Below, piece after piece: positions 1 through 41,985 of a DNA stretch of 41,985 nt. Origin of the DNA: a virus; the IMG/VR virus record IMGVR_UViG_3300036985_003002, positions 1 to 41,985 of that record, one strand, 5' to 3'. The notes beneath the pieces are model-generated. The model made no database searches. It saw only the letters and a program-made list of their open reading frames with translations, and was not told the origin of the DNA. Position numbers and translations under genes: made by a program. Each line of letters opens with the position of its first letter. Positions within the stretch are counted from its first letter, which is position 1.

Positions 1-127
1 GGCGCATCGACGACAACCGCTATTCAACTGGCGCTGCTTACCTGCGGAACTTTATTGCGCTGCCGCAAGGCCCAGCGCAGAATCGAACAGGCACTGTCTT
101 CGTACGAGAAACAAAGGGATCGGTACG
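1..127. repeat. Left copy of 127-bp terminal direct repeat
   Basis: Bases 1-127 are identical to 41859-41985. The reading frame of the tail tubular protein B gene continues exactly across the join. A repeat of 127 bases equals a common assembler k-mer size, so it marks a circularly closed contig and is more likely an assembly overlap than a biological terminal repeat. The unique genome length is then 41,858 bases. Confidence 0.95.
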
Positions 128-2651
128 CGCGCGCCTGATCCCGTTTACGTACTCGATGAGTCAGACGATGGTCATCGAACTTGGCGTGAACTACATTCGG
201 TTCCACACAAGCGCGTTGACGCTGCTGAACACGACTACGGCAGGCGCAGTAGTGTTAACTGTTACAAACAGTCTTGTTGGAAACATGTACACGTTTGCAG
301 GGAACACCTACTACTGCAAGACTAGTATTTCTCCAGTAACCGTAGCCCCAAACGTTGACCCAACGAATTGGTATCTGCAAACAAGCACGGTCTTTGAGAT
401 TCCAACTACATACACCGATAGCGAACTGTTTGACGTTCACTATGTGCAGAGCGGAGACATCATCACGCTCGTGCACCCCGCTCACAAGCCTGCTGAATTG
501 CGACGGTATTCATCCAGTCGTTGGGCGTTTACCGACGTGTCGTTTTTAGCATCAGTTAACCCGCCTGCTGCACCATCCATTGCCGCAACTCGCGGCGAGC
601 AGTTAACAATCGCTACGATTGGAGCAGGGCCACCTTTACTATTTACTATTACTACAGGAACCACGCATCAGTTTGCTGTTGGCGACAGTGTTTACGTCAG
701 TGGATGTTTAGCAAGTTCGGGCGCAACGTTCCCTGATGGTTTCTATGTCATTAACACCATTGGTGCAGGTACGTTTTCTTTAAAGACGTACGACGCAGGA
801 GCAATTGTTACTTATGCAAACGTTGTTAACTACACAGGAAGCAGCGGCAGAGTCCAATTTGGAAGCCGTATCTCCGACATCAACAACTATTACGTTGTCA
901 CATCGGTATCAACAGGCGGTACGGAAAGCGCAGCAAGTGTTCCAGTTAACGTCATCAACAACCTGTACATCAACGGCGCGTACAACACAATCAGTTGGGG
1001 AACGACGAACGCGCAACGGTACAACGTCTACAAGCGGCAGAGCGGTTTGTACGGGTACATCGGTCAGACCGATGGACTTTCGTTTACTGACAACAACATT
1101 GCGCCCGACATGGGAATCACGCCGCCGATCTACGACACGGTGTTTAGTTCCACGGGGAACTATCCTGGGGCTGTTTCGTACTACGAGCAGCGCCGCGTGT
1201 TTGCAGGCACAGACAACGATCCGCAATATCTGTGGCTGACTCGGTCGGGAACTGAGTCGGACATGTCGTACTCGATCCCAACGACGGACATTGATCGCGT
1301 AGCGATTCGTGTGTCGGCTCGCGAATCAAACACGATTCGGCACGTTGTGCCGCTGACGCAGTTGTTGCTGCTGACAAACGCTGCGGAGTGGCGCGTAAGC
1401 CCATCGAGCAGCGACGTCATTACGCCATCAACTATCTCGGTTCGACCTCAGTCGTACGTCGGAGCAAATACGGTTCAGCCTCAGATCGTGAACAACACCG
1501 TTGTTTACTGTTCATCCCGCGGCGGGCACGTGCGCGAACTTGGATACTCGTGGCAATCACAGGGCTTCATCACAGGCGACCTATCGCTTCGTGCGGCGCA
1601 TCTCTTCGACAACTTTGACATTGTGGACATGTGCTTTGCCAAGAGCCCACAGCAGATCCTGTGGTTTGTTTCAAACAACGGCAAGTTGCTTGGGCTCTCG
1701 TATGTTCCTGAAGAGGAAATTGGCGCTTGGCATCAGCACGACACTGACGGCACGTTTGAATCGTGCTGCGCCGTCGCAGAGGGGTTTGAGGACGCGGTAT
1801 ACGTCGTAGTCCGTCGTAATGTCAACGGATCAAACGTTCGATACGTCGAGCGGTTTGGAAGCCGAGCAAACAGTATTAACAATTTGGTCTTTACTGACAG
1901 CAGCCTGAAGTACAACGGTTCGCTTGTAACTGGAACGATGACGTTGAGCGGTGGTACGACGTGGGGGCCGAGCGACACGCTTACCCTGACCTGTAGCATC
2001 TTTCCTACTTTCCTGTTTCCTGTAGCCACCGATTTGAACGACGCCATCGTCATTTCCGATGCGGCGGGCAATCAGTACCGATGCAGGATCATCGGAACCA
2101 CATCGACGGCAGTTGCGCAAGTCAAGGTTGATGGGACAATTCCCGTTGCTCTTCGCAACACCCCAACGAGTTTGTGGACGTTTGCTCGTGACACCTTCAC
2201 TGGTCTGAATCACCTTGAAGGCAAGACGGTCAGCATCCTTGCGGACGGCGCTGTAGTTCCGCAGCAAGTTGTGGTGTCGGGAACTGTCTCGCTTCCGCGA
2301 GCGGCTTCGTACATCACGGTTGGTCTGCCGTTTGAAAGTGACATCCAAACGCTCCCGCTCACGATGAACGTCGATGGATTCGGGCAAGGGCGCATGAAGA
2401 ACATCAACAAGGCTTGGATCAAGGTCTTCAAGTCGTCAGGCATCTTCATCGGGCCCGACGCTGATCACCTCGTTGAATACAAGCAACGAACCACAGAAAC
2501 GTACGGCGTAGCGCCAAACCCGCAGAGCGACGAAGTGCTTGTAATGCTGACACCGTCATGGTCAAACGGCGGGCAAATCTACATCAGGCAGAGCGATCCG
2601 CTCCCACTCACCGTTGTCGGATTGACGCTAGAAGCCGCCATCGGCGGATGA
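1..2651 (+). CDS. Tail tubular protein B (T7 gp12-like), 5' end at 41795
   Basis: This is the nozzle protein of a podovirus tail. Only the 3' part lies here. The gene starts at 41795 and crosses the circular join in frame, giving 904 residues. The N-terminal motif SGGEISPNMYGRID and the following NFIALPQGPAQNR are typical of the family, as is the C-terminal PLPLTVVGLTLEAAIGG. An internal ATG at 156 is not the start, because the frame is open from base 3 with family-typical sequence. It follows tail tubular protein A by 3 bases at the other end of the window, and the internal core genes follow it, as in T7-like phages. Around residues 190-240 there is a beta-rich insert (FAVGDSVYVSG...FYVINTIGAGTF) similar to repeats in the protein at 36958. 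Confidence 0.93.
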   Translation, partial: RIDDNRYSTGAAYLRNFIALPQGPAQNRTGTVFVRETKGSVRARLIPFTYSMSQTMVIELGVNYIRFHTSALTLLNTTTAGAVVLTVTNSLVGNMYTFAGNTYYCKTSISPVTVAPNVDPTNWYLQTSTVFEIPTTYTDSELFDVHYVQSGDIITLVHPAHKPAELRRYSSSRWAFTDVSFLASVNPPAAPSIAATRGEQLTIATIGAGPPLLFTITTGTTHQFAVGDSVYVSGCLASSGATFPDGFYVINTIGAGTFSLKTYDAGAIVTYANVVNYTGSSGRVQFGSRISDINNYYVVTSVSTGGTESAASVPVNVINNLYINGAYNTISWGTTNAQRYNVYKRQSGLYGYIGQTDGLSFTDNNIAPDMGITPPIYDTVFSSTGNYPGAVSYYEQRRVFAGTDNDPQYLWLTRSGTESDMSYSIPTTDIDRVAIRVSARESNTIRHVVPLTQLLLLTNAAEWRVSPSSSDVITPSTISVRPQSYVGANTVQPQIVNNTVVYCSSRGGHVRELGYSWQSQGFITGDLSLRAAHLFDNFDIVDMCFAKSPQQILWFVSNNGKLLGLSYVPEEEIGAWHQHDTDGTFESCCAVAEGFEDAVYVVVRRNVNGSNVRYVERFGSRANSINNLVFTDSSLKYNGSLVTGTMTLSGGTTWGPSDTLTLTCSIFPTFLFPVATDLNDAIVISDAAGNQYRCRIIGTTSTAVAQVKVDGTIPVALRNTPTSLWTFARDTFTGLNHLEGKTVSILADGAVVPQQVVVSGTVSLPRAASYITVGLPFESDIQTLPLTMNVDGFGQGRMKNINKAWIKVFKSSGIFIGPDADHLVEYKQRTTETYGVAPNPQSDEVLVMLTPSWSNGGQIYIRQSDPLPLTVVGLTLEAAIGG

Positions 2652-2659
2652 GGTAAACA

Positions 2660-3349
2660 ATGCCAAGCAATTACTATGGGATGAATTACCCTTCTATTAC
2701 GCAGTTTAGTTCGGCTAACTTGTCGTCATTAAAGGCGACACCGCCAATGGCGCCAAACACTTCCGCAGCCGATTTCAAATCGATGGCAATGGGAGGGCTT
2801 CTCATTGGCATCTTTGGCGCAGCGACTTCCGCGGTTGGTTCGTTCTACCAAGCAGAGAATCAAAAGAGCGAATTGCGAGCACAAGCGCAAAACCTAAAGT
2901 TCTCGGCGCAGATGTCGGCAATCAACGCGCGAGGCGCTGAGTTCTCCGCTCAGACAAGCAGGCAGGCTTCGCAGAAGGCAATTGGGCGATACACAATGGC
3001 AGCGGGGCAGGCTCGCGCTTCGGCGCAGACGGCAATTGCAGGCAGGGGAATTGAGGGCGGAGTTGGTTCTGCCGCCGAGGTAATCGGCAGCATGGACATC
3101 ATCAAAGAAATCGACAAACTCACGATGGACGCTAACGCGGTTCGTGAGGAACAGGCGCTTCGTACGCAAAGAACCAACTACGCAAACCAATCAACAATGG
3201 AGTTCATGTCGTCGCGAAACATGAGCGCAAGCGCAAGGTCACTCAGTGCAACTTCCGCAGGGGCATCAAGCCTTCTCGGAGGAACCGCTGATCTCGGATC
3301 TTGGTATCTCAAGACCATGATGTCAGAACGCCTTTCAAGGCGCGCATAA
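2660..3349 (+). CDS. Internal virion core protein, T7 gp14-like
   Basis: This 229-residue protein matches the smallest of the three T7-type core proteins that are ejected into the host envelope at infection. It has a hydrophobic, glycine-rich segment near residues 45-65 (MGGLLIGIFGAATSAVG) followed by a long Ala/Gln/Ser-rich helix, with the hallmark AGRGIEGGVGS around residue 130. ATG 2660 follows the upstream stop by 8 bases, with GAGG just upstream. Its order, directly before the gp15-like and gp16-like genes, supports the call. Sequence families of gp14 are divergent, so the assignment rests on position, size and motif style. Confidence 0.8.
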   Translation: MPSNYYGMNYPSITQFSSANLSSLKATPPMAPNTSAADFKSMAMGGLLIGIFGAATSAVGSFYQAENQKSELRAQAQNLKFSAQMSAINARGAEFSAQTSRQASQKAIGRYTMAAGQARASAQTAIAGRGIEGGVGSAAEVIGSMDIIKEIDKLTMDANAVREEQALRTQRTNYANQSTMEFMSSRNMSASARSLSATSAGASSLLGGTADLGSWYLKTMMSERLSRRA

Positions 3350-3358
3350 GGCTCAACC

Positions 3359-5119
3359 ATGCCAACCGTACCATCGTCGTTTGTCCCGCAAATTGCAACT
3401 GAAGCAGGCGCAGCGGCTCCGTATCAAGCGACGCCCGTTCAGCCGATCCAAGACTTTGGCGCTCGTCAAACGGCGGCGCTCGGCAAGTCCATTACGGATG
3501 TTGGCGGCGCCACTGCCAGCGTTGGTCTGAAGTTGCTCAATGAGTTCGACGAAGCAAAATCGAAAGAGATTGAGACGAACTACCTCAAGGCGTCTATGTC
3601 GATCTTGCAGGGCAAGAACGGATACTTTGCGACCAACGGCAAAGACGCAGCAGATAGGTACGGACAAACGATCAGTCAATTGAACGAGGCTGCTAGTTCA
3701 GCCATTGGCGCTGCGGACAACGACACGCAAAGACAGATGATTCAAAACGCAGTCGTCCGTCATAACCTGAACAACACCGCGACTGCGGACAATCATCGAA
3801 CCAAAGAGATCACCGTCTACGCTTCAAACGAGGCAAAGACGCGAGCAAGCAACTTTGCCGACCTTGCGGTTGGCGCATGGGAAAGCCGATACGAAGCCGA
3901 CGATGAAACGGGACGGCCAAAGGGACTCTTCCACGAGAACATGATTGTTGCTCTTGATGAAGTTCACAAGGTCGGTCAGTTAAACGGAGTCCCTGAAGGC
4001 TCTGCGCAAATGAAGGCTCTTGAGCAGTCAGTATGGACGCAAGCGTCTATTGGCGTTGCGGAGAAACTGGCTTTAAACAAGGACTATTCATCCGCAATCC
4101 AGTTTGTGAAAGAGCAAAAAGAACTCGATCACATTTCTTCTAAGGTGTCAGACGAGTTGCTTAGGGGCTTGGCTGCTGACCAAATGCGCGTAGAAGTCGA
4201 AACATACACCGAGCAAATTATGAACGGCTCGTTGGGTCGCACGGGCGATGAGTTTCCTGAGCCACGAACAAAGCGCCAAGCCTATCTATGGGCTGATGAA
4301 AACATTACTGATTCCGACATAAGAAGGTTTGTCAAGCAGCGCATGGGTCAAGAGTATGCGCAGATCGCAGAGTTTCAGTTTGAGGCATATCGCGAGTTAC
4401 GCGACCGCGTAGAAGATGTTGTGGCAGACCCCAAAAAGTCTTTCAACGACATTGATCCAAAAGACTTTGCGCTACTTAGACCAAGCGATCAAGAGTTTTT
4501 TATGCGTGGTCAACGTGCCAAAGATGATGAAAACATCATGTGGGAGATTGCACGTGATCCATCAAAACTTACTCCCGAGTATTTGGAAATCCATCGAAAT
4601 CAGATTTCGCGCGGAACCTACGTGCAGTTGCGAAAGGCGCTTGAAATAGATCCAACTAATGGCGTTCCAACGATGGATGCGGATCATTTCAACAGAATCT
4701 TGACGGACGGCGGATACGGTTACTGGCTAGACACTAACGCAAGAGATGCTGACAAACAAAATCTTCTCAGGATGAAAGACAACATCAAGATAGAAATTGA
4801 TGGGCTGCAAACGCGTTTGGGTAGAGATCTTTCTTGGCAAGAAAAAGACGCAATTTTTCAGCGAAGAGTCAACAACCAAATTAGTCTGAACGACAATTGG
4901 TGGTGGGGTTCTTCTCCTACAAAGACGCCGTTTTCCGCCGCAACTGCAACTCAAATGCTTAATGCGTATGAACTAGATGCGAACGATAAGAAGGTTTTTC
5001 TTATTGACCCTATGGAACAAGCACAAGCGCGAAATGAACTTCGTGGCGTTCTTGGCCGACAACCAAGAGATCAAGAAGTTGTTGATTATCTGAATCGACG
5101 AGGAATACTCTATCCATGA
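3359..5119 (+). CDS. Internal virion core protein, T7 gp15-like
   Basis: This 586-residue protein is largely alpha-helical by composition. Its N-terminal layout (SFVPQIATEAGAAAPYQATP, then a long helical domain with FATNGKDAADRYG) is typical of podovirus internal virion protein gp15 homologues, which form part of the ejection conduit. No catalytic motif is visible. It starts 9 bases after the gp14-like gene, and its stop overlaps the next start in ATGA at 5116-5119, so the two are translationally coupled. Codon use is noticeably AT-richer in its last third (about 4300-5100) than in its first. Confidence 0.78.
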   Translation: MPTVPSSFVPQIATEAGAAAPYQATPVQPIQDFGARQTAALGKSITDVGGATASVGLKLLNEFDEAKSKEIETNYLKASMSILQGKNGYFATNGKDAADRYGQTISQLNEAASSAIGAADNDTQRQMIQNAVVRHNLNNTATADNHRTKEITVYASNEAKTRASNFADLAVGAWESRYEADDETGRPKGLFHENMIVALDEVHKVGQLNGVPEGSAQMKALEQSVWTQASIGVAEKLALNKDYSSAIQFVKEQKELDHISSKVSDELLRGLAADQMRVEVETYTEQIMNGSLGRTGDEFPEPRTKRQAYLWADENITDSDIRRFVKQRMGQEYAQIAEFQFEAYRELRDRVEDVVADPKKSFNDIDPKDFALLRPSDQEFFMRGQRAKDDENIMWEIARDPSKLTPEYLEIHRNQISRGTYVQLRKALEIDPTNGVPTMDADHFNRILTDGGYGYWLDTNARDADKQNLLRMKDNIKIEIDGLQTRLGRDLSWQEKDAIFQRRVNNQISLNDNWWWGSSPTKTPFSAATATQMLNAYELDANDKKVFLIDPMEQAQARNELRGVLGRQPRDQEVVDYLNRRGILYP

Positions 5120-8100
5120 CTCCCATTGCTTTCCAAACTAATCTTGATGCACAGAATCGAACTATTGGTTCTGATGTAAACCGCAACGGGATGCCCGAGG
5201 TAACGGAAGCAATCTTGCCAACGCGCATTGTTGTTGATTTGAAGGCAAACACGGCAAAGATGTATCGCGGCACGAACAAGTTGGAACCTGATAGCAGGTT
5301 CCAATTGGAACCTGCTCCACCAACACCGCTTGAACAACCAATTGCAATTGCGCCGCTTGAACAGCCCATTGCAATTGCGTCACCACAAAAAGTTGGTGTT
5401 CCGTCTGCAACAGACACAATCAAAGAAATGTTGGACAGTCGGCGAAATGCTATTTACCACGCAGCCATGCGATCGTCGGGAGGAAACCCTGACGCTGACG
5501 CAAAGACTTTGCAGGCAGCGCGCGATTCAGGTACGAGTTACGACTTTGTTCTTCAGAACATGGAACAAACGCAGCGTCGGCTTTTTGGTCGTGAAGTTGC
5601 CAAGTTGGATCTTCCAAAGAATGCGCCTGTGCTTGCCGAAAAGTTAGCCACCGACCCTGACTTTGCGCGCATAGCAACCGACGATCTTGCCAACCTGAAA
5701 GAACAAGAAGGATGGTGGAGTTGGCTTGGGCATCAAGTTACGGGTATTCCAACTGCTTTTATGCATGGCTTTGCGGCTTATGAGCACGCAGAATCGGGTG
5801 CTACGCAAGTGCTTGGGCCACCAGTGCTGCATTCCACAATGTGGCCGATGGTTGACGCTGAAACGTTTTTAAATAGGCAAGAGCAGTTAAATGCACACGA
5901 CCTAACGTTTGACCCTGAGCGCGAAGGCGGTTGGCTTCCCTTTTGGAACATGCTTGGCATGACGGGATATTCAGTTTTCAGAGCAGTTCCTGCTGCGGGC
6001 GGTGGCGCCATTGTCGGAGGGCTCACAGGTGCGCTTGCAGGCACAGCGCCTGTGCCGTGGGCTCCAGTGACAGCGCCAGTGGGGATGCTTGCGGGCGCAC
6101 GAGTTGGTGCGCAAGTAGGGTTAACTGGAGCAATAGTTGAAGACAATTTTCGACAAATGATGGGCATGATCTATAACCGTGCAATTGATGAGGGGGCAAA
6201 TCCTGAGGTTGCACGTTGGAAAGCGGCATCATGGGGTTTGGCTATTGGCGGAATCAGCCTTGGATTGATGAAGACGCTGTACCCAAAACTGTTTGCTTCG
6301 TTTCTTGAAACAAAAACAGCACAAGAGATGGCTGCAAAAGAATTGGCTCAACGAATTGCAAAGGAATCATTGACGCCAACAATGAGCGCAGCAGTAAAAC
6401 GCATTACTGCGCAGACCGCGAAGCGGACAGCAAATACTCTTGCTCATATTAGCGGAGTGGTGATTGGGATTGAAATGGCTAATGAGGACACGCGACGGGC
6501 ATCCAATATGCCCATGCGAATTGAATCACCTGAAGGAAGGGAAGAACTCTTTAACAGTGTTGTGCAAAACTGGAAGTTTATGGCAACTGGATCTGTTGGC
6601 ATGCAGGTGCTGCCGCCATCAGCGCACAACCCAATTATGTCGTTGGCGCGTGAGCGAACTAGGATTCGTATTTCTGAAAAGCAAGCAGAGAGATTTGAGG
6701 CGTTAAGCGTTCTTCAAAAGGCTTCTCAACTAGCCTTGCGTTCTCCCGAAGATGCGCGTTTATTGATGGAAAGCACTTTGACGGGCACTCCTGTTGAAGA
6801 CATCCTAATCAGCAAAGAGGGGATTCAACGAGCGATGGCAACGCTCAAAATCCCGATGGCAAAACTTGATGAAGTGATTCCTGGGGCATTGGCTCAATTC
6901 AACGACGTCGCAAGCGGGACGGCGGAAAGCGGCGGCTACATCAAGGTCAAGACCGCTGATTTCAAGGCGCGCATTGAGAAGACTCCGCTTGGCAGTCTTC
7001 TTCTAGGAGATGTGACTTGGTCGGCTGAAATTGGAACGATGAGAGAATCGGCAGCGCGCAGTGCGTTCCTTAAGACTTTCATTTCCGAGATCAACGAGAA
7101 CGTAGAAAAGTTTTCCGATGAGGTGAATGAAGCAATTAACAAGGACGACGCAAACAGGGAAAGCGCGGAAAAAGTTGCCAATGTGATCGAAGCGCAACTG
7201 ATTGGTGAAGGCCGAACCGCGGAGCAGGCGCGTACTGAAAGCCGTTTTTTGGGAGCGATTGCGTTTGCGGGCGCCGCGCGAGAATCAGAAGGCAAGGCAA
7301 CACGGATGACTCCCGAGGAGTTCCATCGGAAGTACCCAATCCACATTGCCGAGCGCGAATCTGAGAAGCCTTCCGAGCCCGCGCGCGAAGTCGCTGCGCC
7401 AACGGAAACAGCAGCGCAAGTCAAACCAGTTGTGCCAACAACCGTTGATCCTACGTCGCGACCTCGCACTGTCGCGGAAATGTTGGTGGAGAACCGCCGC
7501 GCGGAAGAAGAGAAAGCGAACGAGCCCGTTGGTCAAATGTCGCGCCAAGGCAACGATGCTGTTGTTGAAGCGATTGCAAACCTGCGCGAAGCAAATGAAA
7601 CGCACAAGGGGTTTGCTAAAGACGAGGGCTCTACGGCAAAGACTGCTTCCATGCACGAAATGATGAGCGATCAAATCGATGCTGTTGAGCGTGAAGTGAA
7701 AGCGGGCGATGCAGTTGGTCTTGAAATTGAAATTGGAATCTTGCAGGCCATGCTCGGCGCAAGCAATATTCGCGAAGCGCGCAACGCTGTTAAGCAGGCG
7801 GGGATTGCAAAGCAACTTGCCACTACTGCGCAGCGCCTGATCGACACCACACGCGGTGAACTGGATCGGATTGAAAGCACGCCAAAGACGGGCGAGGAAG
7901 ACACGCTGAATCAACCATTGACAACAATGGTGCCATCTACAAAGAACGTCGTTCTTGACCCAACCATTGTTCGCAATCCATCCTTTGAAGAGGCTGTGAA
8001 GCCCGACGCAAAAACAAGGGTGGCGTTGGAAAAGAACGTTCTTCTGTTCGACACTAAGGAGTTTACGTCTACTAAGTCTGACGGAACAGTTGTTACCGAG

Positions 8101-11100
8101 CGCGCATACAACAGCATCAAGGTTGAAGGCAACACGGCTCAAGAACGAGCGGAAAGTATCATTCAGCAGATGGTGAGAAACCTGCTTGAGATCCACGATC
8201 GAATCCCTGAGGCAACTCGTAAGCGTTCAAAACTTTGGTATATGGGCGCAAACCGAATATCGCGCGTGTTTGCAAAGCGATACGACTTGACTGACAGGCA
8301 ATCAGCGGCGGGACTGGCTGTGCTATCCCCGCAAGCAGATTGGCGTATGAACATCTCCTATTGGGAGCGCATTCTCGACATCTCGCGTCACCGACAACAA
8401 TATGTTTGGGATGCGAAAATGACCAGTTGGGCAGACGGATACATTGAATCGAAGACGGCGGAATGGGAAGTAGAACGTCTTGCTTTAGAGAAAAGCCGAG
8501 ACAACGCAAATAAGAGCGTATTGGTTGCAGGCAAAGCGATTGAGGGCAAGCAGAAGAAGTACGAGTCCGTGCTTGCTGAGGTAGATGCGCGTGAACAATT
8601 GCGGCTTGCCGAACTTCAAGTCTTTGAAAATCAGGCGGCAGAAGTAAAGGCGGCGCGCGAACGACGCGATATAACCGAAAAGGCGGCTAAGGAACAACGC
8701 CAAGAGATCGCTGAGAAGAAGAGCAAGGCACGAGAAGCCGTTGATAAGGCTCGCGATAAAGACAACAACAAGGCAATCAAAGCCCGCCAAGAACTTCGGT
8801 TTGCTGAAACTGAGAAGCGTCAAGCGGAACGCGAAGCAATCAAGCGCCAAGCCAAGGTTGATGAAGGGAATCCCAACCTTTTGGTGCAAGACTTTATTCG
8901 CGGAATGTCGTTGGCTAACGTGGAATCTGATTACGCACGTGCGTGGTGGATTCGCGCATACGACGAAGCGCACAACCCTCGTGCTTTCCGCGATGTAACT
9001 CCTGAAGGCGACTTCCTTGATTTTGTCAAGACCGATAAAGGCAACAACTATCCTATTGGTTGGAAGTCCTTTGATGGAATCGCAAAGGCTGTTTCGATCA
9101 TTCGCGATGGGTCTGTTGAAAACATCCACGACCAACTTGGAAACGAGCACAAGGTCAGGAGTTTCTACAACAACATTTACGCGCCCAACTCGTTGTTGCC
9201 GTTCCTTACTTCTGACACGCATCAGGTCGCGGCAGACCTTATGGAACCTCTTGGCTCAAGTGCAATCGAGGTTAGTCATAACTTTGGAACAGGCAAGGGC
9301 GTTGGCGTTGTCGGCCCTCAAGGATTGAAGGGCACCTACTGGATGCACGCCGAAGCAGTTGTTCGCGCCGCGCGCGAGCGCGGGCTTATTCCTCGTGAAA
9401 TGCAGTCCATTACATGGGAAGCAGTTAAAGGCTTGTTTAAAGACACGTTTAAGCAAGATGAAAAGAACCTTGAGTCTGTCCGAGATCTTTGGGATCGGTA
9501 TCGCAATGGGGAGGCAACTTATGAACAAACTTTTGAATCCATCGTCAAACTCGCAAACGGATTTACGGAGCCCTCGTGGGTTGGCATCGGATCCGATCGC
9601 TTCCTTCCTGCGGAGCGTGGGCATTCCAGTTACGAAAACGACTTGGCTCACAGCGGCGTCACACTCGATGAATCAGCCCTCACTGGAGAAGAACGACCCC
9701 GAAACATCGGCGATGTTGCAGCGGATGTTTCCAAAGGAGAGTCAGGAGTCCTAGAGCAATCTGCTCCTGTATCGCCTGAGTTCTTCTCCGCGCTTAAGCG
9801 CAGCGTTGACGCTGTTGACGCCAAGGAGTTGACGGGCGCCCAATGGAAGGATCGCATTGCCACCTTGGTAAACAAGGGCGAGGTCAAGGAAGAGGAAATC
9901 TATTGGACGGGCTTCTACGACTTCCTCGACATGCAGCGCGAAGGCAAGATCACAAAGGAAGAACTTGCTGCGTTCCTTCAAAACAAGGGCGTAGATGTTC
10001 GAGTGTTGTCGTCTGAAAAAGTACGTTCGGGACGGAAAACGTACGAAGTGCGTAGTGTCGATTTTGGTGTTTTGTTTGGAACATTTGCAAACATGGAGAA
10101 AGCAGAGGAAAGGATTGAAATAAACTTTCAATCCTCTATGTCGGGTTACGAGTCTGCATTTGATCGTTACGTAGAGGAATTTGAAGGAGATTGGTATGTA
10201 TCGGAAAGGGAAACAGTTTTTGGTGAGCCATCAGGCTTGATATTTTCTTCTCGCGAATCTGCGGAAGCCTACGCAAAAACTTCTAAAGAAGAAGCAATTG
10301 ACATTAAAAGGCAAAAGTATCGAAAATCCTTTGCTATTAAGGAAGTTGAACTTGGCGGAAGCGGAAGAGATTTTGAGTCACAGTATGAATACGAACCGCT
10401 GATTTTGCCTAACGGCGAAAACTACCGCGAAGTCCTGCTGACACTTCCTAACTTTCGTCCGCCAGTTAAACCTGCAAGCGCCGAAACGTTTGCGGCTCGC
10501 AAAGCAATATTTGAGAAGTACGAAACTGCAATCGAGGAAGTAGAAGCGAAATTATTTGATTTACGTATTTCAAGCGGTATGACCCAGCAAGAACTGGACG
10601 CTCTACAAATTAGGCGGAACGACTTAAGATCTGAGCGAAATAAATTGGAAAACGCTCGGGATGAGGAAGCAAGTGAATTTCCAATTCCTGAAGAAGCAGA
10701 TGCACTTCGTTGGAAGATCCCGCACTTTGGTGAAATAGGCGAACAAAACAATGTTCTTGTATCTACACGTTTGAATGATCGAGTAAGTGAGCAGGGTAAG
10801 CCTGCGCTTCACGTTGAAGAAATTCAATCCGATCAATCAGCAAAGGGTCAAGATAAAGGCTTTCAACCAAAGGAAGGCGTGTCGTCGTCAGACGAATATC
10901 AACGTCAAGAAGATATTCTGTACCAACGTTTTAATAGAAGTACGCAACTTGGGATGGACGTACTTAGACAATTTGACAACCTTGGCTTTGATGATGGGGA
11001 TAGAACGGGCCCGCTTCGATGGCTATCAAGCGAATCAAATTGGGATTTTGAAAATGGCGGACTTGACTTGCGGGGTCTTACTGAAGATCAAGTAAGTGTT

Positions 11101-14100
11101 CTGCGGGAATATGTAGCAGCCAATAAAGAACTACGTGATCTTCAAAAGATTCGAAAGAAGACAAAAGAGTTGGTGCCGCGCGCGCCATTTATCACATCAA
11201 CCGATGGTTACGTAAAATTGGCGCTCAAGCATACGCTTATGGAAGCCGTTAAGGGCAATTACAAGTATGTGACGTTTATTACAGGGGAGCAAAGCGTACA
11301 GCGATACAAGGACGAGTTGCTGAAAGTCATTGATAACGTGCAAATCAATAGAAACGAAGACGGCACGTACACATACATGGCAACAAAAAATGGTCGGGAC
11401 GTCAGATCTGACAGCAATGTGTCAAGCAAGGAAGTTGCAGAAACCTTTGGCAAAGAGGGCGGAAAGGAATTGGTTCGGGTTGCGGACGCCGCTGATGTCA
11501 ACACGGTTGTAAATGTTAACGCGGTGGACATGCCTGTTGGCGGCGCAGGTATGCGCAAGTTTTACGACAGCATGGTCATAGACCTCGCCAACAAAATGTC
11601 GAAGAGGTTGGGCGGAGGCAAAATTGAATCTTTGACCATGAGCGACGGCACTGTTCAACCTGCGTTGGAAATTACCGACGCTATGGCTGCAAAGATCAAC
11701 GAGGCGGGTGGCATGCCGTTGTTCCAAGCCGCATCAAAGAAGCCCGCCCGCGCTTCGTTTAACCCAAAGACGTTCGAGGTTAAACTTGGACATCATTCGG
11801 ACATGACATCGTGGGTGCACGAGTCGAGCCACTACCTGTTCGAGACATACCACAGGATGATCTTGGACGGCAGCGCGCCGAAATGGGTCGCCGATGACTT
11901 CCAAACGCTGCTCACATTCTTTGGCGTCAAGGACAACGCTGAATGGAATACTCTTTCGTTTGAGGCGCGCAGGAAGCACTACGAGAAGTTCTCCTACAAC
12001 TTTGAAATCTACATGGCGGAAGGCAAGGCGCCAACCATTGCGTTGCAGCCGTTGTTTGATCGCTTTAAATCGTGGATCATCCAAGTCTACACCGACGTCG
12101 TAAAGCATCAGAACACTCTGTACAAGGAGCAGTTCGGTGAAGAACTTCCTCCGCTTACCGATGAAGTCCGCCGCGTTATGGATCGCATGCTTGCAACTGA
12201 GGAGCAAATCCGAAGTACGGCTGAAGCCCGCGACATGAAGGCGATGTTCCAAACGCAGGAGGAAGCAGGAGTATCTGACGCGGCTTGGGCTGAGTATCAA
12301 ACCGTGCTCGGCGCAAGTCATCGCGACGCTGTCAATGAACTGACCGCGCGCAGCATGCGCGACTTCCAGTGGGTCGGCAACATGAAGAGCAAGTTCCTCA
12401 AGGAACTGGCAAAGAAGAACGCTGCTACTCGAAGAGCAGTCCGTGACGAAGTTGAGGAACAAGTACGTGCTGAACCGATCTTCAGGGCAATTGATTTTCT
12501 GAAGTACGGAATGACCACGTCGGAAAACGGCGAGCGCGTTTTGGCAGAGAACGTTGGCAAACTTAACCTTGCCGACGCGAAGGCTGTCCTAGGAGATGAA
12601 GCCGCCAAACTTGGATACGGCAAGTACGGCATGATTGCAAAGGACGGAATGCCTGCTGACCTTGTTGCTGAACTGTTTGGGTTTAAGAGCGGCGACGAAC
12701 TGCTTCGGGCTCTCGCGGCAGCAAAGAAGGTTGGAGATGAGATTGATGCGCGCACTGACGAGCGCATGATGAAGGAGTTTGGCGACCTGAACGATCCCGA
12801 GCGTATGGAGCAGGCAGCAAATGCTGCGCTGCACAACGATGCTCGGGCTCGTGCGGTGGCAACCGAACTGAACTTCATCACGAAGGCAACGACGCCCGTG
12901 AAGGAGATGGTCGCCGCTGCCCATGAGGCTGCGGTTGATCACATCAACAACCGCAAGATCAAGGATGTCAAGGCACATGAGTTTGCTGTAGCCGAAGCAA
13001 AGGCCGCGCGTGCAGCGCGCAGCACCGCCGACTCAAAGGTAAACCCTGAAGCCATTGGAAAGTCTGCGGGTACTAGGGCATACAACAAGGCTATTGCCAA
13101 TGGCGTAGACGAAGCCGCTGCGGTGAAGTTGGGTGAGGACGCAGCAACGACTGCCGCCGCAAATGCGCAAGAGCGCATCAACCTTCACAAGAAGCAGTAC
13201 GGCGATGTTGACCCAATGGAGTCGGCGCGCCGCGCCAAGCAGCACCAGTTGTTCAACAATCAGTTGGCTGCTGTTGCAGGTGAAGTGCAAGAGGAAGTGC
13301 GAGACACAGTTAAAAGTTTCTCAAAGTTCTTCAAGGCTGATTCCAAGATCGGCAAGAGCCGCGACATTGAAATGGTGATGGCTGCGCGCTCGATCCTTTC
13401 GGCGTTTGGTTTCGGGCGTTCGGACAAAGCGCCGATTGACTACGTCAAGCAGATTGAAGCGTTCAATCCTGAACTGTTTGCGGGTCTTGAGCCGATCATT
13501 GCGCGCGCATCACGAGGAGCGCAGGACTACCGAGAACTGACGGTTGCGGAGTTCCGCGCGTTGAGTGACGGCGTCACCGCTTTGTGGAACGACGCGCGCC
13601 GAGACAAGCAGATCATGGTTGGCGACAAGAAGGTTGCGCTTGCGCAGGTCGTTGGAGAACTCGTTGATAGAACAACCGAGTTGGGCGTGCCTACCGAGAT
13701 GGCGGGTGATAAGTCTGCGCCAACACAGCGTCAACGCATGATGCGCACGCTCAACGGCGTGAAGAACATGATGCGCCGCGTCGAGCATTGGTGCGACGCG
13801 ATGGACGGGCTCGACAACACTGGAGGCCCATTCACCAAATACATCTTCCGCCCCATCGTAGACGCAATGGATGCGTACCGAGCCGACCGCACGAAGTACT
13901 TGAAGCGGTACGCTGAGTTGTGTGCAACGATCGAATTGCCAAAGGGCAGGATTGCCGCTCCTGAACTTGATTACACGTTCGGCGTCGGCAATGGTGGAAT
14001 TGGAAAGTCCGAACTGCTTGGCGCGCTGCTTCACATGGGCAACGACAGCAACATGCGCAAGTTGTTGATTGGTCGAAAGTGGGGCGAACTTGACGCCGAA

Positions 14101-15831
14101 GGAAACCTAGACACTTCTCGGATGATGAAGTTCATCAACCGAATGGTGACCGAGGGCAAGTTGGTCAAAGCGGACTTTGACTTTGTCCAAAGCGTTTGGG
14201 ATCTCAATGAGGAACTGAAGCCGATGTCGCAGAAGTCGCATCGCGACCTCTACGGTTTCTACTTCAAAGAGGTTGAAGCAACGCCGCTCAACACGCCGTT
14301 TGGCACGTATCGGGGCGGCTACGTTCCCGCCAAGGCTGATCCGTTCATGGTCAAGGACGCGCAGCGCCACGCCAAGATGGATGCGCTTGAAGGCAATTTT
14401 AATCAGGTGATGCCGAGCACGGGTCTTGGGTTTACGCAGCCTCGCGTTGAGTACAACAGGCCGCTCGCGCTTGACCTGCGCATGATCGGCAAGCACATCG
14501 ATGATGTGATTCGGTTTGCACACGTGCAGCCCGCAATCAAGGATGTGTTGAAAGTCATTGGCAACGAAGAGTTTGCTTCGGCGCTCTCGAAGATTGACCC
14601 GACCGCTATTGAGACAATGTTGATTCCGTTCCTCGGTCGTGCTGCGCGGCACACGGCTGTAGAACAGGGACGGTTCAAAGCAGTCGATGATTTTTGGATT
14701 GCTGTTCGCGGTCGAACAAGTTTGATGTTCATGTCTTTGAACCTCAGGCAACTCGGCGACGTTGGTGGAATCTCCGTTGCGCTTACAAAGGTGAAGAGGG
14801 GGCAGTTGGCTGCTGCAATGAAGCAGTACCTTGATAGCCCACATGAAGTAGCAACCATGATTGCCGAGGCGTCGCCAATGATGGATGAGCGGTTGAGCAA
14901 TCACATCAACGACACGCGCGCTCGGCTCGATGACCTGATAGGAGATCAGAGTGGCTTGGGCAAGGCTCAAGCGTTGGCGCGTAAGCACGGCATGTTCCTG
15001 AACACCGTGCTTCACAACCAGTTGGACATTGTGACGTGGCTTGGCGCATACAACCAAGCACTTGCGGAAATTGCTGCTTCAGCAGGAGACAAGGAAGCGC
15101 AACGCGAAGCGGTGTCTCGTGCCGACGCAGCCGTTCGATTGACTCAGGGCGCTATGAATCCTGAGGACGTTGCCGCGTACGAGCAAGGCACACCGTTCTA
15201 CCGAACGATCACGCAATTTACGACATACCTCAACACGTTGGCAAATCTGAACGCTGACGAGTACGGGAAGATTGTTCGTGAATTGGGAATCAGGAAGGGT
15301 GCGGGCAAGTTGGTAAAAGCGCATATCTTGGCGTACGCCGTACCCATGATTATCTTTGGAGCATGGACTGATTTGATCAGTGGCGGTTGGAACGATGACG
15401 ATGAATCATGGTATGCGCATGCGCTCGGTGTTCTCTTTGGTTCATACTTCTCGGGAGGCATAGGCATGCTCCCGTTCGGATCTCAGGTGCAAGGAGTTGC
15501 CGAGGCTACGATTGCAAAGTCAATTGGTGGATCGGTCATCCGCAACAAAGAGCACATCAACGTCAGCCCCAGTATCAATGCGTTGGAGGGTGGTGTTGTT
15601 GGTGCAGCCGATACCGCATACAGGGCAGTGAGCGGCAAGGAAATCACTGGCAAGAACATCAAGGACGCGCTTACGCTTGTTAGCCTGTTCACAGGCATCC
15701 CACTGAACCCAATTGGTAAGACGGTTGGGTACGCGGTAGACGTCAACAACAACAAGATCCAACCGACTGGCACCGCTGACTACATCCGCGGTTTGATTAC
15801 GGGATCAGCAAGCCCTGAGAGCAGGAAATAA
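5116..15831 (+). CDS. Giant polyvalent internal virion protein with metallopeptidase-like motif
   Basis: At 3,571 residues this takes a quarter of the genome and fills the place of T7 gp16. Visible parts in order: two copies of PLEQPIAIA near residue 71-90; a Gly/Ala-rich hydrophobic region, about 286-400, probably membrane-active; a polyvalent-protein module about 1040-1090 (LWYMGANRISRVF...LAVLSPQAD) continuing near 1360-1440; a charged coiled coil about 1113-1250; an EEIYWTGFYDFLD module about 1571-1630; LHVEEIQSDQS near 1898-1908 with ITGEQSVQRY and GGAGMRKFYD after it; PLFQ near 2202; HESSH (HExxH zincin signature) at 2235-2239; and an LPD38-like helical C-terminus from about 3196. I saw no lytic transglycosylase motif. 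Such proteins are carried in the virion and probably delivered into the cell. The 10.0-11.2 kb part is AT-richer than its flanks. Confidence 0.82.
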   Translation: MTPIAFQTNLDAQNRTIGSDVNRNGMPEVTEAILPTRIVVDLKANTAKMYRGTNKLEPDSRFQLEPAPPTPLEQPIAIAPLEQPIAIASPQKVGVPSATDTIKEMLDSRRNAIYHAAMRSSGGNPDADAKTLQAARDSGTSYDFVLQNMEQTQRRLFGREVAKLDLPKNAPVLAEKLATDPDFARIATDDLANLKEQEGWWSWLGHQVTGIPTAFMHGFAAYEHAESGATQVLGPPVLHSTMWPMVDAETFLNRQEQLNAHDLTFDPEREGGWLPFWNMLGMTGYSVFRAVPAAGGGAIVGGLTGALAGTAPVPWAPVTAPVGMLAGARVGAQVGLTGAIVEDNFRQMMGMIYNRAIDEGANPEVARWKAASWGLAIGGISLGLMKTLYPKLFASFLETKTAQEMAAKELAQRIAKESLTPTMSAAVKRITAQTAKRTANTLAHISGVVIGIEMANEDTRRASNMPMRIESPEGREELFNSVVQNWKFMATGSVGMQVLPPSAHNPIMSLARERTRIRISEKQAERFEALSVLQKASQLALRSPEDARLLMESTLTGTPVEDILISKEGIQRAMATLKIPMAKLDEVIPGALAQFNDVASGTAESGGYIKVKTADFKARIEKTPLGSLLLGDVTWSAEIGTMRESAARSAFLKTFISEINENVEKFSDEVNEAINKDDANRESAEKVANVIEAQLIGEGRTAEQARTESRFLGAIAFAGAARESEGKATRMTPEEFHRKYPIHIAERESEKPSEPAREVAAPTETAAQVKPVVPTTVDPTSRPRTVAEMLVENRRAEEEKANEPVGQMSRQGNDAVVEAIANLREANETHKGFAKDEGSTAKTASMHEMMSDQIDAVEREVKAGDAVGLEIEIGILQAMLGASNIREARNAVKQAGIAKQLATTAQRLIDTTRGELDRIESTPKTGEEDTLNQPLTTMVPSTKNVVLDPTIVRNPSFEEAVKPDAKTRVALEKNVLLFDTKEFTSTKSDGTVVTERAYNSIKVEGNTAQERAESIIQQMVRNLLEIHDRIPEATRKRSKLWYMGANRISRVFAKRYDLTDRQSAAGLAVLSPQADWRMNISYWERILDISRHRQQYVWDAKMTSWADGYIESKTAEWEVERLALEKSRDNANKSVLVAGKAIEGKQKKYESVLAEVDAREQLRLAELQVFENQAAEVKAARERRDITEKAAKEQRQEIAEKKSKAREAVDKARDKDNNKAIKARQELRFAETEKRQAEREAIKRQAKVDEGNPNLLVQDFIRGMSLANVESDYARAWWIRAYDEAHNPRAFRDVTPEGDFLDFVKTDKGNNYPIGWKSFDGIAKAVSIIRDGSVENIHDQLGNEHKVRSFYNNIYAPNSLLPFLTSDTHQVAADLMEPLGSSAIEVSHNFGTGKGVGVVGPQGLKGTYWMHAEAVVRAARERGLIPREMQSITWEAVKGLFKDTFKQDEKNLESVRDLWDRYRNGEATYEQTFESIVKLANGFTEPSWVGIGSDRFLPAERGHSSYENDLAHSGVTLDESALTGEERPRNIGDVAADVSKGESGVLEQSAPVSPEFFSALKRSVDAVDAKELTGAQWKDRIATLVNKGEVKEEEIYWTGFYDFLDMQREGKITKEELAAFLQNKGVDVRVLSSEKVRSGRKTYEVRSVDFGVLFGTFANMEKAEERIEINFQSSMSGYESAFDRYVEEFEGDWYVSERETVFGEPSGLIFSSRESAEAYAKTSKEEAIDIKRQKYRKSFAIKEVELGGSGRDFESQYEYEPLILPNGENYREVLLTLPNFRPPVKPASAETFAARKAIFEKYETAIEEVEAKLFDLRISSGMTQQELDALQIRRNDLRSERNKLENARDEEASEFPIPEEADALRWKIPHFGEIGEQNNVLVSTRLNDRVSEQGKPALHVEEIQSDQSAKGQDKGFQPKEGVSSSDEYQRQEDILYQRFNRSTQLGMDVLRQFDNLGFDDGDRTGPLRWLSSESNWDFENGGLDLRGLTEDQVSVLREYVAANKELRDLQKIRKKTKELVPRAPFITSTDGYVKLALKHTLMEAVKGNYKYVTFITGEQSVQRYKDELLKVIDNVQINRNEDGTYTYMATKNGRDVRSDSNVSSKEVAETFGKEGGKELVRVADAADVNTVVNVNAVDMPVGGAGMRKFYDSMVIDLANKMSKRLGGGKIESLTMSDGTVQPALEITDAMAAKINEAGGMPLFQAASKKPARASFNPKTFEVKLGHHSDMTSWVHESSHYLFETYHRMILDGSAPKWVADDFQTLLTFFGVKDNAEWNTLSFEARRKHYEKFSYNFEIYMAEGKAPTIALQPLFDRFKSWIIQVYTDVVKHQNTLYKEQFGEELPPLTDEVRRVMDRMLATEEQIRSTAEARDMKAMFQTQEEAGVSDAAWAEYQTVLGASHRDAVNELTARSMRDFQWVGNMKSKFLKELAKKNAATRRAVRDEVEEQVRAEPIFRAIDFLKYGMTTSENGERVLAENVGKLNLADAKAVLGDEAAKLGYGKYGMIAKDGMPADLVAELFGFKSGDELLRALAAAKKVGDEIDARTDERMMKEFGDLNDPERMEQAANAALHNDARARAVATELNFITKATTPVKEMVAAAHEAAVDHINNRKIKDVKAHEFAVAEAKAARAARSTADSKVNPEAIGKSAGTRAYNKAIANGVDEAAAVKLGEDAATTAAANAQERINLHKKQYGDVDPMESARRAKQHQLFNNQLAAVAGEVQEEVRDTVKSFSKFFKADSKIGKSRDIEMVMAARSILSAFGFGRSDKAPIDYVKQIEAFNPELFAGLEPIIARASRGAQDYRELTVAEFRALSDGVTALWNDARRDKQIMVGDKKVALAQVVGELVDRTTELGVPTEMAGDKSAPTQRQRMMRTLNGVKNMMRRVEHWCDAMDGLDNTGGPFTKYIFRPIVDAMDAYRADRTKYLKRYAELCATIELPKGRIAAPELDYTFGVGNGGIGKSELLGALLHMGNDSNMRKLLIGRKWGELDAEGNLDTSRMMKFINRMVTEGKLVKADFDFVQSVWDLNEELKPMSQKSHRDLYGFYFKEVEATPLNTPFGTYRGGYVPAKADPFMVKDAQRHAKMDALEGNFNQVMPSTGLGFTQPRVEYNRPLALDLRMIGKHIDDVIRFAHVQPAIKDVLKVIGNEEFASALSKIDPTAIETMLIPFLGRAARHTAVEQGRFKAVDDFWIAVRGRTSLMFMSLNLRQLGDVGGISVALTKVKRGQLAAAMKQYLDSPHEVATMIAEASPMMDERLSNHINDTRARLDDLIGDQSGLGKAQALARKHGMFLNTVLHNQLDIVTWLGAYNQALAEIAASAGDKEAQREAVSRADAAVRLTQGAMNPEDVAAYEQGTPFYRTITQFTTYLNTLANLNADEYGKIVRELGIRKGAGKLVKAHILAYAVPMIIFGAWTDLISGGWNDDDESWYAHALGVLFGSYFSGGIGMLPFGSQVQGVAEATIAKSIGGSVIRNKEHINVSPSINALEGGVVGAADTAYRAVSGKEITGKNIKDALTLVSLFTGIPLNPIGKTVGYAVDVNNNKIQPTGTADYIRGLITGSASPESRK
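5281..5304 (+). other. Perfect 10-bp intragenic stem-loop
   Basis: TTGGAACCTG at 5281-5290 and CAGGTTCCAA at 5295-5304 are perfect reverse complements around the loop ATAG. It lies 165 bases into the giant gene, and a second TTGGAACCTG-like copy follows at about 5306. It encodes part of LEPDSRFQLEP. A role in pausing, RNA stability or translation of the giant gene is inference. Confidence 0.6.
5327..5380 (+). repeat. 27-bp tandem repeat encoding PLEQPIAIA twice
   Basis: Two adjacent 27-base units differ at only two bases and encode PLEQPIAIA-PLEQPIAIA in the N-terminal linker of the giant internal virion protein. Such a unit can expand or contract by replication slippage without breaking the frame. 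Confidence 0.75.
10111..10135 (+). other. Perfect 10-bp intragenic stem-loop in AT-rich block
   Basis: AGGATTGAAA at 10111-10120 and TTTCAATCCT at 10126-10135 are perfect reverse complements around the loop TAAAC. It sits within the AT-richer part of the giant gene. No T-run follows. Its function is unknown and it could be chance, but it is the second perfect 10-bp hairpin in this gene. Confidence 0.55.
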
Positions 15832-15846
15832 ACCAAAGGAATCAAC

Positions 15847-16902
15847 ATGACCATTAGCAACGTAAACAGGTTTGTGCAGGCAGGTGGCAACGGCGCGACC
15901 GTTGTATTCCCCTTCAACTTCAAAGTGTTTCAATCGACTGACGTGGCGGTCGTCACGATGGTCACGAGCACTGGCGTACAGACGACGCCCGTGCTCGGCG
16001 TTGACTACACCGTGACGATTAGTGGTGATCAGAACTACAGCGCGGGCGGCAACGTCACATTCACCATTGCGCCTCTTACGGGCGTTCGCATCACAATCTC
16101 TTCGTTGGTGCCGAACCTTCAACCGACTGACCTGTCAAATCAGGGCGGGTTCTACCCTGACGTCATCAACGATTCGTTTGACCGTTCGACGATTCAAATC
16201 CAACAGGTCGGCGATATCGCTGCAAGGTCGCTGTCGGTTGCTCAGAGCGAGCAGGGCGTGACAAGCCTTGCGTTGCCGCCGATCGCTGTGCGCGCCAACA
16301 AGTACCTTGCGTTTGATGGTGGCGGTACGCCTATGGCGGCGACGGGTACGAACACCCCAGGAATCTCGTATGCAGGGAACGTCGAAATAACCGCCAACAA
16401 CGCGGGCTCGAACGTTGCTCGCGACGTGGTGTTCTACGACAACCTGACCGAGCGCATGCGGCTGACGGGCGCTACAGGCGCGTTGAACGTCACGGGCGCG
16501 TTGACCGTGGCAAACCTCGGCGTGTCGGGTGCGCTGACCGCGGCGCTTGCCTGTGGAGGGTTTGCGCTAACTGGTCTTGGCGCACCTACGACTCAGACGG
16601 GCGCAATGCGGTTAGACGACATCATTGTAAAATCGCGCGTGTCGATGGCGTGGGTAACCGCCAATGGCGCAATCACTGGTTCGGACGGCACAATCAGTTG
16701 GACGTTTGCGGGAATCGGAACCACAACTGTCACGGCTACCGCTAGTGCAGGATCATGGACAGGCGTGCTTATTGGGTTTAGCACGGGCGGCGCTTTGCTT
16801 TCGGTTGGTCTGCAATCAACTGCCGCGACTGCGCTCACGAAAACTAGTGCATCAATCACCGCAGCGTGGTGGTTGGCTATTGCAACTCGGAGTGGTACTT
16901 GA
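15847..16902 (+). CDS. Tail fibre protein with T7 gp17-type N-terminal anchor
   Basis: This 351-residue protein attaches to the tail and should bind the host surface. Residues 1-135 are the T7 tail-fibre anchor type (VNRFVQAGGNGATVVFPFNFKV, then TPVLGVDYTV, SNQGGFYPDVINDSFD and an IQQVGD segment). The middle is a repetitive Gly/Thr-rich shaft (ATGALNVTGALTVANLGVSGALT). The C-terminus from about 260 is a short beta-rich tip. ATG 15847 has AAAGGAA upstream. Its stop overlaps the next start (TTGA at 16899-16902). It is short for a complete fibre, so the following small protein may complete the receptor-binding tip. Confidence 0.88.
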   Translation: MTISNVNRFVQAGGNGATVVFPFNFKVFQSTDVAVVTMVTSTGVQTTPVLGVDYTVTISGDQNYSAGGNVTFTIAPLTGVRITISSLVPNLQPTDLSNQGGFYPDVINDSFDRSTIQIQQVGDIAARSLSVAQSEQGVTSLALPPIAVRANKYLAFDGGGTPMAATGTNTPGISYAGNVEITANNAGSNVARDVVFYDNLTERMRLTGATGALNVTGALTVANLGVSGALTAALACGGFALTGLGAPTTQTGAMRLDDIIVKSRVSMAWVTANGAITGSDGTISWTFAGIGTTTVTATASAGSWTGVLIGFSTGGALLSVGLQSTAATALTKTSASITAAWWLAIATRSGT

Positions 16903-17369
16903 TTCGATTCGGGCACAACTCGGGTAGCCCGATCAATACAACGCCGACAACGGCGGTCAGATCGTGCCTGAACTTCTGTCTTGTCCCGTACAGAACTGTG
17001 GCAACTTTTTCACCTGTGTTTGTGAGGGCGTATTTGTTTGGAATGTTAAGCCCGCCGAATACGGGATGGCACCAAGCAATAGGATTTGATTGGGGTGTTG
17101 TTCTTACCTTTCGCAACTTCTATCCTGCTTTAAGCGGCAGAACCGTGAACATCAGGTACGGCGTTGGAACTACCCCAGGAACCTACGCAACCGTAGTTGC
17201 TCCCAATGATGCAGGAGCAACGCTTACCCAATTCTTTGTTGAGCCGTCGTGGTACGTATCGTTTGAGTTTATTAACGACGGCACGTTTGATGGGCCGACA
17301 AACATGGTTTTGGCAAATCTGTCTAACAACACAGCGATCATCACATTTACCGTGGAGTTCGCTCCTTAG
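16899..17369 (+). CDS. Beta-rich protein after tail fibre, probable TTG start
   Basis: I do not recognise this 156-residue protein; it reads as beta-rich, with many Thr, Asn, Phe and aromatic residues. The open frame also contains GTG codons at 16866 and 16869, without a good ribosome binding site. TTG at 16899 has GGAG at 16889-16892, spaced 6 bases, and overlaps the tail-fibre stop as TTGA, so I choose it. Its place suggests a fibre tip, a fibre chaperone or a second receptor-binding subunit. An alternative is that it is a fibre C-terminus reached by frameshifting near the fibre stop. Confidence 0.6.
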   Translation: MIRFGHNSGSPINTTPTTAVRSCLNFCLVPYRTVATFSPVFVRAYLFGMLSPPNTGWHQAIGFDWGVVLTFRNFYPALSGRTVNIRYGVGTTPGTYATVVAPNDAGATLTQFFVEPSWYVSFEFINDGTFDGPTNMVLANLSNNTAIITFTVEFAP

Positions 17370-17376
17370 GATTTCA

Positions 17377-17688
17377 ATGGCAGTCTCTCAATCCGCAACC
17401 ATTACCGCTGCCAACACGTTCACCACGCCCATTCAAATCATTGGGTGGTACAACGTGTCCATCTCACGCCCGAGCGGCGTGGTCGGAACCCTTGGCGGCA
17501 CGACCGCGACGGTGCAGCGGTCATTTGACAAGGGCGTCACATGGCTTGATCTTAAGCAATGGATCGTGACGGCAGAGGAATACGGCTTCGAACCTGAAGG
17601 CTCCCTCATCCGAGTAGGTGTAAAGACAGCGCAATACGTCCTGTCTGTAAATGTGCGAATCGGTCACGAGGGCGGCATGACAAAGTGA
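17377..17688 (+). CDS. Small beta-rich virion-associated protein
   Basis: This 103-residue protein follows the fibre genes. The frame is open further upstream, but ATG 17377 has AGGA at 17367-17370 with 6-base spacing and starts 7 bases after the previous stop. The pattern GWYNVSISRP...GTTATVQRSFDKGVTW resembles small beta-sandwich proteins often found beside phage fibre or lysis genes. A role as a fibre or tail accessory is inferred from position only. Confidence 0.65.
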   Translation: MAVSQSATITAANTFTTPIQIIGWYNVSISRPSGVVGTLGGTTATVQRSFDKGVTWLDLKQWIVTAEEYGFEPEGSLIRVGVKTAQYVLSVNVRIGHEGGMTK

Positions 17689-17706
17689 GTGCACAGGTAT
17701 TCTTAC

Positions 17707-17734
17707 GGGGCATAAACCCCAAGGAATCCCTTGA
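17707..17734 (+). promoter_or_regulatory. Twin hairpins covering ribosome binding site of small membrane protein
   Basis: GGGG (17707-17710) can pair with CCCC (17717-17720), and CAAGG (17720-17724) with CCTTG (17729-17733) around AATC. The second hairpin contains the Shine-Dalgarno AAGGA of the gene at 17735. Sequestering it could delay or tune translation of the first lysis-like gene. Pairing is seen; control is inferred. Confidence 0.45.
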
Positions 17735-17911
17735 ATGTCTATTGAATCTCTCGCCGCTGTTTTGACTGTAATTGCAACCATCATCAGCACTACCGTGCTT
17801 GTGCTCGGTAAGATCAGCCGTCTTGAAGTATTGATTGCTGAACTTCGCGTACAAGTTTCGGCGTTCGAAAACCGAATCAGTCGTCTCGAAAAGCAAAAGG
17901 ATATTTCATAA
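17735..17911 (+). CDS. Small membrane protein with coiled coil (holin- or spanin-like)
   Basis: This 58-residue protein has one hydrophobic segment at residues 5-25 (LAAVLTVIATIISTTVLVLG) followed by a charged coiled coil (ISRLEVLIAELR...FENRISRLEKQ). That topology fits a small holin, an XhlA-like membrane protein or a very short inner-membrane spanin. It starts 46 bases after the previous gene, with AAGGA held in a hairpin, and its TAA abuts the next ATG. Assignment to lysis comes from topology and neighbours, not from a family match. Confidence 0.7.
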   Translation: MSIESLAAVLTVIATIISTTVLVLGKISRLEVLIAELRVQVSAFENRISRLEKQKDIS

Positions 17912-18103
17912 ATGGAAACTGCACCTAAAGCGGGATACAAGACAAGCGAGTTTTGGTTGTCGGTCGCTGCGATGGTGGTCGGCGCCGCGTTTGCAAGCGG
18001 CGTGTTCCCAACCGACTCAGGCGTTGATCGCATCCTTGGCTTGGCGGCTACCGTGCTGACTACCCTCGGCTACACCGTGAGCCGTTCATTGGTGAAGCGT
18101 TGA
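17912..18103 (+). CDS. Putative holin, two transmembrane segments
   Basis: This 63-residue protein begins METAPKAGYKTSEFWL and has hydrophobic segments at about 15-30 (LSVAAMVVGAAFASGV) and 40-56 (ILGLAATVLTTLGYTVS), ending in the basic SRSLVKR. Short phage membrane proteins of this pattern are commonly annotated as holins or holin-like. Holins form the membrane lesion that times lysis. The ATG directly follows the upstream TAA, so translation is coupled. No endolysin is recognisable beside it. Confidence 0.65.
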   Translation: METAPKAGYKTSEFWLSVAAMVVGAAFASGVFPTDSGVDRILGLAATVLTTLGYTVSRSLVKR

Positions 18104-18104
18104 C

Positions 18105-18305
18105 ATGCTCGACCGCATCGTGGCTGCTATCGCGCTCGCGCTCATCGATTTCATCGCTGGTCGGGTTGAGCGTGGGCGAGTGGCGGTTGATTCGCTTCCT
18201 GATCCCGATCGTCTTCACCGCGCTGGCGATCGCATCCGCGAGTGGCTGCGCGCGAACGGTGCTCGTGTCGGAGGGAAGCCCGATCAGGGTGGGCCCAAGC
18301 AGTGA
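18105..18305 (+). CDS. Small protein with hydrophobic N-terminus, lysis region
   Basis: This 66-residue protein starts one base after the holin stop. Residues 4-18 (RIVAAIALALIDFIAG) are hydrophobic but short for a membrane span; the rest is charged (RVERGRVAVDSLPDPDRLHRAGDRIREWLRA). I do not recognise it with certainty. Its 3' two thirds are overlapped in another frame by a lipoprotein gene at 18172, an arrangement like the nested Rz/Rz1 spanins. It lacks a clear periplasmic coiled coil, so calling it an i-spanin is speculative. Confidence 0.6.
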   Translation: MLDRIVAAIALALIDFIAGRVERGRVAVDSLPDPDRLHRAGDRIREWLRANGARVGGKPDQGGPKQ

Positions 18306-18414
18306 CATCACCATCTACACAATGGTCGATGGACAGTGGGTTCTGTCTTCAGGCAAGGTGAGAGTCAGCGAAGGTTGGTACTTAGTAAGTCCATCGTTTG
18401 TCGAGAACCAATGA
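18172..18414 (+). CDS. Nested lipoprotein, possible o-spanin (Rz1-like)
   Basis: The 80-residue product from GTG 18172 has a lipoprotein signal: basic start (GEWRLIR), hydrophobic core (FLIPIVFTALAIA) and lipobox ASGC with Cys26. The mature part is about 55 residues. It overlaps the gene at 18105 out of frame for 134 bases, as Rz1 overlaps Rz, and would be anchored in the outer membrane of a Gram-negative host. The frame is open from TTG 18100; TTG 18187 is another possible start and no ribosome site is decisive. The mature part lacks the proline richness typical of Rz1, so a different envelope lipoprotein is possible. Confidence 0.6.
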   Translation: MGEWRLIRFLIPIVFTALAIASASGCARTVLVSEGSPIRVGPSSDITIYTMVDGQWVLSSGKVRVSEGWYLVSPSFVENQ

Positions 18415-18584
18415 TGATTCCACTTTCCGAACAGGTGTTTGTTCCGCTTCATCGCGTCGAGCGAATCTCATTCTTTGCCGACTACGCGTTGATCAAGTTC
18501 CTTGATCAGCGTGATGTCGAGCGCATCGACGGCGAAGACGCCGATCGGCTGCGCAAATGCATCAAGTTCACTTGGTCTGTCTGA
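18411..18584 (+). CDS. Small protein of unknown function
   Basis: This 57-residue cytosolic-looking protein (MMIPLSEQVFVPLHRVERISFFADYALIKFLDQ) overlaps the lipoprotein stop as ATGA at 18411-18414, so ATG 18411 is preferred over the next codon. No family is recognised. It ends the late operon: the next 500 bases have no gene, and a hairpin follows within 12 bases. Confidence 0.6.
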   Translation: MMIPLSEQVFVPLHRVERISFFADYALIKFLDQRDVERIDGEDADRLRKCIKFTWSV

Positions 18585-18586
18585 TC

Positions 18587-18622
18587 AAAAAAAAACCGAC
18601 GCAAGCGGGTGCTTTGCGTCGG
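18587..18622 (-). terminator. Leftward-facing intrinsic terminator
   Basis: CCGACGCAA (18596-18604) pairs with TTGCGTCGG (18614-18622). Nine A residues precede it at 18587-18595, so on the minus strand the hairpin is followed by nine T residues, the canonical order. On the plus strand no T-run follows. It may still slow rightward transcripts of the late operon, but its polarity points to a leftward transcript entering from 18.6-19.1 kb. Confidence 0.75.
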
Positions 18623-18628
18623 CGCTCC

Positions 18629-18657
18629 TTGAACTTTACGCATTTGCTGTGTAGAGT
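18629..18657 (+). promoter_or_regulatory. Sigma70-like promoter before gene-free structured region
   Basis: TTGAAC at 18629-18634 and TAGAGT at 18652-18657 are separated by 17 bases, the same spacing and -10 box as the early promoters. Transcription should start near 18664. The nearest gene is about 440 bases downstream, and a separate promoter (19032) serves it, so the product may be a non-coding RNA. Confidence 0.5.
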
Positions 18658-18663
18658 TCGGGT

Positions 18664-19010
18664 CGGACATCCATAAGAGCGGTCACATTCTACCGCTCGA
18701 CGACTGAAACAATCGCGGCGCGCCGCATGAATGTAGGATTTTCCCTCGCCTTTGTAGAGTGGAAGTGGTTCAGTCGTGCGTCTTGACCCTAGCGCACGCC
18801 GCGGATTTCCGCGCGCTCGCTCGATGCACGAGGCGGTTGGCACCACCCAACGAAATGGTGAAAGCATCGGCAGGGAAACCTCGTGCGGCTCCGTATGGGC
18901 TGACTTTCCCGTGACCTCGTTCGCACGGGGTCATGGTGTTCCTGCTGCCCACCGATGAACTGATGCGACGTCTTGCGTGGCGATGCGCATAGCGAACCCC
19001 GAAAAAAAAT
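18664..19010 (+). ncRNA. Candidate structured non-coding RNA
   Basis: About 520 bases (18585-19106) hold no credible gene. This part has many complementary arms: GAGCGGT/ACCGCTC (18677-18683/18692-18698); ACGACTGAA/TTCAGTCGT (18700-18708/18769-18777); a GCGGCGCGCCGC palindrome at 18715; AGCGC/GCGCT (18791/18813); GCACGAGG/CCTCGTGC (18826-18833/18879-18886) enclosing GTTGG/CCAAC; CATCGGCAGG pairing with CCTG and CCGATG at 18941-18957; and a continuous 12-bp stem with loop TCGC at 18909-18936 (two G-U pairs). ATGCG/CGCAT closes 18963-18990. A loop-to-flank match, ACCA/TGGT at 18842/18856, allows a pseudoknot. The extent and strand are inferred from the promoter at 18629. It could be related to large ornate phage RNAs such as GOLLD or ROOL, which I cannot test here. 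Confidence 0.45.
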
Positions 19011-19031
19011 TGCGATTGATCTTCTCTCCTC

Positions 19032-19106
19032 TTGCACTCTGCCCCCGTGTAGGGTAGACTACGTAGGTCAAGCATGCCGCTTGATCACAACTAGGAGTAG
19101 AACGTC
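19032..19106 (+). promoter_or_regulatory. Early promoter, 5' stem-loop and GGAGTAGA leader (unit 1)
   Basis: TTGCAC (19032-19037), 17 bases, TAGACT (19055-19060). The spacer carries TCTGCCC...GGGTAGA, a near-dyad. Transcription should start near 19067, and the stem TCAAGC-ATGCC-GCTTGA begins at 19068. AGGAGTAGA at 19093-19101 serves ATG 19107. Confidence 0.75.
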
Positions 19107-19502
19107 ATGGCAAAGAACAACCGCAAGATTTCTGAAATGACCTCGGACTACAACGAGGTTGCAAACCCGATGCGCGAAGTGGTGAGGGCAACGTCAAACG
19201 TTGCTCTTGCAAATCTGATGTCGCGATGCGACACACTGGCTGACACGGACGCGATGACCGCAGCCATTGAAGGCGGCGAAACGATTGATCGTCAAGCGCG
19301 CGCGCTTCGCAGTTGCACATTGTTTGCGCTTGAAATTGGCGCGATCAGCGCCGACCAGTCGCAAGTGCTGAACACCATCCGTTCATATGCGCGCGTGCGC
19401 GCGTATGCACTGATGAGCGAAATCGACAGCGCCGACATGCAGAAAGCAATTCGCAGCGGCGCGTACTCGGGATCAACTGCGCTTTCCGAACTTCTGAAGT
19501 GA
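19107..19502 (+). CDS. Early protein of unknown function
   Basis: I do not recognise this 131-residue protein. It is rich in Ala, Ser, Asp and Met, predicted helical throughout, with no membrane segment (MAKNNRKISEMTSDYNEVANP; RSYARVRAYALMSEIDSADMQ). It is the first gene of the early region and has its own promoter-leader cassette and a hairpin at its end, so it can be expressed alone and early. Start ATG 19107 has AGGAGTAGA spaced 5 bases. Confidence 0.8.
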   Translation: MAKNNRKISEMTSDYNEVANPMREVVRATSNVALANLMSRCDTLADTDAMTAAIEGGETIDRQARALRSCTLFALEIGAISADQSQVLNTIRSYARVRAYALMSEIDSADMQKAIRSGAYSGSTALSELLK

Positions 19503-19508
19503 CGGTGG

Positions 19509-19550
19509 AAAAACAGAAGCGCCGCACACGAGGCGCGGCGCTTCTGCTTT
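19509..19550 (-). terminator. 12-bp hairpin terminator, stronger T-run leftward
   Basis: CAGAAGCGCCGC (19514-19525) pairs with GCGGCGCTTCTG (19535-19546) around a 9-base loop. AAAAA precedes it (T-run for leftward transcripts) and CTTT follows, so it may act in both directions. It separates the single-gene unit 19107 from the next group. Confidence 0.65.
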
Positions 19551-19575
19551 GGGGAAAAGATACGGACACCATACC

Positions 19576-19887
19576 ATGAAACAAGACGAAACACCACACC
19601 GAACACCGATGCAAAAAACGCGTTGGTCTACGCAGGACGAAGCGTGGAAACTGATTCAGCCTGCGTTGGCAGGGATCGGGGTGCGGGTATTCCGCTCCAT
19701 TCAGGAGCGCCCGCAGACTTGCGACGAGGTCGAGATTACTCTCGGGCTCACGCATCAGACCTGTTCCGCATCGATCAACAAACTGATGCGGGACGGGGTG
19801 ATCATTTCAATTGGCAAACGGAAGACCCGATCAGGCCGAGCCGCCTGCGTCTGGTCAATCCCGTTCCCCGAAAGTCTGTTCCCATGA
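19576..19887 (+). CDS. Winged-helix DNA-binding protein
   Basis: This 103-residue protein carries a winged helix-turn-helix at about residues 33-90: VFRSIQERPQTCDEVEITLGLTHQTCSASINKLMRDGVI with a basic wing (GKRKTRSGRAACVW). Such small proteins appear in phage early regions as regulators or replication accessories. ATG 19576 is chosen; the frame is open from TTG 19549, which lies in the terminator. No strong ribosome site is visible. It is coupled to the next gene by ATGA (19884-19887). Confidence 0.72.
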   Translation: MKQDETPHRTPMQKTRWSTQDEAWKLIQPALAGIGVRVFRSIQERPQTCDEVEITLGLTHQTCSASINKLMRDGVIISIGKRKTRSGRAACVWSIPFPESLFP

Positions 19888-20129
19888 ACCCTCACATCAC
19901 AGATCTTGTGCTGCTCACGCACGCAGGCAAGCGGTTGAACCGTCGCGACCTTGCCATTCGATGGAACTGCTCGATCCGCAATGTCTCGGCAGTCATCGCC
20001 GTGGCTCGTGTCAAGTTCGGGGTAGTGCTCGAAAGCCACAAACTGACAGACGGCACGCACGCGTACGGGCTCGCCTCGTACGGCAACCTTCAACCATCAA
20101 GCATGAAGCGCGCAAGGAAAGCCCGATGA
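19884..20129 (+). CDS. Small helix-turn-helix-like protein
   Basis: This 81-residue protein has a segment RRDLAIRWNCSIRNVSAVIAVARVKFG (split here at about residues 15-40) that reads like a helix-turn-helix, and a basic tail (SSMKRARKAR). It overlaps both neighbours by ATGA, so it is made together with the winged-helix protein and the next small DNA-binding protein. Target unknown; a regulatory role is inferred. Confidence 0.6.
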   Translation: MNPHITDLVLLTHAGKRLNRRDLAIRWNCSIRNVSAVIAVARVKFGVVLESHKLTDGTHAYGLASYGNLQPSSMKRARKAR

Positions 20130-20317
20130 AGAAGAAGCCAGTTCGCGTCAACTGCGCCGTTGCAGTTGGCGCCGACATGCACAAACAGATCACTGCGCTT
20201 GCAGAGGAATACAGTAAATCAATGGGATTTCATGTGAGCCGCACAACGGTCATCCGCATGAGCCTCACCGCTTTGCTGTACTTGCGCGATCGAAAGGAAG
20301 CACGCAATGCTAAGTGA
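20126..20317 (+). CDS. Small ribbon-helix-helix-like protein
   Basis: This 63-residue protein (MKKKPVRVNCAVAVGADMH, then a helix ITALAEEYSKSMGF and VSRTTVIRMSLTALLYL) has the strand-helix-helix layout of CopG/Arc-type DNA-binding proteins, which act as dimers on palindromic operators. ATGA overlap at 20126-20129 couples it to the upstream gene. It is a candidate for the repressor that would use the dyads in the early promoters, but this is inference. Confidence 0.62.
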   Translation: MKKKPVRVNCAVAVGADMHKQITALAEEYSKSMGFHVSRTTVIRMSLTALLYLRDRKEARNAK

Positions 20318-20423
20318 TATTGTTTTCGCAATTCTTTCCCTAATCACGCTCGCATCGTGCGTGTTCGCGCTGTACAGCGCGCTCGCACCCCTCGTAAACA
20401 TGAAAGAGGACAACGATGACTGA
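20307..20423 (+). CDS. 38-residue single-span membrane peptide
   Basis: MLSDIVFAILSLITLASC begins a single hydrophobic helix (residues 4-30) followed by an acidic tail (MKEDNDD). AAGGAAG at 20293-20299 gives a good ribosome site. It overlaps the upstream stop by 11 bases and the next start by 8. Function unknown; early phage membrane peptides can alter host membrane functions. Confidence 0.6.
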   Translation: MLSDIVFAILSLITLASCVFALYSALAPLVNMKEDNDD

Positions 20424-20658
20424 GCAGGACAGCCTGTTTCCATCGGAGAAACTTTGGCGCAAAGAATGGGTTGGCATGCCCGAGTTTGAACAACCATGCA
20501 CCGAAGCAATCATGTCTGTAACTGTTCACTTTGTGTCATACGCTGACATGCATGCGTTTGCTGCGCTTGTTGGCTCGCGCATCTTGCCTACGACCAAGAG
20601 TTTGTTTTACCCGCCACCGTCAACGCCAGTGAAAATGGTGTACACGCGTGAATCCTAG
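20416..20658 (+). CDS. Small conserved phage protein next to glycosyltransferase
   Basis: The 80-residue protein starts at ATG 20416 with GAGGA upstream. Its second half (VHFVSYADMHAFAALVGSRI, TTKSLFYPP) matches a pattern I recall in small phage proteins next to DNA-modification or ParB-like genes. Biochemical function unknown. It overlaps the glycosyltransferase gene by 11 bases, so the two are probably made in fixed ratio and may act together. Confidence 0.65.
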   Translation: MTEQDSLFPSEKLWRKEWVGMPEFEQPCTEAIMSVTVHFVSYADMHAFAALVGSRILPTTKSLFYPPPSTPVKMVYTRES

Positions 20659-21520
20659 ACACCCTATCTACATTGTTAGCAAAGGTAGGTGGGAGAGCAG
20701 GCTCACCGCTCGTGCGCTAGATGAAATGGGTGTGCCGTACTACATCGTGGTTGAGCAGGCTGAGTACGACAAGTACGCTGCGGTGATTTGCAAAGATAAA
20801 ATCCTTGTGCTTGATCAGCAGTACCTTGACGACTATCAAACGCTTGACAATCTTGGGGCGACGAAGAGTAAAGGGCCTGGATCAGCAAGAAACTTCTGTT
20901 GGGATCACGCGCTTTTGCGCCACGGCGCAACATGGCACTGGGTGCTAGACGACAACATCAATGGGTTCGTTCGACTTAATCGCAACCAACGCATAAAAGT
21001 TGACAGCGGCGCAATGTTTGCAGCCGCCGAGGATTTTGTAGAGCGATACGAGAATGTTGTGCAGGCTGGGTTTGAGTATCGATTCTTTGCAGGCGGTGGT
21101 CGCCGTGAGAAAGCACCGTACAGAACAAACACGAGGGTGTACTCGTGCATCCTTATTCGCAACGACATCCCATTCAGATGGCGTGGCAGATACAACGAGG
21201 ACACCATTCTCTCGCTTGACATACTGACTAATGGTTATGCCACCATACTCTTTCAAGCATTTCTTCAGAACAAGGCTGCTACACAGACTGTCAAGGGTGG
21301 AAACAGCGCAGACTTCTATGACCACGAGGGGACACGACCCAAGTCGCAGATGCTGATTGATGTCTATCCACAATACTCACGCATGGTGACCCGCTATGGG
21401 CGATGGCACCACCATGTGGACTACTCATCATTTCAAAGAACCCAACTAATTCGCAAGAGTGGCGTTTCAATTCCCGATGGCGTGAACAACTATGGCATGG
21501 TTCTAAAGGAGACAACATGA
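20648..21520 (+). CDS. TET-associated-type glycosyltransferase
   Basis: This 290-residue protein starts at GTG 20648 (RHPIYIVSKGRWESRLTARAL), a GT-A-type beginning typical of phage TET-associated glycosyltransferases. A DxD-like LDDN lies near residue 100 (WHWVLDDNINGF), followed by a Rossmann-like acceptor half with RYNEDTILSLD. In that family the enzymes are thought to add a sugar to hydroxymethylated cytosine in DNA. No TET/JBP hydroxylase or hydroxymethylase is recognisable in this genome, so the acceptor base, if it is DNA, must be made by the host, come from an unrecognised gene, or not be hydroxymethylcytosine. The stop overlaps the next ATG as ATGA. Confidence 0.75.
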   Translation: MNPRHPIYIVSKGRWESRLTARALDEMGVPYYIVVEQAEYDKYAAVICKDKILVLDQQYLDDYQTLDNLGATKSKGPGSARNFCWDHALLRHGATWHWVLDDNINGFVRLNRNQRIKVDSGAMFAAAEDFVERYENVVQAGFEYRFFAGGGRREKAPYRTNTRVYSCILIRNDIPFRWRGRYNEDTILSLDILTNGYATILFQAFLQNKAATQTVKGGNSADFYDHEGTRPKSQMLIDVYPQYSRMVTRYGRWHHHVDYSSFQRTQLIRKSGVSIPDGVNNYGMVLKETT

Positions 21521-22068
21521 ACACCAAGCGCGAATGGATCACGCAGAAGAACCCTGATGCAATGTTGTGGGATGGTCTTGACAACGCGATCATCGGCATC
21601 GCCGAACGAAGCGGTCAGCCTCCGACTGCTGTGTACGATCGAGAGCAAGCAATCGCTATCTTGGCAAAGGAAATGACGGAAGAGGATGCCGAGGAATATT
21701 TTGATTTCAATGTGGCATGTGCCTATATCGGCGCTCTCACGCCGTTCGTGATGGACAGAATCCCAATGCATGAACTTCACACGCGTGACTACCTTGCCCG
21801 CCTGCGCGATCTGCCGCACCCGTCGCTGCTTGATGTAGACGAGGCGATCGCGCAAATCATTGCGCTGCGTGCCGAGGTCGAGCGCCTGCGCACTGCCGTC
21901 ACAGTGTGGTCAGCAGCGGACGCCGAGTGGATGACAATCGATGTCCCAACGCGCACCGCGCTGAACACCCTGCGCGATGCGGACAAGGCGCTTCGTGATG
22001 CGGTCGGCTTGCCGTCGCCGAGAACCTATGACGATCCGACCGAGTGGTTCGACGGGGTGACCGAATGA
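21517..22068 (+). CDS. Phage protein with conserved N-terminal domain and coiled coil
   Basis: This 183-residue protein starts at ATG 21517 (AAGGAG at 21506-21511), overlapping the glycosyltransferase stop. Residues 1-85 (DAMLWDGLDNAIIGIAERSG, EYFDFNVACAYIGALTPFV) look like a conserved phage protein of unknown function. The C-terminal part has a short coiled coil (IALRAEVERLRTAV) typical of Ea22-like phage proteins. It lies between the glycosyltransferase and PP-loop genes, overlapping both by 4 bases. Confidence 0.68.
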   Translation: MNTKREWITQKNPDAMLWDGLDNAIIGIAERSGQPPTAVYDREQAIAILAKEMTEEDAEEYFDFNVACAYIGALTPFVMDRIPMHELHTRDYLARLRDLPHPSLLDVDEAIAQIIALRAEVERLRTAVTVWSAADAEWMTIDVPTRTALNTLRDADKALRDAVGLPSPRTYDDPTEWFDGVTE

Positions 22069-22883
22069 GCGCGTACAAGATGGATCATCCGTTTGTAGTT
22101 TCTTTCTCGGGAGGTCGCACCAGTGGGTTTATGTTGCATCAGATCCTGCAAGCAAACGGCGGAATCCCTGATGGTTCGCATGTCTGCTTTGCAAACACTG
22201 GGAAAGAGCACGAGGCAACTCTTCAGTTTGTGCAAGAAATTGCGGACACGTGGCAAGTCAAGATTGCTTGGATTGAGCGCAGGTTTGACACTGAGCGCGG
22301 GTTTGATGTCACCAACTTTCAAACCGCTGCAAGAAACGGAGAACCGTTTGCAGGACTTATCGACAAGAAAATGTTTTTGCCGAATCCAGTTATGCGATTC
22401 TGTACTTCAGAACTAAAGGTTGTTCCGATTGCGAAGTACGTCAAAGAACAAGGAGTGACGGACGCGACAATGCTCGTAGGTCTGCGCGCTGACGAGCCGC
22501 GCCGAGTGCATCGTGTTCAGGGAGATGTTCGCCAAGGATTTGATTACGACTGCCCGATTGCCCGAGCAGGCCACACATTGACCGATGTCCGCGCATTCTG
22601 GAACGCGCAACCATTTGATCTGCGACTTCCAAACGATGACAGGGCGTTTGGCAATTGCGACCTGTGTTTCTTGAAAGGCAAAGGCGTCATTGAACGAGTG
22701 TTGCGACACGAACCCGAGCGTGCTACATGGTGGGCGGATCAAGAAGCCAAGGTTGGTGCGCGGTTTAGGAAAGATCAACCGACCTACGCAAGTATCCTTC
22801 ATCAGATCAATATTCAGCCCGAACTATTTGGAGCAACCAGTGATGAAGACAACGAGATCATCCCATGTACTTGCACCGATTGA
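22065..22883 (+). CDS. PAPS reductase-like PP-loop protein
   Basis: This 272-residue protein has the PP-loop SGGRTS at residues 15-20 (VVSFSGGRTSGF), the RFCTSELK motif, an RADEPRR segment and a C-terminal FGNCDLCFLKGKG with paired cysteines. It belongs to the phosphoadenosine phosphosulfate reductase/adenine nucleotide alpha-hydrolase superfamily. These activate substrates with ATP or reduce PAPS; phage members are linked to sulfur metabolism or DNA phosphorothioate/base modification, not settled. ATG 22065 overlaps the upstream stop. With the adjacent glycosyltransferase it may form a nucleic-acid modification set. Confidence 0.82.
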   Translation: MSAYKMDHPFVVSFSGGRTSGFMLHQILQANGGIPDGSHVCFANTGKEHEATLQFVQEIADTWQVKIAWIERRFDTERGFDVTNFQTAARNGEPFAGLIDKKMFLPNPVMRFCTSELKVVPIAKYVKEQGVTDATMLVGLRADEPRRVHRVQGDVRQGFDYDCPIARAGHTLTDVRAFWNAQPFDLRLPNDDRAFGNCDLCFLKGKGVIERVLRHEPERATWWADQEAKVGARFRKDQPTYASILHQINIQPELFGATSDEDNEIIPCTCTD

Positions 22884-22895
22884 CGTGGTGAACCA

Positions 22896-23312
22896 ATGAC
22901 CTTCACTGTCATCGGCATCCCTGCTGCTCAGGGCAGCAAGCGCATGGTGCGCGCGCGCGGAGGGCGCACACTTCTGATCGAGCAATCAACGCGGGTCAAG
23001 CCGTGGCGCGCAGCCGTAGCCGCTGCTGCCCGCGCAGCGGGCTGCATGGCTCGTGATGGTGATTGCGCCGTGACGATCAGCATCAGGCTCGCGCGACCCG
23101 TAGCGCACTACAAGGCAGACGGCACCCTGCGGACAGGGCTTCCTCGATTCCCGCGCCGCATCGACATTGACAAGGCGGCGCGCGCTGTGCTCGACGCGTT
23201 GACTGGGGTCGCGTATCTCGACGATCGTCAGGTGCAGCAACTCGACATCGACCGAGTGTGGTACGCCGAGGGCGGCGCCCTGATCTCAGTAGATTTCATC
23301 GAAGGCACTTGA
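22896..23312 (+). CDS. RusA-like Holliday junction resolvase
   Basis: This 138-residue endonuclease cuts four-way DNA junctions, clearing recombination intermediates before packaging. It has the family start (VIGIPAAQGSKRMVRARGG), and the acidic active-site set RIDIDK (D90, D92), VLDALTG (D100) and YLDDRQV (D109, D110). Length is normal for RusA. It starts 12 bases after the PP-loop gene, with only a weak ribosome site. The promoter for the RecT gene begins in its last codons. Confidence 0.88.
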   Translation: MTFTVIGIPAAQGSKRMVRARGGRTLLIEQSTRVKPWRAAVAAAARAAGCMARDGDCAVTISIRLARPVAHYKADGTLRTGLPRFPRRIDIDKAARAVLDALTGVAYLDDRQVQQLDIDRVWYAEGGALISVDFIEGT

Positions 23313-23381
23313 CACCCTACGCGATCGACAGTATGCTGTGTCTGCGCACCAATTACGGTGCGCCCTACAGGAGTAGACCCT
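23309..23381 (+). promoter_or_regulatory. Strong promoter, 5' stem-loop and GGAGTAGA leader (unit 2)
   Basis: TTGACA (23309-23314), 17 bases, TATGCT (23332-23337), close to consensus. A dyad ACAG-TATG-CTGT covers the -10. Transcription should start near 23344, where the stem GCGCACC-AATTAC-GGTGCGC begins (23344-23363). AGGAGTAGA at 23369-23377 serves ATG 23382. The -35 overlaps the end of the resolvase gene. Confidence 0.85.
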
Positions 23382-24281
23382 ATGGACATCTCTCTCGCAT
23401 CGCGTTCCGCTTCGCGGTTCTCCCCTGATCAGGTTGACCTGATCGCCCGCACCATTGCTAAGGGCTGTGGCGCCGACGAACTTTCCCTGTTCATTGCGAT
23501 CTGTGATCGTACGGGGCTCGACCCCTTTGCACGGCAGATCTACGCTATCCGCCGTTGGGACGGGCGCGAGAAGCGCGAAATCATGCAGTGCCAAATCTCG
23601 ATTGACGGCGCGCGCTTGACCGCGCAGCGCAGCAACGAGTACGCAGGGCAGGACGGCCCGTACTGGTGCGGCGCAGACGGCGCGTGGCGCGATGTTTGGT
23701 TGTCGGACGAGCCGCCGACCGCGGCGAAGGTTGGCGTCATGCGACGAGGATTCACCGCGCCTCTGTACGCGGTCGCCCTGTTCTCCGAGTACGCGCAGCG
23801 GGGAAGGGAAGGGCAGTTGACGGGGATGTGGGGGAAGATGCCAGTCGTGATGATTGCCAAGTGCGCCGAGTCCCTCGCACTGCGGAAGGCATTCCCCGCC
23901 GAGTTGAGCGGGCTGTACACGAGCGAGGAAATGTCGCAGGCTGACGCGCCTGCGCCTGCCGAGCGCGCGACCTCGACCGCTGCGCTGTTCAGCCCGACGC
24001 CTGTCACCGCTATCGCTGTTGTCGAGCCTGCGCCCGCGCCCGCGCTGCCGTGGCCTCCTTCGTGCGACGCAACCGTGACGCCGCGCAAGGTTGTGCCGCG
24101 CGGCGCCAACACTGCCGTGCTGTTCGAGGATCATCAGGGCATGAGCAACTGGGTAGCAGTTCCGAACGAGATGGCAGGCGTGATCGAGATCGGCGTACCC
24201 GTTGACCTCGCGTGGGATTTCGACAAGCAGGGCAAGTTCTTTGTTGCCCATTCCATTACCCGAATCAAGGAGACAGCATGA
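23382..24281 (+). CDS. bet: RecT/Bet-family single-strand annealing protein
   Basis: This 299-residue protein anneals complementary DNA strands in phage recombination. Its core is typical of Bet: [70 protein letters not shown] and [10 protein letters not shown] (about residues 20-185, shown in pieces). An Ala/Pro-rich linker (about 190-230) leads to a C-terminal region ending in [18 protein letters not shown]. The frame is open from 23358, but ATG 23382 follows the AGGAGTAGA leader. No partner exonuclease is visible, which is unusual. Own strong promoter; coupled by ATGA to the next gene. Confidence 0.92.
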
Positions 24282-24790
24282 GCCTCTACGAGATTAATCA
24301 CGAACTGCTTTCGCTGCTCAATGCGCGTACCGACGCCGAGGGCAACCTCGACGAGGAAACCGAAGCCGCAATGGCGGAGCACATTGCCGCGCTCTCAATG
24401 GCGTTCGACGACAAGATTGATGCATATGCAGCACTTATTCAGACTTGCAAATCTCGTGGTGATGCGAGACTGTCGGAGTCCCGACGCATGGCGGCGCTTG
24501 CCGAGTCGGACAAAGTGCTTGTCGCGCGCCTGCAAAAAGCCGTACTTACGGCGATGACCAGTACGGGGAAACTCGCAGCCGACACCGCGCGCTTCCGCGT
24601 GCGCGTGGTGAAAAACGGAGGCGTCACGCCCGTGATCGTGCACGATGCGGACAGCCTGAGCGCCGAGTATCGGGTGCCCGTATACTCGGAGCGTGTGGAC
24701 ACCGCCGCGCTGCGCATGGCGCTAGAGCGTGGTGATGTGATCGCGGGCGCCACGCTCGGAGAGCGCGGAACCCGACTCGATATCCGATAG
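24278..24790 (+). CDS. Siphovirus Gp157-like protein
   Basis: This 170-residue protein begins [16 protein letters not shown] and has a long helical middle ([29 protein letters not shown]) followed by beta-rich [17 protein letters not shown], matching Gp157-type phage proteins. These proteins lie beside recombination genes and some have been linked to phage resistance; the molecular role is unclear. ATG 24278 has AAGGAG upstream and overlaps the RecT stop. The unit ends in a strong terminator 10 bases later. Confidence 0.82.
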
Positions 24791-24800
24791 ATCTACTCCG

Positions 24801-24846
24801 CTCCCCTGCGCCGCGCAAGTGGCGCGGGGGAGTTTTTCTATTTTTG
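24801..24846 (+). terminator. Intrinsic terminator after recT-gp157 unit
   Basis: CTCCCCTGCGCC (24801-24812) pairs with GGCGCGGGGGAG (24821-24832), 12 bp with one G-U pair, loop of 8, followed by TTTTTCTATTTTT. Confidence 0.92.
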
Positions 24847-24859
24847 TTTGCCGAGCCCC

Positions 24860-24939
24860 TTGCATCCTACCGATGCACGGGGTACGGTGTGCGTGTACCG
24901 ATCGCGTGATCGGCTCGCGACATCCCCAAGGAGTAGACC
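24860..24939 (+). promoter_or_regulatory. Early promoter, 5' stem-loop and GGAGTAGA leader (unit 3)
   Basis: TTGCAT (24860-24865), 17 bases, TACGGT (24883-24888). Predicted start near 24895; the stem CCGATC-GCGT-GATCGG lies at 24898-24913. AGGAGTAGA at 24929-24937 serves ATG 24940. The sequence CCTTGCATCCTACCGAT is shared with units 4 and 7. Confidence 0.82.
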
Positions 24940-25311
24940 ATGTGCAAAAAATCCCCCAGTCCTCGATCGCTTGCGACAGCCGCAGCGGTCGAAATGATCA
25001 CGAACCGCATCGAAGCGTTCAGCGTGCAATGTTGGAAGCGCCCGCGTAAACCGATGTCTCCGTATGTGCTGCGCGAACGCGCGGCGATCGGTTTCGGTAT
25101 CGATGTTATCTATCAATCGGGCATGATCGTCGAAGCGGAGCGCGCTGCGTTGATTGCGGAAATGGACTGCGCCGAGCACGGCGGCAGCACATACCCCGTC
25201 AAGTGTGAGGCTTGCAACGGCGTCGTGCCGCAGGCAATGTCGAACACTGTCGGCAATTCCGACACCGCCACATTCACCGTTTGCGATTACTGCCGTCCTA
25301 TTTACGCTTAA
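24940..25311 (+). CDS. Early protein with possible zinc-binding C-terminus
   Basis: I do not recognise this 123-residue protein. It has a helical N-terminal half (AAAVEMITNRIEAFSVQCW) and a C-terminal half with CEAC and CDYC pairs about 33 residues apart, plus CAEH, which could bind zinc. It opens a four-gene unit; the downstream genes follow at 8 bases or overlap. Start chosen by the AGGAGTAGA leader. Confidence 0.72.
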   Translation: MCKKSPSPRSLATAAAVEMITNRIEAFSVQCWKRPRKPMSPYVLRERAAIGFGIDVIYQSGMIVEAERAALIAEMDCAEHGGSTYPVKCEACNGVVPQAMSNTVGNSDTATFTVCDYCRPIYA

Positions 25312-25319
25312 GGAACCCC

Positions 25320-25619
25320 ATGTCCGAATCAACCGACAACATCGCCGCCAGTCTGCACGCCCGCATTGAAACCTACCGCGCCGACCTCATAGAGTCGCCG
25401 CCGAGCCCCTCTAATTTCGATTACCTGCTCCGCTTGTTTCACGGCGCACAGGCGCTGATCGCCTACGGCGACGAAGCGCAACTGTGGAGCCCGAGCGCCG
25501 CGCGCGCTGCGTTCGCGCGGCTCGACCTCGCATGGTCGCCGCACCGCGCCGCCGAGGAGCGGCGCCGTTGGCCCGCGCTGTCCGCGGCAGGGCTCGCAGG
25601 TACGGGAGGTGGCGCGTGA
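25320..25619 (+). CDS. Small early protein, unknown function
   Basis: This 99-residue protein (MSESTDNIAASLHARIETYR) is helical and contains FDYLLRLFHGAQALIAYGDE. ATG 25320 follows AAGGAAC. The last 20 residues are Ala/Arg/Gly-rich. No family recognised. It overlaps the next gene as GTGA (25616-25619). Confidence 0.62.
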   Translation: MSESTDNIAASLHARIETYRADLIESPPSPSNFDYLLRLFHGAQALIAYGDEAQLWSPSAARAAFARLDLAWSPHRAAEERRRWPALSAAGLAGTGGGA

Positions 25620-25870
25620 AAGTCATTGCATACACCTACGACGCCGATGTGCACTGCCCCGCGTGCACGCGCAAGGCGCTCGCCCGCGGCACGATCACCG
25701 CGGCGCCCATTTGGAACATCGAGCCGCCCGCCACTCGCCGCGGGCGCGCGGCTTTCATCGCAGATATGTTGTTCGACAGCAACGGCAACGAAGTCGGCGC
25801 GATGTTCAGCACCGATGAATGCCCCGAGGCGGTCATGTGCGCCGACTGCGGGCACGAGGTCACGCCGTGA
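25616..25870 (+). CDS. Small zinc-ribbon-like phage protein
   Basis: This 84-residue protein starts at GTG 25616 with GGGAGG upstream (MKVIAYTYDADVHCPACTRKA) and ends FSTDECPEAVMCADCGHEV. CPAC and CADC pairs suggest a zinc ribbon. The pattern is common among small phage proteins of unknown function. Overlaps both neighbours by 4 bases. Confidence 0.7.
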   Translation: MKVIAYTYDADVHCPACTRKALARGTITAAPIWNIEPPATRRGRAAFIADMLFDSNGNEVGAMFSTDECPEAVMCADCGHEVTP

Positions 25871-26082
25871 GTGTTGAGGCTGCGCGCGCTGCGGCGATCG
25901 CTGCGATCTATCGACAGATCCAGTGGGTCGCCGAGCACGGCGCGCTCGACCACAGCGGCGCAGCCGCGGCGTGTATCCGCGATCAGATCACGCTCAGCGC
26001 GCATATGGCGCTGATTGATGACGAGGCGCACGCCGCCATGCTCGCAGCCCTCGCCGAAGCCGAGGGCGCAAATTTTTTGTAG
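25867..26082 (+). CDS. Small alanine-rich early protein
   Basis: This 71-residue protein starts at GTG 25867, overlapping the previous stop as GTGA. It is a mainly helical, Ala-rich sequence (AAIAAIYRQIQWVAEHGALD) without a recognised family. Its last codons form the transcription terminator of the unit, so coding and termination signals overlap. Confidence 0.58.
   Translation: MSVEAARAAAIAAIYRQIQWVAEHGALDHSGAAAACIRDQITLSAHMALIDDEAHAAMLAALAEAEGANFL
26047..26078 (+). terminator. Intrinsic terminator inside gene end
   Basis: GCCCTC (26047-26052) pairs with GAGGGC (26062-26067); TTTTTT at 26073-26078. The whole signal is within the last codons of the gene ending at 26082. Confidence 0.7.
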
Positions 26083-26100
26083 ATTGATTTAGCAAAGCCC

Positions 26101-26181
26101 TTGCATCCTACCGATACGGGGGATACAGTCACCACATCGGGCGCGTGCTCGATTCAGATTCAACCTTACGGAGTAGATCCC
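26101..26181 (+). promoter_or_regulatory. Early promoter, 5' stem-loop and GGAGTAGA leader (unit 4)
   Basis: TTGCAT (26101-26106), 17 bases, TACAGT (26124-26129). Spacer dyad TCC..CCG/CGG..GGA. Predicted start near 26136; a 7-bp stem with loop GCGT lies at 26136-26153 (one G-U). GGAGTAGA at 26170-26177 serves ATG 26182. Confidence 0.85.
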
Positions 26182-26475
26182 ATGCTTGCGACCTCGATCC
26201 TGACCGTTTCATATCTTTCGGGCAATTCGCGCGCCCGCCTCGTGCACACTCAGACCGATTCGCGCACCGTGCGACTGCGCGGGCGCGATTTCGCCATGTC
26301 TGCCTCAGGTCAGGCGCACGCCGAGGCGGAAAAGTTTGCCGCCGAGCGCGGGTTGCATGTGCTCGGGTGCTGCCATGTCCCTGTCTACGGCAGCGGTGAA
26401 ATCAAAGGCAAGCGCAGCACTTGGACATTCACACTCAGCGCCGAGCGCATCGTTTCTGAATCCGTCACATTCTGA
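26182..26475 (+). CDS. Early protein related to N-terminus of 27252 product
   Basis: This 97-residue protein (LTVSYLSGNSRARLVHTQTD) appears beta-rich with one helix (QAHAEAEKFAAERGLHVLG) and then YGSGEIKGKRSTWTFTL. The order strand - AEAE helix - GLHV - YGS - K.TWT is also seen in residues 9-80 of the protein at 27252, so the two seem paralogous. Function unknown. Start set by GGAGTAGA. Confidence 0.7.
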   Translation: MLATSILTVSYLSGNSRARLVHTQTDSRTVRLRGRDFAMSASGQAHAEAEKFAAERGLHVLGCCHVPVYGSGEIKGKRSTWTFTLSAERIVSESVTF

Positions 26476-26489
26476 ACAGGAGAACCCCT

Positions 26490-26819
26490 ATGAACAATCA
26501 CGGAAATATTCAAGTAACTGCCACGGCGAACTACCACCCCGCACTGGTTGCCCATTTCGGCTCGGGCGCCCTGCTCGACATTGACTGGGAGGCCGATTTG
26601 ATCGATGGCACGATCGAGCACGAATGCGGCGGCGGCGCCGTCGAATGGTCAGAGGATACGGAGGTAATCGAGCGCATGCATATCGTCGAACTGACCATCA
26701 TCGGCGACGGCGACGACGACGACTGCTCCTACAACCACGACGCTATCAGCGCGCTGCCGCGCGCCGTGCGCGCTGAACTGTGCGCCGAGGCGCGCGAAGT
26801 TTGTGAGGCGTCACGATGA
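26490..26819 (+). CDS. Small acidic early protein
   Basis: This 109-residue protein is strongly acidic, with GDGDDDDCSYNHD near residue 73 and a beta-rich first half (IQVTATANYHPALVAHFGSG). Acidic early proteins can mimic DNA, but no such family is recognised here. AGGAGAAC precedes ATG 26490. Overlaps the next gene as ATGA. Confidence 0.66.
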   Translation: MNNHGNIQVTATANYHPALVAHFGSGALLDIDWEADLIDGTIEHECGGGAVEWSEDTEVIERMHIVELTIIGDGDDDDCSYNHDAISALPRAVRAELCAEAREVCEASR

Positions 26820-27109
26820 GCGCCACCATCACCGTATCCGTATCCGACGGCTCGGCAAACGCCCTTGCCTACGCCATTGGCGCTCGGCGCCGAGATATCG
26901 AGGAGCGCGTAGCCGTCGCCGAGCGCCGCGGCGCTGCGGCAGTGGTGCGCGAGTACCTGCGCGAGGATGCGCTACTCGGCGCCGTGGCGCAGCAACTGGA
27001 CGCGCAGATGGTGGCGCTCGATCGCGCCGAGCGCGAGCAGCGCGAGGATATCGAGGGGCTCGACAGTATCCCCGTGTGGATGTTGGGGATGCCGATCGAG
27101 CAGGACTAG
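26816..27109 (+). CDS. Small helical early protein
   Basis: This 97-residue protein has a short beta start (ATITVSVSDGSANALAYAIG) and a long charged helix, about residues 23-80, rich in Arg, Glu and Ala (DIEERVAVAERRG; LDRAEREQREDIEGL). A coiled coil is likely. ATGA overlap with the previous gene. A terminator begins 8 bases after its stop. Confidence 0.62.
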   Translation: MSATITVSVSDGSANALAYAIGARRRDIEERVAVAERRGAAAVVREYLREDALLGAVAQQLDAQMVALDRAEREQREDIEGLDSIPVWMLGMPIEQD

Positions 27110-27117
27110 ATCACGAC

Positions 27118-27149
27118 GGGCACGGCTGACGCCGTGCCCTTTGTTTTTT
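27118..27149 (+). terminator. Intrinsic terminator
   Basis: GGGCACGGC (27118-27126) pairs with GCCGTGCCC (27131-27139) around TGAC, followed by TTTGTTTTTT. Ends unit 4. Confidence 0.93.
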
Positions 27150-27169
27150 CAGAATGTTGAACTATCCAC

Positions 27170-27251
27170 TTGCACCCTGCGCAAGCGGAGGGTACGATGT
27201 ATCGAGCAGGCCGCGCGGTCTGCGCTCAGCACCTCACACGGAGTAGATCCC
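27170..27251 (+). promoter_or_regulatory. Early promoter, 5' stem-loop and GGAGTAGA leader (unit 5)
   Basis: TTGCAC (27170-27175), 17 bases, TACGAT (27193-27198). Spacer dyad ACCCTGCGC-AA-GCGGAGGGT (one mismatch). Predicted start near 27205; GCAGGCC-GCGC-GGTCTGC stem at 27206-27223 (one G-U). GGAGTAGA at 27240-27247 serves ATG 27252. Confidence 0.83.
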
Positions 27252-28205
27252 ATGTCACGCACCACCACCACCACCATGTCCGTCGCTTATGTCCGCACCG
27301 CTCACAGCGATCGGCTCCAGTTGCGAGTCAACGGGCGCCTCGCGGCGCTCGGCTACAGCGGTAGCACTCGCCCCAACCGCGCCGAAGCCGAAGCCGCGGC
27401 GATCCTCGCCGCCGCAGCCGCGCCGCGCGGGTTGCATGTGGTGTCAATCGAGATGGACTACGGCAGCGACCATCTTCGCAATAAATGGACGATGCGCGCC
27501 GTGCTCGGCGTCGGCTCCGCGCCCGTTGTCTCGGAGGTCGGCTACCCCGACGCAGACCACTCTGAGCGCCTGCAATCCGAGCGGGTCGCCGCGCGCGCTG
27601 CGCACCGTCGCGCCCGTGCCGAGGCGGACATTGACGAGGATCGACTCGCCGCTGCCGACGCAGCCTACGCCGCCGCACTGGCGGCGATCTATGCCGCGCA
27701 TTCCGTCGCTGACCGCGAGCGCGCAGACGCGCGAATTCCCAACGAAAGGCCGACCGTCGCCGCGCCAGTCGCCGACGAAGCGCACGCGGACGCCTGCGCC
27801 GAGGCGGCGGCGGCGGCGTTGTCGGACATGGTCGAGGGCTACCTTGACTGCGCGCTGTGGGTTAGCGTGCCACTGTCCGAGGATGAAAGCGCCGACCAGT
27901 CGCTGTTTCAAATCGGATACGAGCGCAGCAATTGCTGCGCCGACACGCTGACCGACGCGCGCGCCGCATGCGAGGGGTTCGTTGAAGCGCACGGCGACGC
28001 CCTGCGCGCTGCGTTCGAGTCTCACCCGCAATACACCCCCACGGGCGCGGGGCACGATTTGTTTCTCAGCCGCAACGGGCACGGCGCGGGGTTCTTTGAC
28101 CACGGAGAGCATCCGTGTTGGGATGTGTTGCAGGCTGCGGCGCGCGGGCTCGGCGCGACCGAGGACGTATCGGAGAATGAGGACGGCACCTGCACGGTGC
28201 GATGA
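27252..28205 (+). CDS. Two-domain early protein of unknown function
   Basis: This 317-residue protein has three parts. Residues 9-85 resemble the protein at 26182 (AEAAAILAAAAAPRGLHVVS, YGS, KWTM). Residues 95-195 are a charged, Ala-rich helical linker. The C-terminal 110 residues (DLFLSRNGHGAGFFDHGEHP, preceded by DQSLFQIGYE) match a small domain that occurs alone in many phages, with a conserved GHD.....NGHGAGF pattern, function unknown. It forms a single-gene unit with its own promoter and terminator. Start set by GGAGTAGA; ATG 27276 is an alternative. Confidence 0.75.
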   Translation: MSRTTTTTMSVAYVRTAHSDRLQLRVNGRLAALGYSGSTRPNRAEAEAAAILAAAAAPRGLHVVSIEMDYGSDHLRNKWTMRAVLGVGSAPVVSEVGYPDADHSERLQSERVAARAAHRRARAEADIDEDRLAAADAAYAAALAAIYAAHSVADRERADARIPNERPTVAAPVADEAHADACAEAAAAALSDMVEGYLDCALWVSVPLSEDESADQSLFQIGYERSNCCADTLTDARAACEGFVEAHGDALRAAFESHPQYTPTGAGHDLFLSRNGHGAGFFDHGEHPCWDVLQAAARGLGATEDVSENEDGTCTVR

Positions 28206-28209
28206 TCAG

Positions 28210-28245
28210 ACGGGCGGGGCTTGCGCCTCGCCCGTTTCTTTTTTT
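28210..28245 (+). terminator. Intrinsic terminator
   Basis: An 11-bp stem (28210-28220 with 28225-28235, one G-U, loop TTGC) is followed by TTCTTTTTTT. It begins 4 bases after the stop of the gene ending at 28205. Confidence 0.9.
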
Positions 28246-28266
28246 CTAGATTTCCATGCAAGCCGC

Positions 28267-28352
28267 TTGCATCCTGCGCGGACGCAGGGTAGAGTCCCCG
28301 TGTCGCAGCCGTGTCGGTTGCGAATCAGACCCCCCCGAATCGGAGTAGAACC
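28267..28352 (+). promoter_or_regulatory. Early promoter, 5' stem-loop and GGAGTAGA leader (unit 6)
   Basis: TTGCAT (28267-28272), 17 bases, TAGAGT (28290-28295). Spacer dyad CCTGCG-CGGA-CGCAGG is perfect. Predicted start near 28302; stem TCGCAGCC/GGTTGCGA at 28303-28323 (8 bp, one G-U, loop GTGTC). GGAGTAGA at 28342-28349 serves ATG 28353. Confidence 0.88.
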
Positions 28353-29486
28353 ATGAACCCAACCGCCGCCCTCACCGTCAAGAACCCTGCCAAGAAGACC
28401 ATTTGCCTGACGATCGACGGCAAGATTGTCGCCAAGCGCGTAGTCGGATTCGCCCGCCAGTACACGCAGGCGCTGATCCTGATCGGCAGCGGCGGACGCG
28501 TCTACTTTGAATCGTGCACCGCCAAGCGCGGCAGCCTTGCCAAGGTTGCCGCCGAGATCAACGCGAGCCCAGTCAACTGGGCGGGGGTCGCCTGCCGCGC
28601 GCTCGTGCTCGACATTGACGGGCTCACGATCACGCTGTGCCCGCTCGCACACGCCGAAGCCACCGCCGCCGCCGCCATCGACGCCGCCACGCCTGCCGCC
28701 GTCGCGAAGCGCGCGCAGCGCGCCGCGCAGGATGCGCGCAGTGTTGTCGAGCGCACTGCGCGCATCGCCGCCGAGGCTGCGGAACTTGCTGCCGACCCCG
28801 CTAGGGCAGTCCGCGCTGCTGCGTGGGCTGCGGAGGTTGCCGAGGCGCGCGAGGCGCACCGTGCGCGCCTCGCAGCCAACCGCGCCGCGGTCAAGGCGCA
28901 GCGCGCCGCCGACGCCGCGCCTGCGTCAGTTGCAGCGCCTGCGCCAGTCGCCGAGCCTGCGCCCGTCGCCGCGCCTGCGCCCGTCGCCGAGCCTGCGCGC
29001 ACTCGCGCCGAGCGCGACGCCAACTACGATGCCGCATACACCGCGGCAGTCGCGTGCGCCGCCGCGCCCATACGCGTCTCCGCGATGATCGACATCGCGT
29101 ACGCCGTGCGCGACGATGCGCAGCGCGCCGCGTACGCCACCCGTGACGCGGCATTCGCCGCCGCCCGCCAAACATTCGATGACGCCATGACCGCCTCGGG
29201 CGACGCGTTCCGCGCGGCATTCGGCGCCGCCTGCGCCGTGCGCGACGCGCACGCAGCCGAGCACGCCGCCGAAACGCCCGCCAGTGCCGAGCGTGACGCC
29301 GAGGACGCCGAGCGCCTTGCCACGGACGCCGAGGACGCAGGATCGCCCGACGCGGCGGCGCTGCGCCTCGCAGCCATCGCCGCGGCTAGCCGCTCGGCAC
29401 GCGTCGCCGAGGCGCACGCAGCCTACGCCGCCGAGCCCGCCGACTTCGAGGTTGACCGCTCGGCAGAGTTTGAATGGCTGCACTAA
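28353..29486 (+). CDS. Alanine-rich early protein with Pro-Ala repeats
   Basis: This 377-residue protein has a compact beta-rich N-terminal domain (residues 1-95: KTICLTIDGKIVAKRVVGFA, GGRVYFESC, LVLDIDGLTITLCPL) and then about 280 residues of very Ala-rich helix. Near residues 190-212 a linker repeats PAPVAEPAPVAAP. The helical part could form a rod or coiled coil. No family is recognised. The gene is extremely GC-rich. Single-gene unit with its own promoter and terminator. Confidence 0.72.
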   Translation: MNPTAALTVKNPAKKTICLTIDGKIVAKRVVGFARQYTQALILIGSGGRVYFESCTAKRGSLAKVAAEINASPVNWAGVACRALVLDIDGLTITLCPLAHAEATAAAAIDAATPAAVAKRAQRAAQDARSVVERTARIAAEAAELAADPARAVRAAAWAAEVAEAREAHRARLAANRAAVKAQRAADAAPASVAAPAPVAEPAPVAAPAPVAEPARTRAERDANYDAAYTAAVACAAAPIRVSAMIDIAYAVRDDAQRAAYATRDAAFAAARQTFDDAMTASGDAFRAAFGAACAVRDAHAAEHAAETPASAERDAEDAERLATDAEDAGSPDAAALRLAAIAAASRSARVAEAHAAYAAEPADFEVDRSAEFEWLH

Positions 29487-29495
29487 ATTCGCGCC

Positions 29496-29512
29496 AGTTC
29501 CAACGGAAACCA
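29496..29512 (+). repeat. 17-bp direct repeat, copy 1
   Basis: AGTTCCAACGGAAACCA at 29496-29512 recurs exactly at 31053-31069. It contains the dyad TTCC-AAC-GGAA. This copy sits between a stop codon and a terminator hairpin. Confidence 0.8.
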
Positions 29513-29546
29513 CGGGCAGGCTCACCCCCTGCCCGTTTCTTTTTTT
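29512..29546 (+). terminator. Intrinsic terminator
   Basis: ACGGGCAGG (29512-29520) pairs with CCTGCCCGT (29528-29536), loop of 7, then TTCTTTTTTT. Ends unit 6. Confidence 0.92.
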
Positions 29547-29567
29547 CGAGATTCTCACCCGAGCCCC

Positions 29568-29602
29568 TTGCATCCTACCGATAGAGGGGATAGAGTCCCA
29601 CC
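29568..29602 (+). promoter_or_regulatory. Early promoter with ATG at predicted +1 (unit 7)
   Basis: TTGCAT (29568-29573), 17 bases, TAGAGT (29591-29596), nearly identical in its first half to units 3 and 4. The ATG at 29603 lies 6 bases after the -10, at the expected transcription start. There is no room for the stem-loop or GGAGTAGA that the other units have. Confidence 0.82.
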
Positions 29603-29866
29603 ATGCTCACCCCTGAAACATTCCAAATTGTCAAGACCGCCGCCGAGTACACCGTCACCGCCAACGGCGCGCAGATCGGCGTCATCCGCCCGCGCATCGT
29701 CAACAAGCGCACCATTGGCTACACATGGCTGCCCGCGCTCGGCTCGGGCTCGCCTGTCGCGATCCGCGCAGGCGATGAACGCGGCGGATTCAAACTGCAC
29801 AGCCTCGCCTCCGCGCTCGCAGGCTGCAAAGCCATCGCCTACCGCGCCGCACTCGCCATCGCCTGA
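29603..29866 (+). CDS. Small early protein, probably leaderless mRNA
   Basis: This 87-residue protein (MLTPETFQIVKTAAEYTVTA) has a beta-rich middle (NGAQIGVIRPRIVNKRTIGY) and a C-terminal helix (LASALAGCKAIAYRAALAIA). No family recognised. No ribosome site is visible, and its ATG coincides with the predicted transcription start, so translation is probably leaderless. Two small genes follow without their own promoters. Confidence 0.7.
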   Translation: MLTPETFQIVKTAAEYTVTANGAQIGVIRPRIVNKRTIGYTWLPALGSGSPVAIRAGDERGGFKLHSLASALAGCKAIAYRAALAIA

Positions 29867-29879
29867 AAGGAACCCCACC

Positions 29880-29960
29880 ATGCCAACCATGCTCGACCTT
29901 GCCCTAGTGCTTCTCATCCTGTCCGCCCTGACCATCATCGTTCACATTTACATCGACTGA
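29880..29960 (+). CDS. 26-residue membrane peptide
   Basis: MPTMLDLALVLLILSALTII begins an almost entirely hydrophobic 26-residue peptide ending HIYID. AAAGGAACC gives a ribosome site 5-8 bases upstream, in the 13-base gap after the previous gene. Small early membrane peptides are common in phages. Function unknown. Confidence 0.5.
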   Translation: MPTMLDLALVLLILSALTIIVHIYID

Positions 29961-29967
29961 CCCGACC

Positions 29968-30177
29968 ATGTACCTACCCGCCAACAAAAAACCGTCCCTC
30001 TACTGCGGATCCCCCGACACCGAGGCGCTCGCGCGCCTCTCGAAGTCAGCGCTGCTCGACCTGCTCACCGAAGCGCTGCGCGCAAACGCAGGGCATTGCG
30101 ACAGCGCGTGCAGCATTGAGGAAGTGCGCGAGTTCTGCGCGCCCACCCTCGCAGCCCGTGGCGACCGCCCAATTTAA
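29968..30177 (+). CDS. Small early protein, unknown function
   Basis: This 69-residue protein (MYLPANKKPSLYCGSPDTEA) contains a helix (LARLSKSALLDLLTEALRAN) and three more cysteines (C44, C48 in HCDSACS, and C57). No family recognised. It starts 7 bases after the membrane peptide without a clear ribosome site. Confidence 0.55.
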   Translation: MYLPANKKPSLYCGSPDTEALARLSKSALLDLLTEALRANAGHCDSACSIEEVREFCAPTLAARGDRPI

Positions 30178-30178
30178 C

Positions 30179-30265
30179 CCGAGCACACGGCACCTACATT
30201 CTGCCGCTCGGATAGGTCGCGACGCGACCCGAACCGCCCCGACAATTTCGGGGCGGTTTCGCTTT
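30179..30265 (+). terminator. Three consecutive hairpins, last one an intrinsic terminator
   Basis: CCGAGC/GCTCGG (30179-30184/30206-30211), GGTCGC-GAC-GCGACC (30215-30229) and AACCGCCCCGA/TCGGGGCGGTT (30232-30242/30248-30258, loop CAATT), followed by TTTCGCTTT. The last is a convincing terminator; the first two may be part of its structure or a small RNA. Confidence 0.75.
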
Positions 30266-30290
30266 ACACTCACGCCAGTTCACCTACACT
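30263..30290 (+). promoter_or_regulatory. Possible promoter before XRE-like gene
   Basis: TTTACA (30263-30268), 16 bases, TACACT (30285-30290). It would start transcription about 6 bases before ATG 30303, leaving almost no leader. It lacks the repeated TTGCATCC core, so confidence is low. Confidence 0.35.
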
Positions 30291-30302
30291 AGGAACACCC
30301 AA

Positions 30303-30584
30303 ATGCTGACCGAACACGCCTACCCCATCACCGACGCCGCCGACTGGAAAGGCGCCGTCACCGCACACCTTGCCGAGCACGGCGTGAGCCGTTACGCGCT
30401 CACCCGCGCCGCGCACGCTGCCGAGGTCTGCGCATCGCATACCTGCGAGTGCCTGCTTGCCGCGCCCGACACCGTCACAGGGCAGCGGATGCCCTCACTC
30501 GCCCTCGCGATCGACATCGCCCGACTCGCAGGGCTCGACCTAGTTCTAGTCGCCCGAGCCGTACCCCTCACATCACGACCATGA
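30303..30584 (+). CDS. XRE-like helix-turn-helix protein
   Basis: This 93-residue protein reads as a Cro/C1-type domain: AHLAEHGVSRYALTRAAHAA, then a loop with two cysteines, GQRMPSLALAIDIARLAGLD and LVLVAR at the end. Such domains bind operators as dimers. It heads the last early group just before the packaging operon and could regulate the switch to late genes (inference). Overlaps the next gene by ATGA. Confidence 0.62.
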   Translation: MLTEHAYPITDAADWKGAVTAHLAEHGVSRYALTRAAHAAEVCASHTCECLLAAPDTVTGQRMPSLALAIDIARLAGLDLVLVARAVPLTSRP

Positions 30585-30844
30585 CCCTGATCACCCGAGC
30601 CGTCGGCATCCATCCCACCCTCGGCGTCGTGCGCGCCGCAGCCATCACACGATCACACCGCGAACATAGCAGCGCGCATGATTCACTCCGCGACGCACTG
30701 CGCGCGCGCGGCGCCTCTCGCATATGGGTAGGCTCAGGCACGCCCGTAGCAGACTCCGAAGCAGGCGCCCGAGAAATCGAATCCGTACAGACGCGCGGAT
30801 TCCCCACGCCCCTGCGCGAACGGGAAAGCCGACGCCCCCTATGA
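30581..30844 (+). CDS. Small arginine-rich protein, unknown function
   Basis: This 87-residue protein (MTLITRAVGIHPTLGVVRAA) is basic (many Arg, His) and has no recognised family. It overlaps neighbours by ATGA on both sides, which supports translation. ATG 30581 is the start consistent with coupling. Confidence 0.5.
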   Translation: MTLITRAVGIHPTLGVVRAAAITRSHREHSSAHDSLRDALRARGASRIWVGSGTPVADSEAGAREIESVQTRGFPTPLRERESRRPL

Positions 30845-31047
30845 GCACACGCACAGCAGCAGCCGCAGCCCGAGCCGCTACGATCGCCGCACAGGCTGCG
30901 CAGGCAGACGCTGAGCGCAGGGCTCGCAGGATCCTCGGAGAGCGTGACGAGGCACGCACGCTCGTCTGTGCCCTAGATGTTGCCGCAGGCACACACGCGA
31001 CACCCGAAGCAGCAGCCGAAGCCCGAGGGTGGCAGTCTCGGAAATAG
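30841..31047 (+). CDS. Small alanine-rich helical protein
   Basis: This 68-residue protein is a charged Ala-rich helix (MSTRTAAAAARAATIAAQAA; ERRARRILGERDEARTLV). ATGA overlap with the upstream gene. No family recognised; low complexity makes any similarity search unreliable. Confidence 0.52.
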   Translation: MSTRTAAAAARAATIAAQAAQADAERRARRILGERDEARTLVCALDVAAGTHATPEAAAEARGWQSRK

Positions 31048-31052
31048 TGGGA

Positions 31053-31069
31053 AGTTCCAACGGAAACCA
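31053..31069 (+). repeat. 17-bp direct repeat, copy 2, before terminase
   Basis: Exact copy of AGTTCCAACGGAAACCA (also at 29496), here ending 5 bases before the terminase small subunit ATG. The internal TTCC-AAC-GGAA dyad may bind a regulator of the late operon (inference). Confidence 0.8.
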
Positions 31070-31074
31070 ACACC

Positions 31075-31530
31075 ATGCCACGCAAGAAATCACCACCGCA
31101 GCACCTAGTTACCCGAGCACGCGGGCGCCCTGTCACATTCGATCATGCCGTGGCAGCCGAGGTATGCCGTCGGATGGCTGAGGGCGCTTCCCTGCTCTCC
31201 ATCTGCCGAGATGAGGGAATGCCGCCTGCGAGCACTGTGAGAGAATGGGTGATTGATGATAGGGACGGGTTTGCCGCTCACTACACGCGCGCTCGGCACA
31301 TGCTCGCGGAGCGTTGGGCCGACGAGGTGCTCGCGATCGGCGATGAACTGCCGCCAGTGGCGCCCGATGGTCGCATCGACGGCGCGGCGGTGCAGCATCA
31401 ACGGTTGCGCGTGGATAGTCGAAAGTGGCTGCTCTCGAAGGTGCTGCCGAAACTGTACGGCGACCGTGTGGCGCTCGATCATGCTGGCGGCGTCGCCATT
31501 ACCGTGCTAACGGGCGTGCCTGACGCGTGA
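31075..31530 (+). CDS. terS: Terminase small subunit
   Basis: This 151-residue protein recognises phage DNA for packaging. It begins with a basic tail, then GRPVTFDHAVAAEVCRRMAE and LLSICRDEGMPPASTVREWV, the helix-turn-helix of the terminase small subunit family, followed by HYTRARHMLAERWADEVLAI and RKWLLSKVLPKLYGDRV. It lies next to the large subunit, overlapping as GTGA (31527-31530). ATG 31075 lacks a clear ribosome site. Confidence 0.88.
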   Translation: MPRKKSPPQHLVTRARGRPVTFDHAVAAEVCRRMAEGASLLSICRDEGMPPASTVREWVIDDRDGFAAHYTRARHMLAERWADEVLAIGDELPPVAPDGRIDGAAVQHQRLRVDSRKWLLSKVLPKLYGDRVALDHAGGVAITVLTGVPDA

Positions 31531-32864
31531 GCGCTTCGGCGCCTATCACGCTCGACTACGCGCCGCGCGAATGGCAGCGCGAATGCCACCGCACGCGTGC
31601 TCGGTTCACGGTGTTAGCACTGCACCGTCGCGCAGGCAAGACGGAACTGGCGCTCATGGAACTGATCGACAAAGCCCTTCGCTGCGCGCTGCCGCTCGGC
31701 CTGTTCACCTACATCGCGCCCTTGCAAAGGCAGGCGAAGGCAATCGCATGGGCTCGGCTCAAGCATCGCCTGCGCCCGCTCGAAGTCGCGGGCGCCGTCA
31801 CATACAACGAAGCCGACCTCGTCGTTGCGATGCGGCACAACGGCGCGACCATCCGCCTGATCGGCGCCGACAACCCCGACGCCATGCGCGGCGTGCGACT
31901 GGACGGCTGCGTGATCGACGAGGTGGCGCAGATCAAGCCCGAGGTGTGGCAGGAAATCGTTCAGCCCGCGCTGTCCGACCGCCGTGGGTGGGCGATGTTC
32001 ATCGGCACGCCGAACGGCGTCAACCTCTTCTCGGAGTTGTTCGCGCGAGCCGCCGCGCTGCCCGATTGGAAGGCGGCGCGCTACACCGTCTACGATACGC
32101 AGGCGATCGACGCCGACGAGGTGCAGCGCCTGCGGCGCGACATGCCCGAACAGGCTTTCGCGAGGGAGTATCTGTGCGACTTCGCCGCGGCGGGCGACGA
32201 TCAGTTGATCGGGCTGACCGACGCGGAGAATGCGGCGCGGCGCGTGTACACGGAGCGCGACGTCGCCGACGCCCCGCTGATCATCGGCATCGACCCTGCG
32301 CGGTTCGGCGGCGATCGCAGCGTGCTAATCATGCGGCGCGGGTTGCAGGCGTACACGCCGACCGTGTGGCGCGGGCTTGACAACATGGAAGTCGCTGCGC
32401 GCTGCGCGAACCTGATCGAGCAGCATTCGCCTGATGCCGTGTTCTGCGATGCGGGCGCGGGCGCGGGCGTCATCGATCGGCTGCGGCAACTGGACTACGA
32501 TGTGGTCGAAGTGCCGTTCGGCGGGCGTCCGATGCTGCCCGAGCAGTTCGTCAACCGTCGCACCGAGATGTGGTGGCTGATGCGCGAGTGGATCATGTCG
32601 GGCGGCGCGATCCCGAACGATGTGGGGCTCAAGACGGAACTGAGCACGCCCGTCTACTGGTTCGATCCTGCGGGGCGGAAGGCGTTGGAGTCGAAGGATG
32701 AAATCAAGAAACGGCTTCAGGGCGGCGCATCGCCCGACCTCGCCGACGCGTTGGCGTTGACCTTCGCGTATCCCGTGCGCAAGCGGACGCCGATCGAAAC
32801 GGCACGCATCACGCGCACATCGGAGCGCGACGAATACGATCCGTACGCGAAGGTGCGCGAATGA
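31527..32864 (+). CDS. terL: Terminase large subunit
   Basis: This 445-residue packaging motor has an ATPase with Walker A HRRAGKTE (residues 33-40) and Walker B VIDE (129-132), then TPNG coupling motif, and a nuclease with D256 (GIDPARFGGDRS), D308 (CDAGAGAG) and D404/D407 (SPDLADALALTF). GTG 31527 overlaps the small subunit stop. It hydrolyses ATP to drive DNA into the prohead and cuts concatemers. Typing its family would show whether packaging is headful, cos or terminal-repeat. Confidence 0.95.
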   Translation: MSASAPITLDYAPREWQRECHRTRARFTVLALHRRAGKTELALMELIDKALRCALPLGLFTYIAPLQRQAKAIAWARLKHRLRPLEVAGAVTYNEADLVVAMRHNGATIRLIGADNPDAMRGVRLDGCVIDEVAQIKPEVWQEIVQPALSDRRGWAMFIGTPNGVNLFSELFARAAALPDWKAARYTVYDTQAIDADEVQRLRRDMPEQAFAREYLCDFAAAGDDQLIGLTDAENAARRVYTERDVADAPLIIGIDPARFGGDRSVLIMRRGLQAYTPTVWRGLDNMEVAARCANLIEQHSPDAVFCDAGAGAGVIDRLRQLDYDVVEVPFGGRPMLPEQFVNRRTEMWWLMREWIMSGGAIPNDVGLKTELSTPVYWFDPAGRKALESKDEIKKRLQGGASPDLADALALTFAYPVRKRTPIETARITRTSERDEYDPYAKVRE

Positions 32865-33313
32865 GCACGACGATCAACATCTGCCCGATCGCTGAACTGT
32901 GGGACGATCCCGAGTGGGAGCATGTCTCGGGATCCTACGGCTACGAGGGCGGCTACGAGGGTATGCCGACGCCGAACCCGCAGCGGCAGCACTACGAGCG
33001 ACTGGAGGCCGCGGGCGTTTCGACGATCCTGCGCGTTGACTCGGGCGGGGTGCTTGTGGGCTTTGCGATCCTGATCACGACGATCAACCCGCACTACGGG
33101 CAGCGGGTCACGATTGTCGAGAGTGCGTACATCCTGCCGCGTCATCGGGGCTCGGCGGGCTGTCGGCTTGTGCGTTCTGCGGAGTCGGCGGCGGTGTCTT
33201 TGGGTTCCGTGTGCCTGATTGCGACGGCGCCGATCGGGTCGCGGCTTGGTCGGCTGTATGAACTGCTCGGGTTCCGCGGCACGAGCACGACCTACATGAG
33301 GATGCTTGGATGA
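32861..33313 (+). CDS. GNAT-family acetyltransferase-like protein
   Basis: This 150-residue protein has a GNAT-like order: beta strands (VSTILRVDSGGVLVGFAILI), VESAYILPRHRGSAGCRLVR (strand 4 and a degenerate acetyl-CoA loop) and LGRLYELLGFRGTSTTYMR at the end. Similar genes sit between terminase and portal in podoviruses; the substrate is unknown. Overlaps both neighbours by ATGA. Confidence 0.75.
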   Translation: MSTTINICPIAELWDDPEWEHVSGSYGYEGGYEGMPTPNPQRQHYERLEAAGVSTILRVDSGGVLVGFAILITTINPHYGQRVTIVESAYILPRHRGSAGCRLVRSAESAAVSLGSVCLIATAPIGSRLGRLYELLGFRGTSTTYMRMLG

Positions 33314-33801
33314 CTGACGAGCCGAGTCTGTGCACGCTTTCGACTTCGGAGAGTGTGAAGGCGGAGTTGTACGCGTTGCAGCGCGAGTATGCGCACCTTC
33401 CGCAGGTCGAGATGCCTGTGCACCATGTGCTGCACGGCGGCATGTACGCTCGGACGATCGAGGTGCCTGCGGGCACGCTTGTGATTGGGGTGCATGTGAT
33501 TGTGCCGACGATTGTGATCATCGACGGTCGGGGCACGCTGACCGCGGGCGGGGATTCGGTAGAACTGGACGGGTACTACGTTCTCGCAGGGGAGAAGAAT
33601 CGGAAGCAGATGTTCTATGCCGTGGATCGAACGCGTGTTACGATGATTACGCCTTCGACCGCTTGTTCGGTTGAAGAAGCCGAGCGTCAATTCACCGACG
33701 AGCCCGAGTCGCTTATCAGCAGGCGCAGCGATGCGCATATTGTGATTAACACAGGAGCATGCTCATGTCAGGAGTCGCACTCGCAATTGGCGCAGGAGTA
33801 G
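33310..33801 (+). CDS. Cupin-like phage protein
   Basis: This 163-residue protein has a beta-barrel pattern typical of cupins (HHVLHGGMYARTIEVPAGTL, VIGVHVIVPTIVIIDGRGTL, DGYYVLAGEKNRKQ). It recurs near terminase and portal genes in podoviruses. The 3' end overlaps the next gene by 37 bases. Enzymatic or structural role unknown. Confidence 0.7.
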   Translation: MTDEPSLCTLSTSESVKAELYALQREYAHLPQVEMPVHHVLHGGMYARTIEVPAGTLVIGVHVIVPTIVIIDGRGTLTAGGDSVELDGYYVLAGEKNRKQMFYAVDRTRVTMITPSTACSVEEAERQFTDEPESLISRRSDAHIVINTGACSCQESHSQLAQE

Positions 33802-34088
33802 CAGCGGCGGGACTTGGTGTTTCGATCTATCAGGGTCAGGCACAGAAGTCGAACGCAAAGAACTCGCTTGATGCGCAGAAGAGTGCGCAGAACGACGCGG
33901 CGAACCGTGCTCGATCTCAGCAGCGTTCTGCTGAAGAGGCGCAGAACATGGCGAACCGCAAGGAGCCTGATATTGCGTCGATCATGGAGAAGGCATCGAA
34001 GCAGGGTGTTGCGAGCACGATGCTGACGGGTGCTCGTGGAAGTCCTTCGGCAGGCGCACTTGGCAAGACAACGATGTTGGGTTCCTAA
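33765..34088 (+). CDS. Small virion-associated-type protein
   Basis: This 107-residue protein has a glycine/alanine-rich hydrophobic start (VALAIGAGVAAAGLGVSIYQ), then a polar, Gln/Asn/Ala-rich helix and SPSAGALGKTTMLGS at the end, as in small proteins next to podovirus portals. ATG 33765 is preferred: AGGAG at 33753-33757 is spaced 7 bases from it but only 1 from ATG 33759. The next gene begins directly after the stop. Confidence 0.68.
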   Translation: MSGVALAIGAGVAAAGLGVSIYQGQAQKSNAKNSLDAQKSAQNDAANRARSQQRSAEEAQNMANRKEPDIASIMEKASKQGVASTMLTGARGSPSAGALGKTTMLGS

Positions 34089-34529
34089 ATGAGTCAATAC
34101 CCGAGCAATTTTCGGCCGATGCCGTCCTACGACGACAAATCGACGCAAACTGAATCCCGTCTCAAGGGCAAGGGATGGCTCGGACTAAAGAAGAACCGAA
34201 ACGGCGACGACGTAAGCGAATATTCGATCGGCGTTGATATTGACGGTAAGCAGATTGATATCCCGACGCTTGTTCCGACTCTCACAAAGGACGAGATCAG
34301 CGCGGTGCTTCGGAACAGTGAACAAGAAAATCCCGCTGTTCTTCCGCAGCCGATAGTGCAGAAGGCAATTGATCATGCAAAGCCGTTGATCATGCAGGGC
34401 AAGAGCCCGTTCAAGGAACAGCAGGCAAACGCAATGGATCGCCTGAATGCACTTAGTGAGATGCTGTACGGCAATCGTCAATTGCAGAAGCCTGTTAGTT
34501 CCTCGTTGCTGACAGGATCGGCTCCATGA
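34089..34529 (+). CDS. Conserved protein before portal
   Basis: This 146-residue protein has the pattern LKGKGWLG, SEYSIGVDIDGKQIDIPTLV, PTLTKDEISAVL, VQKAIDHAKPLIMQGKSPF. Proteins of this kind lie next to structural genes in podoviruses; function is unknown. It abuts the previous gene and overlaps the portal gene as ATGA at 34526-34529. Confidence 0.75.
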   Translation: MSQYPSNFRPMPSYDDKSTQTESRLKGKGWLGLKKNRNGDDVSEYSIGVDIDGKQIDIPTLVPTLTKDEISAVLRNSEQENPAVLPQPIVQKAIDHAKPLIMQGKSPFKEQQANAMDRLNALSEMLYGNRQLQKPVSSSLLTGSAP

Positions 34530-36244
34530 GTCAACACCCGAGCGACGCACAATCGTACGAAGGTGCCCCGCGGCGCGATCAGTTGTTTACGCGCTGGGGT
34601 CATTTGAAGACTGAGCGCGCTACGTGGTGGGCTCACTATCAGGAACTGACGACTTTCCTTCTGCCTCGCAACGGTCGGTTCTTCCGACAGGATCGAGACA
34701 AGGGATGGCGTCGGCACAACAGCATTTACGACAACACGGGCACTCGATCGCTTCGCACGCTCGGCGCGGGCATGATGGCGGGTGCAACGAGTCCTGCTCG
34801 TCCGTGGTTTCGTCTTGCGACGGGCGACCCTGATCTGAACAAGTATCAGCCTGTGAAGGTGTGGCTTGACGACGTCACGAAGCGCATGCTGATGGTGTTT
34901 GCGAAGTCGAACACGTACCGCACGCTTCATCAGATGTACGAGGAACTCGGTTGTTTCGGCACTGCGGCTTCGATCGTGCTGCCTGATCACAAGAACTTGG
35001 TTCATCACTACCCTGTGGTGACGGGCGAATATTGCATCGCGCACGACTATCAGGGTAGAGTTTGCACGCTGTACCGAGAGTTCGAGAAGACTGTCGGTGA
35101 GATTGTGAAGGAGTTTGGCTACGAGAACTGCTCGACTACGGTCAAGCACATGTACGACCGCGGCACGCTTGACAAGTGGATCCCGATCATTCACGCGATT
35201 GAGCCGCGGGCCGATCGAGACATCAAGAAGCGCGACAGCAAGAACATGCCGTGGGGATCTTGGTACTTCGAGGTCGGCGGCGATCAGAACAAGTTCCTTC
35301 GCGAGTCGGGATACAAGCAGTTCCCTTGCGTTGTTCCGCGTTGGGCTGTTGCGGGTGGCGACATCTACGGCAACAGTCCTGGGATGGAAGCACTGGGCGA
35401 TGTCAAGCAGTTGCAGCACGAGCAGTTGCGCAAGGCTCAGGTCATCGACTATCAAACGAAGCCGCCTCTGCAAGTGCCGACCGCGTACAAGAACCGCGAC
35501 ATCGACACACTTCCTGGGGGTATCACCTTTGTTGATGGCGCTACGGCGCCTATCCGCACTGCGTTCGATGTGAACTTGAACCTTGAGCACTTGCTGATGG
35601 ACATTCAGGATTGCCGCGACCGTGTGCGCGGTGCGTTCTACGCTGACTTGTTCTTGCTGCTTGCGAATGCGACTGATACTCGAATGACTGCGACTGAGGT
35701 TGCAGAGCGTCACGAGGAGAAGTTGCTGATGCTCGGCCCTGTCATTGAGCGTATCCACAACGAATTGCTTGAGCCGCTCGTGGACATCACCTTTCAACAC
35801 ATGGTTGAGGCAGGCATTTTGCCGCCTGCACCTGAAGAGTTGCAGGGAATGGATCTGTCGATCGAGTTTGTGAGCATGTTGGCGCAGGCGCAGCGCGCAA
35901 TTGGCACCAACGGCATTGATCGGTTTGTTGGTTCGATCGGTGCGGTCGCGCAGTTCAAGCCTGACGTGCTCGACAAGTTCGATTCTGATCAGTGGGCTGA
36001 CGCTTACAGCGACATGCTTGGAGTTGATCCGAACCTGATCATCGGCGGCAAGCAGGTTGCATTGATCCGTACTGCGCGGGCGCAGGCTCAGGCTGCTCAG
36101 GCTCAGGCTGCGGCAATGCAGCAAACTTCGCAGACGGTCAAGAATCTTGCGCAGGCTCCGACAGGAGCAGGGCAACCGAACGCTCTGTCCGACATTATGA
36201 ATCAGTTCTCGGGTTACGGATCACCATCAGCAACGGAGATTTGA
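34526..36244 (+). CDS. Head-tail connector (portal) protein, T7 gp8-like
   Basis: This 572-residue protein forms the 12-subunit portal through which DNA enters and leaves the head. Family marks: RWGHLKTERATWWAHYQELT, FLLPRNGRF, a LGAGMMAGATSPARPWFRL segment (shown in part), MYEELGCFGTAA, and DTRMTATEVAERHEEKL. The C-terminus has an Ala/Gln repeat (QAQAAQAQAAA). Length is usual. It overlaps the upstream gene as ATGA, and the next ATG follows its stop by 1 base. Confidence 0.94.
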   Translation: MSQHPSDAQSYEGAPRRDQLFTRWGHLKTERATWWAHYQELTTFLLPRNGRFFRQDRDKGWRRHNSIYDNTGTRSLRTLGAGMMAGATSPARPWFRLATGDPDLNKYQPVKVWLDDVTKRMLMVFAKSNTYRTLHQMYEELGCFGTAASIVLPDHKNLVHHYPVVTGEYCIAHDYQGRVCTLYREFEKTVGEIVKEFGYENCSTTVKHMYDRGTLDKWIPIIHAIEPRADRDIKKRDSKNMPWGSWYFEVGGDQNKFLRESGYKQFPCVVPRWAVAGGDIYGNSPGMEALGDVKQLQHEQLRKAQVIDYQTKPPLQVPTAYKNRDIDTLPGGITFVDGATAPIRTAFDVNLNLEHLLMDIQDCRDRVRGAFYADLFLLLANATDTRMTATEVAERHEEKLLMLGPVIERIHNELLEPLVDITFQHMVEAGILPPAPEELQGMDLSIEFVSMLAQAQRAIGTNGIDRFVGSIGAVAQFKPDVLDKFDSDQWADAYSDMLGVDPNLIIGGKQVALIRTARAQAQAAQAQAAAMQQTSQTVKNLAQAPTGAGQPNALSDIMNQFSGYGSPSATEI

Positions 36245-36245
36245 A

Positions 36246-36674
36246 ATGTCAGTAGTTGCATCGAAATCACCTATGGCTTCTCTGCTCTACGATTCCGACA
36301 AGGGCGACGCGGGCGCTGCGAGCGAGTTTATTGCGCGCTTGTTGAACGGTGCTACTGCGATTCACATGCATCACTTGATGGTGACGGGCGCGGGATCGTT
36401 CGCGAAGCACACCGCGCTCGGCGTGTACGAAGATTTGACTGAGGCGGTCGATTCTCTTGCCGAGTCGTACATTGGTTGCACGGGTACTCCGCTTATGTTC
36501 AAGGGCGGAACCGTGACGATGAACCCCGATTGCGTTGCGGAGGTGCGTGCGCTGTACGAGTACATTGAAACTGCTCGCACTGCGATGGGCACCGAATCTC
36601 ACATTCAGAACGAGGTGGACAACATCTCTTCTTTGTTGTCAAGCGCGCTGTACAAGTTGACCCGACTTTCCTAA
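36246..36674 (+). CDS. Ferritin-like phage protein (DUF5856-like)
   Basis: This 142-residue helical protein has AIHMHHLMVTGAGSFAKHTA followed by LGVYEDLTEAVDSLAESYIG, a pattern like DUF5856-type, ferritin/Dps-like phage proteins. His and Glu residues could bind metal, but the full ferroxidase set is not evident. GGAG at 36235-36238 serves ATG 36246. Its place among capsid genes is notable. Confidence 0.6.
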   Translation: MSVVASKSPMASLLYDSDKGDAGAASEFIARLLNGATAIHMHHLMVTGAGSFAKHTALGVYEDLTEAVDSLAESYIGCTGTPLMFKGGTVTMNPDCVAEVRALYEYIETARTAMGTESHIQNEVDNISSLLSSALYKLTRLS

Positions 36675-36684
36675 GGAACAAACG

Positions 36685-36948
36685 ATGGCACTCCCGACAG
36701 GCTTTACCGCGTCCGACACGATTAACAGTTACTCGTTTGCTGTTGCTCATGCGCCGAGTGACACTGTCAGCATGCCTGCGATGTGCAGGGCAATTTGGGT
36801 TGGAGGAGCGGGCACCGTTACGGCAGTCATGTCAAACGGCGACGTAGTTTTGTTCTCGGGCATTGCCGCAGGGACACTTCTTCCGATCCGTGCAACTCGC
36901 GTCAACGCTACTGGCACTACGGCAACTCTTCTGACCGCCCTCTATTGA
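36685..36948 (+). CDS. Small conserved structural-type protein
   Basis: This 87-residue beta-rich protein (MCRAIWVGGAGTVTAVMSNG, DVVLFSGIAAGTLLPIRATR, TGTTATLLTALY) matches a widespread small phage protein found in head and tail clusters. AAGGAAC precedes ATG 36685. A decoration or joining role is inferred. Confidence 0.7.
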   Translation: MALPTGFTASDTINSYSFAVAHAPSDTVSMPAMCRAIWVGGAGTVTAVMSNGDVVLFSGIAAGTLLPIRATRVNATGTTATLLTALY

Positions 36949-36957
36949 GCAAACAAC

Positions 36958-38301
36958 ATGAAATCATTTGCACAGAACAGCCCTTTCCTCGTTGACGACT
37001 CATCGAACATCATTGCGGGCGTTGTAAGTTCAACGGGCGTGCAACGGTTGTACCCGCTTGGATTCAATTCAACTGAACCACTGACTTTGACCTTTCCGTC
37101 ATTGACGGGAGCAGTGACGTGGGAAACAAGTGCGGGCTTACTGCGCATTGTCACTACAAACGTGCATGGCTTGACGTCGGGTCTTGCTGTTGGTAGGTCG
37201 GTGTACCTGACATGGACAGGAGGAACAGCAGCCCCTGCCGTGATTACCGCAATCGATACCACTGCAAAGATTACCGTGAACGTGCGGTACAGCAGTGGCA
37301 CGGCAACTATGGGAAGCGCGGGCAGCGTTGTAACGTTCGGCGCCGACAATAAGATCTCGGGTCAGGTCACCGCTTCGCCGACAAACGGCGCGCCGATGAC
37401 TGTCATCAAGGCTTCGCACGGGCTTTCCGTCGGCGATGCAATGCAGTTCACGGCAGGAACATCGTTCCCGTCGCCGCTTGCCGCTACAACGACCTACTAC
37501 GTCAGCAGGGTGATTCAACATCTCACGGCAGGAACTGCGTCGGATCGGTTTACGATCTCGACAAGTGCGGGCGGCCCCGAGGTCTATCAGACTACTGTCA
37601 CAGGCGATGATGGCTCGGGCACGTTCACGATGTACCCCGTGTCAACGTCGTTGACACGGACTGCACACGGTCTACTGGTCGGAGATGCAATCCGATTCAC
37701 GACCACAGGAACGCTTCCTGCCTCGCTTGCACTTGCCACAACTTACTACGTGGTGAAAGTTGTTGATGCAAACACCTTGCAGATCTCTGCAACCGCGGGC
37801 GGCACGCCGATTGTGTTTACGCTTGCAGGATCAGGAACGCACACCGCAGCAAGTTTCTATGGAACTGCGCTTGCTGTGGTCTGTCAAGGAAGCGCGGGCT
37901 CAGGCGGCACGGCGACGCTTGCTACCGTCACTATCCCTGCGGGAACACTGACGCGCACGGGTCGATTGGAAAGCAACTTCCTTGTTTCCAACCCATCAGG
38001 AGCAGTTGGAACGTTTACGGTGACTTACGCGGGCGGCACTATTTACACCCAAACATTTAGCGGCACGGGCTGCTTGATGCTCAGCAAGGTCATTCGGGCA
38101 AACGGCCCGACGCAAGTTGTCACCACCACAGGAGCAATGAGCGGTCATGGAACGAGTGCAAACACAACTACAACTATTACGTCTGTGAACTACGCAACAG
38201 CAGACACAACGCTGACGGCGACCTTGATTGCAAACTTTGTGGCGTCACCAGTTGCTGATCTGTGGATCACTTTGAACTACTACGACGTAACGGTTGAATG
38301 A
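36958..38301 (+). CDS. Repetitive beta-rich structural protein
   Basis: This 447-residue protein is built of beta repeats. Two clear copies of a unit HGL.VGD...FT........TTYYV begin near residues 152 (ASHGLSVGDAMQFT) and 235 (TAHGLLVGDAIRFT), with a related unit near residue 64 (VHGLTSGLAVGRSVYL). The C-terminal 100 residues (GRLESNFLVSNPSGAVGTFT) look like a separate beta domain. A virion surface or tail protein is likely. Overlaps the next gene by ATGA. Confidence 0.72.
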   Translation: MKSFAQNSPFLVDDSSNIIAGVVSSTGVQRLYPLGFNSTEPLTLTFPSLTGAVTWETSAGLLRIVTTNVHGLTSGLAVGRSVYLTWTGGTAAPAVITAIDTTAKITVNVRYSSGTATMGSAGSVVTFGADNKISGQVTASPTNGAPMTVIKASHGLSVGDAMQFTAGTSFPSPLAATTTYYVSRVIQHLTAGTASDRFTISTSAGGPEVYQTTVTGDDGSGTFTMYPVSTSLTRTAHGLLVGDAIRFTTTGTLPASLALATTYYVVKVVDANTLQISATAGGTPIVFTLAGSGTHTAASFYGTALAVVCQGSAGSGGTATLATVTIPAGTLTRTGRLESNFLVSNPSGAVGTFTVTYAGGTIYTQTFSGTGCLMLSKVIRANGPTQVVTTTGAMSGHGTSANTTTTITSVNYATADTTLTATLIANFVASPVADLWITLNYYDVTVE

Positions 38302-38627
38302 GCAACTACGACCCTCTTGACCTTAAAGCGCAGGAACGCGGCAAGTCCGACAAGGACATGCAGTTGCGGTTGTTGCGTGAGGCAGAGGAGTCTGATGTCA
38401 AATGGCTGATGGCAAACAAGCGTGGTCGTCGCATTGTGTGGCGACTCTTAGATCAAGCAGGCGTGTTCCGCTCAACCTTCAACACGAACTCCATGCAGAT
38501 GGCGTTTGCTGAAGGGAACAGGAACTACGGGCTTCGACTGATGGCGATGGTGCACGCGCTCTGCTCAGAACAATACCCCTTGATGATAAAGGAATCGATG
38601 AATGAACGAACAAACAACGATGAGTGA
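38298..38627 (+). CDS. Bbp19-like phage protein
   Basis: This 109-residue protein matches the Bbp19 type first named in Bordetella phage BPP-1: KWLMANKRGRRIVWRLLDQA, GVFRSTFNTNSMQMAF, AEGNRNYGLRLMAMV. It lies upstream of the scaffold and capsid genes as in that phage group. Function uncertain. ATGA overlap upstream and 26 bases of overlap with the scaffold gene. Confidence 0.8.
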   Translation: MSNYDPLDLKAQERGKSDKDMQLRLLREAEESDVKWLMANKRGRRIVWRLLDQAGVFRSTFNTNSMQMAFAEGNRNYGLRLMAMVHALCSEQYPLMIKESMNERTNNDE

Positions 38628-39270
38628 CGCCGCGACAACAACAAGCGGCAACCCATCTAGTCCAATGTCGGGCATCCCCGCAGCGACGGCTGAGGCGTTG
38701 TACGGCAATCAGCAGAAGGGTTCAGGCGATCAGACGCAGGCGTCGGCAGATGCCGCACGCAATGCGGAGTCCGATGGCAACAAGACGGAGACGTCAAACA
38801 ACGCTCCTGAGAAGTACGAGTTTAAAGCCCCTGAAGGGCGACAATTCGACGCCGAGGTGATTGGATCATTCTCGGAAGTTGCCAAGGAACTCAACCTATC
38901 GCAGGAATCTGCGCAGAAGGTGCTCGACCGCGTTGCGCCAAAGATGGCGGAACGTCAGGCTGCACAACTGGAGGCTATCCGTTCTCAGTGGACGGAGTCG
39001 TCGCGGTCAGACAAGGAGTTCGGTGGTGACAAACTCAACGAAAACCTTGTAACCGCAAAGAGGGCGCTGGACTCGTTCGGCACCCCTGAATTGCGCACAC
39101 TGCTTAACGAGTCAGGTCTTGGAAACCATCCCGAACTTGTTCGGTTCATGTTTCGAGCAGGACAGTCCATTTCAGAAGACCGCTTCGTCGGATCGTCAAA
39201 CGGTTCAACCCCATCAAAGGGTGCTCCGCGCGACTTCAATTCGCAGGCAGCGGCAATGTACAACACTTGA
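38602..39270 (+). CDS. Capsid scaffolding protein
   Basis: This 222-residue protein has a low-complexity, Ala/Ser/Asn-rich N-terminal third and then a helical domain: EKYEFKAPEGRQFDAEVIGS, KELNLSQESAQKVLDRVA, LDSFGTPELRTLLNESGLGN. This is the usual podovirus scaffold pattern, assisting prohead assembly. It lies directly before the major capsid gene. ATG 38602 has AAAGGA spaced 8 bases; ATG 38620 is a less likely start. Confidence 0.78.
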   Translation: MNEQTTMSDAATTTSGNPSSPMSGIPAATAEALYGNQQKGSGDQTQASADAARNAESDGNKTETSNNAPEKYEFKAPEGRQFDAEVIGSFSEVAKELNLSQESAQKVLDRVAPKMAERQAAQLEAIRSQWTESSRSDKEFGGDKLNENLVTAKRALDSFGTPELRTLLNESGLGNHPELVRFMFRAGQSISEDRFVGSSNGSTPSKGAPRDFNSQAAAMYNT

Positions 39271-39300
39271 TTTCACACCTAGTACAAGGATTTAAGGCAC

Positions 39301-40329
39301 ATGGCAACCCCACTTTCAACCAATAATCTGACGCTCGCCGATTGGGCGAAGCGTTGCGATCCCGATGGTCGCATTCCAATCGTCGCTGAACTTCTTTCTC
39401 AGTCCAACGAAATCCTTGAGGACGCTGTCTTCAAGGAGGGCAACCTTCCAACGGGCGAGCGAGTCGTCATTCGCACGGGTCTTCCGACCGTGTACTGGCG
39501 CGCGCTCAATCAGGGTATCCCGAGCAGCAAGAGCACGACCGCTCAGGTCGATGAGGCTTGCGGCATCCTTGAGGCCCGATCTGAGGTGGACAAGGATCTT
39601 GCGATGCTGAACGGCAACACCGCTCAGTTCCGCTTGTCCGAGGACACCGCGTTCCTTGAGGCAATGAATCAGACTCAAGCAAACACGATGTTCTACGGCA
39701 ACCCTGCCACTGACGCAAAGCAGTTCCTCGGTCTTGCAACGCGCTACTCAGCGTTGACGGGCGCAGGCAACTCGCAGAACGTTCTCAGCGCAGGCGGTAG
39801 CACTGCTACGTCGCAGACTTCGGTCTACCTCTGCGTGTGGGGCGACAACACCGTGTACTGCCCGTTCCCGAAGGGAAGCAAGGCAGGTCTGATTCACGAG
39901 GATCTCGGCGAGCAGACTGTGTACAACTCGGACGGCACTCGTCTTCAGGCGTACGCAACCCGATATCAGTGGAAGAACGGGCTTGTCGTCAAGGATTGGC
40001 GCTACGTCGTCCGTATCTGCAACATTGAGCCAAGCCTTCTGCTTGCTCAGTCGGGTGGACAGGCGTCCACCGCAAGCACCGCGCTCATCAAGTTGATGGC
40101 GCGCGCTCTCTACCGTGTTCCAAACATGAGCATGGGCAAGGCGTGTTTCTACATGAACCGCACAGTCCACAGCGGACTGAGCATCATGGCTCTCGACAAG
40201 AGCCAGTACGTTCTCAAGGTCAACGAAGGTCTGTCGCAGTTCGGAATGCCATACTCGTGGCTATCGTTCCTTGGCGTGCCTCTCCGTCGCGTCGATGCCA
40301 TCCTCAACACTGAAGCAGTCGTTTCCTAA
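39301..40329 (+). CDS. Major capsid protein
   Basis: This 342-residue protein forms the head shell. It matches the podovirus/BPP-1 type: LTLADWAKRCDPDGRIPIVA, LPTGERVVIRTGLPTVYWRA, NQGIPSSKSTTAQV, NTMFYGNPATDAKQFLGLAT and the C-terminal GVPLRRVDAIL. Position after the scaffold supports it. ATG 39301 lies 30 bases after the scaffold stop, with AAGG upstream. The gap leaves room for a regulatory leader but no promoter is evident. Confidence 0.93.
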   Translation: MATPLSTNNLTLADWAKRCDPDGRIPIVAELLSQSNEILEDAVFKEGNLPTGERVVIRTGLPTVYWRALNQGIPSSKSTTAQVDEACGILEARSEVDKDLAMLNGNTAQFRLSEDTAFLEAMNQTQANTMFYGNPATDAKQFLGLATRYSALTGAGNSQNVLSAGGSTATSQTSVYLCVWGDNTVYCPFPKGSKAGLIHEDLGEQTVYNSDGTRLQAYATRYQWKNGLVVKDWRYVVRICNIEPSLLLAQSGGQASTASTALIKLMARALYRVPNMSMGKACFYMNRTVHSGLSIMALDKSQYVLKVNEGLSQFGMPYSWLSFLGVPLRRVDAILNTEAVVS

Positions 40330-40350
40330 ACGACGAAAGGGAATACACAC

Positions 40351-40857
40351 ATGATTTCTGACGCACTTCTTCGCCTTTCAGGCACCGCAACCGCAGGGCA
40401 GGCGCACACAATTGCCCTTACCACAGTGTGGTACTCGACGAACGTCGTAGACCTTGCTTCTAGCACCAACGTATCGGGTGGTACGACCACCTCGCAGAAT
40501 CGCGACATCGGCGAAGGCGAGGATCTCTACGTTGTCTTCACCATCGGCACCTTGGCAACTGGTGCGGCGGGTGCAGTGACGACTGCGGAAGTCACAATTT
40601 CGACAAGCGCAACTGACGGCGCGGGCACCATCACCGTGCTTGGGACAACCGCAATTCCATACACTGGCTTGGTTTCAGGGCAGCAATTTGTAACGCGCAT
40701 CAACCCGCAAATGGGATCTGTTGGCGCCCGATACCTCGGAGTTCGCTACACAAACAACGCAACGGCGTGGGTGGGTTCGCCCACGATCTTTGCTGATGTT
40801 GTCACCGACATCTCGGACAGCAAGAAGTTCTACGGTTCGGGTTTCACGGTCACTTAA
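40351..40857 (+). CDS. Bbp16-like capsid cement protein
   Basis: This 168-residue protein follows the major capsid gene, as the cement protein Bbp16 does in BPP-1. Typical parts: the start MISDALLRLSGTATAGQAHT, a jelly-roll-like beta-rich middle, and the end DSKKFYGSGFTVT. It probably binds the head surface and stabilises it. AAGGGA precedes ATG 40351. Confidence 0.83.
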   Translation: MISDALLRLSGTATAGQAHTIALTTVWYSTNVVDLASSTNVSGGTTTSQNRDIGEGEDLYVVFTIGTLATGAAGAVTTAEVTISTSATDGAGTITVLGTTAIPYTGLVSGQQFVTRINPQMGSVGARYLGVRYTNNATAWVGSPTIFADVVTDISDSKKFYGSGFTVT

Positions 40858-40875
40858 TCCAAGGAGGATCTCTCA

Positions 40876-41040
40876 ATGAAGGTACGCGCCACAGCCAAGT
40901 GCTATATCGGCAACACCATCCGCGAGGAAGGCGAAGTCTTTGAGTACAACGGCATCCCCGACACCATTCTGCACGCCGTCGAGGAGGAATCTCCGAAGGC
41001 AAAGCGCAAGCAACGGGACAACGCTTCCGACGAAGAGTGA
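40876..41040 (+). CDS. Small conserved capsid-region protein
   Basis: This 54-residue protein (MKVRATAKCYIGNTIREEGE, VFEY, then an acidic-basic tail) fits a common short phage protein pattern in which an SH3-like strand order MKVRAT..G......EGEVFE is followed by a charged tail. AAGGAGGAT gives a strong ribosome site at 40861-40869. It may be a head-completion or decoration factor; function unknown. Confidence 0.75.
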   Translation: MKVRATAKCYIGNTIREEGEVFEYNGIPDTILHAVEEESPKAKRKQRDNASDEE

Positions 41041-41061
41041 TCACATCCGAGGCAAATCAGG

Positions 41062-41093
41062 AGGGGGCGAGTCGTAACAACGGCTCGCCCCCT
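41062..41093 (+). terminator. 13-bp hairpin between capsid and tail genes
   Basis: AGGGGGCGAG (41062-41071) pairs with CTCGCCCCCT (41084-41093); TCG/CGG add three more pairs, leaving a 6-base loop TAACAA. No T-run follows. It could act as a partial terminator or RNA-processing site that keeps capsid mRNA above tail mRNA. The structure is certain; its role is inferred. Confidence 0.6.
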
Positions 41094-41110
41094 GCTGCAA
41101 TGGAGGAACA

Positions 41111-41791
41111 ATGGCATCCGAAGTTGATATCTGCAATCTTGCGCTCGCCTACCTTGGCGATACGGCATCGCTGTCGAGCATTGATCCTCCCGAAGGTTCG
41201 GCTCAGGCAGACCATTGCCATCGGTTCTATCCGATTGCGCGGGACACGCTGCTTGAAATGCACCTTTGGAACTTCTCGATGCGACGAATTGCAATTGCGC
41301 TTGCCGCAAACAATTCATCGACATGGTCGTTTGCGTACCTTGTTCCGAGCGACGCGATCAATCTGATCGCCGTAATCCCGCCCGACGTGGCGGACGACTA
41401 CTCAGTCAAGTTTGTACCGACCGACGCGCCCGTATACGCGCACAACTACAGCCCGATGATTCAGACGGGTCGATACATCCCGCAGCCATATGCGGTCGAG
41501 ACTCAAGCGGATGGATCTCAGGTTCTGTACACGAATCAAGAGAACGCTGTGCTGCGATACACGGCGCACGTGCTCGACACCAACATGTTCAGCCCGCTCT
41601 TTACGATGACGTTGGCGTGGCACCTTGCGTCGATGCTTGCGGGGCCAGTCATCAAGGGCGAAGCAGGCTCTACAGAAGCAAAGCGTTGCCTTCAGATGAT
41701 GATGACGTATCTGAAGGAAGCGCAGGAATCTGACTCACTGCAAAGAAACATCAAGCCCGAGCATGTTGTTCCTTGGACTTCGGGGCGATAA
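41111..41791 (+). CDS. Tail tubular protein A (T7 gp11-like)
   Basis: This 226-residue adaptor joins the portal to the tail nozzle. Family marks: VDICNLALAYLGDTASLSSI, HCHRFYPIARDTLLEMHLWN and TMTLAWHLASMLAGPVIKGE. GGAGGAAC precedes ATG 41111, just after the 13-bp hairpin. It is followed after 3 bases by tail tubular protein B, the usual pair. Confidence 0.92.
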   Translation: MASEVDICNLALAYLGDTASLSSIDPPEGSAQADHCHRFYPIARDTLLEMHLWNFSMRRIAIALAANNSSTWSFAYLVPSDAINLIAVIPPDVADDYSVKFVPTDAPVYAHNYSPMIQTGRYIPQPYAVETQADGSQVLYTNQENAVLRYTAHVLDTNMFSPLFTMTLAWHLASMLAGPVIKGEAGSTEAKRCLQMMMTYLKEAQESDSLQRNIKPEHVVPWTSGR

Positions 41792-41794
41792 ATC

Positions 41795-41985
41795 ATGGCG
41801 AGTACCCGCGACTACCATCGTTCGTTCTCAGGCGGCGAAATTTCGCCGAACATGTACGGGCGCATCGACGACAACCGCTATTCAACTGGCGCTGCTTACC
41901 TGCGGAACTTTATTGCGCTGCCGCAAGGCCCAGCGCAGAATCGAACAGGCACTGTCTTCGTACGAGAAACAAAGGGATCGGTACG
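41795..41985 (+). CDS. Tail tubular protein B, 5' part (continues at base 1)
   Basis: ATG 41795 opens MASTRDYHRSFSGGEISPNM, the standard N-terminus of the T7 gp12-like nozzle protein. The frame leaves the window at 41985 and, through the shared 127 bases, continues as the gene at 1-2651, for a full length of 904 residues. The ribosome site is weak (GGGGCGAT), consistent with coupling to the gene that ends 3 bases upstream. Confidence 0.93.
   Translation, partial: MASTRDYHRSFSGGEISPNMYGRIDDNRYSTGAAYLRNFIALPQGPAQNRTGTVFVRETKGSV
41859..41985. repeat. Right copy of 127-bp terminal direct repeat
   Basis: Identical to bases 1-127; see the left copy. Remove one copy when closing the circle. Confidence 0.95.

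Follow-up and report, generated by a model that had tools for sequence, protein, structure and literature searches.

A covarying stem-loop at or near the predicted 5' ends of phage early transcripts

Six of the seven promoters of one type in this phage genome are followed by a stem-loop that lies at or close to the predicted transcription start. In each of these six units (P1-P6), a sigma70-type promoter leads into the hairpin, a linker, the Shine-Dalgarno (SD) sequence GGAGTAGA and an ATG. As far as can be predicted from sequence, this layout is common to our phage and to roughly ten further phage contigs, which share one promoter type and are otherwise different. We consider it probable that the 5'-terminal stem-loop shields the mRNA from 5'-end-dependent decay. 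Individual host genes are known to carry such stem-loops; here a group of phages has a covarying one on transcript after transcript.

The window, by which we mean the whole stretch of DNA analysed, is a virus record of 41,985 bases. Its structural genes are of the BPP-1/epsilon15 kind (BPP-1-like podoviruses) and resemble those of Limnohabitans phage DC33, to whose portal the window portal is about 75% identical. RusA-, RecT- and Gp157-like genes lie with small genes of unknown function between 19 and 31 kb. From this gene content we infer that the transcripts are early. All features described here are on the + strand. The -35 and -10 elements of P1-P6 are exactly 17 nucleotides apart in every case, and the six hairpins, all of which were found where the initial annotation had placed them, begin 6-9 nucleotides 3' of the -10 (5-9 by another count).

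19032-19060, +, P1 promoter, TTGCAC-17-TAGACT
19067-19085, +, P1 5' hairpin, GTCAAGC-ATGCC-GCTTGAT; first pair G.U, outward extension 19066-19086
19094-19101, +, P1 SD GGAGTAGA; ATG at 19107
23309-23337, +, P2 promoter, TTGACA-17-TATGCT, upstream of recT
23344-23363, +, P2 5' hairpin, GCGCACC-AATTAC-GGTGCGC
23370-23377, +, P2 SD GGAGTAGA; RecT ATG at 23382
24800-24833, +, intrinsic terminator immediately 5' of P3
24860-24888, +, P3 promoter, TTGCAT-17-TACGGT
24898-24913, +, P3 5' hairpin, CCGATC-GCGT-GATCGG
24930-24937, +, P3 SD GGAGTAGA; ATG at 24940
26047-26067, +, similar terminator before P4
26101-26129, +, P4 promoter, TTGCAT-17-TACAGT
26136-26153, +, P4 5' hairpin, ATCGGGC-GCGT-GCTCGAT
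26170-26177, +, P4 SD GGAGTAGA; ATG at 26182
27118-27139, +, similar terminator before P5
27170-27198, +, P5 promoter, TTGCAC-17-TACGAT
27206-27223, +, P5 5' hairpin, GCAGGCC-GCGC-GGTCTGC
27240-27247, +, P5 SD GGAGTAGA; ATG at 27252
28208-28237, +, similar terminator before P6
28267-28295, +, P6 promoter, TTGCAT-17-TAGAGT
28303-28323, +, P6 5' hairpin, TCGCAGCCG-TGT-CGGTTGCGA
28342-28349, +, P6 SD GGAGTAGA; ATG at 28353
29512-29536, +, similar terminator before P7
29568-29596, +, P7 promoter, same type; leaderless, ATG at 29603 (6 nucleotides past the -10), without hairpin or SD

The window leaders pair at this place far more than their composition predicts. The best stem starting 3-8 nucleotides past the -10 has a mean of 6.58, compared to 1.70 (sd 0.87) in dinucleotide shuffles (z 5.6), and the largest mean stem among 300 shuffles was 4.42. 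Shuffled leaders, the control that the initial annotation had proposed, thus pair far less at the hairpin position. The profile of anchored stems peaks 7 nucleotides past the -10 and is low past offset 10. Predicted energies of the stems run from -7.5 to -13.2 kcal/mol, and if +1 is as assumed, 0-3 bases stay unpaired at the 5' end. Minimum free energy shuffle tests of 30-nucleotide leaders gave a combined p of 7e-6, with P3 and P5 non-significant singly; with the GC-rich early region as background for folding energy, the combined p was only 0.005. In so GC-rich a region energy is less remarkable, and the case rests on the fixed position of the stems, not on energy alone.

To look beyond this genome, viral contigs were scanned with a pattern of promoter and downstream AGGA that is blind to pairing. 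Twelve contigs were returned. Several show a -10, about 6 nucleotides, a hairpin, an SD and an ATG; others resemble chance matches, as did most matches of one early motif scan. The promoter pattern matched 14 of 16 chosen contigs and its reversed control none; most of the 16 had been found via the promoter, so the reversed control is informative and the 14 is not. With the window and its sister contig L122 set aside, 31 leaders remain, two of them from promoters with almost no leader. They have a mean stem of 5.89 versus 1.36 when shuffled (z 13), although the contigs partly share genes and leaders, so that the leaders are not fully independent and the z is overstated. Their profile peaks at offset 6, and stem offsets in the relatives fall mostly 5-7 nucleotides past the -10. 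Many of the relatives' hairpins resemble GTCGGGA-ATGTC-TCCCGAC, and others do not. The leaders of RecT genes carry different 5' arms at the same place: GCGCACC in the window and GCGCGCC in L122, GTCGGG in G002 (L197), GTTGGGA in G004 (L160) and GTTGGG in G006 (L162), and the RecT leader of L247 also has a stem there. The layout tracks this promoter type, plus a few further cases (L211/L219, L247). Scans of DC33 and the BPP-1-like podoviruses, relatives by structural genes, found no such leaders, and when RecT phages further removed were scanned for generic sigma70 sites, no clear enrichment was seen at +1.

Several minor observations attach to these contigs. The hairpin loop often holds an AUG (L160, L162, L089, L065, L197 and the window at 19074), which is sometimes in frame with the downstream gene and elsewhere opens a tiny upstream ORF (MIPT-stop before recT in L160 and L162). 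At two sites with the same promoter type (L209 1898 and L210 5853), a hairpin of 5 bp lies close to +1, and another hairpin then precedes AGGAGTAGG. The promoter-hairpin pattern also matched once in a Verrucomicrobiales MAG, within a coding gene, which we take as chance.

The stems change in sequence in a manner that keeps them paired. Across 15 alignable hairpins, both sides change in five of seven pairs and 93% of cells pair, a percentage biased upward by loops padded by hand and rows picked as hairpins; the control for this row selection is the stem-length test, re-optimised on each shuffle. A naive MAFFT alignment misaligned stems of unequal length, so the counts were taken from the alignable class with padded loops. 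The covariation score of 0.430, compared to 0.243 (sd 0.029) when shuffled, was reached by none of 500 shuffles, and sliding the partner by one base gave at most 0.15. Among 26 hairpins, arms paired with their own partners at 5.85 of 6 positions, compared to 3.35 after swapping (6.0 and 2.87 in the window only), figures that carry the same bias because the rows were selected as hairpins. The earlier proposal of selection on structure is borne out by these compensatory changes and by the better pairing of own arms, and covariation in the 15 alignable hairpins is indeed above background.

Contrary to the earlier claim, not every early mRNA has the hairpin: P7 lacks it. A weaker promoter-like site at 30263-30290 has a start codon too near for any hairpin to fit. 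In L055, a gene start similar to that of P7 is equally leaderless, with its ATG exactly 6 nucleotides past the -10 and no hairpin, and at G003:11817 and G011:4567 the leader is very short and the hairpin absent. Because these leaderless or very short-leader sites (P7, L055, G003:11817, G011:4567) keep the promoter and lose the hairpin, the hairpin goes with the leader RNA and not with promoter control. The leaderless ATG at offset 6 in P7 and L055 suggests that +1 would lie near where most stems begin, and that most stems start at or beside it. The stem-position profiles agree with the fixed place near +1 claimed in the initial annotation; its more literal statement, that each stem begins at the predicted +1, fails for P3, whose stem starts 3 nucleotides further on. 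The gene at 30303, which follows the 30263-30290 site, encodes a product 53% identical to an L065 protein, and that homologue likewise sits behind a hairpin-free promoter (L065 4567-4610).

How might a stem in this position act? The hairpin would be the first structure of each promoter's mRNA, with the transcript starting at, or 0-3 nucleotides before, a stem of 6-9 bp; a short linker comes next, and then a strong SD and the gene. With almost no unpaired 5' bases, 5'-end-dependent decay would most likely be blocked, at a step that depends on the host: pyrophosphate removal by RppH and 5' tethering of RNase E, or the 5' exonuclease activity of RNase J. Terminators precede P3-P7 and set the units apart, so that no mRNA could rely on the protection of another; a hairpin of its own would give each of these small units, ended by its own terminator, a stable mRNA. 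A 5' hairpin impedes RppH, and 5'-terminal stem-loops lengthen mRNA life by hindering RppH and RNase E, or RNase J (PMC3997798, citing Emory 1992; Bouvet and Belasco 1992; Bricker and Belasco 1999; Hambraeus 2002). Since 5' stem-loops are established stabilisers and the layout fits, we take 5'-end protection as the most likely role; the sequences show the structure, and from them the protective role, the nuclease and the exact +1 are inferred. Two facts count against this explanation: the relatives' hairpin sequence is partly conserved (GTC..., loop AUG), although protection by structure alone would not require it, and P7 and other leaderless mRNAs in these phages manage without a hairpin.

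In this way, the phage leaders may be similar to those of E. coli ompA and papA and B. subtilis aprE, in which the message opens, at its 5' end or close to it, with a stem-loop ahead of a linker and SD, and stability depends on 5'-end base pairing (PMC3997798). The window stems likewise lie within a few nucleotides of the predicted 5' end, as their offsets and the leaderless ATGs indicate, and it is pairing rather than sequence that is kept, as arm swapping and covariation show. Unlike ompA, papA and aprE, which are single host genes, the arrangement recurs within one phage, with differing stems, at six of its seven promoters, goes with one promoter type in otherwise different phages, and is known here from sequence. 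If the stems do protect, host 5'-end-dependent decay would exert strong pressure on how phages express their early genes, as the layout suggests. The leaders would be a natural collection in which to test how short the unpaired 5' RNA must be for a message to escape decay, and they may serve as ready-made stabilising leaders.

Alternatively, the transcripts could form an RNA regulon, in which an RNA-binding protein of phage or host binds the hairpins and governs the translation or stability of the whole set, a reading we consider possible but doubtful. In G002, G004, G006, G007, G008 and G010, most copies look like GUCGGGA-AUGNY-UCCCGAC with a frequent loop AUG, and P1 of the window falls in this class. 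However, P2-P6 have no common stem sequence, their loops are AAUUAC, GCGU, GCGU, GCGC and UGU, and a candidate binding protein was not identified. Because stems and loops differ among the six copies, such recognition is less likely in the window phage; it is more open in the relatives. One could also envision a promoter-plus-hairpin cassette that spread among the phages of one host lineage, where a protein of phage or host reads the AUG-loop hairpin at the 5' end and decides what becomes of all early mRNAs together, the window phage being a derivative that keeps mainly the structure. We regard this scenario as unlikely.

That the inverted repeats are instead operators in the DNA at +1, bound by a dimeric repressor or activator, is quite improbable. 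The dyads at the start site are perfect or near-perfect and their sequence is partly conserved in relatives, but a single phage would then hold six unrelated half-sites, and the leaderless promoters drop the dyad. Non-Watson-Crick cells, scored alike, include 15 G.U and 7 A.C (p 0.07), a slight excess that weakly favours RNA over DNA and is suggestive only; the six unrelated sequences and the absence at leaderless promoters weigh more.

The put RNA of phage HK022 consists of two conserved stem-loops that act on RNA polymerase. A put-like nascent-RNA element for antitermination or anti-pausing would resemble our leaders in being structured RNA that opens phage early transcripts, as put does at the 5' end of phage transcripts (PMC9378689), yet it is very unlikely here. 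Each window leader has one short hairpin of variable sequence instead of two conserved ones, and terminators stand between the units, directly 5' of P3-P7, where read-through would make those promoters redundant. An Rfam scan of 18500-31200 gave only two weak matches; both scored far below the gathering scores of their families, and both lay away from the leaders. We give equally little credence to a hairpin that insulates translation or opens the SD. A linker and strong SD do follow the hairpin in every window leader that bears one, but predicted SD accessibility with and without it is 0.76/0.77, 0.25/0.25, 0.43/0.45, 0.36/0.38, 0.55/0.55 and 0.57/0.57, which does not support the earlier suggestion that the hairpin keeps GGAGTAGA open. 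Chance hairpins in GC-rich leaders, for which the unremarkable folding energies of P3 and P5 might speak, are scarcely credible given both positional z scores, the covariation and the recurrence across phages.

The initial annotation could name no phage system arranged in exactly this way, and the open-access papers and Rfam that were searched yielded none. The nearest phage arrangement we found is that of Cluster K mycobacteriophages, in which many non-structural genes carry a repeated SD-like box, the 13-bp SAS GGGATAGGAGCCC at the start codon, and an upstream inverted repeat, ESAS (PMC3203893). ESAS is a sequence-conserved imperfect repeat of 17 bp, whose departures, according to its authors, generally do not support RNA pairing (PMC3203893). 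In contrast, the window stems are 6-9 bp and vary in sequence with pairing kept, and SAS is absent before all six window start codons, where GGAGTAGA stands instead.

Hairpin promoters of the kind read by the N4 virion RNA polymerase were considered and rejected. The window encodes a 3571-aa protein (5116-15831) of about that polymerase's size; it matches LPD22, DUF7178 and phrog_9880, is of the large polyvalent protein type, and had no polymerase-family match in a scan of selected window proteins. The hairpins, moreover, lie 3' of a sigma70-type -10.

The promoters themselves carry a further repeat. The spacers of P1-P7 and of the relatives' promoters hold an inverted repeat, CCT(N)C...G(N)AGGG, that adjoins the -10. 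CCT and GGG were fixed in the search pattern and the A of AGG was free; in 81% of 42 promoters it complements the T of CCT. The repeat is found at leaderless promoters too and is possibly an operator or activator site. A RecT search of genome contigs found no host. Finally, the DC33 record (PQ492659) is listed as Inoviridae, yet its 39-kb genome encodes a podovirus-like portal, and this filing is probably a taxonomy error.
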